Shown one piece after another: positions 1 to 64,000 of a stretch of DNA of 64,000 bases. Positions within the stretch are counted from its first letter, which is position 1, and the number at the start of each line of letters is the position of its first letter. Below the pieces are notes generated by a model. It did not search any database, had not been told where the DNA came from, and saw nothing but the letters and a program-made list of their open reading frames with translations. Made by a program: the position numbers and the translations under genes. The stretch lies in contig NZ_LT702999.1 in assembly GCF_900149685.1 (NCBI RefSeq), forward strand, positions 1,674,001-1,738,000, given 5' to 3'. The stretch is from Erythrobacter sp. Alg231-14 (GTDB taxonomy: Bacteria > Pseudomonadota > Alphaproteobacteria > Sphingomonadales > Sphingomonadaceae).

Positions 1-192
1 GTAAAATGAGGTATCTTGCCACATTTAGGCCATATTTGCGCCACGTTTCACCGCAGAATTGTGGCGACGCCTGCAGCAGAACAGATTCCCGCTCGGACCC
101 AATGGTCGGCCACCTTCAGCAGAATCACAATGCCCACATGAAGCACGCTCGCCTGCTTTGCAGTGGCTGCGGGGCGATGCTAGCAGACAAGC

Positions 193-3039
193 ATGTCCAC
201 AGATCAACAGCACCTCTATCTTGTCGATGGCTCGTCGTATATTTTTCGGGCCTATCATCGACTGCCCCCTCTCACCAATCCCGAAGGGACACCAGTCGGC
301 GCGGTCTATGGGTATACGACGATGCTCTGGAAGCTCGCCGATGATCTCAATGCGGCAGATGGCCCCACCCATCTTGCAGTAATCCTAGACAAAAGCTCAC
401 ACAGTTTTCGAAACGACATCTATCCCGAATACAAAGCGAACCGGCCCCCTGCGCCCGAAGATTTGCGGCCGCAATTTCCGCTGATACGCGATGCAACCCG
501 TGCATTCAGTTTGCCATGCATTGAGGAAGAAGGGCTCGAGGCGGACGACATCATCGCGTCCTACGCTCGAGAGGCCCAGCGTCAGGGCTGGAATGTGACC
601 ATCGTCTCTAGCGACAAAGATTTGATGCAATTGATCGGCGAAATTGACGGGCCGCACGGTCCGGCTCGTATCGACATGCTCGACACGATGAAAAGCGCGC
701 GCATTTATGTCGATGAAGTTCACGAGAAATTCGGTGTTCCGCCAGAATTGGTCGGCGATGTGCTCGCCCTGATGGGCGATACGGCTGATAACATTCCCGG
801 CATTTATGGCGTGGGTCCAAAAACAGCGAGCAAGCTGATCGCGGAACACGGATCGCTAACCGCCGCGCTGGATCAGGCGCCGGAGATGAAGAAATCCAAG
901 CTGAAAGAGCGCCTGCTTGAAGGACGCGACGACGCAGAGATGTCGCGTGTTTTGGTGACGCTTAAAGAAGATTGCGAATTGCCCATTGCCATTGGCGATA
1001 TGCTCATTGAGAAAATTCCCGAGGAGCCGCTCGCCAGCTTCCTTCAAACTCACGGCTTCACATCACTCTTGCGGCGGTTGGGTGCGGGAACCGGCAGTCC
1101 GGAACGACCCAACGATCTCAACCCGGCGAAGGCAGAGAAAGCCGGAGACGATGGCGATGGCACAGACGGCAATCGACAGAATGTGATCGACATGCCGAGC
1201 GTCGATCGCAGCGCCTATGAGACTGTGCAGACATTGGACCGCCTGAACCATTGGATCGCGCGATCAGTGGCGGCAAGGGTTGTGGCGGTGGATACCGAAA
1301 CGTCGTCGTTGGATTCCATGCAAGCGGATTTGGTCGGCATCAGCCTAGCACTGGGACCCAACGATGCGTGCTATATTCCGCTAGCCCATGGCGGAACTGA
1401 CCTGCTGTCAGAAACACCGGTGCAAATCCCAACAAGCGAAGCGCTGGAAGCGTTGAGACCTTTGTTCGAAGATGACAGCGTTTTGAAGGTTTTCCAGAAC
1501 GGAAAATACGACCTGAATGTGCTTGCCCGTTACAATTGCACCGTCACCCCAATCGAAGACACGATGGTTATAAGTTTCGACCTGGATGCTGGCCGAGGCG
1601 AAGGCATGGGCGGGCATGGGATGGACGATTTGTCCGTTCGCCATCTCGGCCACACACCTTTGTCGTTCAAAGAGGTCTGTGGAACCGGAAAAAAAGCCAT
1701 TCCATTTGGCGAAGTGCAGCTGGATCGAGCAACCGAGTACGCCGCCGAGGATGCCGACGTCACATGGCGGTTGTATCAGCATTTAAAGCCACGCTTAGCA
1801 ACCGAAGGCGGTTCCAAAGTGTATGAACGAGTGGATCGCCCCTTGATTCCCGTTGTCGCAGGGATGGAGCGCGAGGGGATCAAAGTCGATCGCGCGCGAT
1901 TGGCCAAATTGTCGGAAGAATTTGCCACTCAAACCGCCGCTTTGGAAAAAGAAATTCACGTCATCGCTGGTGAAGATTTTGCAGTAGGCAGCCCCAAGCA
2001 ACTGGGCGAAATCCTGTTCGACAAGATGGGTTTTAAGGGCGGCAAGAAGGGCAAAAGCGGCCAATATTCAACCGATCAATCTGTGCTAGAGAAACTGGCG
2101 GGATCTGGCGAAGGCATTGCGAAGAAGGTGCTGGAATGGCGGCATTTGTCGAAGTTGAAATCAACCTACACCGATGCACTTCAGGCTCAGATTAACCCCG
2201 ATACGGGCCGTGTTCACACCAGTTATAGTCTCTCTGGTGCACAAACCGGGCGATTGTCCTCAACCGATCCCAACTTGCAAAACATCCCAATCCGCACAGC
2301 GATTGGACGCACCATTCGAGAGGCGTTTGTGCCAGAGAATGGCAATGTCATTCTGGCCGCGGATTATAGCCAGATTGAATTGCGGCTTGCCGCGCACATG
2401 GCCGAAGTCGACAGTTTGAAAGAAGCGTTCGCGAACGGCGAAGACATCCACTCACGCACCGCCACCGAAATGTTTGGTGAAGTCACCCGAGACACACGGG
2501 CCCGGGCCAAGACGATTAACTTTGCGATCCTGTATGGCATCTCTCGGTGGGGTTTGGCGGGTCGATTGGAAGTTGAACCCGACGAGGCGCAAGCCATGAT
2601 CGATACCTATTTCCAACGGTTTCCGGGCATTCAACGGTACATCATGGAAACGCTCGAAACCGTGGGAGAGCGCGGGTATTCAGAAACGTTGTTTGGTCGC
2701 AAAACATGGTTCCCCCGGATCAAATCCAAAAACCAAGCAGAGCGTCAGGGTTCGGAACGCGCGGCGATAAATGCCCCGATACAAGGGACAAGCGCGGATA
2801 TTATCAAACGGGCCATGGTGCGAATGCTGCCTGCCCTATCCGATGCCGGCTTGCACGAAGTGCGCATGCTTTTGCAGGTGCACGATGAATTGGTGTTTGA
2901 GCTGCCCGAAGGCGACGTAGCAAAGGCCTCTCCAATCATCGAACGAGTAATGGCAGAGGCGGCCTTGCCGGCGGTGACGCTGGATGTGCCATTGGCGATT
3001 GATATCGGCACCGGCATGTCATGGGACGCGGCGCACTAA
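193..3039 (+). CDS. polA: DNA polymerase I
   Basis: Repair and Okazaki-fragment polymerase of 948 residues, a normal length for the family. The N-terminal 5'-3' exonuclease domain occupies about residues 1-300 and begins with the VDGSSYIFRAYH metal-site motif. A proofreading 3'-5' exonuclease follows at about 340-530 and looks active: DTE at 367-369, NGKYD, and a YAAEDAD motif are all present. The polymerase domain (about 560-948) has motif A DYSQIELR (D724), the O-helix RARAKTINFAILYG and motif C QVHDELVF (D898). The ATG at 193 is the first start giving the full 5'-nuclease domain; its ribosome-binding site is weak. It converges on the CDC48-like gene with a hairpin between them. Identity is very secure. 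Confidence 0.98.
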   Translation: MSTDQQHLYLVDGSSYIFRAYHRLPPLTNPEGTPVGAVYGYTTMLWKLADDLNAADGPTHLAVILDKSSHSFRNDIYPEYKANRPPAPEDLRPQFPLIRDATRAFSLPCIEEEGLEADDIIASYAREAQRQGWNVTIVSSDKDLMQLIGEIDGPHGPARIDMLDTMKSARIYVDEVHEKFGVPPELVGDVLALMGDTADNIPGIYGVGPKTASKLIAEHGSLTAALDQAPEMKKSKLKERLLEGRDDAEMSRVLVTLKEDCELPIAIGDMLIEKIPEEPLASFLQTHGFTSLLRRLGAGTGSPERPNDLNPAKAEKAGDDGDGTDGNRQNVIDMPSVDRSAYETVQTLDRLNHWIARSVAARVVAVDTETSSLDSMQADLVGISLALGPNDACYIPLAHGGTDLLSETPVQIPTSEALEALRPLFEDDSVLKVFQNGKYDLNVLARYNCTVTPIEDTMVISFDLDAGRGEGMGGHGMDDLSVRHLGHTPLSFKEVCGTGKKAIPFGEVQLDRATEYAAEDADVTWRLYQHLKPRLATEGGSKVYERVDRPLIPVVAGMEREGIKVDRARLAKLSEEFATQTAALEKEIHVIAGEDFAVGSPKQLGEILFDKMGFKGGKKGKSGQYSTDQSVLEKLAGSGEGIAKKVLEWRHLSKLKSTYTDALQAQINPDTGRVHTSYSLSGAQTGRLSSTDPNLQNIPIRTAIGRTIREAFVPENGNVILAADYSQIELRLAAHMAEVDSLKEAFANGEDIHSRTATEMFGEVTRDTRARAKTINFAILYGISRWGLAGRLEVEPDEAQAMIDTYFQRFPGIQRYIMETLETVGERGYSETLFGRKTWFPRIKSKNQAERQGSERAAINAPIQGTSADIIKRAMVRMLPALSDAGLHEVRMLLQVHDELVFELPEGDVAKASPIIERVMAEAALPAVTLDVPLAIDIGTGMSWDAAH

Positions 3040-3054
3040 GCCTAGTGTTTGGTA

Positions 3055-3082
3055 GGAGCGGCGCGCGTAACGGCGCCGCTCC
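3055..3082. terminator. Bidirectional hairpin between polA and the CDC48-like gene
   Basis: Perfect 10-bp GC-rich inverted repeat, GGAGCGGCGC and GCGCCGCTCC, separated by 8 bases, lying between two convergent stop codons. The flanking T-tracts are weak on both strands, so efficiency is uncertain, but position and stem strength fit a shared terminator. Confidence 0.6.
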
Positions 3083-3083
3083 T

Positions 3084-5390
3084 TCATGTGTGTTTCTTGG
3101 GGTTGGTCGGTTCCAAAGTGTCTGGAGCAAAGAATCCGATTGGATTGGCCTCCGCTGCGCGTTTCTTCAACTCGCCGCGCATTTTGCGATACTCTGCTTC
3201 CATCCGCGAAGTGACCGTCGCCCTGCTGTCTTTCAACGCTTCCTCGAAATCAATCGCTTCGACTTCTTTGACATCCCCGCCCAAGCGGCGCAGCGCGCCA
3301 AGTCCGGCCCGTCTAACAACGTCTTCTAGATCGGCCCCGGTGAAACGGTCAGTTTTTGCTGCAACGGCCGATAGATCAACGTCTTTGGCAAGCGGCATGC
3401 CGTTCGTGTGGATACCCAAAATGTGCTCGCGACCGGGCGCATCGGGTGTTCCCACATAGACCAATTCGTCAAATCGGCCGGGCCGCAACAATGCCGGATC
3501 AACCAAAGTAGGCCGGTTGGTTGCGCCGATAACGATCACCGACTGCAATTCCTCAAGCCCGTCCATTTCCGCCAGAATCGTGTTGACCACGCGGCCGGTA
3601 ACCTGCGGCTCCCCCTGTCCTGAGCCGCGCGCAGGAACAAGGCTGTCGATTTCGTCAATGAACAAAACACATGGTGCAACGGCTCGGGCACGGGCGAAGA
3701 GGCGCGCAATTTGTTGCTCGCTTTCTCCGTACCATTTCGACAACAGGTCCGAGCTCTTCATAGAGATGAAGTTCGCATCAGCCTCTTTTGCGACAGCCTT
3801 CGCCAACAGCGTCTTACCAGTGCCCGGAGGGCCATAGAGCAAGAATCCTTTGGCCGGCCTAATGCCCAAGCGATGGAAAGCATCGGGGTTTTTCAAAGGA
3901 AGTTCGATGCCCTCTTTCAATTTGTCGATCGCATCGCCGACTCCGCCAATGTCACCCCAACCGACATTCGGCATTTGCACCATCACTTCGCGCATGGCCG
4001 ATGGCTGAATCCGTTTTAGAGCCGAAAAGAAGTCATCGCGGGTAACGCATAGATCTTCGAGGACATCGGTCGGAATTTCACGCGCATCCAAATCCAAACG
4101 CGGCATGATCCGGCGCACCGCATCGATGGCCGCCTCGCGCCCCAATGCCGCGATATCGGCGCCAACGAAGCCGTGCGTAACGCGCGCCAATTCAGATAGA
4201 TCGACCTTATCTTCAAGCGGCATTCCGCGTGTGTGAATTGCCAAAATTTCGCGCCGCCCATTTTGGTCTGGCACGCCGATAACGATCTCACGATCAAAAC
4301 GGCCGGGTCGGCGCAACGCTTCGTCAATGGCGTCGGGCCTATTGGTTGCTGCTATTACGACCAGATTGGCGCGCGCTTCCAACCCATCCATCAAAGTTAG
4401 CAATTGGGCGACAAGGCGCTTTTCCGCCTCGCCGGGCACTTGGGTTCGTTTCGGCGCGATGGAATCGATTTCATCGATAAAGACGATTGCAGGCGCAGCG
4501 CGGGTCGCTTCTTCAAAGACTTCGCGCAGGCGTTTTTCAGATTCGCCATACCCCGACCCCATGATCTCTGGGCCGTTAATGGTGAAGAACTCGGCGTCGC
4601 TTTCATTGGCGACCGCCTGAGCAAGGCGCGTTTTACCGGTGCCCGGCGGACCGTGGAGCAGAACACCCTTTGGTGGGTCCACTCCCAACCGGGTGAACAA
4701 CTCTGGATAGCGAAGCGGCAATTCCACCATTTCTCGCAACGCTTGAATGGTGTCTTCCATCCCGCCGACATCATCATAATTCACCACGGCACGGCCATCA
4801 CGCGGTTCTTCGAATTCGGTGCGCAGCTCCACCTCAGTGTTTTCGTCAATATGGACGATTCCTTTGGGTATGGTGGCGGCGACCGACAATCGGATTTGCG
4901 TCAATGCGTATGCGGGAGCGCGCAACAACTGACGGACATCCGATGGCATGTTTTGCACCGGTTGCTGACCCGTAGTGGCGACCAAATCACCCGCAACGAT
5001 CGGTCTGCGGAAGAAATTGCGCTTCAGCGCTTGAGTGGGACCCTGAAGCCGCATTTCGCGCTGTGCCGGGGCAAAGACCACACGGGTAGCAGGTCGAGAT
5101 TCGGCGACGGTGATCTCTACGTGTTCACCGGAACCCGCTTCGGCGTTGCCGCGCTGCAGACCGTCCAATCGGACAACATCCAAAGTGTCGTCCTCTTGAT
5201 AGGCGGCCATTGCAATTGCAGCGGTCGACCGTTTCCCCGTTATCTCAACGACATCGCCTTCGGTGATGCCGAGCGCCTGAAATGCCGATCGCGGCATTCT
5301 TGCAATGCCTTGCCCTGATTCTTCTTGGCGGGCGGGGGCAACTTGAAGGCGCGCGGTCCGATTGGGAGTAGCGGCGTCGGCATCGGCCAT
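3084..5390 (-). CDS. CDC48/p97-family AAA+ ATPase
   Basis: 768-residue tandem AAA ATPase of the CDC48/VAT type, expected to act as a hexameric protein unfoldase or segregase in the cytoplasm. An N-terminal double-psi-barrel-like region (about 1-185, with GIARMPRSAFQALGITEGD) precedes two AAA modules. Module 1 has Walker A GPPGTGKT at 247-254 and Walker B FIDEID with D306/E307; module 2 has GPPGTGKT at 520-527 and FIDEID with D579/E580. Both carry second-region-of-homology arginines in RRPGRFD and LRPGRFD, so both look catalytically competent. The ATG at 5390 has AAAGGA eight bases upstream. The family is common in archaea and patchy in bacteria; the bacterial substrate is unknown. Confidence 0.93.
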   Translation of the reverse strand: MADADAATPNRTARLQVAPARQEESGQGIARMPRSAFQALGITEGDVVEITGKRSTAAIAMAAYQEDDTLDVVRLDGLQRGNAEAGSGEHVEITVAESRPATRVVFAPAQREMRLQGPTQALKRNFFRRPIVAGDLVATTGQQPVQNMPSDVRQLLRAPAYALTQIRLSVAATIPKGIVHIDENTEVELRTEFEEPRDGRAVVNYDDVGGMEDTIQALREMVELPLRYPELFTRLGVDPPKGVLLHGPPGTGKTRLAQAVANESDAEFFTINGPEIMGSGYGESEKRLREVFEEATRAAPAIVFIDEIDSIAPKRTQVPGEAEKRLVAQLLTLMDGLEARANLVVIAATNRPDAIDEALRRPGRFDREIVIGVPDQNGRREILAIHTRGMPLEDKVDLSELARVTHGFVGADIAALGREAAIDAVRRIMPRLDLDAREIPTDVLEDLCVTRDDFFSALKRIQPSAMREVMVQMPNVGWGDIGGVGDAIDKLKEGIELPLKNPDAFHRLGIRPAKGFLLYGPPGTGKTLLAKAVAKEADANFISMKSSDLLSKWYGESEQQIARLFARARAVAPCVLFIDEIDSLVPARGSGQGEPQVTGRVVNTILAEMDGLEELQSVIVIGATNRPTLVDPALLRPGRFDELVYVGTPDAPGREHILGIHTNGMPLAKDVDLSAVAAKTDRFTGADLEDVVRRAGLGALRRLGGDVKEVEAIDFEEALKDSRATVTSRMEAEYRKMRGELKKRAAEANPIGFFAPDTLEPTNPKKHT

Positions 5391-5557
5391 TTGTTGGTCC
5401 TTTGGGCTGATGGGATTTGGAATGTGTTTCTACATTCGTAGCTAAGGAGCAGTTGAGATGAATGCAAACTGGCGCTTGTGGTTTTCACGTTGAGTGGGCG
5501 GCGCAGCTGTTTCGGATCGGATCGATCAAAGCGCGCACAGCCGAATCCGCTGCGGAC

Positions 5558-5622
5558 AAAAAAAGCCCGGCACAAAGGCCGGGCTGAAATAGTTTGGGAG
5601 AGGATGCCTAAAAGGCACGATG
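5558..5622 (-). ncRNA. Candidate trans-acting small RNA with its own terminator
   Basis: Read on the minus strand, a small hairpin (UGCCU/AGGCA, 5605-5617) is followed by a pyrimidine-rich single-stranded stretch containing UCCUCUCCC and then a textbook intrinsic terminator: a 7-bp GCCCGGC/GCCGGGC stem (5565-5584, extended by an A-U pair) followed by seven U (5558-5564). No protein gene on that strand precedes it. A possible promoter, TTGCAC-N17-CATATC, ends just upstream, which would give an RNA of about 65 nt. Hairpin, CU-rich loop and terminator is a layout known for alphaproteobacterial sRNAs that pair with Shine-Dalgarno regions. The structure is seen; the RNA itself is inferred. Confidence 0.5.
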
Positions 5623-5882
5623 AGATATGTGCGCCAGTGCGGTTTTGTGCAAGTGCGAATGACGCACAGTAAGTTGCAAAATGCGCAATTAAAATAGTCC
5701 AATTGGCTCGAATACGCGCAAAGTTTGCAAATTTTGCTGGCTTGTAATTGAGCAGGTGCCTTTAAAATAGGCAAAGTGAACACATTTCGTTGTGCGCCGC
5801 AGCATAATGGTGTGCGAAGCGTGACAGCGCAGTTGCAACCGACTAATTACGCGCGGTGTGTTCAAGCGCTTCGTTGGTATCG

Positions 5883-5901
5883 TTGCGAATCCATTTCGCA
5901 A
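5883..5901. promoter_or_regulatory. Inverted repeat upstream of scoA
   Basis: TTGCGAA-TCCAT-TTCGCAA, a perfect 7-bp inverted repeat with a 5-bp spacer, 53 bp before the scoA start. Spacing and symmetry fit a dimeric repressor site. The regulator is not identified. Confidence 0.4.
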
Positions 5902-5954
5902 TTGCCGCGCAGCCACGTATTCGAAACCATTCGCCGCAAGGAAATCTTCCGCCA

Positions 5955-6677
5955 ATGTCAAAAATTTATCCGAACGCTGCTGCTGCGCTTGAAGGCGTTA
6001 TTAGGGACGGATTGTTGATTGCTGCTGGTGGCTTCGGCCTATGTGGGATTCCGGAACGGCTGCTGGATGCGATCCGCGACAGCGGTGTTACCGGACTTAC
6101 CTTTGCGAGCAACAATGCAGGCATCGACAATGAGGGGATTGGCAAGCTGTTGCGCACGAAACAAGTGGCCAAGATGATCAGCTCTTATGTCGGCGAGAAC
6201 AAAGAGTTCGAACGCCAGTATCTTGCCGGGGAACTAGACGTCGAATTCTGCCCGCAAGGGACTCTCGCCGAACGGATGCGCGCTGGCGGCGCGGGCATAC
6301 CGGGGTTCTTCACCAAAACAGGTGTGGGAACTCAAGTTGCTGAGGGCAAAGAACACCAAGAATTTCCGGATCAGGACGGCGTCATGTCGACCTATATAAT
6401 GGAGCGCGGCATTTTTGCCGATCTGTCGATCGTGAAAGCGTGGAAGGCAGATGAAACGGGCAACCTGATCTTCCGAAAGACCGCGCGCAATTTCAACCAA
6501 CCAGCGGCTACATGCGGCAAGATCTGCGTCGCAGAAGTGGAAGAGATTGTACCAGCGGGCGCTCTCGAAGCGGATGAAGTTCACTTGCCAGGCGTGTTCG
6601 TCAATCGGATCGTGCTCGGCGCGCCTTATGATAAACAGATTGAGTTCCGCACAGTGCGCGAACGAGAAGAGGCATGA
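5955..6677 (+). CDS. scoA: 3-oxoacid CoA-transferase, subunit A
   Basis: 240-residue alpha subunit of a succinyl-CoA:3-ketoacid (acetoacetate) CoA-transferase, which activates acetoacetate for ketone-body or hydroxybutyrate use. The family glycine-rich stretch GGFGLCGIPERLL lies near the N-terminus, followed by SNNAGIDNEGIGKLL and the conserved GAGIPGFFTKTGVGT block. The ATG at 5955 is chosen because AAGGAA lies about 12 bases upstream and MSKIYPNA is a family-typical start; an in-frame upstream ATG at 5856 would add an unconserved 33 residues. The stop overlaps the next gene by 4 bp. The partner subunit scoB is one gene further on, separated by an unrelated lipoprotein gene. Confidence 0.95.
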   Translation: MSKIYPNAAAALEGVIRDGLLIAAGGFGLCGIPERLLDAIRDSGVTGLTFASNNAGIDNEGIGKLLRTKQVAKMISSYVGENKEFERQYLAGELDVEFCPQGTLAERMRAGGAGIPGFFTKTGVGTQVAEGKEHQEFPDQDGVMSTYIMERGIFADLSIVKAWKADETGNLIFRKTARNFNQPAATCGKICVAEVEEIVPAGALEADEVHLPGVFVNRIVLGAPYDKQIEFRTVREREEA

Positions 6678-7915
6678 TTTTGGGTATGGGATTGCCAAGA
6701 ATGGATAAAGATCGCTCAATCAAATTGTTCGCAACAGCCGGCATCGCGCTTACTCTACAAGGGTGTGTTGCTGTCGCCTTCCCTATCGCAGCTGGCGGGA
6801 TGATGGCGCGCGGAAACGGCGGGGATCGAGAAACGACCTCTGCGGTGGTTGAGCCACCCGTCGTTGCGCAAGCGGCTCCGCAAGATTCCGAACCGCAGCC
6901 AAGTGGAATCGTTGAAGTGGCGCGATCCAGCGATGCGGCCGCGACCGCGGCCGGCGTTGCCGAGACAGTGGGCGCGCGCGATACGGGCACGTTCGTTGTC
7001 GAAGACTCCTCAGTTTCCATCCCGTCGTCCGAACCCGAAGAACTGGTCGAAATCGTAACCGTTGAAGTTCCAGAAACAAGTGAGGCCGAGACCTTCTCTG
7101 ACGTATTCGAGAACACAGCGTCAGACCCCGTTTCTGCGCCAGCAACGGTCGAAGTCGTCAACGCCGCCCCTATCTCGGTTCCGGCAAGCCCATCTGCCCC
7201 AGAGTCGGAGCCGGAGCTTCCATCAGCAGCGGCAGTGATCGAACAACCGGCGGCTATGGCTGCCGTTGCACCTTCGACAACAGAGGCTTCGACAGCTTCC
7301 ACCTCTGGGATCGTGGTTCCTATCCCCGATGCGCCGCGCGCGGTTGCCGGCGGGACGTTCTTTGATCCGTTCTTTGACTACGCCACAGCACCCGAATTTA
7401 CGAGCGTGGGCAAGCGTCCCTCGGCCATGTTGCTCAATCCTGCGGCGCTTGAGCCGGATCGCTTGGACTGTGAAACCGGCGAACCAACGGTCCTGATCGA
7501 CCTCGATCCGGAATCGGGCGAACTGTTCCCCATTGATCCGCAAAGCGCTTCCCCCGCATTGGCTCAGAGGCTCGCCGAATTGCGGGTGAAAGGTGTCTTG
7601 ATCGCTTGGATATCGCAACGCTTTGCTAATCGTGAGGTCGACATTCGTCGCGCTTTGCGCGATTCGGGGCTCGATCCACTTGGCATCGACGAAGTCTTGA
7701 TGATGCGTACAAGCGATGATCGCAAACAAACGCGCCGCGACGCTTTGGCCCGCACATCCTGTTTGGTTGCCATTGCCGGGGACACACGATCCGATTTCCA
7801 CGAGTTGTTCGATTACCTCCTCAATCCTAGCGACGCCGTCGCGCTTGAACCGCTCATCGGCGAAGGCTGGTTTTTGATTCCAACCCCGCTCTTGGCCGAG
7901 AGGACACGACCATGA
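6674..7915 (+). CDS. Putative lipoprotein with C-terminal HAD phosphatase-like domain
   Basis: 413 residues. The N-terminus has a signal peptide ending in a lipobox, LTLQGC (C31; C22 if the ATG at 6701 is used). Residues from about 50 to 220 are low-complexity, rich in Ala, Glu, Pro, Ser, Thr and Val, and look like a flexible linker. The C-terminal 160 residues resemble a HAD acid-phosphatase fold: DLD at 276-278 (motif I), WISQR (motif II), a Lys in DDRKQTR (motif III) and GDTRSDF (motif IV). Each end overlaps its neighbour by 4 bp (ATGA), so it is translated within the scoA-scoB operon. The family assignment is my motif reading; substrate and role are unknown. Confidence 0.75.
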
Positions 7916-8577
7916 ACGCGCAAGCAAAAGGTTGGAGCCGCGATCAAATGGCGGCCCGTGCGGCGCACGAATTGCAGGATGGGTATTACGTCAACCTTGG
8001 CATCGGCATCCCCACATTGGTTGCCAATCACATTCCTAAAGGGATGCTGGTAACGTTGCAGAGCGAAAACGGGATGCTGGGCATCGGACCTTTTCCGTAT
8101 GATGATGAGGTCGATGCCGATCTTATCAATGCCGGCAAGCAGACCATCAGCGAACTGCCCCATAGCGCCTATTTCGACAGCGCGACCAGCTTTTCCATGA
8201 TTCGTGGCGGGCATATCGATTTAACTGTCCTCGGCGCGATGGAAGTGGCGCAGAACGGCGACATCGCCAATTGGATGATCCCGGGCAAGATGATCAAAGG
8301 CATGGGCGGCGCGATGGACCTAGTCGCCGGGGTCAAAAAGATCATCGTGGTGATGGATCACGCAGCAAAAGACGGCAGCGCGAAATTCATCCCGCAATGC
8401 ACATTACCTCTAACCGGAGCGGGAGTGGTCGATATGATCATCACCAATCTTGGTGTGTTTCGCCGGCCAAACAAAGACGCCGCATTTCAGTTGATCGAAT
8501 TGGCTCCGGGAGTGACCGAAGAGGATATCGCGGCACAAACCACCGCAGAGTATGAATTGGCGCTGGAAACTGCCTAG
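7912..8577 (+). CDS. scoB: 3-oxoacid CoA-transferase, subunit B
   Basis: 221-residue beta subunit of the same acetoacetate CoA-transferase as scoA. It carries the catalytic-glutamate motif [10 protein letters not shown], preceded by the [10 protein letters not shown] stretch typical of subunit B. Length is normal. The ATG overlaps the lipoprotein gene stop by 4 bp, so translation is probably coupled. The pair with scoA makes a heteromeric enzyme even though the two genes are 1.2 kb apart. Confidence 0.95.
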
Positions 8578-8581
8578 CTCC

Positions 8582-9781
8582 ATGGAACAACCAATTGCGT
8601 GGCTAGAGCATTCGCGCAATGCGAAGGCGCCTCTGGCCGGACTCAAAGTGCTAGAGTTGGCTCGTGTGTTGGCAGGCCCGTGGGCCGGACAGATTCTCGC
8701 CGATTTGGGTGCCGACGTTATCAAAGTCGAAAGTCCCGAAGGAGACGGCACGCGTTTATGGGGTCCGCCATGGGTGGATCGGGTCGATGCCAACGACGAT
8801 ATGCAACGAGAGGCTGCGTACTATCACGCCTGCAATCGAGGCAAACGCAGTGTAATTGCCGATTTCCGCGACGAAGAAGATATCGCGATGGTGAAGGATC
8901 TGGCTCGCGACGCCGATGTTTTGATCGAGAATTTCAAAACCGGCGGCCTTGCGAAATTCGGCCTCGACTACGCATCCCTTGCCGCGAACAATGCCGGCCT
9001 TGTCTATTGCTCGATAACAGGGTTCGGCCAAACGGGTCCGCGCGCTACACAAGCGGGATATGATTTCGTCATTCAAGGGATGAGCGGATTCATGTCCATC
9101 ACCGGAGAGCCCGACGGTGTGCCGGTGAAAATGGGCATTTCAATCTCCGACCTTACGACCGGCGTCTATGCAGCAAATGGCATTCAGGCCGCATTGCTCC
9201 AGCGCGAACGGTCGGGGCCAATGCAAGGGCGCGGCCAACACGTCGATATTGCGTTGCTCGATTGCTCCGTCGCATTGTTGGCCAATCAAGCGTCGTATCA
9301 CTTCACAACCGGCCAAAACCCGCCGCGCATGGGTAATGCGCACGCGCAAGTGGCCCCCTATGGTGTTTTCCCGGTTCAAGATGGGCATGTCATTCTCTCA
9401 CCGGCAAATGATCGTTTGTTCCGGCGTCTTATTGAAATGTTGGAGCGGCCCGATTTACAACGCGATCCGCGTTTCGAAAGCAATGCCGGTCGGATCGAGA
9501 ACGCCGCTGCGTTGGATGCGGAGATTGCAAGTTCAACCAAGAGTTGGAGCAAGGTCGACTTATTGGAGGCCTGCAGCAAACACGGCGTACCAGCGGGGCC
9601 TATCAACAGATTGGATGAAGTGTTCGCTGACCCTCAAGTCATTGCCCGCGGAATGCGCTTGGACTTAGGCGGGATGCCCGGCGTGCGGAGCCCATTCACA
9701 TTTTCAGAAGGTGAGTTGGCATTGGACAAGCCTTCTCCAATGTTGGGCGAACACGGTCCACCCACAAAGAAACACCAGTGA
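8582..9781 (+). CDS. CaiB/BaiF family CoA-transferase (family III)
   Basis: 399 residues from the ATG at 8582, four bases after scoB; an ATG at 8552 inside scoB would add ten residues. Family III CoA-transferases move CoA between carboxylic acids through a catalytic Asp. Seen here: PLAGLKVLELARVLAGPWAGQ at the start, the LADLGADVIKVE segment, NRGKRSV, the central ENFKTGGLAKFGLDY region and GFGQTGPRA. The position after scoAB suggests short-chain or dicarboxylic acyl-CoA metabolism. The exact acid pair cannot be read from sequence. Confidence 0.9.
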   Translation: MEQPIAWLEHSRNAKAPLAGLKVLELARVLAGPWAGQILADLGADVIKVESPEGDGTRLWGPPWVDRVDANDDMQREAAYYHACNRGKRSVIADFRDEEDIAMVKDLARDADVLIENFKTGGLAKFGLDYASLAANNAGLVYCSITGFGQTGPRATQAGYDFVIQGMSGFMSITGEPDGVPVKMGISISDLTTGVYAANGIQAALLQRERSGPMQGRGQHVDIALLDCSVALLANQASYHFTTGQNPPRMGNAHAQVAPYGVFPVQDGHVILSPANDRLFRRLIEMLERPDLQRDPRFESNAGRIENAAALDAEIASSTKSWSKVDLLEACSKHGVPAGPINRLDEVFADPQVIARGMRLDLGGMPGVRSPFTFSEGELALDKPSPMLGEHGPPTKKHQ

Positions 9782-9810
9782 ATTAACGCTACCTCTTGCA
9801 GCTTCCTTAA

Positions 9811-9830
9811 ATTTCTGTAATTACAGAAAT
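9811..9830. promoter_or_regulatory. Perfect 20-bp palindromic operator before the GbsR-type gene
   Basis: ATTTCTGTAATTACAGAAAT is an exact palindrome of 20 bp, ending 19 bp before the GTG start. It overlaps the place where a -10 element would lie for a TTGCAG -35 at 9796. A closely related site lies at 10464-10483. Symmetric sites of this size are typical for dimeric winged-helix repressors, so autoregulation by the adjacent regulator is the simplest reading. Confidence 0.7.
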
Positions 9831-9849
9831 GCCAAAAGGAGATCGAGTC

Positions 9850-10395
9850 GTGAGCAAATTGCTGGACATTCCAGAGGCGCGAGCCTTCATCCTCCACTGG
9901 GGCGAAATGGGCACCGAATGGGGCGTAAACCGGTCCGTCGCGCAAGTTCATGCACTGCTTTATCTGAGCGATCGTCCTCTTCATGCTGAGGAGATTTGCG
10001 AGGCACTCGGCTTGGCCCGATCCAACGTGTCGAATGGTCTAAAAGAGCTTCAATCCTATGCCATTGTGCGACGCGTGCATGTTGAAGGGGATCGGCGTGA
10101 CCATTTCATCGCAGAAACCGACGTTTGGGACATGTTGATGAAGATTGCGGCAGAACGAAAGCGCCGAGAGCTCGATCCGACCATTCAACTGCTCGGGGAA
10201 TTGGCCGAGAGTCTGCATGGGCGGGAAGATGTGCCGATCCATGTGCGTGAACGGATCGGCAGGATGCACGACTTCATCGACACCTTGACGGGGTGGTACG
10301 CCGATGTTCGCGACCTTCCCAAATCCACGCTGGTCCGCCTAATGAAATTGGGGCGTGGTATTGCCCGCTTCCTACCCGGCAGCGGAAAGAGCTGA
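9850..10395 (+). CDS. GbsR/MarR-type transcriptional regulator
   Basis: 181 residues from a GTG at 9850, chosen because AAAAGGAG sits 8-10 bases upstream; the ATG at 9829 lies within the palindrome and has no ribosome-binding site. The N-terminal half is a winged helix: LHAEEICEALGLARSNVSNGLKELQSYAIVRRV is the helix-turn-helix, followed by a wing with VEGDRRDHF. The C-terminal half is helical and presumably dimerises. It resembles the GbsR-like branch (COG1510) rather than classical MarR. A 20-bp palindrome lies before it and an imperfect copy before the downstream membrane-protein gene, suggesting it controls both. The ligand is unknown. Confidence 0.88.
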   Translation: MSKLLDIPEARAFILHWGEMGTEWGVNRSVAQVHALLYLSDRPLHAEEICEALGLARSNVSNGLKELQSYAIVRRVHVEGDRRDHFIAETDVWDMLMKIAAERKRRELDPTIQLLGELAESLHGREDVPIHVRERIGRMHDFIDTLTGWYADVRDLPKSTLVRLMKLGRGIARFLPGSGKS

Positions 10396-10463
10396 TTTCA
10401 AATCCGCCGTGAATGACTGAATTGAGATGGAGAGACCCGAATGAGCAAACTGTGTATCTGACT

Positions 10464-10483
10464 ATTTCACAAATTACAGAAAT
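10464..10483. promoter_or_regulatory. Second, imperfect copy of the GbsR-type operator
   Basis: ATTTCACAAATTACAGAAAT has the same length as the palindrome at 9811-9830; the right 12 bases are identical and the outer ATTTC of the left arm is kept. It ends 14 bp before the start codon of the small membrane protein, where bound protein would block transcription or initiation. Confidence 0.6.
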
Positions 10484-10497
10484 GACAGGAGTTTAAG

Positions 10498-10890
10498 ATG
10501 TACGCTCTATTTTCTTACTGCGCCTACCTTTTCATCAGCATCGCATTGACTGTGTGGGTCGCGCGCACTCTGTCTAAAAACGGTTTCGTCTTTTTAACCG
10601 AATGCTTTGGTCACGATCAATTGTTGGCCGCGTCCACCAACCACTTGCTTGTCGTGGGATTCTATCTCGTGAATTTGGGCTGGATCTTGCTCACATTGCG
10701 GTTCGGCGCACCACCGGAAACCGCCGTTGGCGCGGTGCAGTTCTTGTCTAGCAAAGTTGGGATCGTGGTCGTTGCCCTAGGCCTGATGCACTTTTTCAAT
10801 ATGAATGCGATTGCCAAATTCGGCCGTAAAGTGGGCCATTGGTTCCGCGAAGAACAATGGGCGTCGAAAGCCGGCCAGTTCGAGGCATAG
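10498..10890 (+). CDS. Small integral membrane protein, probable regulon partner of the GbsR-type regulator
   Basis: 130 residues with three or four hydrophobic segments: about 3-22 (ALFSYCAYLFISIALTVWVA), about 50-67 and about 80-102. No recognised family motif or catalytic residue. AGGAG lies 7 bases before the ATG. The upstream gap holds an operator-like copy of the regulator's palindrome, so the protein is probably co-regulated with the GbsR-type gene. Possible roles include a transporter subunit or envelope-stress protein, but nothing in the sequence decides this. A hairpin terminator follows. Confidence 0.8.
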   Translation: MYALFSYCAYLFISIALTVWVARTLSKNGFVFLTECFGHDQLLAASTNHLLVVGFYLVNLGWILLTLRFGAPPETAVGAVQFLSSKVGIVVVALGLMHFFNMNAIAKFGRKVGHWFREEQWASKAGQFEA

Positions 10891-10929
10891 ACCAATAAAG
10901 GGCCCGCATCCAATGGGCCATACAAAAGC

Positions 10930-10958
10930 AAAGGGCGCCCCAAAAGGAGGCGCCCTTT
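10930..10958. terminator. Bidirectional terminator between the membrane protein gene and metK
   Basis: Perfect 10-bp stem AAAGGGCGCC / GGCGCCCTTT with a 9-base loop. The T-rich flank on the minus strand (TTTGCTTTTG) suits metK; the plus-strand flank TTTCT is weaker. Confidence 0.75.
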
Positions 10959-10979
10959 CTATGCCTGCGTACCGAAACC

Positions 10980-12227
10980 TCAGCCTAAAGCAGCTTTCAA
11001 TTCACCCACCAAATCGGTCCGCTCCCAAGGGAAGAAATCACCCTCAGCGGTGCGGCCAAAATGGCCATATGCGGCGCTTTTGCGGTAAATTGGAATGTTC
11101 AATCCCAAATGCGTGCGAATGCCGCGCGGAGTCAGACCGCCCAAGCTCGCGATCGCTTTAATGGCCTCTTCGATGGCGGCGTCATCCACGCCTTCTGCGG
11201 CAGTGCCGTGGGTGTCCACATAAAGGGAAAGCGGTTCCGATACGCCAATCGCGTAGGCGATTTGAATGGTGCATCGTGTGGCAAGACCGGCGGCCACGAC
11301 ATTCTTTGCCAGATAGCGCGTGATATAAGCGGCACTGCGATCAACCTTGGTTGGGTCTTTGCCGCTGAACGCGCCGCCGCCATGCGGCGATGCACCGCCA
11401 TAGGTATCGACAATGATTTTGCGCCCGGTCAAACCAGCATCACCATCCGGCCCGCCAATTTCAAAAGCGCCGGTAGGATTGATATGCCAGACGGTTTCAT
11501 CGGTGATGAAATTTTCCGGCAGGATACGGCCAACGACCGACTTTACATAGTCTTTGAGTTCGACCTCTTTATCGCCTTCGTGATACCCTTTTGCGTGTTG
11601 AGTGGAAACGACGATCGCGGTGCAGGCGACCGGCTTTCCGTCCTCATATCGCAATGTGATTTGGCTTTTCGCATCCGGTTCAAGAAAGGGCGCGGTGCCG
11701 TCTTTGCGATCGGCAGCAAGCTGTTCTAAGATCTTGTGACTGTAATCGAGAGTAGCCGGCATAAGATCGGGCGTCTCATCACAAGCAAAGCCGAACATGA
11801 TGCCTTGATCACCGGCACCTTCGTCTTTGTTTGAACCGTCATCACCTGCGTCAACACCCATAGCAATCTCTGCGGATTGGCCATGAAGGTGGTTTTCAAA
11901 CGTCAGCGTTTCCCAGTGAAAACCGGTTTGCTCATAACCAATTTCAGCCACTGTGCGTCGAACCGCGCTTTCAATTTCATCGCGCGCGCCCGGCGCCCAA
12001 TAGCTGTTGAATTTCCAGTCTTCGCGGGTTGTGTCGTACATCGGCGCGCAGCGGATTTCGCCGGAAAGGACCACTCGTTGCGTGGTCGTCATCGTTTCAC
12101 AAGCAACCCGCGCTTCGGGGTCTTTCGACAGCATCAGATCGACGATGGCATCTGAGATTTGGTCGGACACTTTGTCCGGATGCCCTTCAGAAACGCTTTC
12201 GGAAGTGAAGAGGTAGTCCTTGCGCAT
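10980..12227 (-). CDS. metK: S-adenosylmethionine synthetase
   Basis: 415-residue methionine adenosyltransferase that makes SAM from methionine and ATP. It begins with the family signature [21 protein letters not shown], has the central [14 protein letters not shown] hexapeptide region and the [19 protein letters not shown] phosphate-binding stretch. The ATG at 12227 is preceded by TTAAGGAGC with good spacing. The 120-base leader contains two hairpins that cannot form together (see 12243-12282), which would suit control by a ligand. It follows lnt on the same strand. Confidence 0.98.
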
Positions 12228-12242
12228 TGGTGCTCCTTAAGG

Positions 12243-12282
12243 GCGCTCACCGGATCACTGAGTGCTTTTGACGGGTGATCGC
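12243..12282 (-). promoter_or_regulatory. metK leader with mutually exclusive hairpins
   Basis: On the minus strand, GATCAC (12275-12280) can pair with GTGATC (12253-12258), or GCGATCACC (12274-12282) can pair with GGTGAGCGC (12243-12251) with one A-G mismatch. The two stems share the same 5' arm. The second reaches the base next to CCTTAAGGAGC, which contains the metK ribosome-binding site. It does not match a SAM-riboswitch consensus that I can recognise, so a regulatory role is only suggested. Confidence 0.35.
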
Positions 12283-12346
12283 AGAGAGGTGGTATTTCAG
12301 GCATGCCCTATTGAGATATAAGGAAACCTTTATGTCTAATTGGGGC

Positions 12347-14047
12347 CTAGCCTTGCCCTGCCCGCAGCGCAAGCAATCTTGGCAGTCCCAAACTGAGCAA
12401 TACGAGCAAGCCCGCCCAAGCCAAGGGCAGCGCATTGCCGAACCGAGAGAAAAGAGTGGGCGCGTGGGCGGCGGGTACAAACCCATCGCGTTTGTCCGCT
12501 TCACCCAACGCGATGCTTTGTCGCACCGAACCGTTCGCATCAATCACCGCGCTGATCCCTGTGGTGGTTGAACGCAGAACCGGCAATCCCTCTTCGATTG
12601 CACGCATCCGGGCCTGAGCCAGATGCTGCGGTGGTCCCCAACTGCCGAACCATCCATCATTCGACGGGTTGAAAATGTAATCGGGCCGGTCGTCACGGTC
12701 GACAACCTGTCCAGAGAATACGATTTCATAACAAATCTGAATCCCGGCGCGACCATGCACTGCAAGGTCCAGTGTTTGTGGCCCGGGGCCGGGAATATAG
12801 GGGATCGATCCCGCGGTAAGCCGCGCCAATCCCAATCGGCCTAGCGCCCATTCTAAGGGCAAATATTCGCCATATGGGACCAAATGCGATTTCGCGTAAT
12901 GATGTGTAAGATCACCGGTTCCATCCAGGGCAACCACCGAATTGCGCGCCGAAACCGCCGCGATCCATCCCGGTTCACGCTCCCCTATGTTCAAATTGAC
13001 CACCCCGGTAAGCAAAGTGGCATCGGGCCCAATGACCGACGCAATCCGCTGTCGAGCGAATAAGGGGTCTGCCCCTGCGGTCGTCTGCCGATAGTATCTT
13101 TCGGGATACCCCTCTTCCAAATAATCAGGGATCGCGCTTTCAGGCCAAAGGATCAAACGCGACTGATCATTGCCGGGCCGCGTGAGGTTTGCCGTGCGCT
13201 GAAACTGCTCTTCGAATTTGGACCCATCGTTGATTTCATCTTGAGGGATGAGAGGCTGAACCAATGTGTAGCGGATGGAACTGTCATCCGTGACGTCAAC
13301 CGTCCAAACCATTGGAAGCACAACGACAATCGAGGCGAAACCAAAGACCAACAGTGCCCTCCTCAACGCCGACAATCCGTTCTTTCGAAACAATTGGGCG
13401 CCCAAGGCCGCGACAAGGATCGCCAAGCCGGACAAGGCATATGTCCCAATCCACGGCAATAACGAGGCCAAGCCTGGGCTGTCCCACCCTCCCAGCAAGA
13501 TCAAGCCCAAGGGAGGCCATGGATAGCCGGTGAAGACCCAACTGCGCAGCCACTCAGAAACGATCCATGACGCTGCGAAAAGCGCCGAGAACGCCATGAA
13601 ATCGATTCTTTGGGCGATCCGATTGTTGAAACGGTGCGCGCACCAATGGGCCGCCAAAGCCGCGAGGCCCGGATAAACCGCGAGATAGAGGCACAACAAC
13701 GGCACCGCAATCCAGCCCAAAACTTCCGGCATCTTAGCCTGATGAGTGAACGCGGTCGCGATCCAATTGTTGGCCAGCGTGAGATGGAACCACCCAAACA
13801 CCCAGCCGCGCCAAAATGCAGCGCGCTTTGACGGTGCAGATTTTAGGAGGGCCACAAACAAAGACAGTGCAGGCAGAGCAATCCACCACGCATGAAACGG
13901 AGGATACCCAAGAGCAACGATCAAACCGAGTGCACCGGCAATCCACAACGGTCGCCCTTCGGAAACGGCAACCGCTTTGACCCATAGATTGATCAGGACC
14001 GAAAGCATCGTCGATCCGGTTGTCGGCATTGTGGTCGCTTCAGACAT
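12347..14047 (-). CDS. lnt: Apolipoprotein N-acyltransferase
   Basis: 566 residues from the ATG at 14047 (a TTG at 14065 would add six). Inner-membrane enzyme that adds the third acyl chain to lipoproteins. The N-terminal half is a run of hydrophobic segments starting at about residue 30, with the family feature LGYPPFHAWW. The C-terminal nitrilase-like domain faces the periplasm and carries the catalytic Glu in LILWPESAIPDYL and the catalytic Cys in QICYEIVFSG. It is followed by metK in the same direction. The window contains several lipobox proteins that would be substrates. Confidence 0.96.
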   Translation of the reverse strand: MSEATTMPTTGSTMLSVLINLWVKAVAVSEGRPLWIAGALGLIVALGYPPFHAWWIALPALSLFVALLKSAPSKRAAFWRGWVFGWFHLTLANNWIATAFTHQAKMPEVLGWIAVPLLCLYLAVYPGLAALAAHWCAHRFNNRIAQRIDFMAFSALFAASWIVSEWLRSWVFTGYPWPPLGLILLGGWDSPGLASLLPWIGTYALSGLAILVAALGAQLFRKNGLSALRRALLVFGFASIVVVLPMVWTVDVTDDSSIRYTLVQPLIPQDEINDGSKFEEQFQRTANLTRPGNDQSRLILWPESAIPDYLEEGYPERYYRQTTAGADPLFARQRIASVIGPDATLLTGVVNLNIGEREPGWIAAVSARNSVVALDGTGDLTHHYAKSHLVPYGEYLPLEWALGRLGLARLTAGSIPYIPGPGPQTLDLAVHGRAGIQICYEIVFSGQVVDRDDRPDYIFNPSNDGWFGSWGPPQHLAQARMRAIEEGLPVLRSTTTGISAVIDANGSVRQSIALGEADKRDGFVPAAHAPTLFSRFGNALPLAWAGLLVLLSLGLPRLLALRAGQG

Positions 14048-14091
14048 CAATCCATTCGCTCTCAATTTTCAGATCGCGAACAAGTAACGGA

Positions 14092-14766
14092 TTATGCAGC
14101 CGCCTCGACGTCACCGTCGGCATCCCGATCATCCGATCCGATTGCCGGTGGAAGGACCGACGAATCCAGCCCATCTGCATCATCAGGTTTGCTCTTTGCA
14201 CGGCGCGTGCGCGGCTTGCGCGGAGCGTCGGAATCGGCACTCTCACTCTTTGGCTTGCGAGGGCGGCGCTTTGGCTTTGGCGCGTCGCTATCCGCTTCAA
14301 CCGCTTCCCCTTCGACACCGATCTCACCTTCGTCGGGAGCAGCGCTGTCGTTTGAGCCGTCCTCGGTTTGATCGTCGCGTTGATCATCGCGCTGATCGTC
14401 ACGTCGACCACGCGACCGACGGTTGTTGCCGCGCCGTCCGTCATTGCGACGACCTTCGCCGTCTTCGGTCTCTTCACCGTCTTCGCCCGATTGTTCGCGG
14501 CCTTCATTGCGTTTGGCGCGCGCTTCGTCTTGGCGTGATTTGTTGTCTGCGATCACGCGGAAATAGTGATCTGCAAATTGCAGATAATATTCCGCTTGAA
14601 CGCGGTCGCCATTGTGCTGCGCGTCCTGAGCAAGCTTTTTGTACTTGTCCAGAAGCTGCGGAGCGTTGCCCCGCGCGCGGCTGTCAATGCGATTAAGCTG
14701 ATTTCCGCCGCCTTGATTGTTGCGATTACCGCGACCGCGGCGACGATTGTTACGATTGTTATTCAA
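14092..14766 (-). CDS. DUF4167 family protein
   Basis: About 224 residues. The start is uncertain: TTG at 14766 gives the family-typical NNNRNNRRRGRG opening and has GAGGAT about 10 bases before it, while TTG at 14793 adds nine residues. The N-terminus is Arg/Asn/Gly-rich and probably binds nucleic acid; residues about 30-90 hold the conserved block with LLDKYKKLAQDAQ and DRVQAEYYLQFADHYFRV. The C-terminal half is low-complexity, with alternating acidic and basic runs and AT-hook-like PKRRPRKPK. The family is restricted to alphaproteobacteria and its function is unknown. It lies just upstream of lnt. Confidence 0.85.
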   Translation of the reverse strand: MNNNRNNRRRGRGNRNNQGGGNQLNRIDSRARGNAPQLLDKYKKLAQDAQHNGDRVQAEYYLQFADHYFRVIADNKSRQDEARAKRNEGREQSGEDGEETEDGEGRRNDGRRGNNRRSRGRRDDQRDDQRDDQTEDGSNDSAAPDEGEIGVEGEAVEADSDAPKPKRRPRKPKSESADSDAPRKPRTRRAKSKPDDADGLDSSVLPPAIGSDDRDADGDVEAAA

Positions 14767-15041
14767 AGGAAATTGATCCTCATCCGCGGCCAACGCGCAA
14801 AACCAAAACGCGCCTTGTGACCTATGGACCCCGAAAATGGTCGATTTAAACCACGCCCATTTTGCTATTGCATGCGCGCCCGCTCACCACAGACCATTGG
14901 TTGCGAACCACACGGCCCAAACAAGCGATTATTCGGAGCTTGACCTCGCCGTGCTGCACATAGGGCCACTCGGCAGGTCTGATTCGGAGTTAGCGAGAGG
15001 AATTGCGTTTGCCAAGCCCCCTCGCCCATTCAACCGCGATT

Positions 15042-15878
15042 TCACGACTTAACCTGTTGGCGAATAACCACAGCACGGGGACGATTTGCCAGATCGTGAC
15101 GGACCTCAACAACAAAGCCGTGTCCTTCCGCGATCGCCGTGACGCCTTCGGCTTGCGATGCGCCAATCTCTAGGATGGCGACATTTGGGCTCATTCGAGA
15201 AAGTTCCGGGATGATGATGCGGTAATCGTCCAATCCCTCTTCGCCAGAAAACAGCGCGCTATGAGGTTCAAAATTGGCCACTTGGGGCTCAAGCTTTGCG
15301 ATTGTTTCCACATAAGGCGGATTGCAAATGTATATGTCGAAATCACCAAACGCCTTGCTCAGCGATGCGTTGGTATCGCGCCAATCAAACAATCCGAATG
15401 TATCAGGCGTTAGATCATATTTCTGGGCGTTGAGCTTTGCCACTTTGAGAGCGGCCGCGCTGTTGTCAAAACCGTAGCATCGACCAAGCGTGGGATATTC
15501 CACCATCACCGTCAGCAAAAGCGCGCCAGATCCCGTTCCCATATCAAGGACACGGGAACCGGGCCGGCAATGTTCCAATGCAATTTCAATCAACAGCTCG
15601 CTGTCCGATCGCGGGATCAATACGTCCGCAGTGACAAGAAAATCGCGCCCATAAAATTCCTGCACGCCAACGATATAAGCGACAGGTTCGTTATCCATGC
15701 GGCGGGCGATCAATTCTGCAAATGCTGACGGCGCCGGATCGTCCATTTTCCAGATCAACATGTCAGACCGCCCGATGCCCAGCGCATGCGCCATCAGCAG
15801 CTCCGCGTCGAGCCGCGCCGTATCGCTCACCTTGGCGAGCTGTTCTGCCGCGCCGCGAATGGATTGAGCAACGCTCAT
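15042..15878 (-). CDS. prmC: Release factor glutamine methyltransferase
   Basis: 278 residues. SAM-dependent enzyme that methylates the GGQ glutamine of release factors. An N-terminal helical domain (about 1-75) precedes the Rossmann methyltransferase fold with [13 protein letters not shown] (SAM-binding motif I) and the catalytic NPPYVE. Its ATG overlaps the prfA stop by 4 bp, so enzyme and substrate are translationally coupled, a widespread arrangement. Confidence 0.97.
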
Positions 15879-16942
15879 TCGGAAAGCGCGGCTAGTCGTT
15901 TGCCTTCGTCCTCTGCAATTAAGGCGTCCACCAATTCGGGAAGCCCTGGTCCGGCCAAGACCTCTTCCAATTTGTGCAGTGTTAATCCGATCCGATGGTC
16001 GGTCACGCGCCCTTGCGGGAAATTGTATGTGCGGATCCGTTCCGACCGATCGCCGCTGCCGACCATCGCTTTGCGCGCTTCGGCTTCCGCACCCTGTGCT
16101 TCGTCGCGCATCTTTTCATAAAGCCGCGCGCGCAAGACCTGCATCGCTTTGGCGCGATTTTTGATTTGGCTGCGTTCGTCTTGCTGCATCACGACCAGGC
16201 CGCTGGGCAAATGGGTGATCCGAACCGCGCTATCTGTAGTGTTGACGTGTTGACCGCCTGCACCGCTGGCGCGGTACGTATCGATTTTCAAATCGTTTTG
16301 ATCGATGTTCACATCGACCTCATCGGGTTCGGGCAATACCGCGACTGTGGCCGCCGATGTGTGAATGCGGCCGCCGCTTTCGGTGACCGGCACGCGTTGG
16401 ACCCGATGCACACCGCTTTCGAATTTCATCTTGGCGAAAACGCCAGTGCCGGTGACGTTGGCGACGATTTCTTTGAATCCGCCGACCTCCGATGCGTTCA
16501 TGCTGACCGGCTCCACTTTCCAACCATTCTCGGCAGCAAATCTCTCGTACATCCGATACAGGTCGCCGGCGAACAAGGCCGCCTCATCCCCGCCTGTACC
16601 GGCACGAATTTCAAGCATGGCCGGCTTGCTATCGGCGCTATCCCTAGGCAGCAATGCCACCGCCAATGCCCGCTCCTTTTCGGGAAGCGCGCCGCGAATC
16701 TCGGCCAATTCTTCCTCGGCCATCGCTTTCATCTCGGCATCGCTGAGCATTCCTTCGAGCCCAGCAATCTCTTCCCGCATTGTTTTCACGTCGGCCGCAA
16801 TTTTCGCGACCGGTTCCAACTCGGCGTAATCCCGGCTGGCCTGAACAAACGCATCGCCTTCGAGCGTACCCGACGCCATTCGCGCCTCCAGCTCAGCAAA
16901 TCGGTTGGTGATTTGATCAAGACGTTCGGGGGGGATTTGCAT
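15875..16942 (-). CDS. prfA: Peptide chain release factor 1
   Basis: 355-residue class I release factor. The peptidyl-hydrolase loop GAGGQH has GGQ at 229-231, and the tripeptide PVT at 185-187 in the codon-recognition loop identifies RF1 (UAA/UAG) rather than RF2. The N-terminal coiled-coil domain spans about 1-100. It lies five bases after hisS and overlaps prmC, giving a hisS-prfA-prmC translation operon. Confidence 0.98.
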
Positions 16943-16947
16943 GGCGA

Positions 16948-18186
16948 TCAGCGTGTCTCGCGTTTGACGGCAGCATCGATATGGCTGGCATCACCATCGC
17001 CCGATATATCGTAGAAGCCGGTTTCATTGACGCGCAAGATATGCTGCGGATTTTGCTTCATCGCTTTGTCGTACCGCTTCTTAACCGACCCGGAGGCGAT
17101 AATGTCGCTTACGATTCCGCCGGCCCGCAATTTGGCCAAAAGCGCATTCGCAACGGCCAATCCCTCGTCATGCTCCAGCAAAACCATCGCCTCCAACACC
17201 GGGGCCTGCCTTTCGCCCACCAACATCGCGAGCCGTTCAATCCCAGCGGCCCAACCGACAGCAGGGGTCGCCGGTCCGCCCAAAGATTCCATCAATCCGT
17301 CATAGCGGCCACCGCCCAAAACTGTGCTTTGACTGCCTAGAGCATCGGCGGACACACTCCCTTCATCGGGAATGAACTCAAACGCGGTGTGGCGATAGTA
17401 ATCGAGCCCCCGCACAAGGCTGTCTGCGCGGACCCATTCGACACCGGCGGCATCCAAACCTTCAGTCACCGCCGCGAAGAAATCGCGGGCTTCGTCGGAC
17501 AAAAATTCGTCAATCTTGGGGGCATCCGAGAGGAACGGTTTGTCCTTGCGATCCTTGCTATCCAGAATGCGAAGCGGGTTCTTTTCCAATCGCTCTTGCG
17601 AATCCTCAGACAATTCATCCTTCACCGCGCGGAAGTACTCGATCAACGCCGCGCGCCATGCCTCACGGCTCTCGCCATCACCCAATGTGTTCAAGTGCAA
17701 GGTCACATCGTTGATGCCCAATTCTTTGAGCAATTGATCGGCCATAGCCAGCAATTCAACATCCGCCTGAGGATCGGCCGCGCCAATTATCTCGGCGTCA
17801 ATCTGATGGAATTGGCGATATCGCCCCTTTTGCGGGCGCTCATATCGGAAAAGCGGACCGTGCGTGGCCAATTTTAGCGGCGCAAATTGCTGCCAACCGT
17901 TGGTAATGTAAGCGCGTGCAATCCCAGCGGTGAATTCCGGCCTTAGCGTTAGGGATTCGCCGCCGCGATCTTCGAATGAATACATTTCTTTGGACACGAC
18001 ATCGGTCGTTTCACCCAAAGAGCGGGCAAAAACTTCCGTCTTTTCAAAGACCGGAAATTCGGCACGACGGAATCGATACAGCTTTCGCACGCGCTCGAAT
18101 GTTTCAACCACAAAGGCGAACGCTTCGGCGTCTGGTCCGAATATATCCTGAGTGCCGCGAATGGCTTTTGGTGTGTTCTTGCTCAT
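16948..18186 (-). CDS. hisS: Histidyl-tRNA synthetase
   Basis: 412 residues from the ATG at 18186; in-frame sequence upstream is rejected because [14 protein letters not shown] is the family-typical N-terminus. Class II synthetase: motif 2 is seen as [16 protein letters not shown] and the histidine-specific HisA loop as [15 protein letters not shown]. The C-terminal anticodon domain ends in a short basic tail. It heads an operon with prfA and prmC and shares a 125-base divergent promoter region with ppa. Confidence 0.96.
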
Positions 18187-18311
18187 AATGTCTCTTTTTG
18201 TATTGAGCGCGATTAGGGCACAGCTGGCCTTGCCGCAATATCGCAACGGAGCTATCGGCTCCAAAACGCCTTTTGGGAGAGGGGCCGGTAACCGCAGATT
18301 AGGAACGAACA

Positions 18312-18836
18312 ATGCGCATCGACAAAATTCCCACTGGCAACAATCCCCCCGACGACCTGAATGTCATCATCGAAGTCCCTACCGGGGGTGAGCCGGTGAA
18401 ATACGAATTTGATAAGGAATCGGGGGCGTTGTTCGTCGACCGCATCCTCCACACACCGATGCGGTATCCGGCAAATTATGGCTTTGTGCCCCACACACTT
18501 AGTCCGGATGGTGACCCTTTGGATGCGCTCGTCATTGCGCGGTCGCCGTTCATTCCGGGATGCGTTGTGAGATCAAGGCCAATTGGTGTTCTCAACCTTG
18601 AAGACGAACATGGCGGCGATGAAAAACTGATCTGTGTTCCGGTTGATACGACGTTCCCGTATTACTCCGACGTTGGCGAGACGAAAGATCTGCCCTCAAT
18701 CATCATGCAACAGATTGAGCACTTTTTTACGCACTACAAAGATCTAGAAGCGGAAAAATGGGTGCGGATCGGTAAATGGGGCGACCGTGCAGAAGCCCGC
18801 CAGATCGTGATCGAGGCGATCGAACGGGCCGGCTAA
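18312..18836 (+). CDS. ppa: Inorganic pyrophosphatase
   Basis: 174-residue soluble family I pyrophosphatase that hydrolyses PPi and pulls biosynthetic reactions forward. The metal-binding signature DGDPLDAL has D66, D68 and D71. The substrate-site segments KYEFDKESG and YPANYGF are present. AGGAACGA precedes the ATG. Confidence 0.97.
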
Positions 18837-18864
18837 TCGGCCTTCGAAGGTGATTTGAAGTCTG

Positions 18865-18899
18865 GTCGGCGCGTGAGATCAATTGTCGAGCGCGCCGAC
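18865..18899. terminator. Hairpin between ppa and the convergent membrane-protein gene
   Basis: A 9-bp perfect stem GTCGGCGCG / CGCGCCGAC with a 17-base loop between convergent genes. There is no T-run, so it is only a weak terminator candidate. Confidence 0.35.
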
Positions 18900-18903
18900 G
18901 GGT

Positions 18904-19275
18904 CTACAAAATGGTTTTGAACAATCCTGTCAAAATCAGTGGCAAGCAAATGGCCAAAATCCACAATCCGGTCGCATCGCGACGAAAAGCGGGGGCATAG
19001 TCGCTGTCGCTCGCCTGATCGTCGGTCAATCCGGCCCAACGCTTTTCAAACCAGCGACACGCCGGAATGATCGCCGCCACCAAAACGACCAAGGCAACAT
19101 AAGGCAAAATGGAGGAGGTGCCCTCGCCCATCGCCTTCACAGTCAGAAATATCTGAAGCGCGGTGTAGACCAGCAAGGCGAAAGCGACATGATCGCTCAT
19201 CGATTTGCGCCAATCGCGTTTGCGAGCGCCTTGTTTTTGGCCCGCTACGTTTTGCTGATGTGACAGCTCGTTCAT
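18904..19275 (-). CDS. Conserved membrane protein of unknown function
   Basis: 123 residues. After a polar, basic N-terminus of about 25 residues come three hydrophobic segments at about 30-47, 57-71 and 102-120, separated by a loop with RWFEKRWAGL. No catalytic motif or known domain recognised. It converges on ppa and has its own 245-base upstream region, so it is probably monocistronic. Confidence 0.7.
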   Translation of the reverse strand: MNELSHQQNVAGQKQGARKRDWRKSMSDHVAFALLVYTALQIFLTVKAMGEGTSSILPYVALVVLVAAIIPACRWFEKRWAGLTDDQASDSDYAPAFRRDATGLWILAICLPLILTGLFKTIL

Positions 19276-19521
19276 TTTCCGCTCCCCAACGGTTAATCTG
19301 GCTGAAGTATCTCAAAAGCGGAGCAACGTTGCAAGCTTAGTAACCAAAATGAAATTTTGTTGCACAGAACGCAACGCCTGATCGGCAACAGGTTAGAATA
19401 GAAGCACTTTTACGGTTAACCTCATGGGGCCGCGTCCTAAATAGTCCGTCAAAGCAAAAATCTTGCCAAAATCAGTGGTCTCACTCTTTCCTGTTAAGAT
19501 GATGGTGCTAAAGCCTATGTC

Positions 19522-20337
19522 ATGAGCGAGTCTATCACGACAGAAACGCCCAAGGGGCAAAGCGCCCAAGACGCAGAGGCGAGCGAAACCATCACCGCTG
19601 CCGCACCCTTGCCCGATGGCGGCTTGGAAGTGATCTCAATCGCCAAGAGCTATGACAAGCGCGCGGTGTTGACCGACATCTCTTTGACCGTGGCCAAGGG
19701 CGAAGTGCTGGGCCTTTTGGGGCCGAACGGCGCGGGCAAGACGACGTGTTTCTATTCAATCATGGGATTGGTTAAGCCGGATTCCGGTCGGATCCTAATG
19801 GATGGCGAAGACGTTACCAGCCTGCCAATGTATCGCCGTGCGATCCTAGGTTTGGGGTACCTTCCTCAAGAAACCAGCATCTTTCGTGGAATGACAGTTG
19901 AACAGAACATAAACTGTGTCCTCGAAATGGTTGAGCCGGACGCAGCCACTCGCCGCGATGAATTGGAACGGCTGCTAGGTGAATTCGGCCTCGAAGGGTT
20001 GCGCGACAGCCCTGCAATGGCGCTTTCTGGGGGTGAACGTCGGCGTTGTGAAATCGCGCGGGCGCTCGCCGCGAAACCGTCAATCATGCTTTTGGATGAA
20101 CCGTTTGCCGGGATCGACCCGCTTTCAATCAGTGACATCCGCGATTTGGTGAAAGATTTGAAACGGCGCGGCATCGGCGTTTTAATCACCGATCATAACG
20201 TCCGCGAAACGCTCGACATCGTCGACCGTGCGTGCATCATCTATGGTGGTCAGGTCTTGTTCGCTGGCACACCTCAGGCGCTGGTTGCTGATGAGAATGT
20301 TAAACGCCTTTATCTGGGTGAGAGCTTCACGCTCTAG
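19522..20337 (+). CDS. lptB: Lipopolysaccharide export ABC ATPase
   Basis: 271-residue cytoplasmic ATPase that powers LPS extraction and transport with LptFG and LptC. Walker A GPNGAGKTT is at 67-75, the signature is LSGGERRRCEIARAL and Walker B MLLDEPFAGIDP. DHNVRETL carries the H-loop. An unconserved N-terminal extension of about 35 residues precedes the ABC domain. rpoN follows after 11 bases, the arrangement found in most proteobacteria. lptA and lptC are not in the window. Confidence 0.95.
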   Translation: MSESITTETPKGQSAQDAEASETITAAAPLPDGGLEVISIAKSYDKRAVLTDISLTVAKGEVLGLLGPNGAGKTTCFYSIMGLVKPDSGRILMDGEDVTSLPMYRRAILGLGYLPQETSIFRGMTVEQNINCVLEMVEPDAATRRDELERLLGEFGLEGLRDSPAMALSGGERRRCEIARALAAKPSIMLLDEPFAGIDPLSISDIRDLVKDLKRRGIGVLITDHNVRETLDIVDRACIIYGGQVLFAGTPQALVADENVKRLYLGESFTL

Positions 20338-20348
20338 GCTTTGAATTC

Positions 20349-21860
20349 ATGGCGCTCGGACCGAGACTAGACCTTCGTCAATCACAACAACTTGTGATGA
20401 CACCGCAATTGCAGCAGGCGATCAAACTGCTGGCGGCGTCCAATCTAGAAATTGAAACGTTCATCGGCGACGCGCTCGAAGCCAACCCATTGCTCGAAGC
20501 GGGGGCCGTTTCCCGTGAAGATTCTGGACCAAGCGGCGAACCCGACGATGTCCCGCGCGAAGAATTCACATCAGATCAATTGATGGCTCAGGGCAAAGGC
20601 GAAAGCGAGGCCCCGCTCGACATCGACACAGGAGCGTTGGATCGCGATCGCGAAACCGGCGACGGCGCAGTGTCCGATAACAGCCGCCTTTCCGATGCCG
20701 AATGGGGTTCAGCCGGCGGCGGCGGAGCCGCTGGTGGGGAAGAGTTTCCCAGCATCGACGCGACCCGCGCAGCCGAATTGTCCCTGGGCGAACATCTCGA
20801 CAATCAGATCGGCACCTTAGCCGTAAACCCAAAAGAGGCGTTTGTTGCGCGGCATATTGCCGGATTGTTGGACGATGCCGGATATCTCAGCAGCGATCTG
20901 CGCGACATTGCCTACGATCTTGGCGTCACTTTGGATGAAACTGAAGACGCGCTGGAAGTGATCCATATGTGCGATCCGACCGGTGTCGGGGCCCGCAGTC
21001 TATCGGAGTGTTTGGCAATTCAGGCGCGCGAAGCGGACCGGTATGATCCATGTATGCGCGCGTTAATCGACAACCTTGAGTTGGTTGCCAAAGGGGAAAT
21101 TGCGAAACTGAAACGACTTTGCCGTGTCGATGACGAAGATTTCGCCGATATGCTGCGGGAACTTCGGGAATTTGATCCAAAACCCGGCCTTACCTTTGCC
21201 CCTTCAACCACCGACGCGGTGATCCCCGATGTCTTGTTAACCGCGAACGATGAAAATGGATGGGACATTGCCCTTAACGAAGACACGCTGCCCCGGCTGA
21301 TTGTTAATCGCAGTTATTACGTCGAGTTGAACGAAGGATCCCCCAATGAAGAGGCTCAGGGATGGCTCAAGGAAAAACTTGCCGATGCGCATTGGTTGAT
21401 CCGGGCGCTGGATCAACGGCAAAAGACAATCCTGAAAACCGCTGCTGAAATCGTGAAACAGCAAGACGGCTTCTTCCGCAAAGGCGTTTCTGAACTGCGC
21501 CCGCTGACATTGCGAGAGGTCGCGGAGCAGATCGATATGCATGAAAGCACCGTGAGCCGCGTAACCAGCAACAAGTATCTACATTGTGATCGCGGATGTT
21601 TTGAACTCAAATATTTCTTCTCAAGCGGCGTTTCATCCAGCGATGGCGAGGGTGCGTCTTCTGAAGCGATCAAAGCGCGGATTAAGGCACTGACCGATGC
21701 AGAAGATGCGAAGAAGGTGTTGTCCGATCAAAAGCTTGCCGACCTTCTTAAGGAAGAGGGATACGACCTAGCCCGACGGACGGTCGCCAAATATCGCGAA
21801 GCGGTTGGAATTGGGTCGAGCGCGCAACGGCGCCGTCAAAAGAAGCTGGAAAACCTGTAA
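20349..21860 (+). CDS. rpoN: RNA polymerase sigma-54 factor
   Basis: 503 residues, full length. Region I is the glutamine-rich LRQSQQLVMTPQLQQAIKLL that binds activators; an acidic low-complexity linker follows (about 60-140), then the core-binding domain, the DNA-binding helix-turn-helix TLREVAEQIDMHESTVSRV and the C-terminal RpoN box ARRTVAKYRE. It lies 11 bases after lptB and is probably cotranscribed with it. Confidence 0.97.
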   Translation: MALGPRLDLRQSQQLVMTPQLQQAIKLLAASNLEIETFIGDALEANPLLEAGAVSREDSGPSGEPDDVPREEFTSDQLMAQGKGESEAPLDIDTGALDRDRETGDGAVSDNSRLSDAEWGSAGGGGAAGGEEFPSIDATRAAELSLGEHLDNQIGTLAVNPKEAFVARHIAGLLDDAGYLSSDLRDIAYDLGVTLDETEDALEVIHMCDPTGVGARSLSECLAIQAREADRYDPCMRALIDNLELVAKGEIAKLKRLCRVDDEDFADMLRELREFDPKPGLTFAPSTTDAVIPDVLLTANDENGWDIALNEDTLPRLIVNRSYYVELNEGSPNEEAQGWLKEKLADAHWLIRALDQRQKTILKTAAEIVKQQDGFFRKGVSELRPLTLREVAEQIDMHESTVSRVTSNKYLHCDRGCFELKYFFSSGVSSSDGEGASSEAIKARIKALTDAEDAKKVLSDQKLADLLKEEGYDLARRTVAKYREAVGIGSSAQRRRQKKLENL

Positions 21861-21925
21861 TACGGCGTCCGTTGGCCGGCGAACCGACCTAGGTACTATG
21901 CCCGCGACTCGTGGAGTCAGCTGGG

Positions 21926-21942
21926 TTTACGCATTATTAACC
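21926..21942 (+). promoter_or_regulatory. Candidate CtrA box upstream of ctrA
   Basis: TTTA-N7-TTAACC lies 103 bp before the ctrA start. It differs by one base from the TTAA-N7-TTAAC consensus known for CtrA in Caulobacter. Autoregulation of ctrA is well established in other alphaproteobacteria, so the site is plausible. Confidence 0.5.
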
Positions 21943-22044
21943 TTTTCCGTTCAGACCTTGTGTGGTTAATAGAAGGCAACACCTCTTAGCGAGGCGTTAC
22001 CACGCACATGATGTCCGCCACACGGGGCAACTAGGGGACCAGAA

Positions 22045-22740
22045 ATGCGAGTGCTGCTGATTGAGGACGAGCCAACAACGGCGAAAGCCATTGAACTCAT
22101 GCTCACCACCGAAGGTTTTAATGTATACGGAACCGATCTTGGCGAAGAAGGCCTCGATCTGGGTAAGCTGTATGATTACGATATCATCCTGCTCGACCTG
22201 AACTTGCCGGATATGCACGGCTATGACGTTCTGAAGAAATTGCGCGTTGCCAAGGTGCAAACGCCGGTGCTTATCCTTTCGGGTATTGCCGAAATGGATA
22301 GCAAAATCCGTTCATTCGGCTTTGGCGCCGATGATTACGTGACAAAGCCATTCCATCGTGAAGAGCTGGTCGCGCGCATTCATGCCGTTGTACGCCGTTC
22401 GAAAGGCCATAGCCAATCGATCATCCGTACCGGTAAGCTTGCGGTGAACCTTGATGCGAAAACTGTCGAAGTCGACAGCGCTCGCGTTCACTTAACCGGT
22501 AAAGAATACGCGATGCTTGAGCTGCTTTCACTGCGCAAAGGCACCACATTGACCAAGGAAATGTTCCTCAACCATCTTTATGGTGGCATGGATGAGCCGG
22601 AATTGAAGATCATCGACGTGTTCATTTGCAAGCTGCGCAAAAAGCTCAGCCACGCATGCGGCGGTGAAAACTACATCGAAACCGTTTGGGGTCGCGGCTA
22701 TGTGTTGCGCGATCCACAAGAGGAAGTCGAAGCCGCATAA
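22045..22740 (+). CDS. ctrA: Cell-cycle response regulator CtrA
   Basis: 231-residue OmpR-type regulator. The receiver domain (about 1-120) has the acidic pair E7/D8, phospho-acceptor D51 and K in YVTKPF; the C-terminal winged helix includes [17 protein letters not shown] and the wing [10 protein letters not shown]. The near-identity of the opening [20 protein letters not shown] to known CtrA proteins and the length make the assignment firm. The protein ends in an acidic-alanine tail, as in CtrA proteins degraded by ClpXP. divK, which controls CtrA phosphorylation elsewhere, is 18.5 kb away, and the GTA cluster, a CtrA-dependent system in several relatives, is 22 kb away. Confidence 0.96.
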
Positions 22741-22759
22741 TCGGCGCGACACTTTCACT

Positions 22760-22801
22760 AAAGAAAAGCGCCCGCGGCCTATGCCTCGGGCGCTTTTCTT
22801 T
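22760..22801. terminator. Strong bidirectional terminator after ctrA and mscS
   Basis: A 15-bp perfect inverted repeat AAAGAAAAGCGCCCG / CGGGCGCTTTTCTTT with a 12-base loop between convergent ctrA and the mechanosensitive channel gene. Each strand ends the stem in a T-rich arm. Confidence 0.9.
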
Positions 22802-22824
22802 TGTCTGTGACCCGCGAAGCCAAC

Positions 22825-24075
22825 CTATCGCTCGCGTTTTAGACCGCTCATCAGATCAAGGCCTGCTGGTTCTTGGAACAAGCGCAGGTCAAATTCCGAT
22901 ACGATCGCCAAAAAGTGATCGAAAATATCGGCCTGGATCCCTTCATATGCGTTCCAGTCCGTAGTGTCGGTGAAACAATAAATCTCGATTGGAAGACCTT
23001 GGGGTCCAGACGGCAATTGGCGCACCAGCAATGTGAAACCGTCGCCGATACGTGGATGCCATTGAAGGTAGGCGATCATATACGCGCGCAGTGTGCCAAC
23101 ATTCGTTAAACGCCGCGCATTCACAGGGGCATCTTCACCAGAAAGTTCACGCGCGTTCCAATCCGCGATCTCTTCTCGTTTCGCCGCGAGATACCCTTTT
23201 AACATTTTGAATTTCTTCAATTCGACAACTTCGTCATCGTTCAAGAAACGCACCGTGTTCTGATCCAAAATGATCGACCGTTTAATCCTCCGACCGCCGC
23301 TTTCACTCATGCCGCGCCAATTGCGAAAGGCATCCGAGACTAGGCGATGGGTTGGGATCGTTGTGATTGTCTTGTCGAAATTCTGCACCTTTACAGTGTG
23401 CAGAGAGATATCGATCACATCACCATCCGCGCTCATGCTGGGCATTTCAATCCAATCGCCCACCCTAAGCATATCATTTGTGGTGAGTTGAACGCTCGCG
23501 ACCAAGCTTAAGATCGTGTCCTTGAACACCAACAATAAAACCGCCGTGACCGCGCCCAACCCCGACAACAGCAAGAGAGGCGACTCATCAATCAGGACCG
23601 AGATGAGGATGATTGCCGCCCCGCACAGGACGACGATCTTGAGCACTTGAAGATACCCTTTGATCGGCCGATTGCGCGATGTCGGCATCCTCTCATACAC
23701 TTCGTTGGCGTATGTCAGCGCCCGTACAATCGCCATGCCGATCGACAAAACGATAAGAGCCTGCGTTACATTCGAAATGACCGTCAAGAGATCACATCGC
23801 CAATGCGCTTCGGCCGCAACTGCATCGCATGACAAATGCGGTACAGCAGAAATACCGTTGGAAACGATCAGAAGTGGAAGAACCGTCGCCAACCACGCAG
23901 CTGATTTGTTGATCGTTTGAGATTTGGCATCAAGATACGGCGCCGCTGCACGTAAGATTATGTATTTCAGGACATAATTGACCAAAAGGGCAACGGCCAA
24001 AAGGCCCAATATACCCAGCAGCGTTTGCGCCCAATCGGGTTGAGACGCAAAGAAAACCGAAAGATCATTTATCAT
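22825..24075 (-). CDS. MscS-family mechanosensitive ion channel
   Basis: 416 residues from the ATG at 24075 (MINDLSVFF). In-frame sequence further upstream overlaps trmB and is not conserved in character. Transmembrane segments lie at about 15-36, 55-75, 95-115, 135-155 and 160-180. The pore helix and beta domain of MscS follow, with LLLVFKDTILSLVASVQLT, DMLRVGDWIEMP and GDVIDISLHTVKVQNFDKT. The long cytoplasmic C-terminal region makes it more like YbdG/YnaI-size channels than minimal MscS. Likely role: tension-gated release of solutes on osmotic downshift. Divergent from trmB. Confidence 0.9.
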   Translation of the reverse strand: MINDLSVFFASQPDWAQTLLGILGLLAVALLVNYVLKYIILRAAAPYLDAKSQTINKSAAWLATVLPLLIVSNGISAVPHLSCDAVAAEAHWRCDLLTVISNVTQALIVLSIGMAIVRALTYANEVYERMPTSRNRPIKGYLQVLKIVVLCGAAIILISVLIDESPLLLLSGLGAVTAVLLLVFKDTILSLVASVQLTTNDMLRVGDWIEMPSMSADGDVIDISLHTVKVQNFDKTITTIPTHRLVSDAFRNWRGMSESGGRRIKRSIILDQNTVRFLNDDEVVELKKFKMLKGYLAAKREEIADWNARELSGEDAPVNARRLTNVGTLRAYMIAYLQWHPRIGDGFTLLVRQLPSGPQGLPIEIYCFTDTTDWNAYEGIQADIFDHFLAIVSEFDLRLFQEPAGLDLMSGLKRER

Positions 24076-24198
24076 CACTCTGCGATAGATCGAATTGGCC
24101 CACACCCTCAACCCCTGCGCTCTGATCAAAGTCGGTTTCTGCCGCAAATTGACGGTTTGGCTGGACAAGCGCGGGTCCGCTTGACTAGCGGGCATTCC

Positions 24199-24900
24199 AT
24201 GAGCGCGTATAAAGAAGGTGATCCCACCACTCTTAGCAGGTTGTATGGTCGAAGCGTTGGCAAGCCCTTGCGGGCGCGCCAGCAATCTCTCGTGGATGAA
24301 TTGCTTCCCAAGATTGCCGTCCCGGATGATGGCCCTGTTACCGCAGAGGCGTTGTTTGGTGAGGATTGCCCTCTGCATTTTGAGATTGGATTTGGCGGCG
24401 GCGAACACCTTGCCTATCGCGCCGATCTTTTGCCCAATCATGGCCTTATCGGCGCGGAACCCTTTCTAAACGGGGTGGCACAGGCGCTTGCCCATGTTGA
24501 GGAACAACGTTTGGCCAATGTCCGATTGCATCATGGCGATGCGATCGAAGTGTTGCAGCGCATCCCTGATGAGGCGTTGACGATGGCTTATCTCCTTCAT
24601 CCCGACCCTTGGCCTAAAGCGCGCCATGCAAAACGCCGGATGATGAACGACGGGCCCGTTCAATTGATCGCCGACAAGCTAAAGCCGGGAGGGGAATTCC
24701 GATTTGGCACTGACCACGCGGTTTATGTGCGGCACGCCTTGATGGTGATGCAGCGGTTCTCGGACCAGTTTGAGTGGGTCGCCAATGGCCCCAGCGACTG
24801 GCAGAACCGACCGTCGGGATGGTGCGAAACCCGGTACGAACACAAGGCGCGCAACACTTTCAAACACGAAGTCTGGTATTTCCGCTTCCGAAAGAAGTGA
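24199..24900 (+). CDS. trmB: tRNA (guanine-N7-)-methyltransferase
   Basis: 233 residues. SAM-dependent enzyme that makes m7G46 in tRNA variable loops. Seen: the SAM-binding FEIGFGGGEHLAYRA, IGAEPFLNGVA, the catalytic-site HPDPWPKARHAKRRM and the substrate motif GGEFRFGTDHAVYV. The ATG at 24199 (MSAYKEGDPTTLSRLYGR) is preferred because the frame upstream overlaps the divergent channel gene and is not conserved in character. Confidence 0.95.
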   Translation: MSAYKEGDPTTLSRLYGRSVGKPLRARQQSLVDELLPKIAVPDDGPVTAEALFGEDCPLHFEIGFGGGEHLAYRADLLPNHGLIGAEPFLNGVAQALAHVEEQRLANVRLHHGDAIEVLQRIPDEALTMAYLLHPDPWPKARHAKRRMMNDGPVQLIADKLKPGGEFRFGTDHAVYVRHALMVMQRFSDQFEWVANGPSDWQNRPSGWCETRYEHKARNTFKHEVWYFRFRKK

Positions 24901-24949
24901 TCGTTGCCCCGCCAAGACTAAGCGATCCGACCAATGCGAACGACAAAAA

Positions 24950-24983
24950 GGCGGCGCCGGAATTCTTTCGAACCGGCGCCGCC
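24950..24983 (-). terminator. Intrinsic terminator of maeB
   Basis: An 11-bp stem GGCGGCGCCGG / CCGGCGCCGCC with a 12-base loop. On the minus strand it is followed by TTTTT, placing it about 35 bases after the maeB stop. Confidence 0.85.
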
Positions 24984-25019
24984 AAATTTCACAGCCAGAC
25001 CTTGCGGTCTATAGGGTTG

Positions 25020-27281
25020 TTACCCGACAATTCCGGCGCTGGTTAGAACCGCCAACGTCAACACATCTGGTGCGGCCGCCGTCATCGGGACGATCTGAAC
25101 CGGTTTTTCCATACCGATCAACATCGGTCCAACGGTGGTGTTCGCACCCAATTCTCGGAGCAATTTTGCCGAAAGGTTGGCCGATTGTAGGCCCGGCATG
25201 ATCAACACATTGGCCGGCGCGGACAGGCGGCTGAATGGATAGAGTTCCATCACCTTAGGGTTAAGCGCCGCGTCCGGTGCCATTTCACCTTCATATTCGA
25301 AATCGCATCCATCCCGATCCAGGATCGACACCGCGTCGCGAATATTGCTGAGCCATTGGCCCGATGGATTGCCAAAGGTTGAATAGGACAGGAACGCAAC
25401 GCGCGGCTCATGCCCCATCCGACGCGCAACTGCGGCGGTTTCTTTGGCGATATAGGCCAATTCTTCGGAATCGGGCCGTTCATTGATGGTGGTGTCCGCA
25501 AGGAACGTCGTGTGGTTCTTGCCAATCATCATATGGATGCCGAATGGCAATGCATCAGGCTTCTTATCGAGCACCAAGTTCACTTCACGAACCGTCTGCG
25601 CATATGTCCGGGTGAGGCCCGAAATCATCGCATCACCATGCCCCAGAGCTACCAACAGCGCAGCGAATACGTTGCGCTCCTGATTGACCATCCGACGCAC
25701 GTCACGTTCGGTGTAACCGCGCCGCTGCAATCGCTCATACAAATACTTCACCATAGCGGGCACGTGCTCGCTATCGGCGGAGTTTTGGATGTTGAAACTG
25801 CCCGGGTCAGAAACAGACAGCTGATGCAGCTTGTCCATAACCGCTTTCGTTCGACCGACCAAAATTGGCTCACCGTAGCCGAAATCACGGAATTGGATCG
25901 CCGCGCGCAGCACAACTTCCTCTTCCGCCTCAGCAAAGACCATCCGTTTGGGGTTGTTCTTGGCTTCGTTGTAGACACCCGTCAGAACCGACGTGGTCGG
26001 GTTTAGGCGTGCGCGCAATCCAACCCGATAAGCTTCAAAGTCGTCGATGTTGGATTTAGCCACACCAGAATCCATGGCTGCCTTTGCGACTGCAGAAGAC
26101 ACGACTTCGATCAAGCGTGGATCAAAGGGCGCAGGGATAATGTAATCCGTGCCAAATTTCTGATTCTTGCCATAGGCTGCTGCGACCTCTTCGGGAACGC
26201 GTTCGCGGGCCAGTTCGGCAATCGCAGTCGCTGCGGCCACTTTCATCTCTTCATTGATCGAAGTCGCCTGAACATCCAATGCGCCGCGGAAAATGAATGG
26301 GAAGCCGAGAACATTGTTCACCTGGTTGGGGAAATCGCTGCGACCGGTCGCAATGATCGCATCAGGTCGCACAGCTTTGGCTTCGTTGGGCATGATCTCT
26401 GGCGTTGGATTGGCCATCGCAAAGATGATCGGCTTGTCCGCCATGTCGGCGACCCATTCCGGTTTCAAAGCGCCAGCCGCCGAAAGACCAAGGAAAATAT
26501 CAGCGCCTTTCAACGCTTCTTCCAATGTGGTCGCGTCGGTCGCAACAGCGTGTGCGCTCTTCCATTGATCCACGTTTTCGCGGCCCGGTGTGATCGGCCC
26601 ACGGCGGTCGCACATGATCACATTCTCATGCTGCACACCCATCGCCTTGATCAAAGAAGTACAAGCGATCGCAGCGGCACCTGCACCGTTCACGACCACT
26701 TTAACATCCGCGATATTGCGGTTGGTCAAATGGCAGGCGTTGAGCAAGCCCGCGGCCGTGATGATCGCGGTGCCATGTTGGTCATCGTGCATGATCGGAA
26801 TGTTCATGCGTTCGCGCAGAGCGGCTTCGATAATGAAGCATTCTGGCGCCTTAATGTCCTCGAGATTGATCCCGCCAAAGCTTGGCTCCATCAAAGCTAC
26901 GGCTTCGATGAATGCTTCAGGGTCCTCTGTCGCAAGCTCAATGTCGATCGAATCGACATCGGCAAACCGTTTGAACAAAACGGCCTTGCCTTCCATCACT
27001 GGTTTTGACGCAAGCGCGCCCAAATTGCCCAAGCCCAAGATCGCCGTACCGTTTGAGATAACAGCGACAAGGTTCCCCTTGGCGGTGTAACGGGCGGCGA
27101 GCGCCGGGTCGTTTGCAATCGCTTCAACGGGAACCGCAACACCGGGCGAATATGCAAGGCTGAGATCGCGTTGCGACGTCATGGCCTTTGTAGCGACAAT
27201 CTCAATCTTACCGGGTCGACCCGATTCATGATAAAAGAGCGCTTCGCGGCTGGTAAAGCCGCCTTTGTTTTCGTCCGACAT
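25020..27281 (-). CDS. maeB: NADP-dependent malic enzyme fused to phosphotransacetylase-like domain
   Basis: 753-residue MaeB-type malic enzyme, which decarboxylates malate to pyruvate with NADP. The malic-enzyme part covers about 1-430 and has SLAYSPGVAVPVE, the metal-site MHDDQHGTAII and the nucleotide-binding VVVNGAGAAAIAC. The C-terminal part (about 430-753) resembles phosphate acetyltransferase, a domain that in MaeB proteins is regulatory (acetyl-CoA response) rather than catalytic. It is divergent from mutS with a 143-base gap. Confidence 0.96.
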   Translation of the reverse strand: MSDENKGGFTSREALFYHESGRPGKIEIVATKAMTSQRDLSLAYSPGVAVPVEAIANDPALAARYTAKGNLVAVISNGTAILGLGNLGALASKPVMEGKAVLFKRFADVDSIDIELATEDPEAFIEAVALMEPSFGGINLEDIKAPECFIIEAALRERMNIPIMHDDQHGTAIITAAGLLNACHLTNRNIADVKVVVNGAGAAAIACTSLIKAMGVQHENVIMCDRRGPITPGRENVDQWKSAHAVATDATTLEEALKGADIFLGLSAAGALKPEWVADMADKPIIFAMANPTPEIMPNEAKAVRPDAIIATGRSDFPNQVNNVLGFPFIFRGALDVQATSINEEMKVAAATAIAELARERVPEEVAAAYGKNQKFGTDYIIPAPFDPRLIEVVSSAVAKAAMDSGVAKSNIDDFEAYRVGLRARLNPTTSVLTGVYNEAKNNPKRMVFAEAEEEVVLRAAIQFRDFGYGEPILVGRTKAVMDKLHQLSVSDPGSFNIQNSADSEHVPAMVKYLYERLQRRGYTERDVRRMVNQERNVFAALLVALGHGDAMISGLTRTYAQTVREVNLVLDKKPDALPFGIHMMIGKNHTTFLADTTINERPDSEELAYIAKETAAVARRMGHEPRVAFLSYSTFGNPSGQWLSNIRDAVSILDRDGCDFEYEGEMAPDAALNPKVMELYPFSRLSAPANVLIMPGLQSANLSAKLLRELGANTTVGPMLIGMEKPVQIVPMTAAAPDVLTLAVLTSAGIVG

Positions 27282-27424
27282 TTTGATTCCCCTAAATTCC
27301 CACCAATTGCACCTTGAAATGAGGGTTTAGCCCGCTCGGGTTTGAGATGATAGGGGCCAAAGTGCGTTGAAAAGATTTGCACCATCCCTTCCCGAATCGT
27401 CCACGAGGTAGCTAGGCCAACAGC

Positions 27425-30079
27425 ATGGCAAATAAATCCGCCTCTCCTACGGCCAAAAAACCCACTCCCATGATGGAGCAATACCTCGCGCTTAAGCGTG
27501 AGGCGGGCGATTCCTTGCTATTTTATCGGATGGGCGACTTCTTCGAATTGTTCTTTGACGATGCAAAGGTTGCGTCGAACATTTTGGATATCGCTCTGAC
27601 ATCGCGCGGAGAACATGACGGCAAACCAGTTGCGATGTGCGGTGTACCGGTACACGCCGCAGAGGGATATCTCGCCCGCCTAATCAAAGCGGGCCAACGG
27701 GTCGCGATTGCGGAACAGGTTGAGACACCTGATGAAGCAAAAGCACGAGCCAAAAGAGAAGGCAAACCGTCGTCCAAGGTTCTGGTTGCTCGCGACATTG
27801 TGCGTTTCGTAACCGCCGGCACCTTAACCGAAGAAGCTCTATTGGAACCGCGCCGGGCCAACGTTCTTGTCGCATTGTCCGACGTTCGCGGCACGATTGG
27901 TATCGCAAGCTGCGACATTTCGACTGGTGTCATGGTGTTGGAAGAATGCCACCCCGACATGTTGAATGCTGAACTTTCGAGATTGAGCGCGACCGAGGTG
28001 GTAGTTTCGGACAATTGGTCTGAGGCCGGCGCGGAATGGTTGCAAGACGCGACACGCCATACCAACAGCCCGTTTTCTAGCGATGTTGGCGAGGATCGGC
28101 TCAAATCGCTGCATGGCGTTTCCACGCTTGACGGGTTTGGCGATTTCTCGCGCGCTATGCTGGGCGCGGCGGGAGGATTGATCGCCTATCTCGATCATGT
28201 TGGGCGCGGCTCCCTTCCTTTGCTTTTGCCCCCTGTGATTCGCGCCAAAGCGTCGGGCATGGCGATGGACGAAGCGACTCGCGGAAGCCTTGAGATACTT
28301 GAAAGCGCGCAAGGTGGTCGAACGGGCAGCCTCATTGCCGCCCTTGATCGCTGTTCAACCGGCGCAGGGTCGCGGCTTCTGGCGCAAGATTTGTCCTCTC
28401 CGATGCTGAGCAAAGGCGGGATCGAAGATCGTTTGGCACTGGTTAAATTTTGGCGCGATCGACCGATCGAGCGGGCCAATCTGCGCGATGCTTTGCGGTC
28501 GCTGCCAGATATTGGCCGTGCATTAGGCCGATTGGTCGCAGGCAGAGGCAGCCCGCGCGATCTTGGTCAATTGCGCGATGGGTTGAACGAGGCATGGCGG
28601 TTATACGATTGGCTTTCGACAGAGAGTGATCGCCCGGCTTTGCTGGATGATCTCTTGCCGCAATTGCGGGGGCACGGTGAATTGGTCGACCTGTTGTCGC
28701 GTGCCTTGGTTGCGACCCCACCGACCGAGCGATCCAATGGCGGCTTCATCACGCAAGGTTACGACGCAAGCTTGGATGAATTGCGCGAAATTTCGGGCGA
28801 TGCCCGTCGAGCGATCGCCGCAATGGAAGCCCGCTATCGCGAAGAAACTGGCATTGCGTCGCTAAAAATAAAGCACAACGGCGTGTTGGGGTATTTCATC
28901 GAAGTGCCCAGCCGGCATGGCGATGCATTGATGGAGGCCGATAGCGGGTTCACGCATCGCCAAACGATGAAGGGCGCTGTGCGCTTCAATTCGATATCGC
29001 TGCACGAAGAGGCGTCGCGCATCGCAGAGGCTGGCGGTCGTGCATTGGCGGCCGAAGAATCTCATTTTGAAGAATTGGTCGATCGATCGGTCGCCAGTCG
29101 CCAAACGATCGCGAAAAGCGCGGCGGCGCTGGCTCGAATTGATGTTTCCGCAGGCAATGCCGAACGCGCATCCGAAGGGGATTGGTGCCGCCCGGACGTA
29201 GATGAAGCCCCTGGATTGTCGATTGTTGCCGGTCGTCACCCGGTCGTTGAAACCGCTCTGGCCGCGACCTCTCAACGGTTCGTGGCGAACGATTGCAGCC
29301 TCCGCTTCGATGATCGACTTTGGTTGATTGGAGGCCCAAACATGGGCGGCAAATCGACCTTTTTGCGTCAGAACGCGTTGATTGTATTGATGGCGCAGGC
29401 CGGATGTTTTGTTCCCGCAAAATCGGCCCATATCGGATTGGTGGATAGGTTATTCAGCCGCGTCGGTGCCTCGGACAACCTTGCCCGTGGTCGATCGACT
29501 TTCATGGTTGAAATGGTCGAAACGGCCGCCATTCTGGCCCAAGCAACCGATCGCAGTTTTGTGATCCTCGACGAAGTCGGCAGGGGCACATCCACTTATG
29601 ATGGATTGGCACTGGCTTGGGCCGTTGTAGAGGCGGTGCATTCACAAATTGGCTGTCGGTGCCTGTTCGCGACGCATTACCATGAATTGGCCCGTTTGGC
29701 CGAAACCTGCACTCACCTGTCCCTGCATCATGTTCGGGCACGAGAATGGAAAGGTGATCTCGTGTTGCTGCATGAACTGGCGGATGGCCCAGCGGACCGA
29801 TCCTATGGCTTGGCGGTCGCAAAACTGGCCGGGGTCCCCAACACAGTGGTCAATCGCGCGCGCCAAGTGCTCCAAAAATTGGAGGATGCGCGCAATGAAA
29901 CGGGTGGTTTGGCGGCCGGATTGGGGGAATTGCCGTTGTTCGCCGCCGCTGCGCCAACCGCCCCAGAACAATCCAAAGAAGAAGCGTTGGCCGCGAAGCT
30001 TTTGGAAACGGACATCGATGCGCTCAGCCCGCGCGATGCCTTAGACCTGTTGTATGAGCTGAAACGCAGCGTGGATTGA
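27425..30079 (+). CDS. mutS: DNA mismatch repair ATPase MutS
   Basis: 884 residues. Mismatch-recognition protein. The N-terminal mismatch motif FYRMGDFFELFFDDA has the Phe and Glu that contact the mispair. The ATPase domain has P-loop GGPNMGGKST (about 636-645), Walker B VILDEVGRGTSTYDG and the ATHYHEL signature. Length is typical of MutS1. The C-terminal 80 residues form the usual helical dimerisation tail. mutL is not in the window. Confidence 0.98.
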   Translation: MANKSASPTAKKPTPMMEQYLALKREAGDSLLFYRMGDFFELFFDDAKVASNILDIALTSRGEHDGKPVAMCGVPVHAAEGYLARLIKAGQRVAIAEQVETPDEAKARAKREGKPSSKVLVARDIVRFVTAGTLTEEALLEPRRANVLVALSDVRGTIGIASCDISTGVMVLEECHPDMLNAELSRLSATEVVVSDNWSEAGAEWLQDATRHTNSPFSSDVGEDRLKSLHGVSTLDGFGDFSRAMLGAAGGLIAYLDHVGRGSLPLLLPPVIRAKASGMAMDEATRGSLEILESAQGGRTGSLIAALDRCSTGAGSRLLAQDLSSPMLSKGGIEDRLALVKFWRDRPIERANLRDALRSLPDIGRALGRLVAGRGSPRDLGQLRDGLNEAWRLYDWLSTESDRPALLDDLLPQLRGHGELVDLLSRALVATPPTERSNGGFITQGYDASLDELREISGDARRAIAAMEARYREETGIASLKIKHNGVLGYFIEVPSRHGDALMEADSGFTHRQTMKGAVRFNSISLHEEASRIAEAGGRALAAEESHFEELVDRSVASRQTIAKSAAALARIDVSAGNAERASEGDWCRPDVDEAPGLSIVAGRHPVVETALAATSQRFVANDCSLRFDDRLWLIGGPNMGGKSTFLRQNALIVLMAQAGCFVPAKSAHIGLVDRLFSRVGASDNLARGRSTFMVEMVETAAILAQATDRSFVILDEVGRGTSTYDGLALAWAVVEAVHSQIGCRCLFATHYHELARLAETCTHLSLHHVRAREWKGDLVLLHELADGPADRSYGLAVAKLAGVPNTVVNRARQVLQKLEDARNETGGLAAGLGELPLFAAAAPTAPEQSKEEALAAKLLETDIDALSPRDALDLLYELKRSVD

Positions 30080-30151
30080 GCCGGGTATTCGGCGCATTTG
30101 CTGGCCGCGCTTGCACCAATCTTTAACACTCTTTTTGCTATCACATTGCCC

Positions 30152-30643
30152 ATGTCAAACAACATGTTCGCAAACCCGAAAACAGCGCTCGGCTTCGCCG
30201 GAGTTACGATCGCGATCGGCGTGGCCGCCTCATTTGGCGCCAGCCACTTCCTGCCCACGTCCGGACAAGACGTTGAGGCAGCAAAAGTCGTTGAAGCACC
30301 TGCGGCGCCCACAGCTCCTGCCACTGCGAACCAAGCGCCAGCGACCACGGCGTGGGCCGATGAAGAATTTACCGACGATTGGAACACATCGGCCGTGGAT
30401 ACAGCGAACGGGTTTAACGGCCCTCAGAGTGCCGACAGCCAATCTGAACCTGGTGAGCCGACCTTTGGTGACTTTGCCCCGCAATCACGCGATGCCTCCC
30501 GCAGTTCCGGTTCGGCGCGACGCGGACCAACACGTTCTGCGCCTGGTCCCGTGATCCGGTCGGGCGCTGCGCCTGGCGCACCGGAATTACGTCCCCCTGG
30601 CGGCGGCGGAAGCGGAAGCGGTGAATTGGTTCAAGTCGATTGA
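30152..30643 (+). CDS. Hypothetical protein with one N-terminal membrane anchor
   Basis: 163 residues from the ATG at 30152; a start at 30098 is possible but has no better ribosome-binding site. A single hydrophobic segment lies at about 10-30 (ALGFAGVTIAIGVAASFGA), with the rest low-complexity and rich in Ala, Pro, Ser and Gly, including WADEEFTDDWN and a glycine-serine tail. It is probably a periplasmic, membrane-anchored disordered protein. No family recognised. Convergent with the 3-hydroxyacyl-CoA dehydrogenase gene. Confidence 0.6.
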   Translation: MSNNMFANPKTALGFAGVTIAIGVAASFGASHFLPTSGQDVEAAKVVEAPAAPTAPATANQAPATTAWADEEFTDDWNTSAVDTANGFNGPQSADSQSEPGEPTFGDFAPQSRDASRSSGSARRGPTRSAPGPVIRSGAAPGAPELRPPGGGGSGSGELVQVD

Positions 30644-30669
30644 GCTTGCCTGCCGATGCGCGATTCAAT

Positions 30670-31539
30670 TCAGCGCGTTGGCACCGGAACATCGCCGGAA
30701 TAATCATAAAAGCCGCGGTCGGTCTTACGGCCCAACCAACCCGCTTCGACATATTTGACCAGCAACGGCGCCGGGCGATACTTCGTATCCCGCGTGGTGC
30801 GATACAACACATTGATAATGTCGAGACATGTATCCAAGCCAACAAAATCCGCGAGCTGTAATGGGCCCATCGGATGGTTCAGGCCCAAACGACATCCTTT
30901 GTCGATATCTTCGATGCCTGCGGTCGATTGACCCAAAACAAAGACCGCTTCGTTGATCATCGGCAATAGGATGCGGTTCACAACAAAACCCGGTTCATCT
31001 TGGCTCAGCACGACTTCTTTGCCCAACCCTTCGGCAAAGGCGGTGACGCGATCGGTTGTCTCTTTTGATGTTGCCAGACCAGGAATAACCTCAATCAGCC
31101 CCATCACCGGCACAGGATTGAAAAAGTGAAGGCCGATAAAGCGTTCCGGATCCGGGGAATGGTTTGCCATGCGTGTGATCGGGATTGAACTGGTGTTGGA
31201 CGCCATGATCGCATCTTTGCCCAGCACTTTGCCTGCGTTTTCAAAAATGGACTGTTTGATCGGTTCTTTTTCGGTCGCCGCCTCGATGATCAATTCCGCA
31301 TCGGCCATCGGCGCATAGTCGCCGATTGGCACAACTTTCGAAAGAAGAGCCTCTGCGGCATCGACCTCAATCTTGCCTCGACCGACCAATTTGCCGGCGG
31401 CTTTCTCAATCTTGCTTTTGCCAGCCTCTGCCGTGGCAAGATCAATATCTGCGAGCAGCACTTGCATTCCTTGAGCGGCGACCGTTTGAGCGATCCCGGT
31501 GCCCATTTGACCGGCTCCGATTACAGCGATTTTCCGCAT
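30670..31539 (-). CDS. 3-hydroxybutyryl-CoA dehydrogenase
   Basis: 289-residue short-form 3-hydroxyacyl-CoA dehydrogenase that oxidises (S)-3-hydroxybutyryl-CoA with NAD. The Rossmann motif GAGQMGTG is at 8-15; the catalytic His is in GLHFFNPVPVMGLIEV with the paired Glu; NRILLPMINEAV and the C-terminal GPLQLADFVGLDT block are typical. It is last in a minus-strand run with the PduO-type adenosyltransferase, the HIG1-type protein and gluQ. Together with scoAB this suggests active C4 acyl-CoA metabolism. Confidence 0.95.
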   Translation of the reverse strand: MRKIAVIGAGQMGTGIAQTVAAQGMQVLLADIDLATAEAGKSKIEKAAGKLVGRGKIEVDAAEALLSKVVPIGDYAPMADAELIIEAATEKEPIKQSIFENAGKVLGKDAIMASNTSSIPITRMANHSPDPERFIGLHFFNPVPVMGLIEVIPGLATSKETTDRVTAFAEGLGKEVVLSQDEPGFVVNRILLPMINEAVFVLGQSTAGIEDIDKGCRLGLNHPMGPLQLADFVGLDTCLDIINVLYRTTRDTKYRPAPLLVKYVEAGWLGRKTDRGFYDYSGDVPVPTR

Positions 31540-31609
31540 GACATTTCCCTTCGCAAGTGCAGCAAAGCGCGGTCACTAGCGGGGAAGAAGGCCGATGACT
31601 AGCGAATAG

Positions 31610-32203
31610 CTACCGATTGGCGCCGGGCACCCATTTAACATCCGATGCCCCGTCATCATTCAACACACGGGCCATGACGAACAACAAGTCGGATAGACGA
31701 TTCACATACGCCATCGCGGCAGGATTGATCGCGTCCTCCTGCGCCAATTGCGTCATCAATCGTTCCGCTGCACGCGTGCTTGCGCGGGCGACATGAGTTC
31801 GCGCCGCCGCTTCGCTCCCGCCGGGAAGGACAAAACTGGTCAGAGGTTCCAGCGTTTCATTCAACGCATCTATTCGTTGCTCAAGCCAAGTGGCTTGGCC
31901 GTCAACGATCCTCAAAACCATTTCAGACGGGGCGAAATCACCATTCTCAGCCGGCGTTGCTAAATCCGCACCCAGATCAAACATATCGTTTTGAACACGG
32001 GTCAAAATTGAACGGTGCGATGCGCTTTGCGCGCTCTGCCCATCGCCTATGGCACAAATGGCCAGACCAATCGCGCTGTTCGCTTCATCAACAGCACCGA
32101 TTGCGGCAATGCGCGCGGAATGCTTGGCCGTGCGCGATCCGTCGACCAACCCGGTCGTACCGTCATCGCCGGTGCGCGTGTAGATCTTGTTCAGTTTAAC
32201 CAT
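31610..32203 (-). CDS. PduO-type cob(I)alamin adenosyltransferase
   Basis: 197-residue ATP:cob(I)alamin adenosyltransferase that makes adenosylcobalamin, the cofactor of methylmalonyl-CoA mutase among others. The N-terminal ATP-binding signature is KIYTRTGDDGTTGL and the corrin-side helix carries HVARASTRAAERLM. Length is typical of single-domain PduO/MMAB enzymes. No B12-dependent enzyme gene is in the window; the link to short-chain acyl-CoA genes nearby is an inference. Confidence 0.93.
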   Translation of the reverse strand: MVKLNKIYTRTGDDGTTGLVDGSRTAKHSARIAAIGAVDEANSAIGLAICAIGDGQSAQSASHRSILTRVQNDMFDLGADLATPAENGDFAPSEMVLRIVDGQATWLEQRIDALNETLEPLTSFVLPGGSEAAARTHVARASTRAAERLMTQLAQEDAINPAAMAYVNRLSDLLFVMARVLNDDGASDVKWVPGANR

Positions 32204-32233
32204 GGGCCAACCTTAGGCGACGGTGCTTGACGA

Positions 32234-32467
32234 TTACGTGCTCGCCAGGAGCGCGACAACAGCCACTACGGCGATTGCGGCTGCTTGGTATTTGATCCGC
32301 GCAAACATGGCTTTGTTTTGCAACATCTGCATTTCTGTGACGGTTTCCCCTTCCCCCGTCTCAAGATCGATCTTGGTCGTCTTAAGGAACGCGATAACGC
32401 CCCGAATAAACGCCGCAAGGACAAGGATGCAGAGAACGATGAGCAGGGGAATCCATATGTAGGTCAT
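32234..32467 (-). CDS. Twin-transmembrane HIG1-domain-like protein
   Basis: 77 residues from the ATG at 32467; an ATG at 32503 would overlap gluQ by 17 bases. Two hydrophobic segments (about 2-26 and 57-76) flank a polar loop with KTTKIDLETGEGE. The stretch NKAMFARIKYQA matches the bacterial HIG1-type twin-TM family. Eukaryotic HIG1 proteins associate with cytochrome c oxidase supercomplexes; the bacterial role is less clear. It lies between gluQ and the adenosyltransferase gene. Confidence 0.75.
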   Translation of the reverse strand: MTYIWIPLLIVLCILVLAAFIRGVIAFLKTTKIDLETGEGETVTEMQMLQNKAMFARIKYQAAAIAVVAVVALLAST

Positions 32468-32486
32468 GACGTAGAAATGGGAGCTT

Positions 32487-33353
32487 TCATCCGAAAATGC
32501 CACCCTTCAATTTATGCAACCGCAATTGCTCTGCAAGCATCAAACCGTCCTCACCTGCCTCCCGCCGCTCAGCTAAGGCGGGGGAGCCCCTCCGCTTTGC
32601 AAGTTTTTTTCCGTCATCATCAAGCAACAGGCCATGATGATGCCAACGCGGCACAGGCAATTTGAGCAAGGCTTGCAAGAGCCTGTGAATGTGCGTGGCG
32701 GAGAAAAGGTCTTTGCCGCGGGTGACCAGTGTCACACCGTCTGCAGCATCATCCAAAGTGGCGGCCAAATGGTAACTTGCCGGGGCATCTTTGCGGACAA
32801 GGACGACGTCGCCATACATTTGGGGATCCGCCACCAAGGTGCCGGCGATATCATCGACCCACTCAACTTCGCCTACTTCGCGCATCGCCTTATCAACATC
32901 CAATCGAAAGGCGGCCGGTTTGCTCGGGTCAAAAGGCTTTTTCTTGCAGGTTCCTGGATAGATCAGACCGTCTGGACCGTGTCGCGCACCCGCCTTCTCA
33001 ATGTCTTTGCGGGTGCATGTGCACGGATAAAGCAGCCCGCGAGCCAGCAATGCCTGTGCCGCATCGTCATAGGAATCCAATCGGGTCGATTGGAGAGGCA
33101 CCTCGTCCCATTCGAGGCCCAACCATTCCAGGTTCCGAAGGTATTCGTCGATCAAGTCCGGGCGCGAGCGTGCGCCATCTATGTCCTCTATCCTCACGAT
33201 AAATGAGCCGCCGGCGTCTTTGGCCAGATCGTGGGCAACCACGGCGGAATACGCATGGCCCAAATGCATCGGCCCGTTCGGGCTGGGCGCAAACCGTGTC
33301 ACAATTTGTGCAGCGTTGGATGATAGAGGCTTCATGCAGTGCATCCATGCCAT
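32487..33353 (-). CDS. gluQ: Glutamyl-queuosine tRNA(Asp) synthetase
   Basis: 288 residues, a truncated glutamyl-tRNA synthetase paralogue lacking the anticodon domain. It attaches glutamate to queuosine in tRNA(Asp). The HIGH region is PSPNGPMHLGH, the KMSKS-like loop is KLAKRRG, and the inserted zinc site is represented by YPCTCTRKD and YPGTCKKK. Start could be 33353 or 33335. It fits the presence of queC, a queuosine precursor gene, at 62 kb. Confidence 0.93.
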   Translation of the reverse strand: MAWMHCMKPLSSNAAQIVTRFAPSPNGPMHLGHAYSAVVAHDLAKDAGGSFIVRIEDIDGARSRPDLIDEYLRNLEWLGLEWDEVPLQSTRLDSYDDAAQALLARGLLYPCTCTRKDIEKAGARHGPDGLIYPGTCKKKPFDPSKPAAFRLDVDKAMREVGEVEWVDDIAGTLVADPQMYGDVVLVRKDAPASYHLAATLDDAADGVTLVTRGKDLFSATHIHRLLQALLKLPVPRWHHHGLLLDDDGKKLAKRRGSPALAERREAGEDGLMLAEQLRLHKLKGGIFG

Positions 33354-33444
33354 AGCAAGTCCGCTGTGGATATGGGGCCTTTTGTGGCTTTGACTCTTAC
33401 GCTGGTCGCGTCATGTTCGTGTCAATCAGGGGAGAGCGCCGGAC

Positions 33445-34053
33445 GTGTTCAAAAGCGAACTGATCGAAAATGCGGCCCGATTCCGAAGCCTTGCAGAAGA
33501 TGCGGGATCGAACCTGTCGGCGTGCCCGGCTCTTGTGTTGAACGCGGATTACACGCCGCTTTCGTATTATCCTTTGAGTCTTTGGCCTTGGCAGACAGCG
33601 ATCAAAGCGGTGTTTTTGGATCGCGTCGACATCGTCGAAAGCTATGATCGCGAAGTGCATTCGCCGTCATTGGATATGAAGATCCCAAGCGTGATCGCGC
33701 TCAGACAATATGTGAAGCAGAGCGAATTTCCGGCCTTCACACGGTTCAACGTGTTCCTGCGCGATCGATTCCAATGCCAATATTGCGGCAATGAAGAGAG
33801 CCTAACATTTGATCACGTCATCCCGCGGCGTTTGGGGGGAAAGACGACGTGGGAGAACATCGTCACAGCTTGCTCGCCCTGCAATATGAAAAAGGGTGGG
33901 CGAACCCCAAAACAAGCCCATATGCCCGTGTCGATGAAAGCAATCCGACCGACCAGTTGGCAATTGCAGCAATATGGCAAGAAATTCCCGCCCAATTACC
34001 TGCATGAAACTTGGAGAGATTGGCTCTATTGGGACGTTGAGCTGGAGGCTTAA
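33445..34053 (+). CDS. HNH endonuclease domain protein
   Basis: 202 residues from a GTG at 33445, with GGGGAGAG about 10 bases upstream. An N-terminal region of about 95 residues (ALVLNADYTPLSYYPLSLWPWQTA) is typical of the widespread alphaproteobacterial HNH family. The nuclease core has zinc ligands C111, C114, C143 and C146 and the catalytic D123-H124. No methylase or toxin partner is adjacent, so this is probably a housekeeping nuclease rather than a restriction enzyme. Its stop is one base from the convergent DUF4112 gene. Confidence 0.9.
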   Translation: MFKSELIENAARFRSLAEDAGSNLSACPALVLNADYTPLSYYPLSLWPWQTAIKAVFLDRVDIVESYDREVHSPSLDMKIPSVIALRQYVKQSEFPAFTRFNVFLRDRFQCQYCGNEESLTFDHVIPRRLGGKTTWENIVTACSPCNMKKGGRTPKQAHMPVSMKAIRPTSWQLQQYGKKFPPNYLHETWRDWLYWDVELEA

Positions 34054-34054
34054 A

Positions 34055-34522
34055 TCAGCCTTCGATCACTCGCGTTTCTGGGTGATGCTTGTCGAGATGC
34101 TTTTTGATAATCCGCAAATTGCGCGTGTTTGATCTGAACATGAAATCCGCCGCATCCCCAACCAAGGGCAGCAACCCAATCGCCGTATCAAAAGCGACAT
34201 TAGCGCCCATCCGCGTGAGGTGCCATTTCGACAATCCCAAATTGCGGGCTTCCCAGACCAAATAAGCACCCATCGCGGTCGTCACAATGTCGCCCAATAC
34301 AGGGATCAAGCCGATCAAAGCATCAAGACCAATGGGCACATTCACACCGGGGATGCGGAAACTACGCTCCAGCAACAACTCCATTGCTTCCACCCGCGCG
34401 CGGATCGAAACCGGGTCTGTCCCCGTCGGTAAGGCTAGGCCCATAACCTGAGGCCCATCACCGGCCTTTTGTCCAGAACCGGTTGTAAAACCATCGAATT
34501 GCGGACCGTTCGGGCCGTTCAT
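34055..34522 (-). CDS. DUF4112 membrane protein
   Basis: 155 residues. The domain repeats the pattern GLIPVLGD and GLLPLVGDAADF around two hydrophobic segments, which is the DUF4112 hallmark. The C-terminus is a basic amphipathic stretch, NTRNLRIIKKHLDKHHP. A strong ribosome-binding site (GGAGGGGAAGGAGAG) precedes the ATG. Function unknown. It lies 18 bases after the solute-binding lipoprotein gene and is likely cotranscribed with it. Confidence 0.85.
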   Translation of the reverse strand: MNGPNGPQFDGFTTGSGQKAGDGPQVMGLALPTGTDPVSIRARVEAMELLLERSFRIPGVNVPIGLDALIGLIPVLGDIVTTAMGAYLVWEARNLGLSKWHLTRMGANVAFDTAIGLLPLVGDAADFMFRSNTRNLRIIKKHLDKHHPETRVIEG

Positions 34523-34540
34523 GTCACTCTCCTTCCCCTC

Positions 34541-36043
34541 CTAAGTGGTGGGTTGAGACAGCGGGAACAAGGGGTGAAGGCCCCATTGGTTGGCTTGGTA
34601 GCCGTTCACACCGCCGCGAACCAACGACCAACGCACAGGCGCGCCAAGCGGAATGAAGACCTCTTCTTGCGTCAACAATGCATGGGCATCCACCAACAGC
34701 GATAGCTTGGCTTCGGGGTCTTTAAGGGTCAACGATTCTTGGATTAGCGCATCGGCTTCGGCCGAACACAGGCCCATTTCAAGCGAGCAATTGAATTGAT
34801 TCAAGAACCAGCGAGGCGAAGAATATCGAGCCAGCCGGTCATGCAATTCCAGATCGGCCCCTTCTCCCAATCCTGCGCGAACCGACGTCACGCCAATGGC
34901 TTGCCATGCATTGGACAATTCCTCGAACAACAGATCGCTGCCGGGACCATCGGGCAGGCCGACGCGCACTGTAGGCTCTTCGTCGGATTGGGCGGCCCAT
35001 TGCGCTATCCGCCTCGTCGCGATGTTCCGGCGATCCTCGATGCTTTGTCCACCCCAACGGCCCTGAGGGTATTGCGCGGGCGAAAATAGCTCTTGTGGAA
35101 CCAACCATTGCGATGCTTGCCAACCACCAAGGCCAAAAGGTTGAATCAATTCACTACGATCAATGGCCATAGAAAGCGCTTCTCTAAGCGCGGCGTCAGA
35201 CAACACACCGGATTCTCGTCGGACCATCAGTCCAAAAACACCAAGTGTCGGATCGACCTGCACGGTTCCGCGCGACAACGGGCCAAGCTGCGCCATCGGG
35301 AATGTTGCGATTGTGCCCCCCATCAACACATCAACTTCGCCATTTGCGAACGCATCCACAGCCGCGCGTCCCGGCAATGCTTGAACGGTCACGCCGCGTG
35401 AAACTTCTGCCCAGTCTTCTCTGGCGGGCAGTCCGCGTTCTTGAGGGGGTAGAGCACGAAGACGCGCCTGCACTGATTCCTCGTCGCCTGACATCACCAT
35501 CGGGCCGGCCCCATTGCCTTGATTGACAAAGCCCAATTCAGGTTGTGCCAAAAGGCGCAGGAAATCGGGCATTGGCCCTGACAATCGCAGCTCAACAACC
35601 CGACCAGTCATCGCCCGAATTTCGGTTATTTTGGCAAGATCGAGGCCCAATGAGGTGCCATCCAGCCGCCGGATTGTGTCTTCGAGCAGGATACGGGCCT
35701 CTGCAGCGGTAATCGCTTCTCCGTCGGGCCAATTGGAGTTGCGCAGCCGGAAAATATAGCTGAGACCGTCGTCGGTGACGATCCAACGTTCGGCAATCGC
35801 TGGAACGACTTGGCCAGCCGGATCCAATCCGACCAAACCTTCATTGGTCGATCCGCGAAGATGCTGCGCAGCAGTTGATAGGCGGACGCCGCTTTGAAAC
35901 AGATCGTCGCCATCGCCATCGCCAATTATTGCAACGGCAACAGCGCCGCGATCGGTGCCGGGGCCGCAGGACGATACAATGATCGTCAGTATAATGGTGA
36001 GACAGATTCGGAACACGCCACCACGTCTAGCAGGTAGCGTCAC
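34541..36043 (-). CDS. Peptide-type ABC transporter substrate-binding lipoprotein (family 5)
   Basis: 500 residues from a GTG at 36043. A signal peptide ends in the lipobox VSSC, so the mature protein is probably a lipoprotein. The mature part has the SBP family 5 pattern: NEGLVGLDPAGQVVPAIAERWIVTDDGLSYIFRLR, followed by WPDGEAITAAE. No permease or ATPase genes are next to it, so it is an orphan binding protein or works with a remote transporter. Substrate (peptide, opine, nickel and others are known in the family) cannot be decided. Confidence 0.88.
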   Translation of the reverse strand: MTLPARRGGVFRICLTIILTIIVSSCGPGTDRGAVAVAIIGDGDGDDLFQSGVRLSTAAQHLRGSTNEGLVGLDPAGQVVPAIAERWIVTDDGLSYIFRLRNSNWPDGEAITAAEARILLEDTIRRLDGTSLGLDLAKITEIRAMTGRVVELRLSGPMPDFLRLLAQPELGFVNQGNGAGPMVMSGDEESVQARLRALPPQERGLPAREDWAEVSRGVTVQALPGRAAVDAFANGEVDVLMGGTIATFPMAQLGPLSRGTVQVDPTLGVFGLMVRRESGVLSDAALREALSMAIDRSELIQPFGLGGWQASQWLVPQELFSPAQYPQGRWGGQSIEDRRNIATRRIAQWAAQSDEEPTVRVGLPDGPGSDLLFEELSNAWQAIGVTSVRAGLGEGADLELHDRLARYSSPRWFLNQFNCSLEMGLCSAEADALIQESLTLKDPEAKLSLLVDAHALLTQEEVFIPLGAPVRWSLVRGGVNGYQANQWGLHPLFPLSQPTT

Positions 36044-36100
36044 GCAGGTCAGCGCCTGGACGTGTTTCTGTTAGTCAAAACTTTGGAAAAACGCTCTGCG

Positions 36101-36478
36101 TTAAACTTTGCGCAGACTGCTAGCATCAGGTTGAGGGGGGGCCCGGTGTGCGTAAGATGGACCCGAATTCACAATAGCCGCGGTGTTCACTTCGGCCTGA
36201 GGAGCGCGCGCCCTTTGCGAATCGACCTCTTCGTCAAACGCAATGCCAAAACGTTGGTCTTGAACCCATGCAACGCTGCCATCGATCTTGCCGATGTTGC
36301 GCAACTCAACCTCAACGCGATTGCCGCGCTTCACACGCATCGTGCCTTCGCCCATCATTCCGCCATCGGAAAGATTACGGACACGAACACGATGCTGTTC
36401 GGTTTCCTGTTCAACTCGGACATTGGCGAGGAGAAACAGACTGTCGCGTGATACGCTCCTTGTCTCAAGACCCGTCAT
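36101..36478 (-). CDS. PilZ domain protein
   Basis: 125 residues from the ATG at 36478, with AGGAG 11 bases upstream; a GTG at 36499 is an alternative. The c-di-GMP-binding signature is complete: RSVSR (RxxxR, residues 7-11) and NLSDGG (residues 35-40). The C-terminal 40 residues are disordered and proline/serine-rich. It is a single-domain PilZ protein, so it would act by protein-protein contact after binding c-di-GMP. Target unknown. Confidence 0.87.
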   Translation of the reverse strand: MTGLETRSVSRDSLFLLANVRVEQETEQHRVRVRNLSDGGMMGEGTMRVKRGNRVEVELRNIGKIDGSVAWVQDQRFGIAFDEEVDSQRARAPQAEVNTAAIVNSGPSYAHRAPPQPDASSLRKV

Positions 36479-36699
36479 TGTTCCAATTACTCCTGACACG
36501 ATAGGGCAACCGCCCCATTTAACAGTTCCGGCCCAAGGCTGTTGCCGAGCGCCTTTGCACGTATCACGGTGTATCCTCGCTCGGTAAACGGCCCGTTAAT
36601 TCTATGCCGTCGGCATCCGTGTTGTTACGATGCGTCCCAATCTGAGACGACTTTGGCCGGCGCTCGTTGCTAAAGGCCAGCAGCTCGCAAAAGCGACAA

Positions 36700-37158
36700 T
36701 CAGTTGTCGCGTGAGACTTTCTCACGGCGCTCATGCGCTTCTTGCGCTTCGACTGTCATGGTCGCGACCGGGCGGGCGATAAGCCGGCGCAAACCGATTG
36801 GATCGCCGGTGACTTCACAAAACCCGTACTCGCCTTGCTCAATCCGGCGCAGGGCCGAGTCTATTTTGGAAACCAATTTGCGTTGACGATCACGCGTGCG
36901 CAGTTCGATGCCCCAATCGGTTTCGCTGGATGCGCGATCGTTCAAATCCGCTTCGCGCATTGGGCCATCGGCCAAAGATTGAAGCGTTTGATCAGCCGCC
37001 GTATGGATCGACCGTTTCCATTCGATAAGCAGGAGCTGAAAATACGCTTGCTGCTTATCGTTCATATATTCCTCGTCGTCGCTCGGAGTATAATCCGGGC
37101 CTACAAGGCTTTTCGCTTTTTCAAAAAGATCGATATCTTCAGTCGCGGCCGCTGACAT
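36700..37158 (-). CDS. dksA: DksA-family transcription factor
   Basis: 152 residues from the ATG at 37158, which has AGAGGA six bases upstream; a TTG at 37176 adds six residues. DksA binds the RNA polymerase secondary channel and works with ppGpp. A coiled-coil region spans about 45-110 with the acidic tip ADLNDRASSETD, and the zinc-finger region reads YGFCEVTGDPIG and later MTVEAQEAHERREK. Only the first of four zinc cysteines remains, as in other alphaproteobacterial DksA proteins, so metal binding is unlikely. Confidence 0.92.
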   Translation of the reverse strand: MSAAATEDIDLFEKAKSLVGPDYTPSDDEEYMNDKQQAYFQLLLIEWKRSIHTAADQTLQSLADGPMREADLNDRASSETDWGIELRTRDRQRKLVSKIDSALRRIEQGEYGFCEVTGDPIGLRRLIARPVATMTVEAQEAHERREKVSRDN

Positions 37159-37320
37159 GTGGTCCTCTAATCCCAAAAACCTCTCGCAAGACCGTCCCGC
37201 CTTGGCGTGTGATTGTTCTCACAGCACCACTCGCCCCCCAGCAAGTCGCTACTGAGCGGCCCTATAGGCAACCGGTCCTTTCGGCACAAGCCGCTTTGAT
37301 GCACCCTTCTCCACAATCGT

Positions 37321-37372
37321 GCATTTGCGGGACATTCGGCGGGTCAATCTGCCGCAAATGCGGCAGATTTTT
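37321..37372 (+). promoter_or_regulatory. Attenuator-like pair of mutually exclusive hairpins
   Basis: ATCTGCCGC (37347-37355) and GCGGCAGAT (37360-37368) form a 9-bp stem with loop AAAT, followed by TTTT: an intrinsic terminator on the plus strand. Upstream, GCATTTGCGG (37321-37330) is exactly complementary to CCGCAAATGC (37352-37361), which overlaps both terminator arms, so pairing there would disrupt the terminator. This is terminator/antiterminator geometry. The next plus gene starts 152 bases later. Confidence 0.45.
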
Positions 37373-37401
37373 CATGCGATCCTAGGTCGCTGACTAAAAA
37401 A

Positions 37402-37419
37402 TTAACCGTCGCGTTAACC
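37402..37419 (+). promoter_or_regulatory. CtrA-like double half-site upstream of the Sel1-like gene
   Basis: TTAA-CCGTCGCG-TTAACC has both CtrA half-sites but an 8-base rather than the usual 7-base spacer, 106 bp before the start of the Sel1-like gene. It could be a variant CtrA site or a chance match. Confidence 0.3.
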
Positions 37420-37524
37420 ATTTGTTGACCATGATTCGAGACTTCTGACGTTGCGAGATCCGGACGGGGTTGGACCGCAACAAGAATTGGGCGTCATGCG
37501 AGACGCCGAAACGGGGAACGAGAC

Positions 37525-37851
37525 ATGAAACTGGAAACGATTAAAACCGACGACGCCACACCGCTTAACGATGGAGTTGCGGATCTGGCGATTGCAAAGT
37601 TTCTTTCGGAAGCAGCTGCGGGTGATGTCGCTGCTTTGTTCAACCTTGGTGTTGCGTATTCAACCGGCAGCAATGGTGTTGTGTGCGATTTGGTCGAAGC
37701 CCACAAATGGTTCAATCTCGCCGCATCGCGCGGACATGAAGAAGCCGGATGGTGCCGCGCCGATGTCTCTGATGAGATGACAGCCCGGGAAATCGCCGAA
37801 GCGCAACGCCGTGCACGCCGTTGGTTATCTGAAGAACGTCGCGCCGCCTAA
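37525..37851 (+). CDS. Small Sel1-repeat protein
   Basis: 108 residues. One clear Sel1-like repeat, AAAGDVAALFNLGVAYSTGSNGVVCDLVEAHKWFNLAASRGHEEAG, followed by a helical basic tail (EAQRRARRWLSEERRAA). No signal peptide, so it is probably cytoplasmic. Such short Sel1 proteins usually mediate protein contacts. GGGGAACGAG precedes the ATG. Its stop is 7 bases from the convergent GNAT gene. Confidence 0.82.
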   Translation: MKLETIKTDDATPLNDGVADLAIAKFLSEAAAGDVAALFNLGVAYSTGSNGVVCDLVEAHKWFNLAASRGHEEAGWCRADVSDEMTAREIAEAQRRARRWLSEERRAA

Positions 37852-37858
37852 TTCTCGG

Positions 37859-39013
37859 CTATCCCCCTTTTTTGAATGGGGTTCTATCGTCGAGAATAAG
37901 TTGATCGGTTGCGACGCCTTCACGCTCGCGATCCAGAAAGTCGGCAACCGCCGCGCGAAAGCCTGGTTCGGCTAACCAATGCGCGGACCACGTTTGAACC
38001 GGCTCGTATCCCCGCGCCAACTTGTGCCCTCCTTGGGCTCCTGCTTCCACTCGAGGTAGTCGCCGTTCAATCGCGATGTCGATTGCCTGATAATAGCACA
38101 GTTCGAAGTGTAAGAACCGCACATCACGTGTGCATCCCCAATATCGCCCATAGATGGCGTCCGACCCTATGAAGTTGAGCGCGCCAGCGATGGCGACGCC
38201 TTCGTCATAGGCAAGGATCAAAACCATCCGATCACCCATACGCTCTCCCATCAAAGTGAAGGCTTCGCGCGTTAGATACGGCGTGCCCCATTTGCGCGCG
38301 CCAGTGTCTTGATAAAAAACCCAAAACGCATCCCAATGTTCGGGTTTGATATCGTCTCCGGTCAAACGCTCAATTCTTAACCCAGATCGCGCAGCGGCAC
38401 GCTCTTTTCGAAGGTTTTTGCGTTTGCGCGACGCCAATTCATCCAGAAATCCATCAAAATTGTCGTAGTCGCGATTCAGCCAGTGAAATTGCAAATCGTT
38501 GCGCAACAACCAATCCGCGTCTTCGAACAAAGACACCTGATCTGGGTCAATAAAGGTGGCGTGGGCTGAAGAGAGACCATTTTGTTCGCAAACGATCTCC
38601 GCGCCTTTAAGCAGGTGACCGGAAAGCGCCGGATCAGACAGCAACAATCGCGGCCCGTTTGCCGGTGTAAACGGTGATGCGATTTGAAGTTTAGGGTAAT
38701 AATTGCGCCCCGCCCTATGGAGCGCATCAGCCCATGATTGATCAAAGACATATTCGCCCTGGCTGTGCCCCTTTGCGTAGCTAGGCATCGCTGCAAGCAG
38801 GCGGTCTTGCCCATCGGTGATGGCGATCGGTGCAGGATCCCATCCTGTGCCTTCCCCGACACTGCCCGAATCTTCCAATGAAGTTAGAAATTCGTGGCTA
38901 ATGAAAGGGTTACGGTCACCACCCAGACTATTCCATTGAGCTGCATTGAATTGTCCAACGCCGGGTGCAAGACGAACGGTTAGATCGCTTTGAGCGGGCG
39001 AGTCATCGTTCAT
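37859..39013 (-). CDS. GNAT-like N-acetyltransferase (COG3146 family)
   Basis: 384 residues from the ATG at 39013, overlapping the phosphodiesterase gene by 4 bp. It belongs to the FemAB/GNAT-like family once called DUF482: NPFISHEFLTSLEDSGSV near the start, ASPFTPANGPRLL, the core FHWLNRDYDNFDGFLDELASRKRKNLRKER and YYQAIDIAIERRLPRVEAGAQG. The family is annotated as acyl or aminoacyl transfer, but the substrate is not established. It is the last gene of the operon starting at DUF3572. Confidence 0.88.
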   Translation of the reverse strand: MNDDSPAQSDLTVRLAPGVGQFNAAQWNSLGGDRNPFISHEFLTSLEDSGSVGEGTGWDPAPIAITDGQDRLLAAMPSYAKGHSQGEYVFDQSWADALHRAGRNYYPKLQIASPFTPANGPRLLLSDPALSGHLLKGAEIVCEQNGLSSAHATFIDPDQVSLFEDADWLLRNDLQFHWLNRDYDNFDGFLDELASRKRKNLRKERAAARSGLRIERLTGDDIKPEHWDAFWVFYQDTGARKWGTPYLTREAFTLMGERMGDRMVLILAYDEGVAIAGALNFIGSDAIYGRYWGCTRDVRFLHFELCYYQAIDIAIERRLPRVEAGAQGGHKLARGYEPVQTWSAHWLAEPGFRAAVADFLDREREGVATDQLILDDRTPFKKGG

Positions 39014-39738
39014 CCGATCCCATCCCCTTCCGCAATTGCGGCATCGGCACACACGCCAATTTTTGCGCGATCATGTTGCGTACGCACGGTCCAAGTTAAG
39101 AGGGGGCGGCCCGTTTCACGCCAAATCTGTGACATAGCATTGGGCAGATCGCGCACATCGATCGCAAGAAAATCAGGGCTTGCCCGCTCCAAGGCGCCCG
39201 GCTGTCTCCACGCGCTCAAGAAACCGTGATCTAGAGTGTCAGTGCACACCAAACCGCGCGGAACATCGGCAGAGTGCTGCGCAAACCATTCGCCCATACG
39301 CGGGTCAAAGCTCATCACAGCCAATGCGCCAGAATAGCCTGCGACCACATCATTAATCACTGCACATGCACTATCGATATCAAATTCGGGAAACGATTTT
39401 ACTTCGACCAAGATTGGTACTTTGCCACCGACCAATTCAAGCAAGTCTGCCAGGGTCCAAATCGTGTCGTCGGAGTCCTTAAGACGGATTTGACACAAAT
39501 TGGTCGCGTTGTGATCAGCGACGGAACCATGGTCGCCGGTCAACCGATCAAGATCCCAATCATGAAAAACCAGCGGCACTTTGTCCGCGCTCATTTGAAT
39601 ATCGCATTCGATCCCAAAACCCACAGCGACCGCTTGTTCCATGGCGGTTTTGGAATTTTCAATGACCCCGCGCGAATGCAACCCGCGATGCGCGTATGTG
39701 TGGCGGGTGAACCATTGCGGGCCTGTGCGGATCGTCAT
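39010..39738 (-). CDS. Glycerophosphodiester phosphodiesterase
   Basis: 242 residues, no signal peptide, so cytosolic UgpQ-like. The TIM-barrel active-site motifs are visible: AHRGLHSRGVIENSKTAM with the catalytic His and Arg, ECDIQMSADKVPLVFHDWDLDR with the metal-binding Glu/Asp and second His, and VEVK. It splits glycerophosphodiesters into glycerol-3-phosphate and an alcohol. Overlaps both neighbours by 4 bp. Confidence 0.93.
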   Translation of the reverse strand: MTIRTGPQWFTRHTYAHRGLHSRGVIENSKTAMEQAVAVGFGIECDIQMSADKVPLVFHDWDLDRLTGDHGSVADHNATNLCQIRLKDSDDTIWTLADLLELVGGKVPILVEVKSFPEFDIDSACAVINDVVAGYSGALAVMSFDPRMGEWFAQHSADVPRGLVCTDTLDHGFLSAWRQPGALERASPDFLAIDVRDLPNAMSQIWRETGRPLLTWTVRTQHDRAKIGVCADAAIAEGDGIG

Positions 39739-40190
39739 TCGGCGATGGCGATAACCGCATCAACTTCAACCGCGGCACCCAATGGCAAAACGGGCACTCC
39801 TACGGCCGCGCGGGAATGCCGGCCCTTTTCACCAAAGACCTCAAACATCAAATCCGAAGCGCCATTCGCCACTTTCGGTTGATCGGTGAAGTCTCCCGTT
39901 GAACTAACGAAAGCTCCCAGTTTTACGACGCGCTCTACTTTTTCTAGCAAGCCGGCTTCATTCAATTGCGCCAGGATCATCAAACCACACGCGCGCGCCG
40001 CTTTGGTACCGCCGTCAAGATCTACGTTTTCGCCCAATCGACCGACCGCCAATTCGCCGTCGACAAATGGCAATTGCCCGGAAACATGTGCAAATCCGCC
40101 ATGCACCACAACCGGCATATAACTGGCCACAGGGGCCGCCGCTTTGGGCAACGCGATGCCCAGCTCTTTTAGACGCGCTTCAATACTCAT
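39735..40190 (-). CDS. RidA family protein
   Basis: 151 residues from the ATG at 40190 (MSIEARLKELGI), longer than the 130-residue core because of an N-terminal extension. Seen: HVSGQLPFVDG, the ENVDLDGGTKAARACGLMILAQL helix region, FVSSTGDFTDQPKVANGASDLMFEVFG and HSRAAVGVPVLPLGAAVEVDAV with the conserved Arg. Family members hydrolyse reactive enamines/imines; this YjgH-like subgroup is less characterised. It overlaps both neighbours by 4 bp. Confidence 0.92.
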   Translation of the reverse strand: MSIEARLKELGIALPKAAAPVASYMPVVVHGGFAHVSGQLPFVDGELAVGRLGENVDLDGGTKAARACGLMILAQLNEAGLLEKVERVVKLGAFVSSTGDFTDQPKVANGASDLMFEVFGEKGRHSRAAVGVPVLPLGAAVEVDAVIAIAE

Positions 40191-40816
40191 GCGGATTTCC
40201 CTTCCACTCTTTCGATCAACCAAGGCAGTGCCTTTTCCCATTCATCAATACGCGCGTCCGCATTCCCAGATTGATGCGCACAATCGATCGCACTGGCGAT
40301 CATCGGTTCGCCACAAAAATGCAGTCGCATGACATCCGGTGTGGTTTCGCGGACGGATTGATGATGCTGTGCGAGGTCATCGATAAAGACCGCCCGGCTC
40401 GGTTCAAACTCTTCGATGATCTTTTTGAGAGCGGGGCCCTTAGGTCCCTGATTGGTGTAGACTTTTGCGTGGAGCCCTTGCGCTGCCAATTGTTCGGCGC
40501 GTTGATCGCGTCTGAAATCAACCAAATTGGTAAGGACCACAACATCGGCATGTTCGGTCAAAGCGTTGAGTGCATCAACCGCGCCGGGGATAGGCAATTG
40601 GCTGTCCATTTCTGTGTCAAAAAACCCTCCCAGTTTCTTCCAGATATCGGACGGCTCAAGCAGATCGCCGCTCTCTTTCCAACGCAACGCCTCGCCAAAA
40701 TTCTGACCTTCGAGATTGAAATTGACGCCTTGGCTGTCTTCCAGCCAATCTTTGAAGTGCTTGACCATATATAAGATCACTTCATCGCAGTCGCTAATGA
40801 TAAGAGGGCGGTTCAT
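40187..40816 (-). CDS. HAD-superfamily hydrolase
   Basis: 209 residues. Motif I is SDCDEV (DxD), motif II VVLTN, motif III K in KGPALKKII and motif IV FIDDLAQHHQSV. A helical cap with FNLEGQNFGEALRWK lies between motifs I and II. The set is complete, so it is probably an active phosphatase; substrate unknown. It overlaps the RidA gene and the DUF3572 gene by 4 bp each. Confidence 0.88.
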   Translation of the reverse strand: MNRPLIISDCDEVILYMVKHFKDWLEDSQGVNFNLEGQNFGEALRWKESGDLLEPSDIWKKLGGFFDTEMDSQLPIPGAVDALNALTEHADVVVLTNLVDFRRDQRAEQLAAQGLHAKVYTNQGPKGPALKKIIEEFEPSRAVFIDDLAQHHQSVRETTPDVMRLHFCGEPMIASAIDCAHQSGNADARIDEWEKALPWLIERVEGKSA

Positions 40817-41184
40817 CTGTTTAAATCCTTTCGGGCGGCGACCAATTCTTCTGGGGTCACGGCAAGCGCTTCGGCGGCGCGGATAAGGTCGGGTTCGTAA
40901 TTGGCAAGGAAATCCAGCGCTGAGCCAAGAATTTGCGGATTGTCCAGTCCTTGGCGCAAGCTATCGGGGGTTAGGCCCGTCAGATCGAGATACCGTTCGG
41001 CACGATCCTCGTCCTGCAACAACCAACCGATCGCCGCCAAAGCCAAGGTGGCCGCTCTGGTCGTGGCCTCTTGCGATCGAGATTTGGAGTGGTCTGGATC
41101 ACGGTCAGAATCGGAAAAGTCTGAGATTGTCGTTGCCTTCGTCTGTGATAGGTTGTTTTGGGCGACATTCCGGTATCGAGCCAT
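40813..41184 (-). CDS. DUF3572 family protein
   Basis: 123 residues from the ATG at 41184. After a polar N-terminus of about 35 residues come the conserved ALAAIGWLLQDEDRAERYLDLTGLTPDSLR and LGSALDFLANYEPDLIRAAEALAVTPEELVAAR blocks of DUF3572. All-helical, function unknown. Divergent from divK, a neighbourhood seen in other alphaproteobacteria. First gene of a five-gene run. Confidence 0.85.
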   Translation of the reverse strand: MARYRNVAQNNLSQTKATTISDFSDSDRDPDHSKSRSQEATTRAATLALAAIGWLLQDEDRAERYLDLTGLTPDSLRQGLDNPQILGSALDFLANYEPDLIRAAEALAVTPEELVAARKDLNR

Positions 41185-41243
41185 AGTGTCGGTCGGTGTT
41201 TTCCGGCCAACTCTAAATTGGCCAAGTTTGGTTGGGACATTCA

Positions 41244-41612
41244 GTGACAAAGCGAATTATGGTTGTCGAGGATAATGACCTCAACCGCAGATTGTTCTGT
41301 GACGTGCTAAAAGCAAATGGATTCGACGTAGAGCCGGTTGCGGATGGACAATACGTTTTGGAAACGGCGCGCAACACTTCCCCCGATCTTATCATTATGG
41401 ACATTCAGTTGCCGGGAATGTCAGGCGTAGATTTAATTCTGGCAGCGAAACAAGATCAGGATTTGAAATCGATTCCCGTTTTGGCCGTAACCGCTTTCGC
41501 GGCAAAGGGTGATGAAGAACGGATACGTTCAGCAGGGGCGGCGGGCTATCTGTCAAAACCCGTTTCGATCCTGCCGTTTATGAATGCGGTGAAGGAATTG
41601 GTCCCGACCTAG
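41244..41612 (+). CDS. divK: Single-domain response regulator DivK
   Basis: 122 residues from a GTG at 41244 with GGGA six bases upstream; a TTG at 41232 adds four residues. Stand-alone receiver: acidic pair E9-D10, phospho-acceptor D53 in LIIMDIQLPGMSGVDL, switch Thr in AVTAFA and K in YLSKPVS. The opening RIMVVEDNDLNRRLFCDVLKANG and D53 match DivK, which in Caulobacter controls the DivJ-PleC-DivL-CckA route that sets CtrA phosphorylation. Its stop codon overlaps that of the convergent membrane gene. Confidence 0.92.
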   Translation: MTKRIMVVEDNDLNRRLFCDVLKANGFDVEPVADGQYVLETARNTSPDLIIMDIQLPGMSGVDLILAAKQDQDLKSIPVLAVTAFAAKGDEERIRSAGAAGYLSKPVSILPFMNAVKELVPT

Positions 41613-42220
41613 AAAGCAAGCATTTCGACACAATAAATCGTCATGGTGATGGCCAGACCGCCTAAGAAAATGCGGTATGCGTAGGATAGAAAACGATATT
41701 TCCGGTTGTATAAAACCTGACCGTTTTGATGGATGTCTTTCAACATCGTGCGGAACAGCGTTTCATCTGTTGCAAATTGATCCATCAAAGTCTCGGTCCA
41801 TTCATCCTCGCTGATCGCAGCGAAGTGACCAAAAAAGAGCGGGTTAAAGGCCTTGGGATCCCTTGGCGGTTTACCCAAAGATGGCAGGACAGCCATCACC
41901 GCACACAAGGAAGACAAGAATGCTGTGGCGGCCAAACTCAAGGTGGAGACATTAATCTCGCTTCCAATGAGGCGCGTGACGGCGAGAGAGAAAACGACAA
42001 ATGTCGCGCCGATCAAAATAGACGCCTTTTGATCGGCCATTTGGGAAAGCGTCAGTGTGTTCATTTGCGCGGTGCGGACAAGATGAATTGATTGCGGCGA
42101 GAATGTGCGCGCAGATGCCGTGTCGCCTTCAGATTGAACCTCCGGCTCACAATCTTTCGCGGCATTTTCGGCCTCGGCTTGTTTCACAGCGTTATACCCC
42201 CACATTCGCGGTTTAAGCAT
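41609..42220 (-). CDS. Pycsar-effector-type transmembrane protein (PycTM/DUF5706-like)
   Basis: 203 residues. A soluble N-terminus of about 50 residues precedes a conserved helix-plus-TM segment, LSQMADQKASILIGATFVVFSLAVT, then a second TM pair at about 95-115, the motif NPLFFGHFAAISEDEW, and a C-terminal helix-TM region with KYRFLSYAYRIFLGG. This layout matches the PycTM family, membrane-disrupting effectors of Pycsar anti-phage systems. No pyrimidine cyclase gene is next to it, so it is an orphan. The family call is by motif reading; an immune role is inference. Confidence 0.75.
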   Translation of the reverse strand: MLKPRMWGYNAVKQAEAENAAKDCEPEVQSEGDTASARTFSPQSIHLVRTAQMNTLTLSQMADQKASILIGATFVVFSLAVTRLIGSEINVSTLSLAATAFLSSLCAVMAVLPSLGKPPRDPKAFNPLFFGHFAAISEDEWTETLMDQFATDETLFRTMLKDIHQNGQVLYNRKYRFLSYAYRIFLGGLAITMTIYCVEMLAF

Positions 42221-42338
42221 GTGCCAGTGGTGGGAAAGCTTGACAAGCTTGGTCCCTAAACGCTTTTCAGGCGTTGAAGTTGGGACAAACCCAGAATTTA
42301 TTGCACGCCATCATGGCCAAACAAGAGCAAACATCATC

Positions 42339-42581
42339 ATGACCGAAGCCGAAGTCGACGAACGCATCCGCGGACTTATTGAGCCTTTCAACAAGAAGGG
42401 CGTTACAATCACCAATGAGACAACCTTTGCCAAAGATCTCGAATTTGACAGCCTGACGGTCATGGATTTCGTCGCTGAAATCGAAGACGAATTCGACATA
42501 ATCATCAGTATGAACCAGCAGGCTGAAATCGAAACCTATGGTCTTTTGGTTACGGCAGTGCACAAGCTGCAAGATAGCTGA
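42339..42581 (+). CDS. Acyl carrier protein (sphingolipid-associated)
   Basis: 80 residues. The phosphopantetheine serine is S38 in LEFDSLTVMDFVAEIEDEFDI. The ATG at 42339 is chosen because it starts the domain cleanly; the frame upstream is unconserved. It lies 14 bases before the serine palmitoyltransferase gene. In Caulobacter and Sphingomonas relatives a dedicated ACP next to spt is thought to present the fatty acyl chain. Confidence 0.93.
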   Translation: MTEAEVDERIRGLIEPFNKKGVTITNETTFAKDLEFDSLTVMDFVAEIEDEFDIIISMNQQAEIETYGLLVTAVHKLQDS

Positions 42582-42595
42582 TAGAGACGTTTTCT

Positions 42596-43843
42596 ATGAC
42601 TGATACCGCAATGGCAAAAGACGCACCTCCCGCGACCGAGGCGCAAGATCTCTTTTCAAAATTTGATCCGATTATCCAAACTCGCGAAACGCTGTTGGCT
42701 AGCGGGGTGGAGGACCCATTCAATTTGGTCATGGAAGAAGTCCTCTCGCCGACGCGGGCGATGTGTAATGGGCGCGATACTATTCTGCTTGGCACCTACA
42801 ATTACATGGGGATGACCTTTGACCCCGACGTGCTTGATGCCGGAAAGCAAGCTTTGGATAATTACGGTGCGGGCACCACCGGTAGCCGCGTCCTAAACGG
42901 GACCTATCAAGGCCACCGTGAATGCGAAGACGCGCTCAAAGAGTTTTACGGGATGGACCATGCCATGGTCTTTTCTACGGGTTACCAAGCGAATTTGGGG
43001 ATTATCGCGACGATCGCTGGCAAAGGCGACTATGTTGTTCTTGATATCGATAGCCACGCGTCAATTTACGATGGCTGCGCGATGGGCAATGCGGAAATCG
43101 TCCCGTTCCGTCACAACGATATCGAAGCGATGGAGAAGAGACTTCGCCGAATCCCAGAAGGTGCTGGGAAATTGGTCATTCTAGAAGGCGTTTATTCGAT
43201 GTTGGGCGATGTCGCCCCGCTCAAAGAAATGATCGCGATCGCCAAGAAATATGGCGCTATGGTCCTCGTTGATGAAGCGCACTCCATGGGCTTCATTGGG
43301 GAAAATGGCCGCGGCGTGGCCGAAGAGCAAGGCGTGATGGATGATGTCGATTTCATCATCGGCACATTCTCAAAAAGCGTCGGCACTGTCGGAGGGTTTT
43401 GCGTTTCCAACCACCCCAAGTTTGATATCCTTCGGCTGGTGTGCCGGCCATATGTTTTCACCGCCAGCCTACCGCCGAGCGTTGTCGCGACAGCAGCCAC
43501 ATCGATCCGCAAATTGATGCATGGTTCAAACAAGCGCGCGCACCTTTGGGAAAATTCAAAGCGGCTGCATGCTGGCTTGACCGAAATGGGCTTTGAGCTG
43601 GGAACTAACGAACCGCAAAGCGCGATCGTGGCGGTCATTATGCCGGACCTCGAACGCGGTGCAGGCATGTGGGAGGCCCTCTTGAAAGAAGGCCTTTATG
43701 TCAATCTCGCCCGCCCACCAGCAACACCGGCAAACATGACACTTTTGCGGTGCTCATTGTGCGCCGAGCATTCTTCGGAAGAGGTCGAAACGATCCTCGC
43801 CATGTTTGAACGCGCCGGAAAAGCAGTCGGCATAATTGGTTAA
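42596..43843 (+). CDS. spt: Serine palmitoyltransferase
   Basis: 415-residue alpha-oxoamine synthase that condenses serine with a fatty acyl thioester, the first step of sphingolipid synthesis. PLP residues are visible: K260 in GTFSKSVGTVGGF, DEAHSMG at 226-232, and the ring-stacking His154 in DSHASIYDG. The N-terminus lacks a membrane segment, as in soluble bacterial SPTs, which distinguishes it from KBL or BioF only by overall pattern; the adjacent ACP supports SPT. AGAGACG precedes the ATG. Confidence 0.88.
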   Translation: MTDTAMAKDAPPATEAQDLFSKFDPIIQTRETLLASGVEDPFNLVMEEVLSPTRAMCNGRDTILLGTYNYMGMTFDPDVLDAGKQALDNYGAGTTGSRVLNGTYQGHRECEDALKEFYGMDHAMVFSTGYQANLGIIATIAGKGDYVVLDIDSHASIYDGCAMGNAEIVPFRHNDIEAMEKRLRRIPEGAGKLVILEGVYSMLGDVAPLKEMIAIAKKYGAMVLVDEAHSMGFIGENGRGVAEEQGVMDDVDFIIGTFSKSVGTVGGFCVSNHPKFDILRLVCRPYVFTASLPPSVVATAATSIRKLMHGSNKRAHLWENSKRLHAGLTEMGFELGTNEPQSAIVAVIMPDLERGAGMWEALLKEGLYVNLARPPATPANMTLLRCSLCAEHSSEEVETILAMFERAGKAVGIIG

Positions 43844-43909
43844 TCCCAGCCCGGCGTGAACCAAATCGGTTCTCAATGATCGGCCTCACCAATCACGGCG
43901 AGGTGCGAG

Positions 43910-44563
43910 TTATTCGCTAACTTGCTCGAGAGTCGCGGCATCGCATATGTGCGGTGCGTCGGAATTGTCATCACCCTTTGCAAATTGGGTGAAAGCGATG
44001 AATCCGCCAACCACCAAGACCACAAATAGGCTGGTCAACAATCCCAGATACTGGTCGATGATACGCTTGATTGGCGCGCCGAATATTTGGAACAAAATCC
44101 CAACGACCATGAATATCAAAGCGCGCCCTGCAAGAGCAGCGAGCGTGAAGGTCAGCAAGTTCATTTCGATGAACCCGGCGGTGATCGTCATCAACTTAAA
44201 CGGAACGGGCGTGCCCGCAGCGAAGAAGACGGCCAAGGCGCCTTGTTCACGAATGTAACATGCGGCGACAGGAAAGCTCTCGCTTAACCCGAGGATCCCC
44301 AGCAACCAGACGCCGACCGATTCATACAAAAGAAAACCGATGCCGTATCCGAATAGGCCGCCCAGTACCGAAGACAGCGTAGCCACCAATGCAAAGCGGA
44401 TCGCCTTTTTTGGCTCAGCCAAACACATCAGCCCCAGCAAAGGATGTGGAGGAATCGGGAAAAAGCTCGATTCAATAAAACAGAAGAACGCCAGCCACCA
44501 CACCGCCTTTGGGTGAGCCGCCTTGTCCATTGTCCAGTTGTATAGTGCTCGCAGCCAAGCCAA
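43910..44563 (-). CDS. YqaA/DedA-family membrane protein
   Basis: 217 residues from a TTG at 44563 with AAGGA nine bases upstream. About five hydrophobic segments. The VTT/DedA-like motifs are FCFIESSFFPIPPHPLLGLMCL and the re-entrant loop FFAAGTPVPFKLMTITAGFIEM. Proteins of this family are linked to membrane lipid scrambling or undecaprenyl-phosphate flipping in some bacteria. Convergent with spt. Confidence 0.85.
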   Translation of the reverse strand: MAWLRALYNWTMDKAAHPKAVWWLAFFCFIESSFFPIPPHPLLGLMCLAEPKKAIRFALVATLSSVLGGLFGYGIGFLLYESVGVWLLGILGLSESFPVAACYIREQGALAVFFAAGTPVPFKLMTITAGFIEMNLLTFTLAALAGRALIFMVVGILFQIFGAPIKRIIDQYLGLLTSLFVVLVVGGFIAFTQFAKGDDNSDAPHICDAATLEQVSE

Positions 44564-44666
44564 TGTTCGGCGTCCTTATTCATCTGCCACAATCGATGCG
44601 CAGGGGACTAGGCCAGCATAAGCCAGTATGCAACTGGAACAATATCACCAAATAGGTTATTTATTA

Positions 44667-44695
44667 TTGACATTGTCACGCTCTTTGGTTAGAAG
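44667..44695 (+). promoter_or_regulatory. Candidate sigma-70-type promoter of the GTA cluster
   Basis: TTGACA, 17-base spacer, TAGAAG: a perfect -35 and a 4/6 -10. It faces the terminase gene starting at 44807 and is the only clear promoter-like pair in the 243-base gap. A terminator hairpin lies between it and the gene. Confidence 0.55.
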
Positions 44696-44750
44696 AAGGC
44701 AACATCGAGAAATAGCGATTCGCCCCGACCACTTTGGCGCGATCGCATTG

Positions 44751-44780
44751 GGCGGCATTCTTTTGCGGATGCCGCCTTTT
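44751..44780 (+). terminator. Intrinsic terminator in the GTA leader
   Basis: An 8-bp stem GGCGGCAT / ATGCCGCC with a 10-base loop followed by TTTTCT. No plus-strand gene lies between it and the candidate promoter at 44667, so it would stop the leader at about 80 nt, 27 bases before the terminase start. Confidence 0.75.
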
Positions 44781-44806
44781 CTATTGCTTTGAATGGGAGG
44801 GCAGTC

Positions 44807-45292
44807 ATGGCCGCGCGCCCCAATCGCACAAAGAAGAAATCTGAACACAACAATAGGGACGACCTTCGGCTAAACCCACATTGGCGATCAATATTCCTGG
44901 ATCATTTGGGTGAGAGTTCAAATGTCTCAGAATCAGCGCGGAAAGCAGGCGTCAGTTCAAGCAGAGCATATAAGACACGCCGCGACGAGCCCACCTTTGC
45001 CGCCGACTGGTTGGCGGCGCTTTACGAAGGGTATGTTCATTTAGAAATGGAAGTGCTGCGGCGAATGCGCGAGGGTGATTTGCAGACAGACACTGCCGAC
45101 AAATATGATTTTGCAAACGCTATTCGCTTGCTGTCGGCTCACCGTGACAATGCAGTTCGAGCGCAGGCGGCGCAACGAAATGTCAGCGCCGCAGATGTCC
45201 GCGCGTCGATTGATCGTAAGGTGAATGCGATCCGTCAGCATGTTCGGAATGAAAGACTACGAGCAAGCAACCATTCCGGTTCTTCGAATTGA
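44807..45292 (+). CDS. GTA small terminase subunit (gene 1 type)
   Basis: 161 residues from the ATG at 44807, preceded by GGGAGGG. A basic N-terminus (ARPNRTKKK) is followed by a helix-turn-helix, LGESSNVSESARKAGVSSSRAYKTRRDEP, and helical oligomerisation region. GTA TerS proteins have weak sequence-specific DNA binding, fitting random packaging of host DNA. The stop overlaps the large terminase start by 4 bp (TTGA). Confidence 0.8.
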   Translation: MAARPNRTKKKSEHNNRDDLRLNPHWRSIFLDHLGESSNVSESARKAGVSSSRAYKTRRDEPTFAADWLAALYEGYVHLEMEVLRRMREGDLQTDTADKYDFANAIRLLSAHRDNAVRAQAAQRNVSAADVRASIDRKVNAIRQHVRNERLRASNHSGSSN

Positions 45293-46614
45293 CACAACGG
45301 ATCGATTGGCTCGCCCAAGAAGAGGATTGTGTTCAAAATCGGATAGCAGCGGCACTCAATCAAGAGGAACGCAACGAGTTCGATTTCCATTGGGCAATGA
45401 TGGCGCGATCCGCTCAACTGCCACCCAAAGGAAATTGGCGCACTTGGCTGATTCTGGCTGGGCGTGGATTTGGCAAAACTCGCGCAGGGGCGGAATGGGT
45501 CAGGTTGGTTGCTGAAAGCCAAAGCGAGGCGCGCATCGCGCTTGTATCTTCGTCACTCAATGAAGCTCGTGCCGTTATGGTAGAGGGAGAAAGCGGCTTG
45601 TTGGCCTGCTCTCCACCAGAACGGCGTCCAATGTTCGAAGCGTCGCTGCGCCGAGTGCGCTTTCCAAATGGCGCACAAGTGCAGCTATATTCGGCGGCCG
45701 AGCCAGAAAGCTTGCGCGGCCCGCAACACAGTCATGCTTGGTGTGATGAAATTGGAAAGTGGCCCTTGTCGCACAATCGTGCCACTCGGACGTTTGACAA
45801 TCTCTTGATGGGAATGAGGTTGGGCAACGATCCGCGAATGGCCGTCACCACTACGCCGCGCGCGGTGCCATTGGTGCAAAGACTGCTGGACCAAGCCGAA
45901 GATGGCAGCTGCGTGATCACGCGCGGTTCAACCTACGACAACGCCATGAACCTGCCTGAAAGGTTCTTAGAAGCGATTGAAGGTGAATTTGCAGGAAGCC
46001 AATTGGCCCGACAAGAAATAGCGGGTGAGATGCTTCGTGACATCGAAGGCGCTCTTTGGACCCGCGCAATGCTTGAACAGGCAAATGCAGGAACGAAAAC
46101 CGATAGTTTGTGTCGCATCGTTGTGGCCGTTGACCCACCGATCTCTTCGCATGGGGATGAATGCGGCATCATTGTCGCTGGCTTGGGCGACGATGGGGTT
46201 GCCCGAATTCTCGCGGATTGCTCTGTCGCAAAGGCGCAACCAGATCGTTGGGCCAAAACAGTCGCCGACGCCGCACAGCATTGGGAAGCGGATCGTGTCG
46301 TAGCCGAGGCAAACCAAGGCGGCGCAATGGTTGAAAGCGTTTTGCGCGCTGCCGACAATAGATTGCCGATCAGACTGGTTCACGCCAGTCGAGGAAAAGC
46401 GGCGCGGGCCGAACCAGTCGCCGCTCTCTATTCATCGGGGCGGGTCATCCATTGCGGAAGTTTCCCGCAACTCGAAGATCAAATGTGCGGATTGCTTATT
46501 GGCGGCGATTATTCCGGCCCTGGCCGGAGTCCAGATCGCGCAGACGCGCTCGTTTGGGCGTTGACCGAACTCATGCTTGGCACCGCTGCACGGCCAAGCG
46601 TGCGTCACATTTGA
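45289..46614 (+). CDS. GTA large terminase (gene 2 type)
   Basis: 441 residues from a TTG at 45289. Motor ATPase plus RNase H-like nuclease for packaging. Walker A is GRGFGKT (58-64), Walker B/catalytic Glu is HAWCDEIGKW, and the nuclease metal site starts at VVAVDPP and ends in DRADALVWALTEL. The use of TTG within TTGA suggests that translation depends on the preceding gene. Length is typical of GTA terminases. Confidence 0.95.
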   Translation: MTQRIDWLAQEEDCVQNRIAAALNQEERNEFDFHWAMMARSAQLPPKGNWRTWLILAGRGFGKTRAGAEWVRLVAESQSEARIALVSSSLNEARAVMVEGESGLLACSPPERRPMFEASLRRVRFPNGAQVQLYSAAEPESLRGPQHSHAWCDEIGKWPLSHNRATRTFDNLLMGMRLGNDPRMAVTTTPRAVPLVQRLLDQAEDGSCVITRGSTYDNAMNLPERFLEAIEGEFAGSQLARQEIAGEMLRDIEGALWTRAMLEQANAGTKTDSLCRIVVAVDPPISSHGDECGIIVAGLGDDGVARILADCSVAKAQPDRWAKTVADAAQHWEADRVVAEANQGGAMVESVLRAADNRLPIRLVHASRGKAARAEPVAALYSSGRVIHCGSFPQLEDQMCGLLIGGDYSGPGRSPDRADALVWALTELMLGTAARPSVRHI

Positions 46615-46639
46615 CGGATCAAATCAAAAAGGAATTGCA

Positions 46640-47809
46640 ATGGCAATGCTCGACACCCTGCTCGCCGCCTTTAAGGGCGGGGAGGAAAACCGTGTGCCGC
46701 TTGCACAGGGAAACTTTCCCGGGAACACCCATGGATGGATGCCCGCGTTCATGGATAATCCCAGCGATCGCCCTTATCGCTACGAACAGGCGGTGCAGGA
46801 TGGATTTCTCGGAAATCCGATTGCACAGCGCGCCGTCCGAATTGTTTCAGAAGGCGTAGGGCAGGCGCCGATTACCATCAATGATGACCAGCTCGAGGCG
46901 CTTGTCACCGCAACGAGCGCAGGCCAATCTTTGGTCGAAACACTGGCCGCACACATCCTCTTGCACGGCAATGGCTATGTCCAAGTCATCAAGGACGCGA
47001 ACGGCAAACCAATCGAATTGTACGCGCTTCGCCCTGACCGCATGACGGTCATCGCCGGCAATGATGGATGGCCGTACGCGTATGAATACACGGTAGGACG
47101 AGAGCCAATTCGCATCCCGATCAACGACGATGGCGGATGGCCAAACATCATACAGATCAAAACCATGCACCCCCTCGACGATCATCTTGGCGCCAGCGCG
47201 TTAGCGGCCTCTCAACAAGCAGTCGCGATCCACAACGCTGCGTCAGATTGGAACAGGGCTCTACTGGAAAACGCGGCCCGTCCGTCTGGTGCCTTGGTCT
47301 ATGATGGAGGTGATGGCGTCGGTCTTACCCATGAACAATTTGAGCGATTGAAATGCGAACTTGAAACTGCGTTTTCGGGGTCCTTGAACGCTGGACGACC
47401 AATGCTGCTCGATGGCGGATTGAAATGGCAATCGATGGCTATGTCGCCGGCTGACATGGACTTTGCCACTTTGAAAAGTGCAGCCGCACGAGAAATCGCG
47501 TTGGCATTTGGCGTGCCGCCCATGTTGTTGGGGCTGCCTGGCGACAACACCTATTCGAACTATCGGGAGGCCAATCGGGCCCTCTGGCGGCTCACCCTTC
47601 TTCCGCTGTCCGAAAAGTTGTTTGCCGCTTTAGAAGAGGGCCTGTCCACGTGGTTTCCGGATGGTGCCATCACGGTCGATCTGGATCGCATTACAGCGCT
47701 TTCTGAAGATCGCGAACGTCTTTGGAAACAAGTGTCCGATGCTGATTTCCTGAGCCGCACGGAAAAGCGGCAAATGCTGGGCTTTCCAGCGAAGGAGGAC
47801 ATTCAGTGA
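46640..47809 (+). CDS. GTA portal protein (HK97 family, gene 3)
   Basis: 389 residues from the ATG at 46640, preceded by AAAAAGGAA. HK97/SPP1-type portal: NPIAQRAVRIVSEGVGQAP at the start, HGNGYVQVIKD, the ALRPDRMTVIAG segment, LSASALAA-type helix and FGVPPMLLGLPGDNTYSNYREANRALW, a highly typical block. Twelve copies should form the capsid vertex ring. Overlaps the next gene by 4 bp (GTGA). Confidence 0.95.
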   Translation: MAMLDTLLAAFKGGEENRVPLAQGNFPGNTHGWMPAFMDNPSDRPYRYEQAVQDGFLGNPIAQRAVRIVSEGVGQAPITINDDQLEALVTATSAGQSLVETLAAHILLHGNGYVQVIKDANGKPIELYALRPDRMTVIAGNDGWPYAYEYTVGREPIRIPINDDGGWPNIIQIKTMHPLDDHLGASALAASQQAVAIHNAASDWNRALLENAARPSGALVYDGGDGVGLTHEQFERLKCELETAFSGSLNAGRPMLLDGGLKWQSMAMSPADMDFATLKSAAAREIALAFGVPPMLLGLPGDNTYSNYREANRALWRLTLLPLSEKLFAALEEGLSTWFPDGAITVDLDRITALSEDRERLWKQVSDADFLSRTEKRQMLGFPAKEDIQ

Positions 47810-48114
47810 CTCATGAAGAAATGCTCGCCAGTTTGATGATGCAGGCCAATGCGGAGGGCGCTGAATTGGTAACATTGCGCGCCATCGTTGAGGAATCGAG
47901 CGAACTTGCGGCTGAACGTGTGCTTGAGCGGCTCGGCCTAGCCGATGCAGGAGCCGAAGGCGATCTCGATGAGTTGAGAGAGCTGCTTGGGGCATGGCGA
48001 GACGCGAAAGCGAGCGCATGGAAAGCTTTCATGGGCTGGGCCGTGCGCGGTGCTTTGGCTGCGCTTCTTATTGGCATCGCTGTTCGACTTGGCGTTTGGG
48101 ACATTTTGCAATGA
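47806..48114 (+). CDS. DUF6127 protein in GTA gene 3.5 position
   Basis: 102 residues from a GTG at 47806. A helical acidic N-terminus with repeated leucines (ERVLERLGLAD, LDELRELLGAWRDAK) is followed by a single hydrophobic segment near the C-terminus (WAVRGALAALLIGIAVRLGVW). DUF6127 proteins occur in GTA clusters between portal and protease. Function unknown; a membrane-associated assembly role is possible. Confidence 0.8.
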   Translation: MTHEEMLASLMMQANAEGAELVTLRAIVEESSELAAERVLERLGLADAGAEGDLDELRELLGAWRDAKASAWKAFMGWAVRGALAALLIGIAVRLGVWDILQ

Positions 48115-48524
48115 CCGAACTCGCGAACAATATCATCCGCTTCGCTGGCTATGCCGGTTTGTTTGATATTCCCGATGCAGACCGAGACATCATTCGTCGC
48201 GGTGCATTCGCGTCGACCCTTGCCCAACGTTCAGAACCACTGCCTTTATTGTGGCAACACCACCCGGACCAACCAATCGGCACGATAGAAATGGTCGCAG
48301 AAGATGCGCGAGGATTGCGCGTGATCGCGCGAGTGGAAAACGCAAACAGCCGCGCAGCAGCCTTATTGCGCCAGAAAAAGGTGAACGGATTGAGCTTTGG
48401 GTATCGCGCCCGGGTTGCACACCAGCATGAATTTTGGCGCGATTTGCGCGCCGTTGATCTGTTCGAAGTTAGTCTCGTCACTCATCCGCTTCAGCATGGC
48501 GCGCGGGTGCATTTCATCTCCTAA
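48111..48524 (+). CDS. GTA prohead protease (gene 4)
   Basis: 137 residues from the ATG at 48111, overlapping the upstream gene by 4 bp. HK97-type serine protease that matures the capsid. Conserved features: FAGYAGLFDIPDADRDIIRRGAF, the catalytic His region PLLWQHHPDQPIG, the Ser in GLSFGYR and the acidic residue in LFEVSLVTHP. A strong terminator-like hairpin follows before the capsid gene. Confidence 0.92.
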   Translation: MTELANNIIRFAGYAGLFDIPDADRDIIRRGAFASTLAQRSEPLPLLWQHHPDQPIGTIEMVAEDARGLRVIARVENANSRAAALLRQKKVNGLSFGYRARVAHQHEFWRDLRAVDLFEVSLVTHPLQHGARVHFIS

Positions 48525-48547
48525 CTCTCACTCCAACCTACCCGTCA

Positions 48548-48573
48548 GGCCGCCAAAAAGGGGCGGCCTTTTT
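48548..48573 (+). terminator. Terminator-like hairpin between protease and capsid genes
   Basis: A perfect 7-bp stem GGCCGCC / GGCGGCC with a 7-base loop, followed by TTTTT. It is only 29 bases before the capsid start, leaving no room for a promoter after it. Confidence 0.8.
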
Positions 48574-48601
48574 CTTGCCCTACAGAAAGGCCAAATACCC
48601 T

Positions 48602-49795
48602 ATGGATATCACAATCCCCTCGCCAACCGCCGGTACCCAAGCCGCCAACTCAGCGTCCGCTTTGCCCGTGTCGAAGGGCGACCCAATGGAACAAAGTTTT
48701 GATGTGGTTGCCCGCCAAGATCAGGCCGAAGCCGATATCAAAGTGCTCCGCAACGATGTTGATGAAGTGAAAGCACGTTTGGACAAAGTTTCCCGCGCGG
48801 CGTCCCGCCCAGCGATCGGTGGGGTTCCTGCAGCCACTGCCGAGGTTAAAGGTTTCGTAGATGGCTATTTGCGTCGCGGTCGTGAGAACGAAGTCAAATC
48901 GATCAACGGCGGAACTCTATCGGATGGTGGATTCGCAGTTCCACGACAAATTGATGCAATGATCGCGCGGGAATTGTCAGAAATTAGCCCCATCCGTTCA
49001 ATCGCCCAAGTGGTTCAAACCGGCACATCTGGATACCGCAAGCTTGTTGCGACAGGCGGCACAGCATCTGGCTGGGTCAGCGAAACAGCGGCACGCCCCG
49101 AAACCGACACGCCGAACTTTGCTGAGATCGCTCCACCTAGCGGCGACCTCTACGCCAATCCGGCCGCTAGCCAATCAATGTTGGACGATGCGGCCTTTGA
49201 CCTCGAATCTTGGCTTGCCAATGAGATCGCGATCGAATTCGCCCGCGCGGAAGGAACCGCTTTCGTCAACGGCAATGGCACGAACCAACCCGAAGGATTC
49301 TTGCAGGCAGCAAACAGCACCGCCGAAGACGGTGTGCGCGGCTTTGGTCAATTGCAATATATCGGTTCGGGCGACGCCAACGGTTTTGATGGCGAACCTG
49401 ATGCCAAGCTGATCGACCTAATCCATTCACTCAAATCGGGTCACCGCCAGGGGGCCAGTTTCGTCATGAACTCGTCAACACTGGCATCGGTCCGTAAATT
49501 GAAAACTGCAGATGGCGCATTTCTTTGGCAGCCAGGCATGGTTGAAGGCCAACCTAATCGATTGCTCGGTTATCCTGTGATTGAAGCGGAAGACATGCCC
49601 GACGTAGGTGCTGGCGAATTTCCGATTGCTTTCGGTAATTTCCGTCATGGCTATTTGATCGCGGAACACAGTGCCACTCGCGTTTTACGCGATCCGTTCT
49701 CCAACAAGCCGTTTGTCCATTTCTACGCCACGAAACGTGTGGGTGGGCAAGTGCTCGATTCAAACGCAATCAAGCTGCTCAAGATCGAGGCCTGA
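48602..49795 (+). CDS. GTA major capsid protein (HK97 fold, gene 5)
   Basis: 397 residues from the ATG at 48602 (AAAGG 9-14 bases before). The N-terminal 100 residues include a coiled coil (DQAEADIKVLRNDVDEVKARLDKV) that serves as the internal scaffold and is removed by the protease in this family. The shell domain starts near SINGGTLSDGGFAVPRQID and shows FVNGNGTNQPEGFL, VMNSSTLASVRKLKTADGAFLWQPG and LGYPVIEAEDMPDVGAGEFPIAFGNF, all typical of HK97-type capsids. Confidence 0.95.
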   Translation: MDITIPSPTAGTQAANSASALPVSKGDPMEQSFDVVARQDQAEADIKVLRNDVDEVKARLDKVSRAASRPAIGGVPAATAEVKGFVDGYLRRGRENEVKSINGGTLSDGGFAVPRQIDAMIARELSEISPIRSIAQVVQTGTSGYRKLVATGGTASGWVSETAARPETDTPNFAEIAPPSGDLYANPAASQSMLDDAAFDLESWLANEIAIEFARAEGTAFVNGNGTNQPEGFLQAANSTAEDGVRGFGQLQYIGSGDANGFDGEPDAKLIDLIHSLKSGHRQGASFVMNSSTLASVRKLKTADGAFLWQPGMVEGQPNRLLGYPVIEAEDMPDVGAGEFPIAFGNFRHGYLIAEHSATRVLRDPFSNKPFVHFYATKRVGGQVLDSNAIKLLKIEA

Positions 49796-49834
49796 TTAAG
49801 CTTTTGAATGGCCAATCAGGCCGTTCTTGAGTCC

Positions 49835-49929
49835 CCGGCAAGGTTGAGTTCCCCCTTTCTCCTTTGCCGGTACCTCGCACCCGCGCCGCTCCGGGCGGCT
49901 CTCCTGCTCAGCGAAAGCGGCGCGGGTGC
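49835..49929 (+). repeat. Two successive hairpins after the capsid gene
   Basis: Stem 1: CCGGCAAGG (49835-49843) with CCTTTGCCGG (49861-49870), one bulged base. Stem 2: a 14-bp perfect repeat GCACCCGCGCCGCT (49877-49890) and AGCGGCGCGGGTGC (49916-49929), loop 25 bases, followed by CTTGTTTT. Together they fill most of the 166-base gap between capsid and connector genes. They could protect or trim capsid mRNA or partly terminate transcription. Confidence 0.7.
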
Positions 49930-49961
49930 ACCTTGTTTTGACTAGTTTGCAGGAGACCGTG

Positions 49962-50519
49962 ATGCGGCGGACAATCTTAGAGCCAGCCGATGTAAGCGCG
50001 ACCGCGCTGGCCGAACTAAAAGCGTGGCTGGGCATCAGCCGACAAAACGAAGACGAACTCCTCATTGGATTGCTTCGGGCAAGTTTGGATGTATGCGAGG
50101 CCTTCACCGGGCAAGCTCCTCTATCGCAGCTGATCGAAGAGCAAATGCCAACAAGTGCAGGGCGATATGCGATTGCATCACGACCGGTTTCATCGCTCAT
50201 TGTGGCACAGATTGTTGGATTGGATGGTGCGCAAAGCGCATTGAATCCGGACAAATATGAAATCGAATTTCAAGCCATCGGGAATGCCTGTTTCACCTTG
50301 CTACAAAGCGTGGAGGGGCAAGCTGTCGCAATCCGACTGCGTGTGGGTATTGCATCGGACTGGGAGACCCTCCCTGCTGCGATTAAACAGGGATTAATCC
50401 GCCTCGCTGCGTATCATTACCGTGACCGCGATCGCCCCGGCAACGCCAAGAAAGAAGTTTCCGCACCTTCAAGCGTCACCGCCTTGTGGCGGCCTTGGCG
50501 CACGATGCGGTTGCAATGA
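49962..50519 (+). CDS. GTA head-tail connector (gene 6)
   Basis: 185 residues from the ATG at 49962 with AGGAGA five bases upstream. Helical gp6/gp15-like adaptor: LAELKAWLGISRQNEDELLIGLLRASLDVCEAFTGQA is the typical N-terminal helix-rich signature and LPAAIKQGLIRLAAYHYRDRD the C-terminal one. It should form the ring under the portal. Overlaps the next small gene by 4 bp. Confidence 0.9.
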   Translation: MRRTILEPADVSATALAELKAWLGISRQNEDELLIGLLRASLDVCEAFTGQAPLSQLIEEQMPTSAGRYAIASRPVSSLIVAQIVGLDGAQSALNPDKYEIEFQAIGNACFTLLQSVEGQAVAIRLRVGIASDWETLPAAIKQGLIRLAAYHYRDRDRPGNAKKEVSAPSSVTALWRPWRTMRLQ

Positions 50520-50680
50520 TCGTCGCTAAGGCGGCGATCGACCCCCTCATTCGGCGTCTTGCAACGCACGCCGGAACAATAGCTCACAAGAACAGCGGCT
50601 TGATCGCCACGGCCCGCCATTCTGGCGAACCAAATTGGCGCTCCGTTGCGTCTTTGTGGCCCGATCTGAGATGGGACTAA
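50516..50680 (+). CDS. Small GTA-cluster protein of unknown function
   Basis: 54 residues, joined to gene 6 by ATGA and four bases before gene 8. Basic and helical, IDPLIRRLATHAGTIAHKNSG, ending WPDLRWD. It occupies the place of the gene 7 head-tail stopper, which is about twice this size in Rhodobacter, but shows no similarity that I recognise. It may be a degraded or replaced stopper, or a spurious short frame, though its exact overlap argues for translation. Confidence 0.6.
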   Translation: MIVAKAAIDPLIRRLATHAGTIAHKNSGLIATARHSGEPNWRSVASLWPDLRWD

Positions 50681-50684
50681 GACT

Positions 50685-51077
50685 ATGGAAAATTCCTTAC
50701 GCGCCGATCTCATAGATTGGCTCCGCAGCGACCCGAATTTGATCCCGATCAACGCGATTGAAGAAGAAACGCCAATCAGCGCAAGTGCGCCTTGGCTAGG
50801 CATTTCAGCAAGCGCTTCCACGGATTGGGGAACCAAGGATCGGGCAGGTCGCGAAGTTCGGATCGCTTTGGAGTTGGAAAGTCGGACCGATGAGACAGAT
50901 GCCGATAGTCCTCTCATCAATGCGATTGAAAACCGTGTCCTGGCATTGCCGCCGTTTCAATCCGATTTCGAAGTCGCATCGATCCGATTCTTACGAGCCA
51001 GAAGCGAGGAGCGAGACAGCAATCTTCGGGGCGCGCTGCTTGAATTCCGCTTTCGCATTTTTGCCCCTCAACCATAA
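50685..51077 (+). CDS. DUF3168 tail-completion protein (gene 8)
   Basis: 130 residues. DUF3168 family, gp8 of GTAs: LRADLIDWLRSDPNL at the start, VRIALELESRTDETDADSPLINAIENRVLALPPF and the strand IRFLRARSEERDSNLRGALLEFRFRI. Structural studies of the Rhodobacter GTA place this protein at the tail terminator ring. AGACT precedes the ATG, a weak binding site close to the previous stop. Confidence 0.88.
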   Translation: MENSLRADLIDWLRSDPNLIPINAIEEETPISASAPWLGISASASTDWGTKDRAGREVRIALELESRTDETDADSPLINAIENRVLALPPFQSDFEVASIRFLRARSEERDSNLRGALLEFRFRIFAPQP

Positions 51078-51099
51078 AATTTAAGACGGAGTAGAACAT

Positions 51100-51507
51100 A
51101 TGCCAGCGCAAAATGGATCCGCATTCCTACTAAAAATCGGTGACGGAACGGCCAGCCCCTCTTATGAAACCGTAGCCGGATTGAGGACAACACAATTGTC
51201 CATCAATGGTGATCTGGTGGTCGTCACACACAAAGAATCAGGTGGATGGCGTGACCTGCTTTCCGGAGCGGGCACTCGGTCAGTTTCTGTGAGCGCCGCT
51301 GGAATCTTTCTCGGCAGTCAGGCGGAGTCCTCAATCCGTGCCCATGCATTGGCGGGTGTCATCGATGATTATGAATTGTCTTTCGAAGATGGAGAGCGTC
51401 TGCGCGGTCGCTTTCTCGTTCAACGGCTAGACTATTCCGGAGATTTCAACGGGGAGCGCAACTACACGCTCCAACTCGAGAGCTCCGGTCCCGTGACCCC
51501 TGCATGA
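51100..51507 (+). CDS. GTA major tail (tube) protein (gene 9)
   Basis: 135 residues. TP901-1-like tail tube protein: MPAQNGSAFLLKIGDG, VAGLRTTQLSINGDLVVVTHKESGGWRDLL, and DYELSFEDGERLRGRFLVQRLDYSGDFNGERNYTLQLESSGPVT. GGAG precedes the start. It overlaps the chaperone gene by 4 bp. Confidence 0.93.
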   Translation: MPAQNGSAFLLKIGDGTASPSYETVAGLRTTQLSINGDLVVVTHKESGGWRDLLSGAGTRSVSVSAAGIFLGSQAESSIRAHALAGVIDDYELSFEDGERLRGRFLVQRLDYSGDFNGERNYTLQLESSGPVTPA

Positions 51508-51818
51508 GCCGGATCGCTAATAGGTTGAGGGGCGAAGCCAATTTCGAATGCGCAGACTCTAAATTTTGCCTACGGCCGAGTTTTGAGAATTTGGTCAATG
51601 CAGAAGAAGAAATTGGATCGCTTTTCGCCTTAGTAGAACGCGCTTCGCAAGGCGGCATGACCGTTTCTGAAATCACGGCCATTCTTTGGCACTGTATCGA
51701 CCATCACCCACGCCCTGCGCGGGAAATCGTTGGACAGGCGGTGCTGCAGATGGGTTTGGTGGAAGCTATCAAACCAGTTCGGACAATCTTGGCTCAGGTG
51801 CTGCAAGGCCGCGCATGA
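51504..51818 (+). CDS. GTA gp10 family tail chaperone
   Basis: 104 residues. GTA_gp10 family: FCLRPSFENLVNAEEEIGSLFALVERASQGGMTVSEITAILWHCI. In siphophage-like tails a pair of small genes here encodes chaperones that load the tape measure. It overlaps the genes on both sides by 4 bp. Confidence 0.88.
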   Translation: MSRIANRLRGEANFECADSKFCLRPSFENLVNAEEEIGSLFALVERASQGGMTVSEITAILWHCIDHHPRPAREIVGQAVLQMGLVEAIKPVRTILAQVLQGRA

Positions 51819-52036
51819 CACGCGAAAAGGCTGTTGGTCTCTGCGCCGAAACCTCCCTTTGGTGGGGTCTAGCGTCTCAGATTCTTGGTTGGCGACCAGA
51901 CGAATTTTGGCAATCCACCCCCGCCGAGCTGGCCGCAGCACTTCGTCCTCCGGAAAACATACAGAACACCACGGCACCTAGCCGAGATTGCATTGCGCAA
52001 ATGTTGGAGCGAGAAAACAATGAACGACAATCTTGA
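51815..52036 (+). CDS. Second tail assembly chaperone (rcc01693-like)
   Basis: 73 residues from the ATG at 51815. Conserved core WWGLASQILGWRPDEFWQSTPAELAAAL of the phage_TAC_6/rcc01693 family. It is a separate overlapping gene rather than a frameshift product: ATGA couples it to gp10. Its 3' end overlaps the tape-measure start by 17 bases. Confidence 0.87.
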   Translation: MTREKAVGLCAETSLWWGLASQILGWRPDEFWQSTPAELAAALRPPENIQNTTAPSRDCIAQMLERENNERQS

Positions 52037-52592
52037 AGAGCTCGTGATCGAAGTCCGGGCAACAACCGATGGCTTCAATTCTGACCTCGAAGGCATGCGC
52101 AGCGCGCTCGACTCCTCGCTACTTGATGGGTTCGGCAAAGCGGGCTCTGTTCTTGAACGTGGGCTCCTATCTGCCCTTCGCAGAGGTAGCTTGGGATTTG
52201 ATGACCTAAAACGGGTGGCGTTCAATACTCTGGATTCCATTGCTTCTCACGCCATCAACTCTGGTCTGAACTCTGTGTTGGGCGGGCCTGGTTCTGGCTT
52301 TGGCGGCATAATCGGCCAATCGCTCGGCGCGTTGCTTGGATTACCCGGCCGCGCCACCGGCGGGCCAGTCTCACCGGGCAGAGGATTCATTGTCGGAGAA
52401 AACGGCCCGGAGCTTTTTGTCCCGACCAGCGCCGGCAAGATCGCGGCGAACGCAGGCGAGGTCCGTGCGGGCCGAGATGTTCGCGTGGCAATACAACTGG
52501 CTACACCGCGTGGAACTTCTGCACCAACAGCCATGCAACGATCGTCGCGACAAGTTGCAAGCGCTGTCCGCCGCGCCATCCAAGAACGCTGA
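52020..52592 (+). CDS. GTA tail tape-measure-type protein (gene 11)
   Basis: 190 residues from the ATG at 52020. An N-terminal helical part (LVIEVRATTDGFNSDLEGMRSALDSSLLDGFGKAGSVLERGLLSALRRG) is followed by a glycine-rich segment (GGPGSGFGGIIGQSLGALLGLPGRATGGPVSPGRGFIVGENGPELFVP) and a basic tail. The RATGGPVSPGRGFIVGENGPELF motif is common to GTA gp11 and phage minor tail proteins. It is very short for a tape measure, as in other GTAs with short tails. Confidence 0.85.
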   Translation: MNDNLEELVIEVRATTDGFNSDLEGMRSALDSSLLDGFGKAGSVLERGLLSALRRGSLGFDDLKRVAFNTLDSIASHAINSGLNSVLGGPGSGFGGIIGQSLGALLGLPGRATGGPVSPGRGFIVGENGPELFVPTSAGKIAANAGEVRAGRDVRVAIQLATPRGTSAPTAMQRSSRQVASAVRRAIQER

Positions 52593-52609
52593 AAGACGGG
52601 GGAACAACC

Positions 52610-54931
52610 ATGGCATTTTGGCTGGTGAACGATCGCCGCACACAAGAATCGAGCTTTATTCAACGGTTCGACCCACGATTTTGGACCGTGAATTTTCCTC
52701 GCCCTGCAATGGCGTCGGTTATCACAACGGGCGCGGACAGCATGCAAATTGATGTCGAGTTGCAGCATGAGGGTGAACTCGTCGGTCTAATCTGGGATAG
52801 TGTAGATAGCCTCGACCACCCATTGCTCGCCTACGAAACCAGTCGCGATTATTCGAAGACCACATTGAGCTTCCGCTGGCAATCAGAAGGCATCATTCCA
52901 CTGAACGCAGCGAACGGCCCTACACTTACCATCGAAGGAAGAGACGCGGCCGGGACACCAAGCACCTGGTTCGTAAGACTGTGGAATTATGCAAGCGGCA
53001 GCCCAACCGATGCCGAGATTGAGCTGCCGTTCTCAAATCTGGCCAGCGGCTTCACGCTCCCTGGCTCGCCCATCCATGCGGCCGATATTGATCGCATGTT
53101 TATATCCCTTGTCGCGCCTGACTATGTGGCGGGCAGCACGCAACCCCTTTCGCAGCGCTTCAACGGCAAGGTAACGGTTTCGAGAATAACCACCGATGGT
53201 CTGAACGGAATGCTTGAGATCGGCGACGTCCGTTTGCCCGTTCATGGAGAGCGGATCGCGACCGCATATGATGATGGCTATGATCAAACACCGGCCAGGC
53301 TGCTGCGCGGTCTGGTTGGTCTCGGCTATCGCGAGGACATAGTCCACTATGTCGGCATGAGCCATTTCATGCGGCTCACCTACGTTAACGGCGATTTGCT
53401 TGTCGTGCCGAACGGCGAACTATGCCAACCCGCTAGAGAATGGCACGCCAATTTCTTTGCCGCCGCCAATGCCAATGAATTGGAGCTGATTGCTTCCATC
53501 TCATATGAATTATTCGATGCGTTCTGTCCCGACGATTGGAAACAGCGAACCGTAAACGGAGACCAAGCTCTCACTGGATGGATACCCCCATCCACGCTTT
53601 TGTCTCCGGCCAACAGTCACGCCATGGCATGGTTGAGCGCAAGCACGCAGGCTTTTGTTGGTCTCTTAGAAGAGGCCTCTCAGCCTGTTCGCTTCCAAAT
53701 CGGGGAACCGTGGTGGTGGACCACCTCCGAAGGGGAAATCTGTCTTTACGATGACGCAGCCAAAGCGCTCTTTGGCGGTTCTCCGCCAGAAATTCTCGAT
53801 ATGCGTCAACCGCTCAAAGCAACCGAAATTGCGTTGCTCGATCAAGCGGGAGAATTGCTTGCGCAATCCACCGCAGATCTAACCACAGACATTCGCGCCG
53901 CAGCTTCGGGCTCTACTGAGGTGCTTCTTTTGGCGTTCACGCCAACCATTCTTGATCCACAAATGCCCGAACTCTTCAGGGCAAACCTGCCGATTGGATG
54001 GGCAAAGCCCGCCTTCGATCGGCTTCAATTGGAAGATTACGACTGGCTAACCGGGGGCGCAGATGCCTTGCGCCGTTCAGCCTACATTTTTGCCAATGAG
54101 CGATTGCAATATCCAATTGAAGAGCAAGACTATCTGGCAGGATTTGTCCTCGACCCCGCGGATGCCGAAACTTTCTGGGCGCGAATTGATGCCGGTCTTG
54201 ATGAAGCGGCAACACGCGGAATCTCGCGCCGCTATGTGTGGGCGCAACCACAAATCAATCGCGATGGATACACCCGATTACCCCCAACCGGAGAGGACCC
54301 GATGCAAGCTTTTGATGATGTGCTTTACCCTTTCCCCCTCGGCAGGAGCACTGCCGTGGCGCCCGAATTTTCAACCTCAGTGTCGGTTACCGCCTCTGGA
54401 CATGAACGGCGAAACTCCCTTTGGGCCGATGCACGTGTGCACTTTGACGTTGGCCCAGGAATTCGATCAGAATCGGAATTGTCCGAATTGATTGCATTCT
54501 TCCGTGCACGGCGCGGTGCGGCAAAAGGGTTTCGGATCAGCGATCCTTTCGATCATAGCACCAATGGTATGACCGGGACCCCGACAATGTCGGATCAATT
54601 GATTGGTTTGGGCGACGGTCAAAGCGCCGATTTTCAGCTCATCAAATCATACGGATCGTCTGAAGATCCTCAACAGCGATCCATCAGCCGCCCTCGCATC
54701 GAAACGTTGCTTGTGAGCGTTGACGGCAACCTTGTGTTGGACTGGACACTTAGTGAGCAAGGGTTGCTAACGCTTGCTGAGGCTCCCGCCGAAGGAGCAG
54801 AAATTCGCGCTGGTTTCCTCTTTGATGTGCCGGTTCGTTTCGCAGAAGATCGGATCGATATATCGGGAGTAAATTTCGAAGCCGGGGAAGCACCAAGCAT
54901 TCCGCTGATCGAGCTCAAGGAAGAACTGTAA
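52610..54931 (+). CDS. Large GTA distal tail protein: N-terminal extension fused to DUF2460 (gene 12)
   Basis: 773 residues; the Rhodobacter gp12 is only about 210. The C-terminal part (about 565-773) is the DUF2460 distal-tail domain: RRNSLWADARVHFDVGPGI, LIAFFRARRGAAKGFRISDPFDH, FQLIKSYG and VPVRFAEDRIDISGVNFEAGEAPSIPLIE. The N-terminal 560 residues begin with a beta-rich region (about 1-180) and continue as an alpha/beta region containing FQIGEPWWW and YVWAQPQINRDGYTR, which resembles a TIM-barrel, glycosidase-like fold by eye. The upstream GGGGGAAC is a good binding site. It abuts gene 13 with a one-base overlap. Confidence 0.85.
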   Translation: MAFWLVNDRRTQESSFIQRFDPRFWTVNFPRPAMASVITTGADSMQIDVELQHEGELVGLIWDSVDSLDHPLLAYETSRDYSKTTLSFRWQSEGIIPLNAANGPTLTIEGRDAAGTPSTWFVRLWNYASGSPTDAEIELPFSNLASGFTLPGSPIHAADIDRMFISLVAPDYVAGSTQPLSQRFNGKVTVSRITTDGLNGMLEIGDVRLPVHGERIATAYDDGYDQTPARLLRGLVGLGYREDIVHYVGMSHFMRLTYVNGDLLVVPNGELCQPAREWHANFFAAANANELELIASISYELFDAFCPDDWKQRTVNGDQALTGWIPPSTLLSPANSHAMAWLSASTQAFVGLLEEASQPVRFQIGEPWWWTTSEGEICLYDDAAKALFGGSPPEILDMRQPLKATEIALLDQAGELLAQSTADLTTDIRAAASGSTEVLLLAFTPTILDPQMPELFRANLPIGWAKPAFDRLQLEDYDWLTGGADALRRSAYIFANERLQYPIEEQDYLAGFVLDPADAETFWARIDAGLDEAATRGISRRYVWAQPQINRDGYTRLPPTGEDPMQAFDDVLYPFPLGRSTAVAPEFSTSVSVTASGHERRNSLWADARVHFDVGPGIRSESELSELIAFFRARRGAAKGFRISDPFDHSTNGMTGTPTMSDQLIGLGDGQSADFQLIKSYGSSEDPQQRSISRPRIETLLVSVDGNLVLDWTLSEQGLLTLAEAPAEGAEIRAGFLFDVPVRFAEDRIDISGVNFEAGEAPSIPLIELKEEL

Positions 54932-55746
54932 TGCGGGTCTTCTTTGATCGAGAGCTCGATGCGACAGCGACGTTCTGGCGCATATTTCGTCAGGATGGGA
55001 TCGCCCTTGGCTTTACCAGCCATGATCGCGATCTTGTCTTCGCCGGACTTAGACATCGAGCAGCACCGGGCATGGTACCTGCCGCCATCCGCATGACATC
55101 CGATCTATCCGAAGACAGTGCCGGAGTGGATGGTGCGCTCAGCCATGATTCCATCAAAGGCTCTGAACTCTCAGCCGGTCTATTTGATCGGGCTGCTATT
55201 GAAATTGGCATCGTCGACTGGGAAACCTTAGAACATCATACAATCTACTCCGGCGCACTCGGCAGAATTGAAGATGATAGTCGAGGATTTTCAGCAGAAT
55301 TGAAATCAGCAAAACAAGTGCTGGAGCAGGACATAGTGCCTAGGACGAGCCCGACATGTCGAGCGTTTTTTTGTGGCCCCGGTTGCGGCTTGTCAGCCAA
55401 TAAGTTTACCGATCGTGTTGCCCTAACCGCACTGGATCTCGACTTAAACCGAGTGCAACTTAACAATGTAGCAAGTGCCAACCACGTTGACGGAAAACTG
55501 CGTTTTCTGAACGGACCACAAACCGGCAAGCCCTTTGGCATCCTGAGTGTCGACGCCAATTGGCTTACGTTGGACAGACCAATCGACGCCAGCGTACCGA
55601 TCGGGACTCCGGCCGAATTAATTGAAGGTTGCGATCACACCTTAACAACGTGCGCCTCTCGATTTAGCAATGCGGTCAATTTTCGAGGGGAACCATTTCT
55701 ACCCGGCAACGACCTCTTGGCTCGCTACGGCCAGAGCTCGGGTTGA
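54931..55746 (+). CDS. GTA hub protein, DUF2163 (gene 13)
   Basis: 271 residues. DUF2163/BR0599 family hub: FTSHDRDLVFAGLRHRA, KGSELSAGLFDRAAIEIGIVDW and the C-terminal CDHTLTTCASRFSNAVNFRGEPFLPG. Five cysteines (143, 148, 152, 234, 241) sit at positions expected for the iron-sulfur cluster reported in the Rhodobacter GTA hub. Start codon ATG shares its A with the stop of gene 12. Confidence 0.92.
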   Translation: MRVFFDRELDATATFWRIFRQDGIALGFTSHDRDLVFAGLRHRAAPGMVPAAIRMTSDLSEDSAGVDGALSHDSIKGSELSAGLFDRAAIEIGIVDWETLEHHTIYSGALGRIEDDSRGFSAELKSAKQVLEQDIVPRTSPTCRAFFCGPGCGLSANKFTDRVALTALDLDLNRVQLNNVASANHVDGKLRFLNGPQTGKPFGILSVDANWLTLDRPIDASVPIGTPAELIEGCDHTLTTCASRFSNAVNFRGEPFLPGNDLLARYGQSSG

Positions 55747-56156
55747 ATGCGCGTATGAATGTGGGCGCACAATTTGCTGACGCGGCGTCTCAGTTCCTCG
55801 GTACGAAATTCAGATTGCATGGCCGCGATCCTTCATACGGCCTCGATTGTGTCGGACTAGTATGCGTAAGTCTCCAGACTATCGGTCGTGAATATCATGC
55901 TCCCGAAGGATATAGTCTTCGCAATACGCGGCCTTTGGCTTGGTCCGATTTCGCGCACAAATCTGGTTTCATCGATGTCACCGACGGGGTTCTGCCGGGC
56001 GATGTCATGATGCTTCGGCCAGGCCCTGCTCAACAGCATTTGGTCATCTTCGAGAACGAACGATCCTGCATCCATGCGCATGCCGGGCTCAAACGTGTTG
56101 TCCGCGAACCAATTGCAATTCCGCGAGCATGTTTAGCCCATTGGCGCTTAACATAA
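55743..56156 (+). CDS. GTA NlpC/P60 cell-wall peptidase (gene 14)
   Basis: 137 residues from a TTG at 55743 (TTGA overlap), or ATG at 55755. NlpC/P60 fold: catalytic Cys36 in YGLDCVGLV, His100 in QQHLVIF and His112/114 in CIHAHAGLKR. It would cleave peptidoglycan during DNA entry. The TTG start parallels that of the large terminase. Confidence 0.92.
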   Translation: MNARMNVGAQFADAASQFLGTKFRLHGRDPSYGLDCVGLVCVSLQTIGREYHAPEGYSLRNTRPLAWSDFAHKSGFIDVTDGVLPGDVMMLRPGPAQQHLVIFENERSCIHAHAGLKRVVREPIAIPRACLAHWRLT

Positions 56157-56176
56157 TTTCTTAAGAGGAGAGCGCA

Positions 56177-58357
56177 GTGGCGACTCTGATCCTTACCGCC
56201 GTGGGCACCGCCATCGGTGGCCCAATCGGTGGCGCGCTTGGCGCATTCATTGGGCAACAGGCCGATTCCGCGATCTTTGGGGGCGGCAACCGCGAAGGAC
56301 CCCGTTTACGCGAATTGTCAGTCACCACTTCAAGCTATGGTCAGCCATTACCAAGGCATTTCGGCCGGATGCGGGTGGCAGGAACCGTGATCTGGTCGAC
56401 CGAGCTGGTCGAAACACGGTCAAAGAGCGGAGGAGGCAAAGGCAAACCTTCTACAACTACCTATTCTTATTCAGCTTCCTTTGCCGTGGCATTATCGAGC
56501 ACCCCTATCGACAGGATCGGCAGAATTTGGGCCGATGGAAACTTGCTTCGGGGGGCCAGCGGCGACCTAAAGGTCGATGGTATAATGCGGACTTATCTTG
56601 GAACCGGCGACAACTTGGTTGATCCTGTCATCGCCGCCGATCGAGGCGCCAACGCCCCGGGATTTCGAGACTGTGCTTATCTGGTTTTCGAAGACCTTCA
56701 ATTGGGCGATTTCGGAAACCGCATCCCTGCTCTTACATTCGAGGTGTTTGCTGCCGACGATTCTTCGGTGTCTCTCGGACAGCTCATCCCGCAAACGGCC
56801 AGTGTTTCCGGCGACGTGACGTTACAAAACGCCCGCGGATTTTCAGATGAGGGCGGTGCATTGGGTTCGTCTCTCGCAGCAATCGACCGCGTTTTTCCAA
56901 TTACCTGCGTCACAACCGCTAATGGTTTGAGCTTTGCGGCTTCCAATACGCTGCCGTCTGATGTCGCAGTCTTGCCAGCGCAATTGTCTGACAAAGACAG
57001 CGGAACCGCAGACGAACGTCACAAACGTCGCGGAGACATTCTCGACAAGGAACCGCTGGCGGTGCGTTACTACGATGAGGATCGTGACTATCAGCCCGGA
57101 GTTCAGAGGGCATTGGGCCTTCGCCCAGAAGGAAGAGAGGCAATTGTCGATTTGCCCGCTGCTATGACGGCCGAAGGCGCCCGACAATTGGCGAACTCAA
57201 ACGCCAACAGGGCGCGTTGGAACGATGAACAGATCATCTGGCGCATTGGCGAACTTGATCCCAACATCGGTCCCGGAAGTGTCGTTCGAATGCCTAACAC
57301 CAATGGGTTTTGGCTAATTAAAAGCTGGGAGTGGTTTGATCGCGGAATTGAGCTCAGCCTTGAACGTTTAGCGCCGCAACTGGGAGCTGAGATTCCCAGC
57401 GATGCCGGATCAAGCAATGTCCCCTTGGACCTTACGGCACCCCAAACGCTCTTAACCGCAGTCGAGGTGCCTCCAGATAGCGCGAGCGATACGTCGACCC
57501 CGCTTCTATTTGCTGCGACGTCCGCTAGCAGCATTGGGTGGCGCGGCGCTGCTCTCTTTGTTGAACAAGGGAATACTCTTAACGAAATCGGATTGACCGG
57601 CAGTGACCGATCGGTCTTCGGAACGCTCGCGACCCCACTGCCTGGCTCGGCTTGCACACTGTTTGAACCCGAATCGGCAGTTGAGATTCAACTTCCTGCA
57701 GCCGATTTGTCTTTTGCAAGCAGTGATATGACAGGGCTCGCCATGGGCGAGAACAGGCTCCTAGTTGCCGATGAAGTGATCCAATTCTTGCACGCGGAAA
57801 TGGTGTCCGGCGGGTATTGGCGCTTGAGCGGATTGCTACGTGGAAGGGCCGGCACTGAGTTCGCCGCCTTCGACGGCCACGAAGCAGGTGCCACGACGGT
57901 GCTCCTAGATGACCGACTAACGATCCTTGACCCGTCCTTGGTGCCATCCACATTAGCAACAAGAATAGCGGCGATTGGCCGTGGTGACGAAGACCCTGTG
58001 TTTGCCGGTCTACAAAACGTTGGGTTGTCCTTGCGACCCCCAAGTCCCGTTCATTCTCAGACTATTCTGCATTCCAACAACGAATTGGAACTGTGCTGGA
58101 CCCGACGAGCTCGGGGCCAATGGAACTGGACCCAGGCGACCGAAGTGCCGTTGATTGAAGAAAGTGAAAACTACACGGTTAGCTTCGGGCCTCCCGATGC
58201 ACCGCATGTTTCATGGGTTGTGACAGAGCCGCGCTTTAGTCTGTCTGACGCGGAACAATCTGGCTTGGTGGCTCAATATGGGCATGGGCCGATATGGGCG
58301 CGTCAGTTGGGCACATTTGGACAATCCAATCCTCTCTATCTCACTGCAATCAACTAA
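56177..58357 (+). CDS. GTA baseplate/fibre protein lacking the TIM-barrel block (gene 15)
   Basis: 726 residues from a GTG at 56177 with AAGAGGAGAG upstream. It starts with the gp15 glycine-rich membrane-like helix (IGGPIGGALGAFIGQQADSAIF) and REGPRLRELSVTTSSYGQPLPRHFGRMRVAGTVIW, and has YVFE-type AYLVFEDLQLGDFGNRIPALTFEVF. In the Rhodobacter protein (about 1,300 residues) a GTA_TIM barrel follows; here the sequence goes directly to a PITC..TANGLSFAA block and the phage-tail-3 region VRYYDEDRDYQPGVQ. The protein is thus about half-length and apparently lacks the barrel. Confidence 0.88.
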   Translation: MATLILTAVGTAIGGPIGGALGAFIGQQADSAIFGGGNREGPRLRELSVTTSSYGQPLPRHFGRMRVAGTVIWSTELVETRSKSGGGKGKPSTTTYSYSASFAVALSSTPIDRIGRIWADGNLLRGASGDLKVDGIMRTYLGTGDNLVDPVIAADRGANAPGFRDCAYLVFEDLQLGDFGNRIPALTFEVFAADDSSVSLGQLIPQTASVSGDVTLQNARGFSDEGGALGSSLAAIDRVFPITCVTTANGLSFAASNTLPSDVAVLPAQLSDKDSGTADERHKRRGDILDKEPLAVRYYDEDRDYQPGVQRALGLRPEGREAIVDLPAAMTAEGARQLANSNANRARWNDEQIIWRIGELDPNIGPGSVVRMPNTNGFWLIKSWEWFDRGIELSLERLAPQLGAEIPSDAGSSNVPLDLTAPQTLLTAVEVPPDSASDTSTPLLFAATSASSIGWRGAALFVEQGNTLNEIGLTGSDRSVFGTLATPLPGSACTLFEPESAVEIQLPAADLSFASSDMTGLAMGENRLLVADEVIQFLHAEMVSGGYWRLSGLLRGRAGTEFAAFDGHEAGATTVLLDDRLTILDPSLVPSTLATRIAAIGRGDEDPVFAGLQNVGLSLRPPSPVHSQTILHSNNELELCWTRRARGQWNWTQATEVPLIEESENYTVSFGPPDAPHVSWVVTEPRFSLSDAEQSGLVAQYGHGPIWARQLGTFGQSNPLYLTAIN

Positions 58358-58373
58358 CCTCGGGAGAGCCTGC

Positions 58374-58835
58374 ATGGCCACGCCAGTGACATTTCCGTCC
58401 TCTACTCCAAAATTCTCGCTGCCGTTGCTTTTCGCAGGACAAGCGCAAAAGGAGTTTTTTCTAAATCAGTCATTCTCTTTGGTGGATGCTCTTCTCCAAA
58501 TTGCGGTTGAGCAGACATCAACATCTCCGCCTACTGACAGTTCGGACGGGCTTTGCTATCTAGTAAAAGCCCCTGCTGAAGACGCATGGGCCGGTCATGA
58601 AGATGAGATTGCAGTCCGCTTGGGCGGCGGGTGGCAGTTTGTGGCTCCGCAACAAGGAATGACGATATATGACCGCCAAGATGGCGCGCTTTCGCATTTC
58701 GATACCGGTTGGCTAAAAGCCGTCGAACCCAACTTACCAACCACCGGAGCAACCATTGATACTGAGGCGCGACTCATGCTGTCCGAACTAGTCGAGGCGC
58801 TCCGAACTCTTGGTATTTTTGCGAATCTAGAGTGA
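58374..58835 (+). CDS. DUF2793 family protein at the end of the GTA cluster
   Basis: 153 residues from the ATG at 58374 with GGGAGAG 7-13 bases upstream. DUF2793 signature: PKFSLPLLFAGQAQKEFFLNQSFSLVDALLQ, CYLVKAPAEDAWAGHEDEIAVRLGGGWQFVAPQQGMTIYDRQD. The C-terminal 25 residues form a predicted helix. Such proteins occur as minor structural or tail-tip components next to GTA and phage tail genes. It is not part of the minimal Rhodobacter set. Confidence 0.82.
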   Translation: MATPVTFPSSTPKFSLPLLFAGQAQKEFFLNQSFSLVDALLQIAVEQTSTSPPTDSSDGLCYLVKAPAEDAWAGHEDEIAVRLGGGWQFVAPQQGMTIYDRQDGALSHFDTGWLKAVEPNLPTTGATIDTEARLMLSELVEALRTLGIFANLE

Positions 58836-59038
58836 AAAAGCCATAGAATCACATGAACTGCGCAAAGCATGAGCAAAGCATAAAGTGTCCCTATTTGCCC
58901 CGAAGTTCGCAATTTTTGGGAGGGTGGCGGCCAATCGCGGCATTCTTGCAACAGTTCTAAGCATTGATCGCTTGCTACTGACATAGGGAGAAGTTAGAGA
59001 GAAGCAGCGCCTCAGACCTAAAGAAGGGGAAATTTAGA

Positions 59039-60190
<1,152 letters not shown>

Positions 60191-60215
60191 GTTTAGCTTC
60201 AAGCTAATTCGAAAG

Positions 60216-60245
60216 AGGGGCTGGAGAAATCCAGCCCCTTTTTTG
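60216..60245 (+). terminator. Terminator of the OmpA-family gene
   Basis: A 9-bp stem AGGGGCTGG / CCAGCCCCT with a 6-base loop, followed by six T, 26 bases after the stop codon. Confidence 0.93.
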
Positions 60246-60498
60246 TTGCCCAATCCGCAGTCAGGTAGACGAATAGCGCGGCTTCGAAGCCTTATCTTAG
60301 GAAGAAGGAGAAAACGCCTTGCGAGCAAAGCTGCCATCTAGCGAATTGATCGGACTAAGCTGTTGATCTCCGCGACAAGCGTGGTGCATTCTGCCAAGTC
60401 ACAAAACTAGGCAGGCCAAAAGCCACGAACCAGCTTACAACGGAGTGGCTATGCTTTGCGAAGCAGCGCCTAAAGCGCCGCTCTCGCAAAACTCAAAC
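60246..60498. other. Intergenic DNA without recognisable features
   Basis: The gap after the OmpA terminator up to the convergent MFS gene (308 bases from stop to stop including the terminator) has no gene, RNA or repeat that I can support. Confidence 0.5.
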
Positions 60499-62118
60499 CT
60501 ATCCCAACTCAGATTGCGATTCACCGGCCGCAATTGCCCGTTCAAGCACGCTTGCATTCGCAGCGGGGACAAGACGGATCGCAGCAATAAGCAGCGCGAG
60601 ACCAATAGGCGTGATCCAAAGGGTGGAAAGCACGCCGATGCTCAAATCTCCGTCATTCTGCGCCGACACGTAGCCCGCCATGTACGGGCCGAGCGCCAAG
60701 CCCACCAATGTCGTTGCCAAGAAGAATGTCGCAGTCGCTGTCCCGCGCATTCGCGGCAAAACGAGCGCCTGGCTGCTCGCGGCTGCGGCTCCCAACGCTG
60801 AAGCCGCAAGACCGCCGACTACGACATTCAAAATGATGAAGAGCGTGAAGCTGTCAGTCGTATATTGGACCACCGCAAAGGGAATTGGACTGAGCAATCC
60901 GAACAAGACCACTAAGATACGGCCAGATTGCATTCGCGTGAACAAGGCGTCGGCCATTCGACCTCCTAATATTACACCGAGGAAGCCGCCAGCGGCACCC
61001 CCTCCCCCGAGCCAAAAGCCCAGTTCACCCTTGGAAACGTCAAACACGCGCTCCGCATAGGGAGCCCCCCAATATGACGCGGAATAGGCCATGAATGCGA
61101 CTGTGCCGTAGCCAAGAATAGTACAAAGGAACGCCGGCGATCCCCAAGTCAGAACGAATGTGGGATAATCGCGATGGCGCAACGCAGTCGCCCAACAGAA
61201 CACTGCGTAATATCCGATCGCCAAGAGCAGCCATTGGTCAGTAATCGGGGCAAAAATTCGTCCAGCCCCTGAATCAAGCAATTCGGTCAATCCAAAGGCA
61301 GAGATGAGCGCTCCGACAAAAACAACCAAATTGAGAACAAAGGCCCCCAAACCGCGGCCCGCCGCGCCGAAAAATGTGAACGGTGGAATTACAGTATAAA
61401 GTTCACGCACGAAGCCGCGGAACGGGTGCGGATCTTCTGGTGTCGTAATCCCATCGATCGCCCCGCGGATGGGTTCGCGCAATGTCGAAACCCAGATTGC
61501 CAGCACCAAACCTGGTACACCGACTGCAATGAAGGCTGCCTGCCAACCGGCCAGACCGAGGGGGCCGCCTTGCGGAAAGGCCTCGTTCCAATTGTCGACC
61601 ACCATGCCACCAATTGCCAACGAGATGCCGCCGCCAATATACAGCCCTGAACTGTAAATCGCGAGAGCCGTGGCCCGCAGTCGAGCAGGGAACCAATCGG
61701 AAATGAGTGAATAAGCAGAAGGGCTAGCGGTGGCCTCACCCACACCAACCCCGATGCGTGCAACGGTCAGCGAGCCGGCATCACGCGCAAACCCCGAGGC
61801 CGCAGTCATGGCGGACCACAGCGCCAAGCCGAATGTCATAAGTCGGACGCGCTTCCAACTATCCGCCAGCTTACCCAGTGGGATGCCAAACAAGGCGTAG
61901 AAAATCGCGAAAGCGGTCCCGTAAAGGAAACCCAAATACGCATCATCAACACCAAGGTCCGCCTTGATATCATTGGCCAAAATAGACAGAATCTGTCGGT
62001 CAATGAAATTCAGGACATAGACAATCACCAAAACGCTGAGCGCATACCAGCTATAGGCTGGTACAGTGTCGTCCGCCTGATTCACGTGATCAGGCTGAAC
62101 TTTGGCGTTGTCAGTCAA
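60499..62118 (-). CDS. Major facilitator superfamily transporter (spinster-like)
   Basis: 539 residues from a TTG at 62118, with AAGGA seven bases upstream. About 12 hydrophobic segments. MFS landmarks: NFIDRQILSILANDIKADLGVDDAYLGFLYGTAFAIFYALFGIPLGKLAD (TM1-TM2 and motif A), RIGVGVGEATASPSAYSLISDWFP and GLYIGGGISLAIGG. It resembles the spinster/sugar-phosphate-type branch common in Sphingomonadales. Substrate not determinable. Confidence 0.9.
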   Translation of the reverse strand: MTDNAKVQPDHVNQADDTVPAYSWYALSVLVIVYVLNFIDRQILSILANDIKADLGVDDAYLGFLYGTAFAIFYALFGIPLGKLADSWKRVRLMTFGLALWSAMTAASGFARDAGSLTVARIGVGVGEATASPSAYSLISDWFPARLRATALAIYSSGLYIGGGISLAIGGMVVDNWNEAFPQGGPLGLAGWQAAFIAVGVPGLVLAIWVSTLREPIRGAIDGITTPEDPHPFRGFVRELYTVIPPFTFFGAAGRGLGAFVLNLVVFVGALISAFGLTELLDSGAGRIFAPITDQWLLLAIGYYAVFCWATALRHRDYPTFVLTWGSPAFLCTILGYGTVAFMAYSASYWGAPYAERVFDVSKGELGFWLGGGGAAGGFLGVILGGRMADALFTRMQSGRILVVLFGLLSPIPFAVVQYTTDSFTLFIILNVVVGGLAASALGAAAASSQALVLPRMRGTATATFFLATTLVGLALGPYMAGYVSAQNDGDLSIGVLSTLWITPIGLALLIAAIRLVPAANASVLERAIAAGESQSELG

Positions 62119-62174
62119 TCGGATTTCCTTCGCAATGTCGCTACCTAAGCGAATATCGTGGAGCGTGGATCACG

Positions 62175-62873
62175 CTAGTCTGCGTACGGTGTGCTATCGA
62201 CAATTTGCGCTTCCGCAAAACCCTTTTTGCGAAGACGACATGAGTCACATTGCCCGCATGCTATGCCGGTCGACGTTGGATCGTAGCACGACCAACTCCA
62301 CGCAGGATCCAGCCCCAGACGCTGACACTCTATTGCGATATCTGCTTTGGTCATATGTTGCAGCGGGGCGTGAATCGAAAAGGCAGCGCCTTCGACACCT
62401 GCCTTTGTTCCCAATCGCGCAGTTTCTGCAAAACTGGCAATGAACTCTGGCCTACAATCCGGGTAACCCGAATAGTCCAAAGCGTTTACACCGATGAACA
62501 CGTCAGCTGCGCCCGCGGATTCGGCGTAAGCCGTTGTCAGTGCGAGAAAAACGAGATTCCTGGCCGGTACGTAGGTGACCGGTATCTCATCGCCCACACC
62601 GCTTTTCGGAACTTCTATGTCATCTGTTAGGGCCGATCCTCCGAATGCCCTAAGATCTAGAGCAATTTCAACGCGGCTGGCCAAACGCAACTGACCCTCA
62701 ATGTCTCGGGCCGATTCCAATTCCAAGCGATGTCGCTGACCATAGTCAATTGTAAGCGCATGCACTTCAAACCCACGCTCCATTGCGATTGCCGCAGTAA
62801 CCATCGAGTCCAGGCCACCTGAAAGCAACACCACTGCTTTGGGTTTGGTTCTATCGGTATTCTTGTTGATCAT
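62175..62873 (-). CDS. queC: 7-cyano-7-deazaguanine synthase
   Basis: 232 residues from the ATG at 62873; a TTG at 62894 adds seven. ATP-dependent enzyme in the queuosine/preQ0 pathway that makes the nitrile. PP-loop SGGLDSMV, then PARNLVFLALTTAYAESAGA, GVNALDYSGYPDCRPEF and the zinc-binding cysteines in SCYDPTSTGIACGQCDSCRLRKKGF. Supports queuosine modification and pairs functionally with gluQ at 33 kb. Confidence 0.96.
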   Translation of the reverse strand: MINKNTDRTKPKAVVLLSGGLDSMVTAAIAMERGFEVHALTIDYGQRHRLELESARDIEGQLRLASRVEIALDLRAFGGSALTDDIEVPKSGVGDEIPVTYVPARNLVFLALTTAYAESAGAADVFIGVNALDYSGYPDCRPEFIASFAETARLGTKAGVEGAAFSIHAPLQHMTKADIAIECQRLGLDPAWSWSCYDPTSTGIACGQCDSCRLRKKGFAEAQIVDSTPYAD

Positions 62874-62923
62874 GAGACACCGCTTAACGAGCAATCGCCG
62901 ATTGGCAATAATTCACATCGGAC

Positions 62924-63346
62924 TTAACCGCCCTGGCAACTGCCCGTGCGGCGAGCTTCGGCAGCAACCTGGAATGGCAATCCGGTCGCTATTCCTTGGC
63001 TTTCGATCTGGACCAATGATCCCGTTTCTTTGCGAATATCAGTGCGGCCATAGCCATTGCCAGGACAGGTATATTGAACTGTCACACGATTGCTTGCGTC
63101 CTCCACGACGAACCGACTGCACCCCGTTTCAACATGGCGGAGTTGAATCAGCTCTTGGCCTGAGCGAACACAGATCTTCTGATCCTCTGAACCGTCCCGG
63201 TATTTGATGGTCCACTCACCTTTCACAAGGCCGCTCAGCATGGACAGACCATCGGATTGCGCTGCGGCGGGCAATGCGATTCCCAAGGCAATCATACCTA
63301 TGGCGGCTGTGAGGCCAATTGGGGAGATTTTCGCACGTTTCGTCAT
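62924..63346 (-). CDS. Secreted DUF3617-like protein
   Basis: 140 residues. A Sec signal peptide (IGMIALGIALPAAAQS) ends near residue 30. The mature part has GEWTIKYRDGSEDQKICVRSGQELIQLRHVETGC and QYTCPGNGYGRTDIRKETGSLVQIESQGI, the pattern of the DUF3617 family, with paired cysteines probably forming disulfides in the periplasm. Function unknown. It is upstream of queC but separated by 50 bases. Confidence 0.83.
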   Translation of the reverse strand: MTKRAKISPIGLTAAIGMIALGIALPAAAQSDGLSMLSGLVKGEWTIKYRDGSEDQKICVRSGQELIQLRHVETGCSRFVVEDASNRVTVQYTCPGNGYGRTDIRKETGSLVQIESQGIATGLPFQVAAEARRTGSCQGG

Positions 63347-63431
63347 GGTGTTGCTTTCAATGAAACCTTTCGCAATATTGTGGCAATTCTACCAATTGCG
63401 CGATGAGCCGTTTCTGAACGACGACTAAGCG

Positions 63432-64000
63432 TTAAAGCGCGAGGTCAAAAGTCTTTGCACAGAAGGCGCAATCGACCGAGATTTGCCCATCATCGCCGCG
63501 CATCTCGTCGCGTTCACTTTCTGGGAAGCGCGATACGACCGAAGTGTAGTAATCGACATCGCATCGGCATCCACGCGATAGTTCTGCCCCCGGCTGGATC
63601 CGCACTTCTTTCTCTTCGTGGAACAAGCGCCAAGCAATAGCCTCCAACGACAGGTCAGGGTCCAACAACTCATCGTGGCCGATGGAGTTGGTCATGGCGG
63701 CCACATGTTCCCAATCGGGATGCTCCATGCGTACATGCAGCCGTTCTCGACCTTCCTCGCCATCAGGTAGATGCTGGATCAAAAGCCCGGCAGCAACCCG
63801 CTCCGCCCCGTTTGATCGGCTAGCCATTCGGATCATTGTGGGAACCTGTTCGGATTGACCAAAGTACGATTCGCAAGCCTCGGCGAGTGTTTCGCCCTCC
63901 AACGGGACAATCCCTTGATAGCGTTGCCCAGTTCCCGTCTCGAATGTAATCGCCAGAAACCCTTCTCCGAACAACGAAGTCAGCGAAGGGTTTGCTCCTA
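63432..64000 (-). CDS. hslO: Hsp33 redox-regulated chaperone (C-terminal part, runs off the window)
   Basis: The frame is open to the right edge, so the start is outside the window; about 189 codons are visible. The last residues of the N-terminal domain (LFGEGFLAITFETGTGQRYQGIVPLEGETLAEACESYFGQSEQVPT) and the zinc domain are present, with CRC and CAFC cysteine pairs (GCRCDVDYY and VDCAFCAKTF). Oxidation of these cysteines releases zinc and activates the chaperone in the cytoplasm. Confidence 0.95.
   Translation of the reverse strand, partial: GANPSLTSLFGEGFLAITFETGTGQRYQGIVPLEGETLAEACESYFGQSEQVPTMIRMASRSNGAERVAAGLLIQHLPDGEEGRERLHVRMEHPDWEHVAAMTNSIGHDELLDPDLSLEAIAWRLFHEEKEVRIQPGAELSRGCRCDVDYYTSVVSRFPESERDEMRGDDGQISVDCAFCAKTFDLAL

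Follow-up and report, generated by a model that had tools for sequence, protein, structure and literature searches.

A phage-type TIM-barrel module on the distal tail protein of Sphingomonadales gene transfer agents with a short megatron

Introduction

In the gene transfer agent (GTA) of Rhodobacter capsulatus (RcGTA), a TIM barrel lies inside the megatron, the product of g15 (Rcc01698), as part of a peripheral domain spanning residues 230-744, whereas the distal tail protein encoded by g12 (Rcc01695) has only 210 aa (PMC7296036). The window considered here, a stretch of 64,000 nucleotides from Erythrobacter sp. Alg231-14, holds a GTA cluster in which this arrangement is altered: the slot for the barrel in gene 15 is empty, and gene 12 carries a barrel module of its own. 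The locus thus raises the question of whether the megatron barrel was moved to the distal tail ring, as proposed in a preliminary description of this DNA, or was replaced by a module from elsewhere, and what such a barrel might do at the tail end. Differences in the length of GTA genes have been noted before, as a point of method only (Kogay 2020; PMC7360931), and Pfam models for NCTSP_N and TIM-barrel_NCTSP already exist; no published account of the domain exchange was found in the literature searched.

Domain structure of gene 12

Gene 12 (52610-54931; this and all other features of the cluster lie on the forward strand) is an uninterrupted open reading frame of 773 aa, in which an NCTSP_N domain and a TIM barrel are fused to a DUF2460 distal tail protein, as judged from the reading frame, Pfam and AlphaFold2. 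The beta-rich NCTSP_N domain occupies residues 17-205 (52658-53224; PF23844, E 2.5e-88, 294.7 bits) and is followed by TIM-barrel_NCTSP at residues 210-554 (53237-54271; PF23845, E 1.6e-160, 534.3 bits), both scores far exceeding the curated cut-offs of 27 bits. A linker of residues 556-567 (54275-54310), modelled with low confidence (pLDDT <50 at 561-567), leads to the DUF2460 ring domain, which is confined to the C-terminus (residues 569-770, 54314-54919; PF09343, E 1.2e-69), where the preliminary description had placed it, in the last ~210 residues. Searches against PDB sequences divide the protein in the same way. The C-terminal part matches Rcc01695 of RcGTA (6tba; phmmer, E 5.9e-40), the barrel matches gp64 of coliphage N4 (E 1.3e-45), and residues 5-91 match N4 gp65 (phmmer); a profile of 60 relatives of gene 12 matches gp65 over positions 6-255 and gp64 over positions 267-557. 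Among named organisms, those with the closest relatives of gene 12 are Erythrobacter species (79-84% identity).

The AlphaFold2 model of gene 12, computed on an alignment of 60 sequences with 27-79% identity to it, reached a pLDDT of 89.3 and a pTM of 0.82 (a single-sequence model reached a pLDDT of only 33). It contains a (β/α)8 barrel, with pLDDT mostly >90, whose eight strands run from residues 215-219 to residues 540-544. In Foldseek searches of the PDB, the best match of the barrel was N4 gp64 (9yf5/9lc0; rmsd 2.5 over ~300 columns, E 6e-24), followed by GH31 alpha-glucosidases, PgaB and GH35 galactosidases, and among predicted viral proteins the barrel matched tail proteins of Goslar, MJG and IMEAB3. 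Megatron chains of RcGTA and phage R4C were absent from the 50 best PDB fold matches of gene 12. Because the best non-phage matches share only ~10% identity, they indicate the fold and not the substrate. The proposal that the distal tail protein bears a glycosidase-like TIM barrel is thus borne out by Pfam, AlphaFold2 and Foldseek, with a confidently predicted barrel in the N-terminal part, and the family that had been suggested for it, the TIM barrel of non-contractile tail sheaths, proved to be the right one (PF23844 and PF23845).

Gene 15 and the remainder of the cluster

Gene 15 (56177-58357) encodes a short megatron of 726 aa in an uninterrupted reading frame. Its N-terminal block, residues 1-212, ends with FGNRIPALTFEVF and is abutted directly by the Phage-tail_3 block from residue 216, with which the central-plus-C-terminal block (residues 216-725) begins. 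The whole GTA_TIM 'peripheral' insert of ~555 aa is absent, leaving an empty insertion slot at residues 212-216 (56810-56824), where Rc-type megatrons hold 513-741 aa. Profile searches found no match to GTA_TIM (PF13547) anywhere in the genome, and the match of gene 15 to NF048004 scores 367 bits against a cut-off of 800. Hence the earlier reading of a 726-residue protein that passes straight from the FGNRIPALTFEVF block to the next domain and lacks a TIM barrel was correct.

The cluster extends from ~44.8 to ~58.8 kb. The genes for terminase, portal, protease, capsid, adaptor, tail tube and tape measure (44789-52592; assigned by gene-by-gene comparison), the last of them short (235 aa), precede gene 12; the hub protein of gene 13 (54931-55746; Phage_phiJL001_Gp84_N and Phage_BR0599 in Pfam) and the NlpC/P60 peptidase of gene 14 (55743-56156; Pfam) lie between genes 12 and 15. 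All genes from terminase to megatron are colinear with those of 12 Rc-type clusters. The Erythrobacter cluster therefore shares with RcGTA the gene order, the DUF2460 ring protein, the hub, the peptidase and the N-terminal, central and C-terminal blocks of the megatron, and differs from it in the empty megatron slot and in the unrelated barrel module on gene 12.

Distribution of the two barrel types

Profile searches detected NCTSP-TIM in 72 of 151 Sphingomonadales genomes and GTA_TIM in none of them, the same search being positive in the control and in other orders. In a sample of the class (192 genomes), NCTSP-TIM occurred in 3 genomes, GTA_TIM in 21 and both in none, and in a sample of the phylum nearly all NCTSP-TIM matches fell within Sphingomonadales. 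The fused gene 12 is present in named species of Erythrobacter, Qipengyuania, Novosphingobium, Citromicrobium, Croceicoccus and others. When gene lengths were compared across Sphingomonadales GTAs, a check that the preliminary description had itself put forward, the combination of a long gene 12 with a short gene 15 recurred order-wide, which argues that the architecture is not due to chance. In contrast, the 12 Rc-type clusters, read with all genes in view, have a gene 12 of 204-219 aa and a gene 15 of at least 1205 aa, in which GTA_TIM lies within an insert of 513-741 aa at the very junction that is empty in Erythrobacter. The barrel exchange is characteristic of Sphingomonadales GTAs and not peculiar to Erythrobacter sp. 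Alg231-14. The fused gene 12 is also found on many 'viral' contigs of 13-15 kb in IMG/VR, which probably represent GTA clusters of Sphingomonadales.

An either/or rule emerges from all loci in which both halves of gene 15 are in view. Where the module is on gene 12 (166 loci, some redundant), the slot in gene 15 measures 3-12 aa, and where it is on gene 13 (10 loci), the slot measures 11-13 aa. Where GTA_TIM fills the slot (22 rows from 13 distinct genomes, genes 12 and 13 being visible in 12 of them), the module is missing, and it is likewise missing from three prophage loci with another insert in gene 15. In two of these three, the insert of ~395 aa is without a Pfam match and has a propeller-like look; it fills the GTA_TIM slot of megatrons of 1167-1178 aa, and gene 13 is enlarged to ~540 aa. 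Among the loci with both parts in view, the rule is without exception: every locus that bears the module, on gene 12 or on gene 13, has an empty slot, and no locus whose slot is filled bears it.

Eight genomes with a short gene 15 and no module were considered as apparent exceptions and set aside, their clusters having large internal deletions or truncations; in one, a remnant of gene 12 is fused to gene 13. Gene 15 is largely intact in these genomes despite deletions that join, for example, the terminase gene to gene 13 or 14, and it seems to outlast the other genes of the cluster.

Origin of the gene 12 module

The module of gene 12 belongs, by sequence and by fold, to the family of N4 gp65/gp64 (Schitoviridae), with NCTSP_N corresponding to gp65 and the barrel to gp64. 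N4 splits the barrel over two proteins, which are wrapped around a podovirus tail, gp65 having a long C-terminus, and N4-like phages show the break in the barrel profile at around position 51-60; the Erythrobacter module, in contrast, is a single chain fused to a distal tail protein of siphovirus type. Gp142 of phi92 (Justusliebigvirus) and its relatives also combine NCTSP_N with a TIM barrel, at 32% identity over 96% of the module, but as a separate gene of a contractile-tailed phage and without DUF2460; gp142 has been listed as a putative glycosidase (PMC5380687). The module of gene 12 also occurs in alphaproteobacterial prophages and phages whose gene 15 is just as short; there it sits on the N-terminus of the gene 13 hub, while gene 12 is a stand-alone gene of ~210 aa.

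Comparison by hhalign of the NCTSP module with the GTA_TIM insert gave a probability of <1% for the whole module, for its N-terminal part and for the barrel, against 100% in a positive control in which the two halves of the NCTSP barrel family were compared with each other. Because the two modules show no homology at the profile level, the barrel was replaced by a module of a different phage-tail family and not moved, unless their divergence exceeds the reach of profiles. The proposal of a moved barrel block is therefore upheld as to where the barrel is found, on gene 12 and not in gene 15, and contradicted as to the move. Descent of the gene 12 module from the gene 15 insert by transposition within the cluster might be argued from the general plan of both modules, a domain of ~200 aa followed by a TIM barrel, ~555-560 aa in total, and from the fact that the two never co-occur; set against the hhalign values and the clear homologues of the module in the unrelated phages N4 and phi92, such a descent is very improbable. 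Nor is there much chance that the cluster is an ordinary prophage and its architecture simply that of the phage's tail. A short gene 15 does accompany the module in some prophages and phages, but there the module is on gene 13, and in the two such loci for which the upstream part was also read, the heads are divergent or the tape measure is long. The Erythrobacter cluster, in contrast, is colinear with Rc-type GTAs down to its short tape measure gene, its type forms one lineage through the order that recurs as contigs of 13-15 kb, and in published GTA-Hunter results Sphingomonadales clusters of this kind are classed as GTAs (PMC6821227).

In a tree of the module, the sequences from GTAs group in a single clade (96/91), separate from the phage modules fused to gene 13 (100/99), which fits a single acquisition in the Sphingomonadales GTA line. 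Gene trees group the DUF2460 domain of Sphingomonadales with module-bearing prophages (100/97) and not with Rc-type GTAs; because these trees are unrooted and have long branches, they do not carry a claim that the whole baseplate came from phages. The g8 and g12-g15 genes of Sphingomonadales have been reported to be unusually distant from those of other orders (PMC11409702). Replacement of the megatron barrel would likely have taken place before the radiation of Sphingomonadales, when a phage tail module took over the glycan-facing part of the baseplate, to be inherited thereafter with the GTA cluster.

Candidate active site and role of the barrel

In the barrel, D221, R230, E300, Q363, G365, E366, P367, W368-W370, D381, E475 and Y477 are invariant in 60 of 60 sequences, and the carboxylates D221, E300, E366 and E475 lie at the C-terminal ends of strands 1, 3, 4 and 6, respectively. 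The motif FQIGEPWWW (residues 362-370; 53693-53719), which had been singled out earlier as possibly belonging to a receptor-specific, glycosidase-like part, is located by alignment and model at the C-terminal end of strand 4 (residues 360-365); its glutamate, E366, directly follows the strand. E475 (codon at 54032-54034), within QLEDYDW, is similarly placed at the end of strand 6 (residues 471-475). In the model, E366 is the first and E475 the second candidate for a catalytic acid. GH31 enzymes have their two catalytic acids on strands 4 and 6, and the GH31-like placement of E366 and E475 suggests that a glycosidase site has been retained. The conserved acid pair could also bind a glycan without cleaving it. 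Because dN of the module is far below dS, gene 12's module has evidently been kept by selection, which can be stated only as 'strong purifying selection', since dS is saturated between species.

In RcGTA, six copies of the distal tail protein and three of the megatron are present, and the N-terminus of the distal tail protein meets the hub and the megatron (PMC7296036). The six-fold N4 sheath of gp64 and gp65 is able to swing away from the tube (PMC12633501). In the proposed model, gene 12 would form the hexameric distal tail ring through DUF2460, each subunit bearing NCTSP_N and the glycosidase-like barrel on a flexible linker. By analogy with the N4 sheath and the RcGTA ring, the six arms would encircle the tail end as a collar or skirt at the junction of ring and hub, the place at which the N-terminal extension of gene 12 would emerge from the ring. 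The N-terminus of the gene 13 hub, whose attachment domain would bind the ring, and the megatron would be at this same junction, so that all three sites of barrel attachment would be neighbours, with six barrels per particle if the barrel is on gene 12 and three otherwise. The barrels would bind, and probably hydrolyse, a glycan of the cell surface or capsule as the particle approaches and before DNA is delivered, which is the job presumed for the three megatron barrels of RcGTA. For the predicted Erythrobacter particle, stoichiometry and position are carried over from RcGTA and N4.

The junction position, together with a sheath in N4 that is six-fold and able to swing out, favours such a six-armed collar, and it is probable that an N4-type module on gene 12 has taken the place of the Rhodobacter-type megatron barrel in binding, and probably cleaving, glycans. 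A purely structural or receptor-binding sheath element, with a catalytically dead barrel whose acids hold the structure or bind sugar, is a serious competitor whose chances fall somewhat short of even. The description of N4 gp64/gp65 is that of a non-contractile sheath in which gp65 binds the receptor, and not of an enzyme (PMC12633501), the barrel of N4 is even split over two chains, and the function of the analogous TIM-barrel domain of RcGTA is stated as unknown (PMC13420450). Against a dead barrel speak the conservation of E366, E475 and the whole of GEPWWW across GTAs, prophages and phi92-like phages, and the position of the two acids on the strands that bear the catalytic acids of GH31, a family among the top fold matches.

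Implications of the exchange

A natural swap to an unrelated barrel, order-wide and at the same junction, means that a barrel is needed there and hints at a shared task at the cell surface; it also provides a pair of candidate active-site residues that can be tested. The swap suggests in addition that GTAs, despite being passed on in the manner of host genes, took parts for host contact from phages, which bears on the cells that receive the DNA. On the cell surface of Sphingomonadales, glycosphingolipid replaces LPS. As a more speculative and on balance unlikely generalization, in alphaproteobacterial GTAs and related phages the ring at the tail end may offer one glycan-facing place with at least four mutually exclusive fillings (GTA_TIM in the megatron, the N4-type barrel on gene 12, the same on gene 13, and the propeller-like megatron insert of ~395 aa); the surface of Sphingomonadales would then need another glycan enzyme, and the module would set which cells the GTA serves.

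Additional components at the tail end and flanking genes

A biofilm-degrading spike of Rhodobacterales GTAs, TspA, docks on the distal tail and the megatron peripheral domains and is reported to be absent outside Rhodobacterales (PMC13420450). In the Erythrobacter cluster, gene 16 (58278-58835; PF10983, E 3.6e-22) encodes a fibre-like DUF2793 protein; it overlaps the end of gene 15 and may represent a tail fibre encoded within the main cluster. It matches chain S of the baseplate-tail structure of roseophage R4C (8gtc), which is recorded as 'Ribonuclease III', probably through a naming error. Six N4-like contigs carry a gp13-like GTA hub gene beside the sheath genes, which is unexpected for short-tailed phages. 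Directly upstream of the GTA cluster, positions 41232-43843 encode a response regulator, an acyl carrier protein and a serine palmitoyltransferase (sphingolipid synthesis); of 14 further Sphingomonadales loci that were compared, 4 share this neighbourhood.
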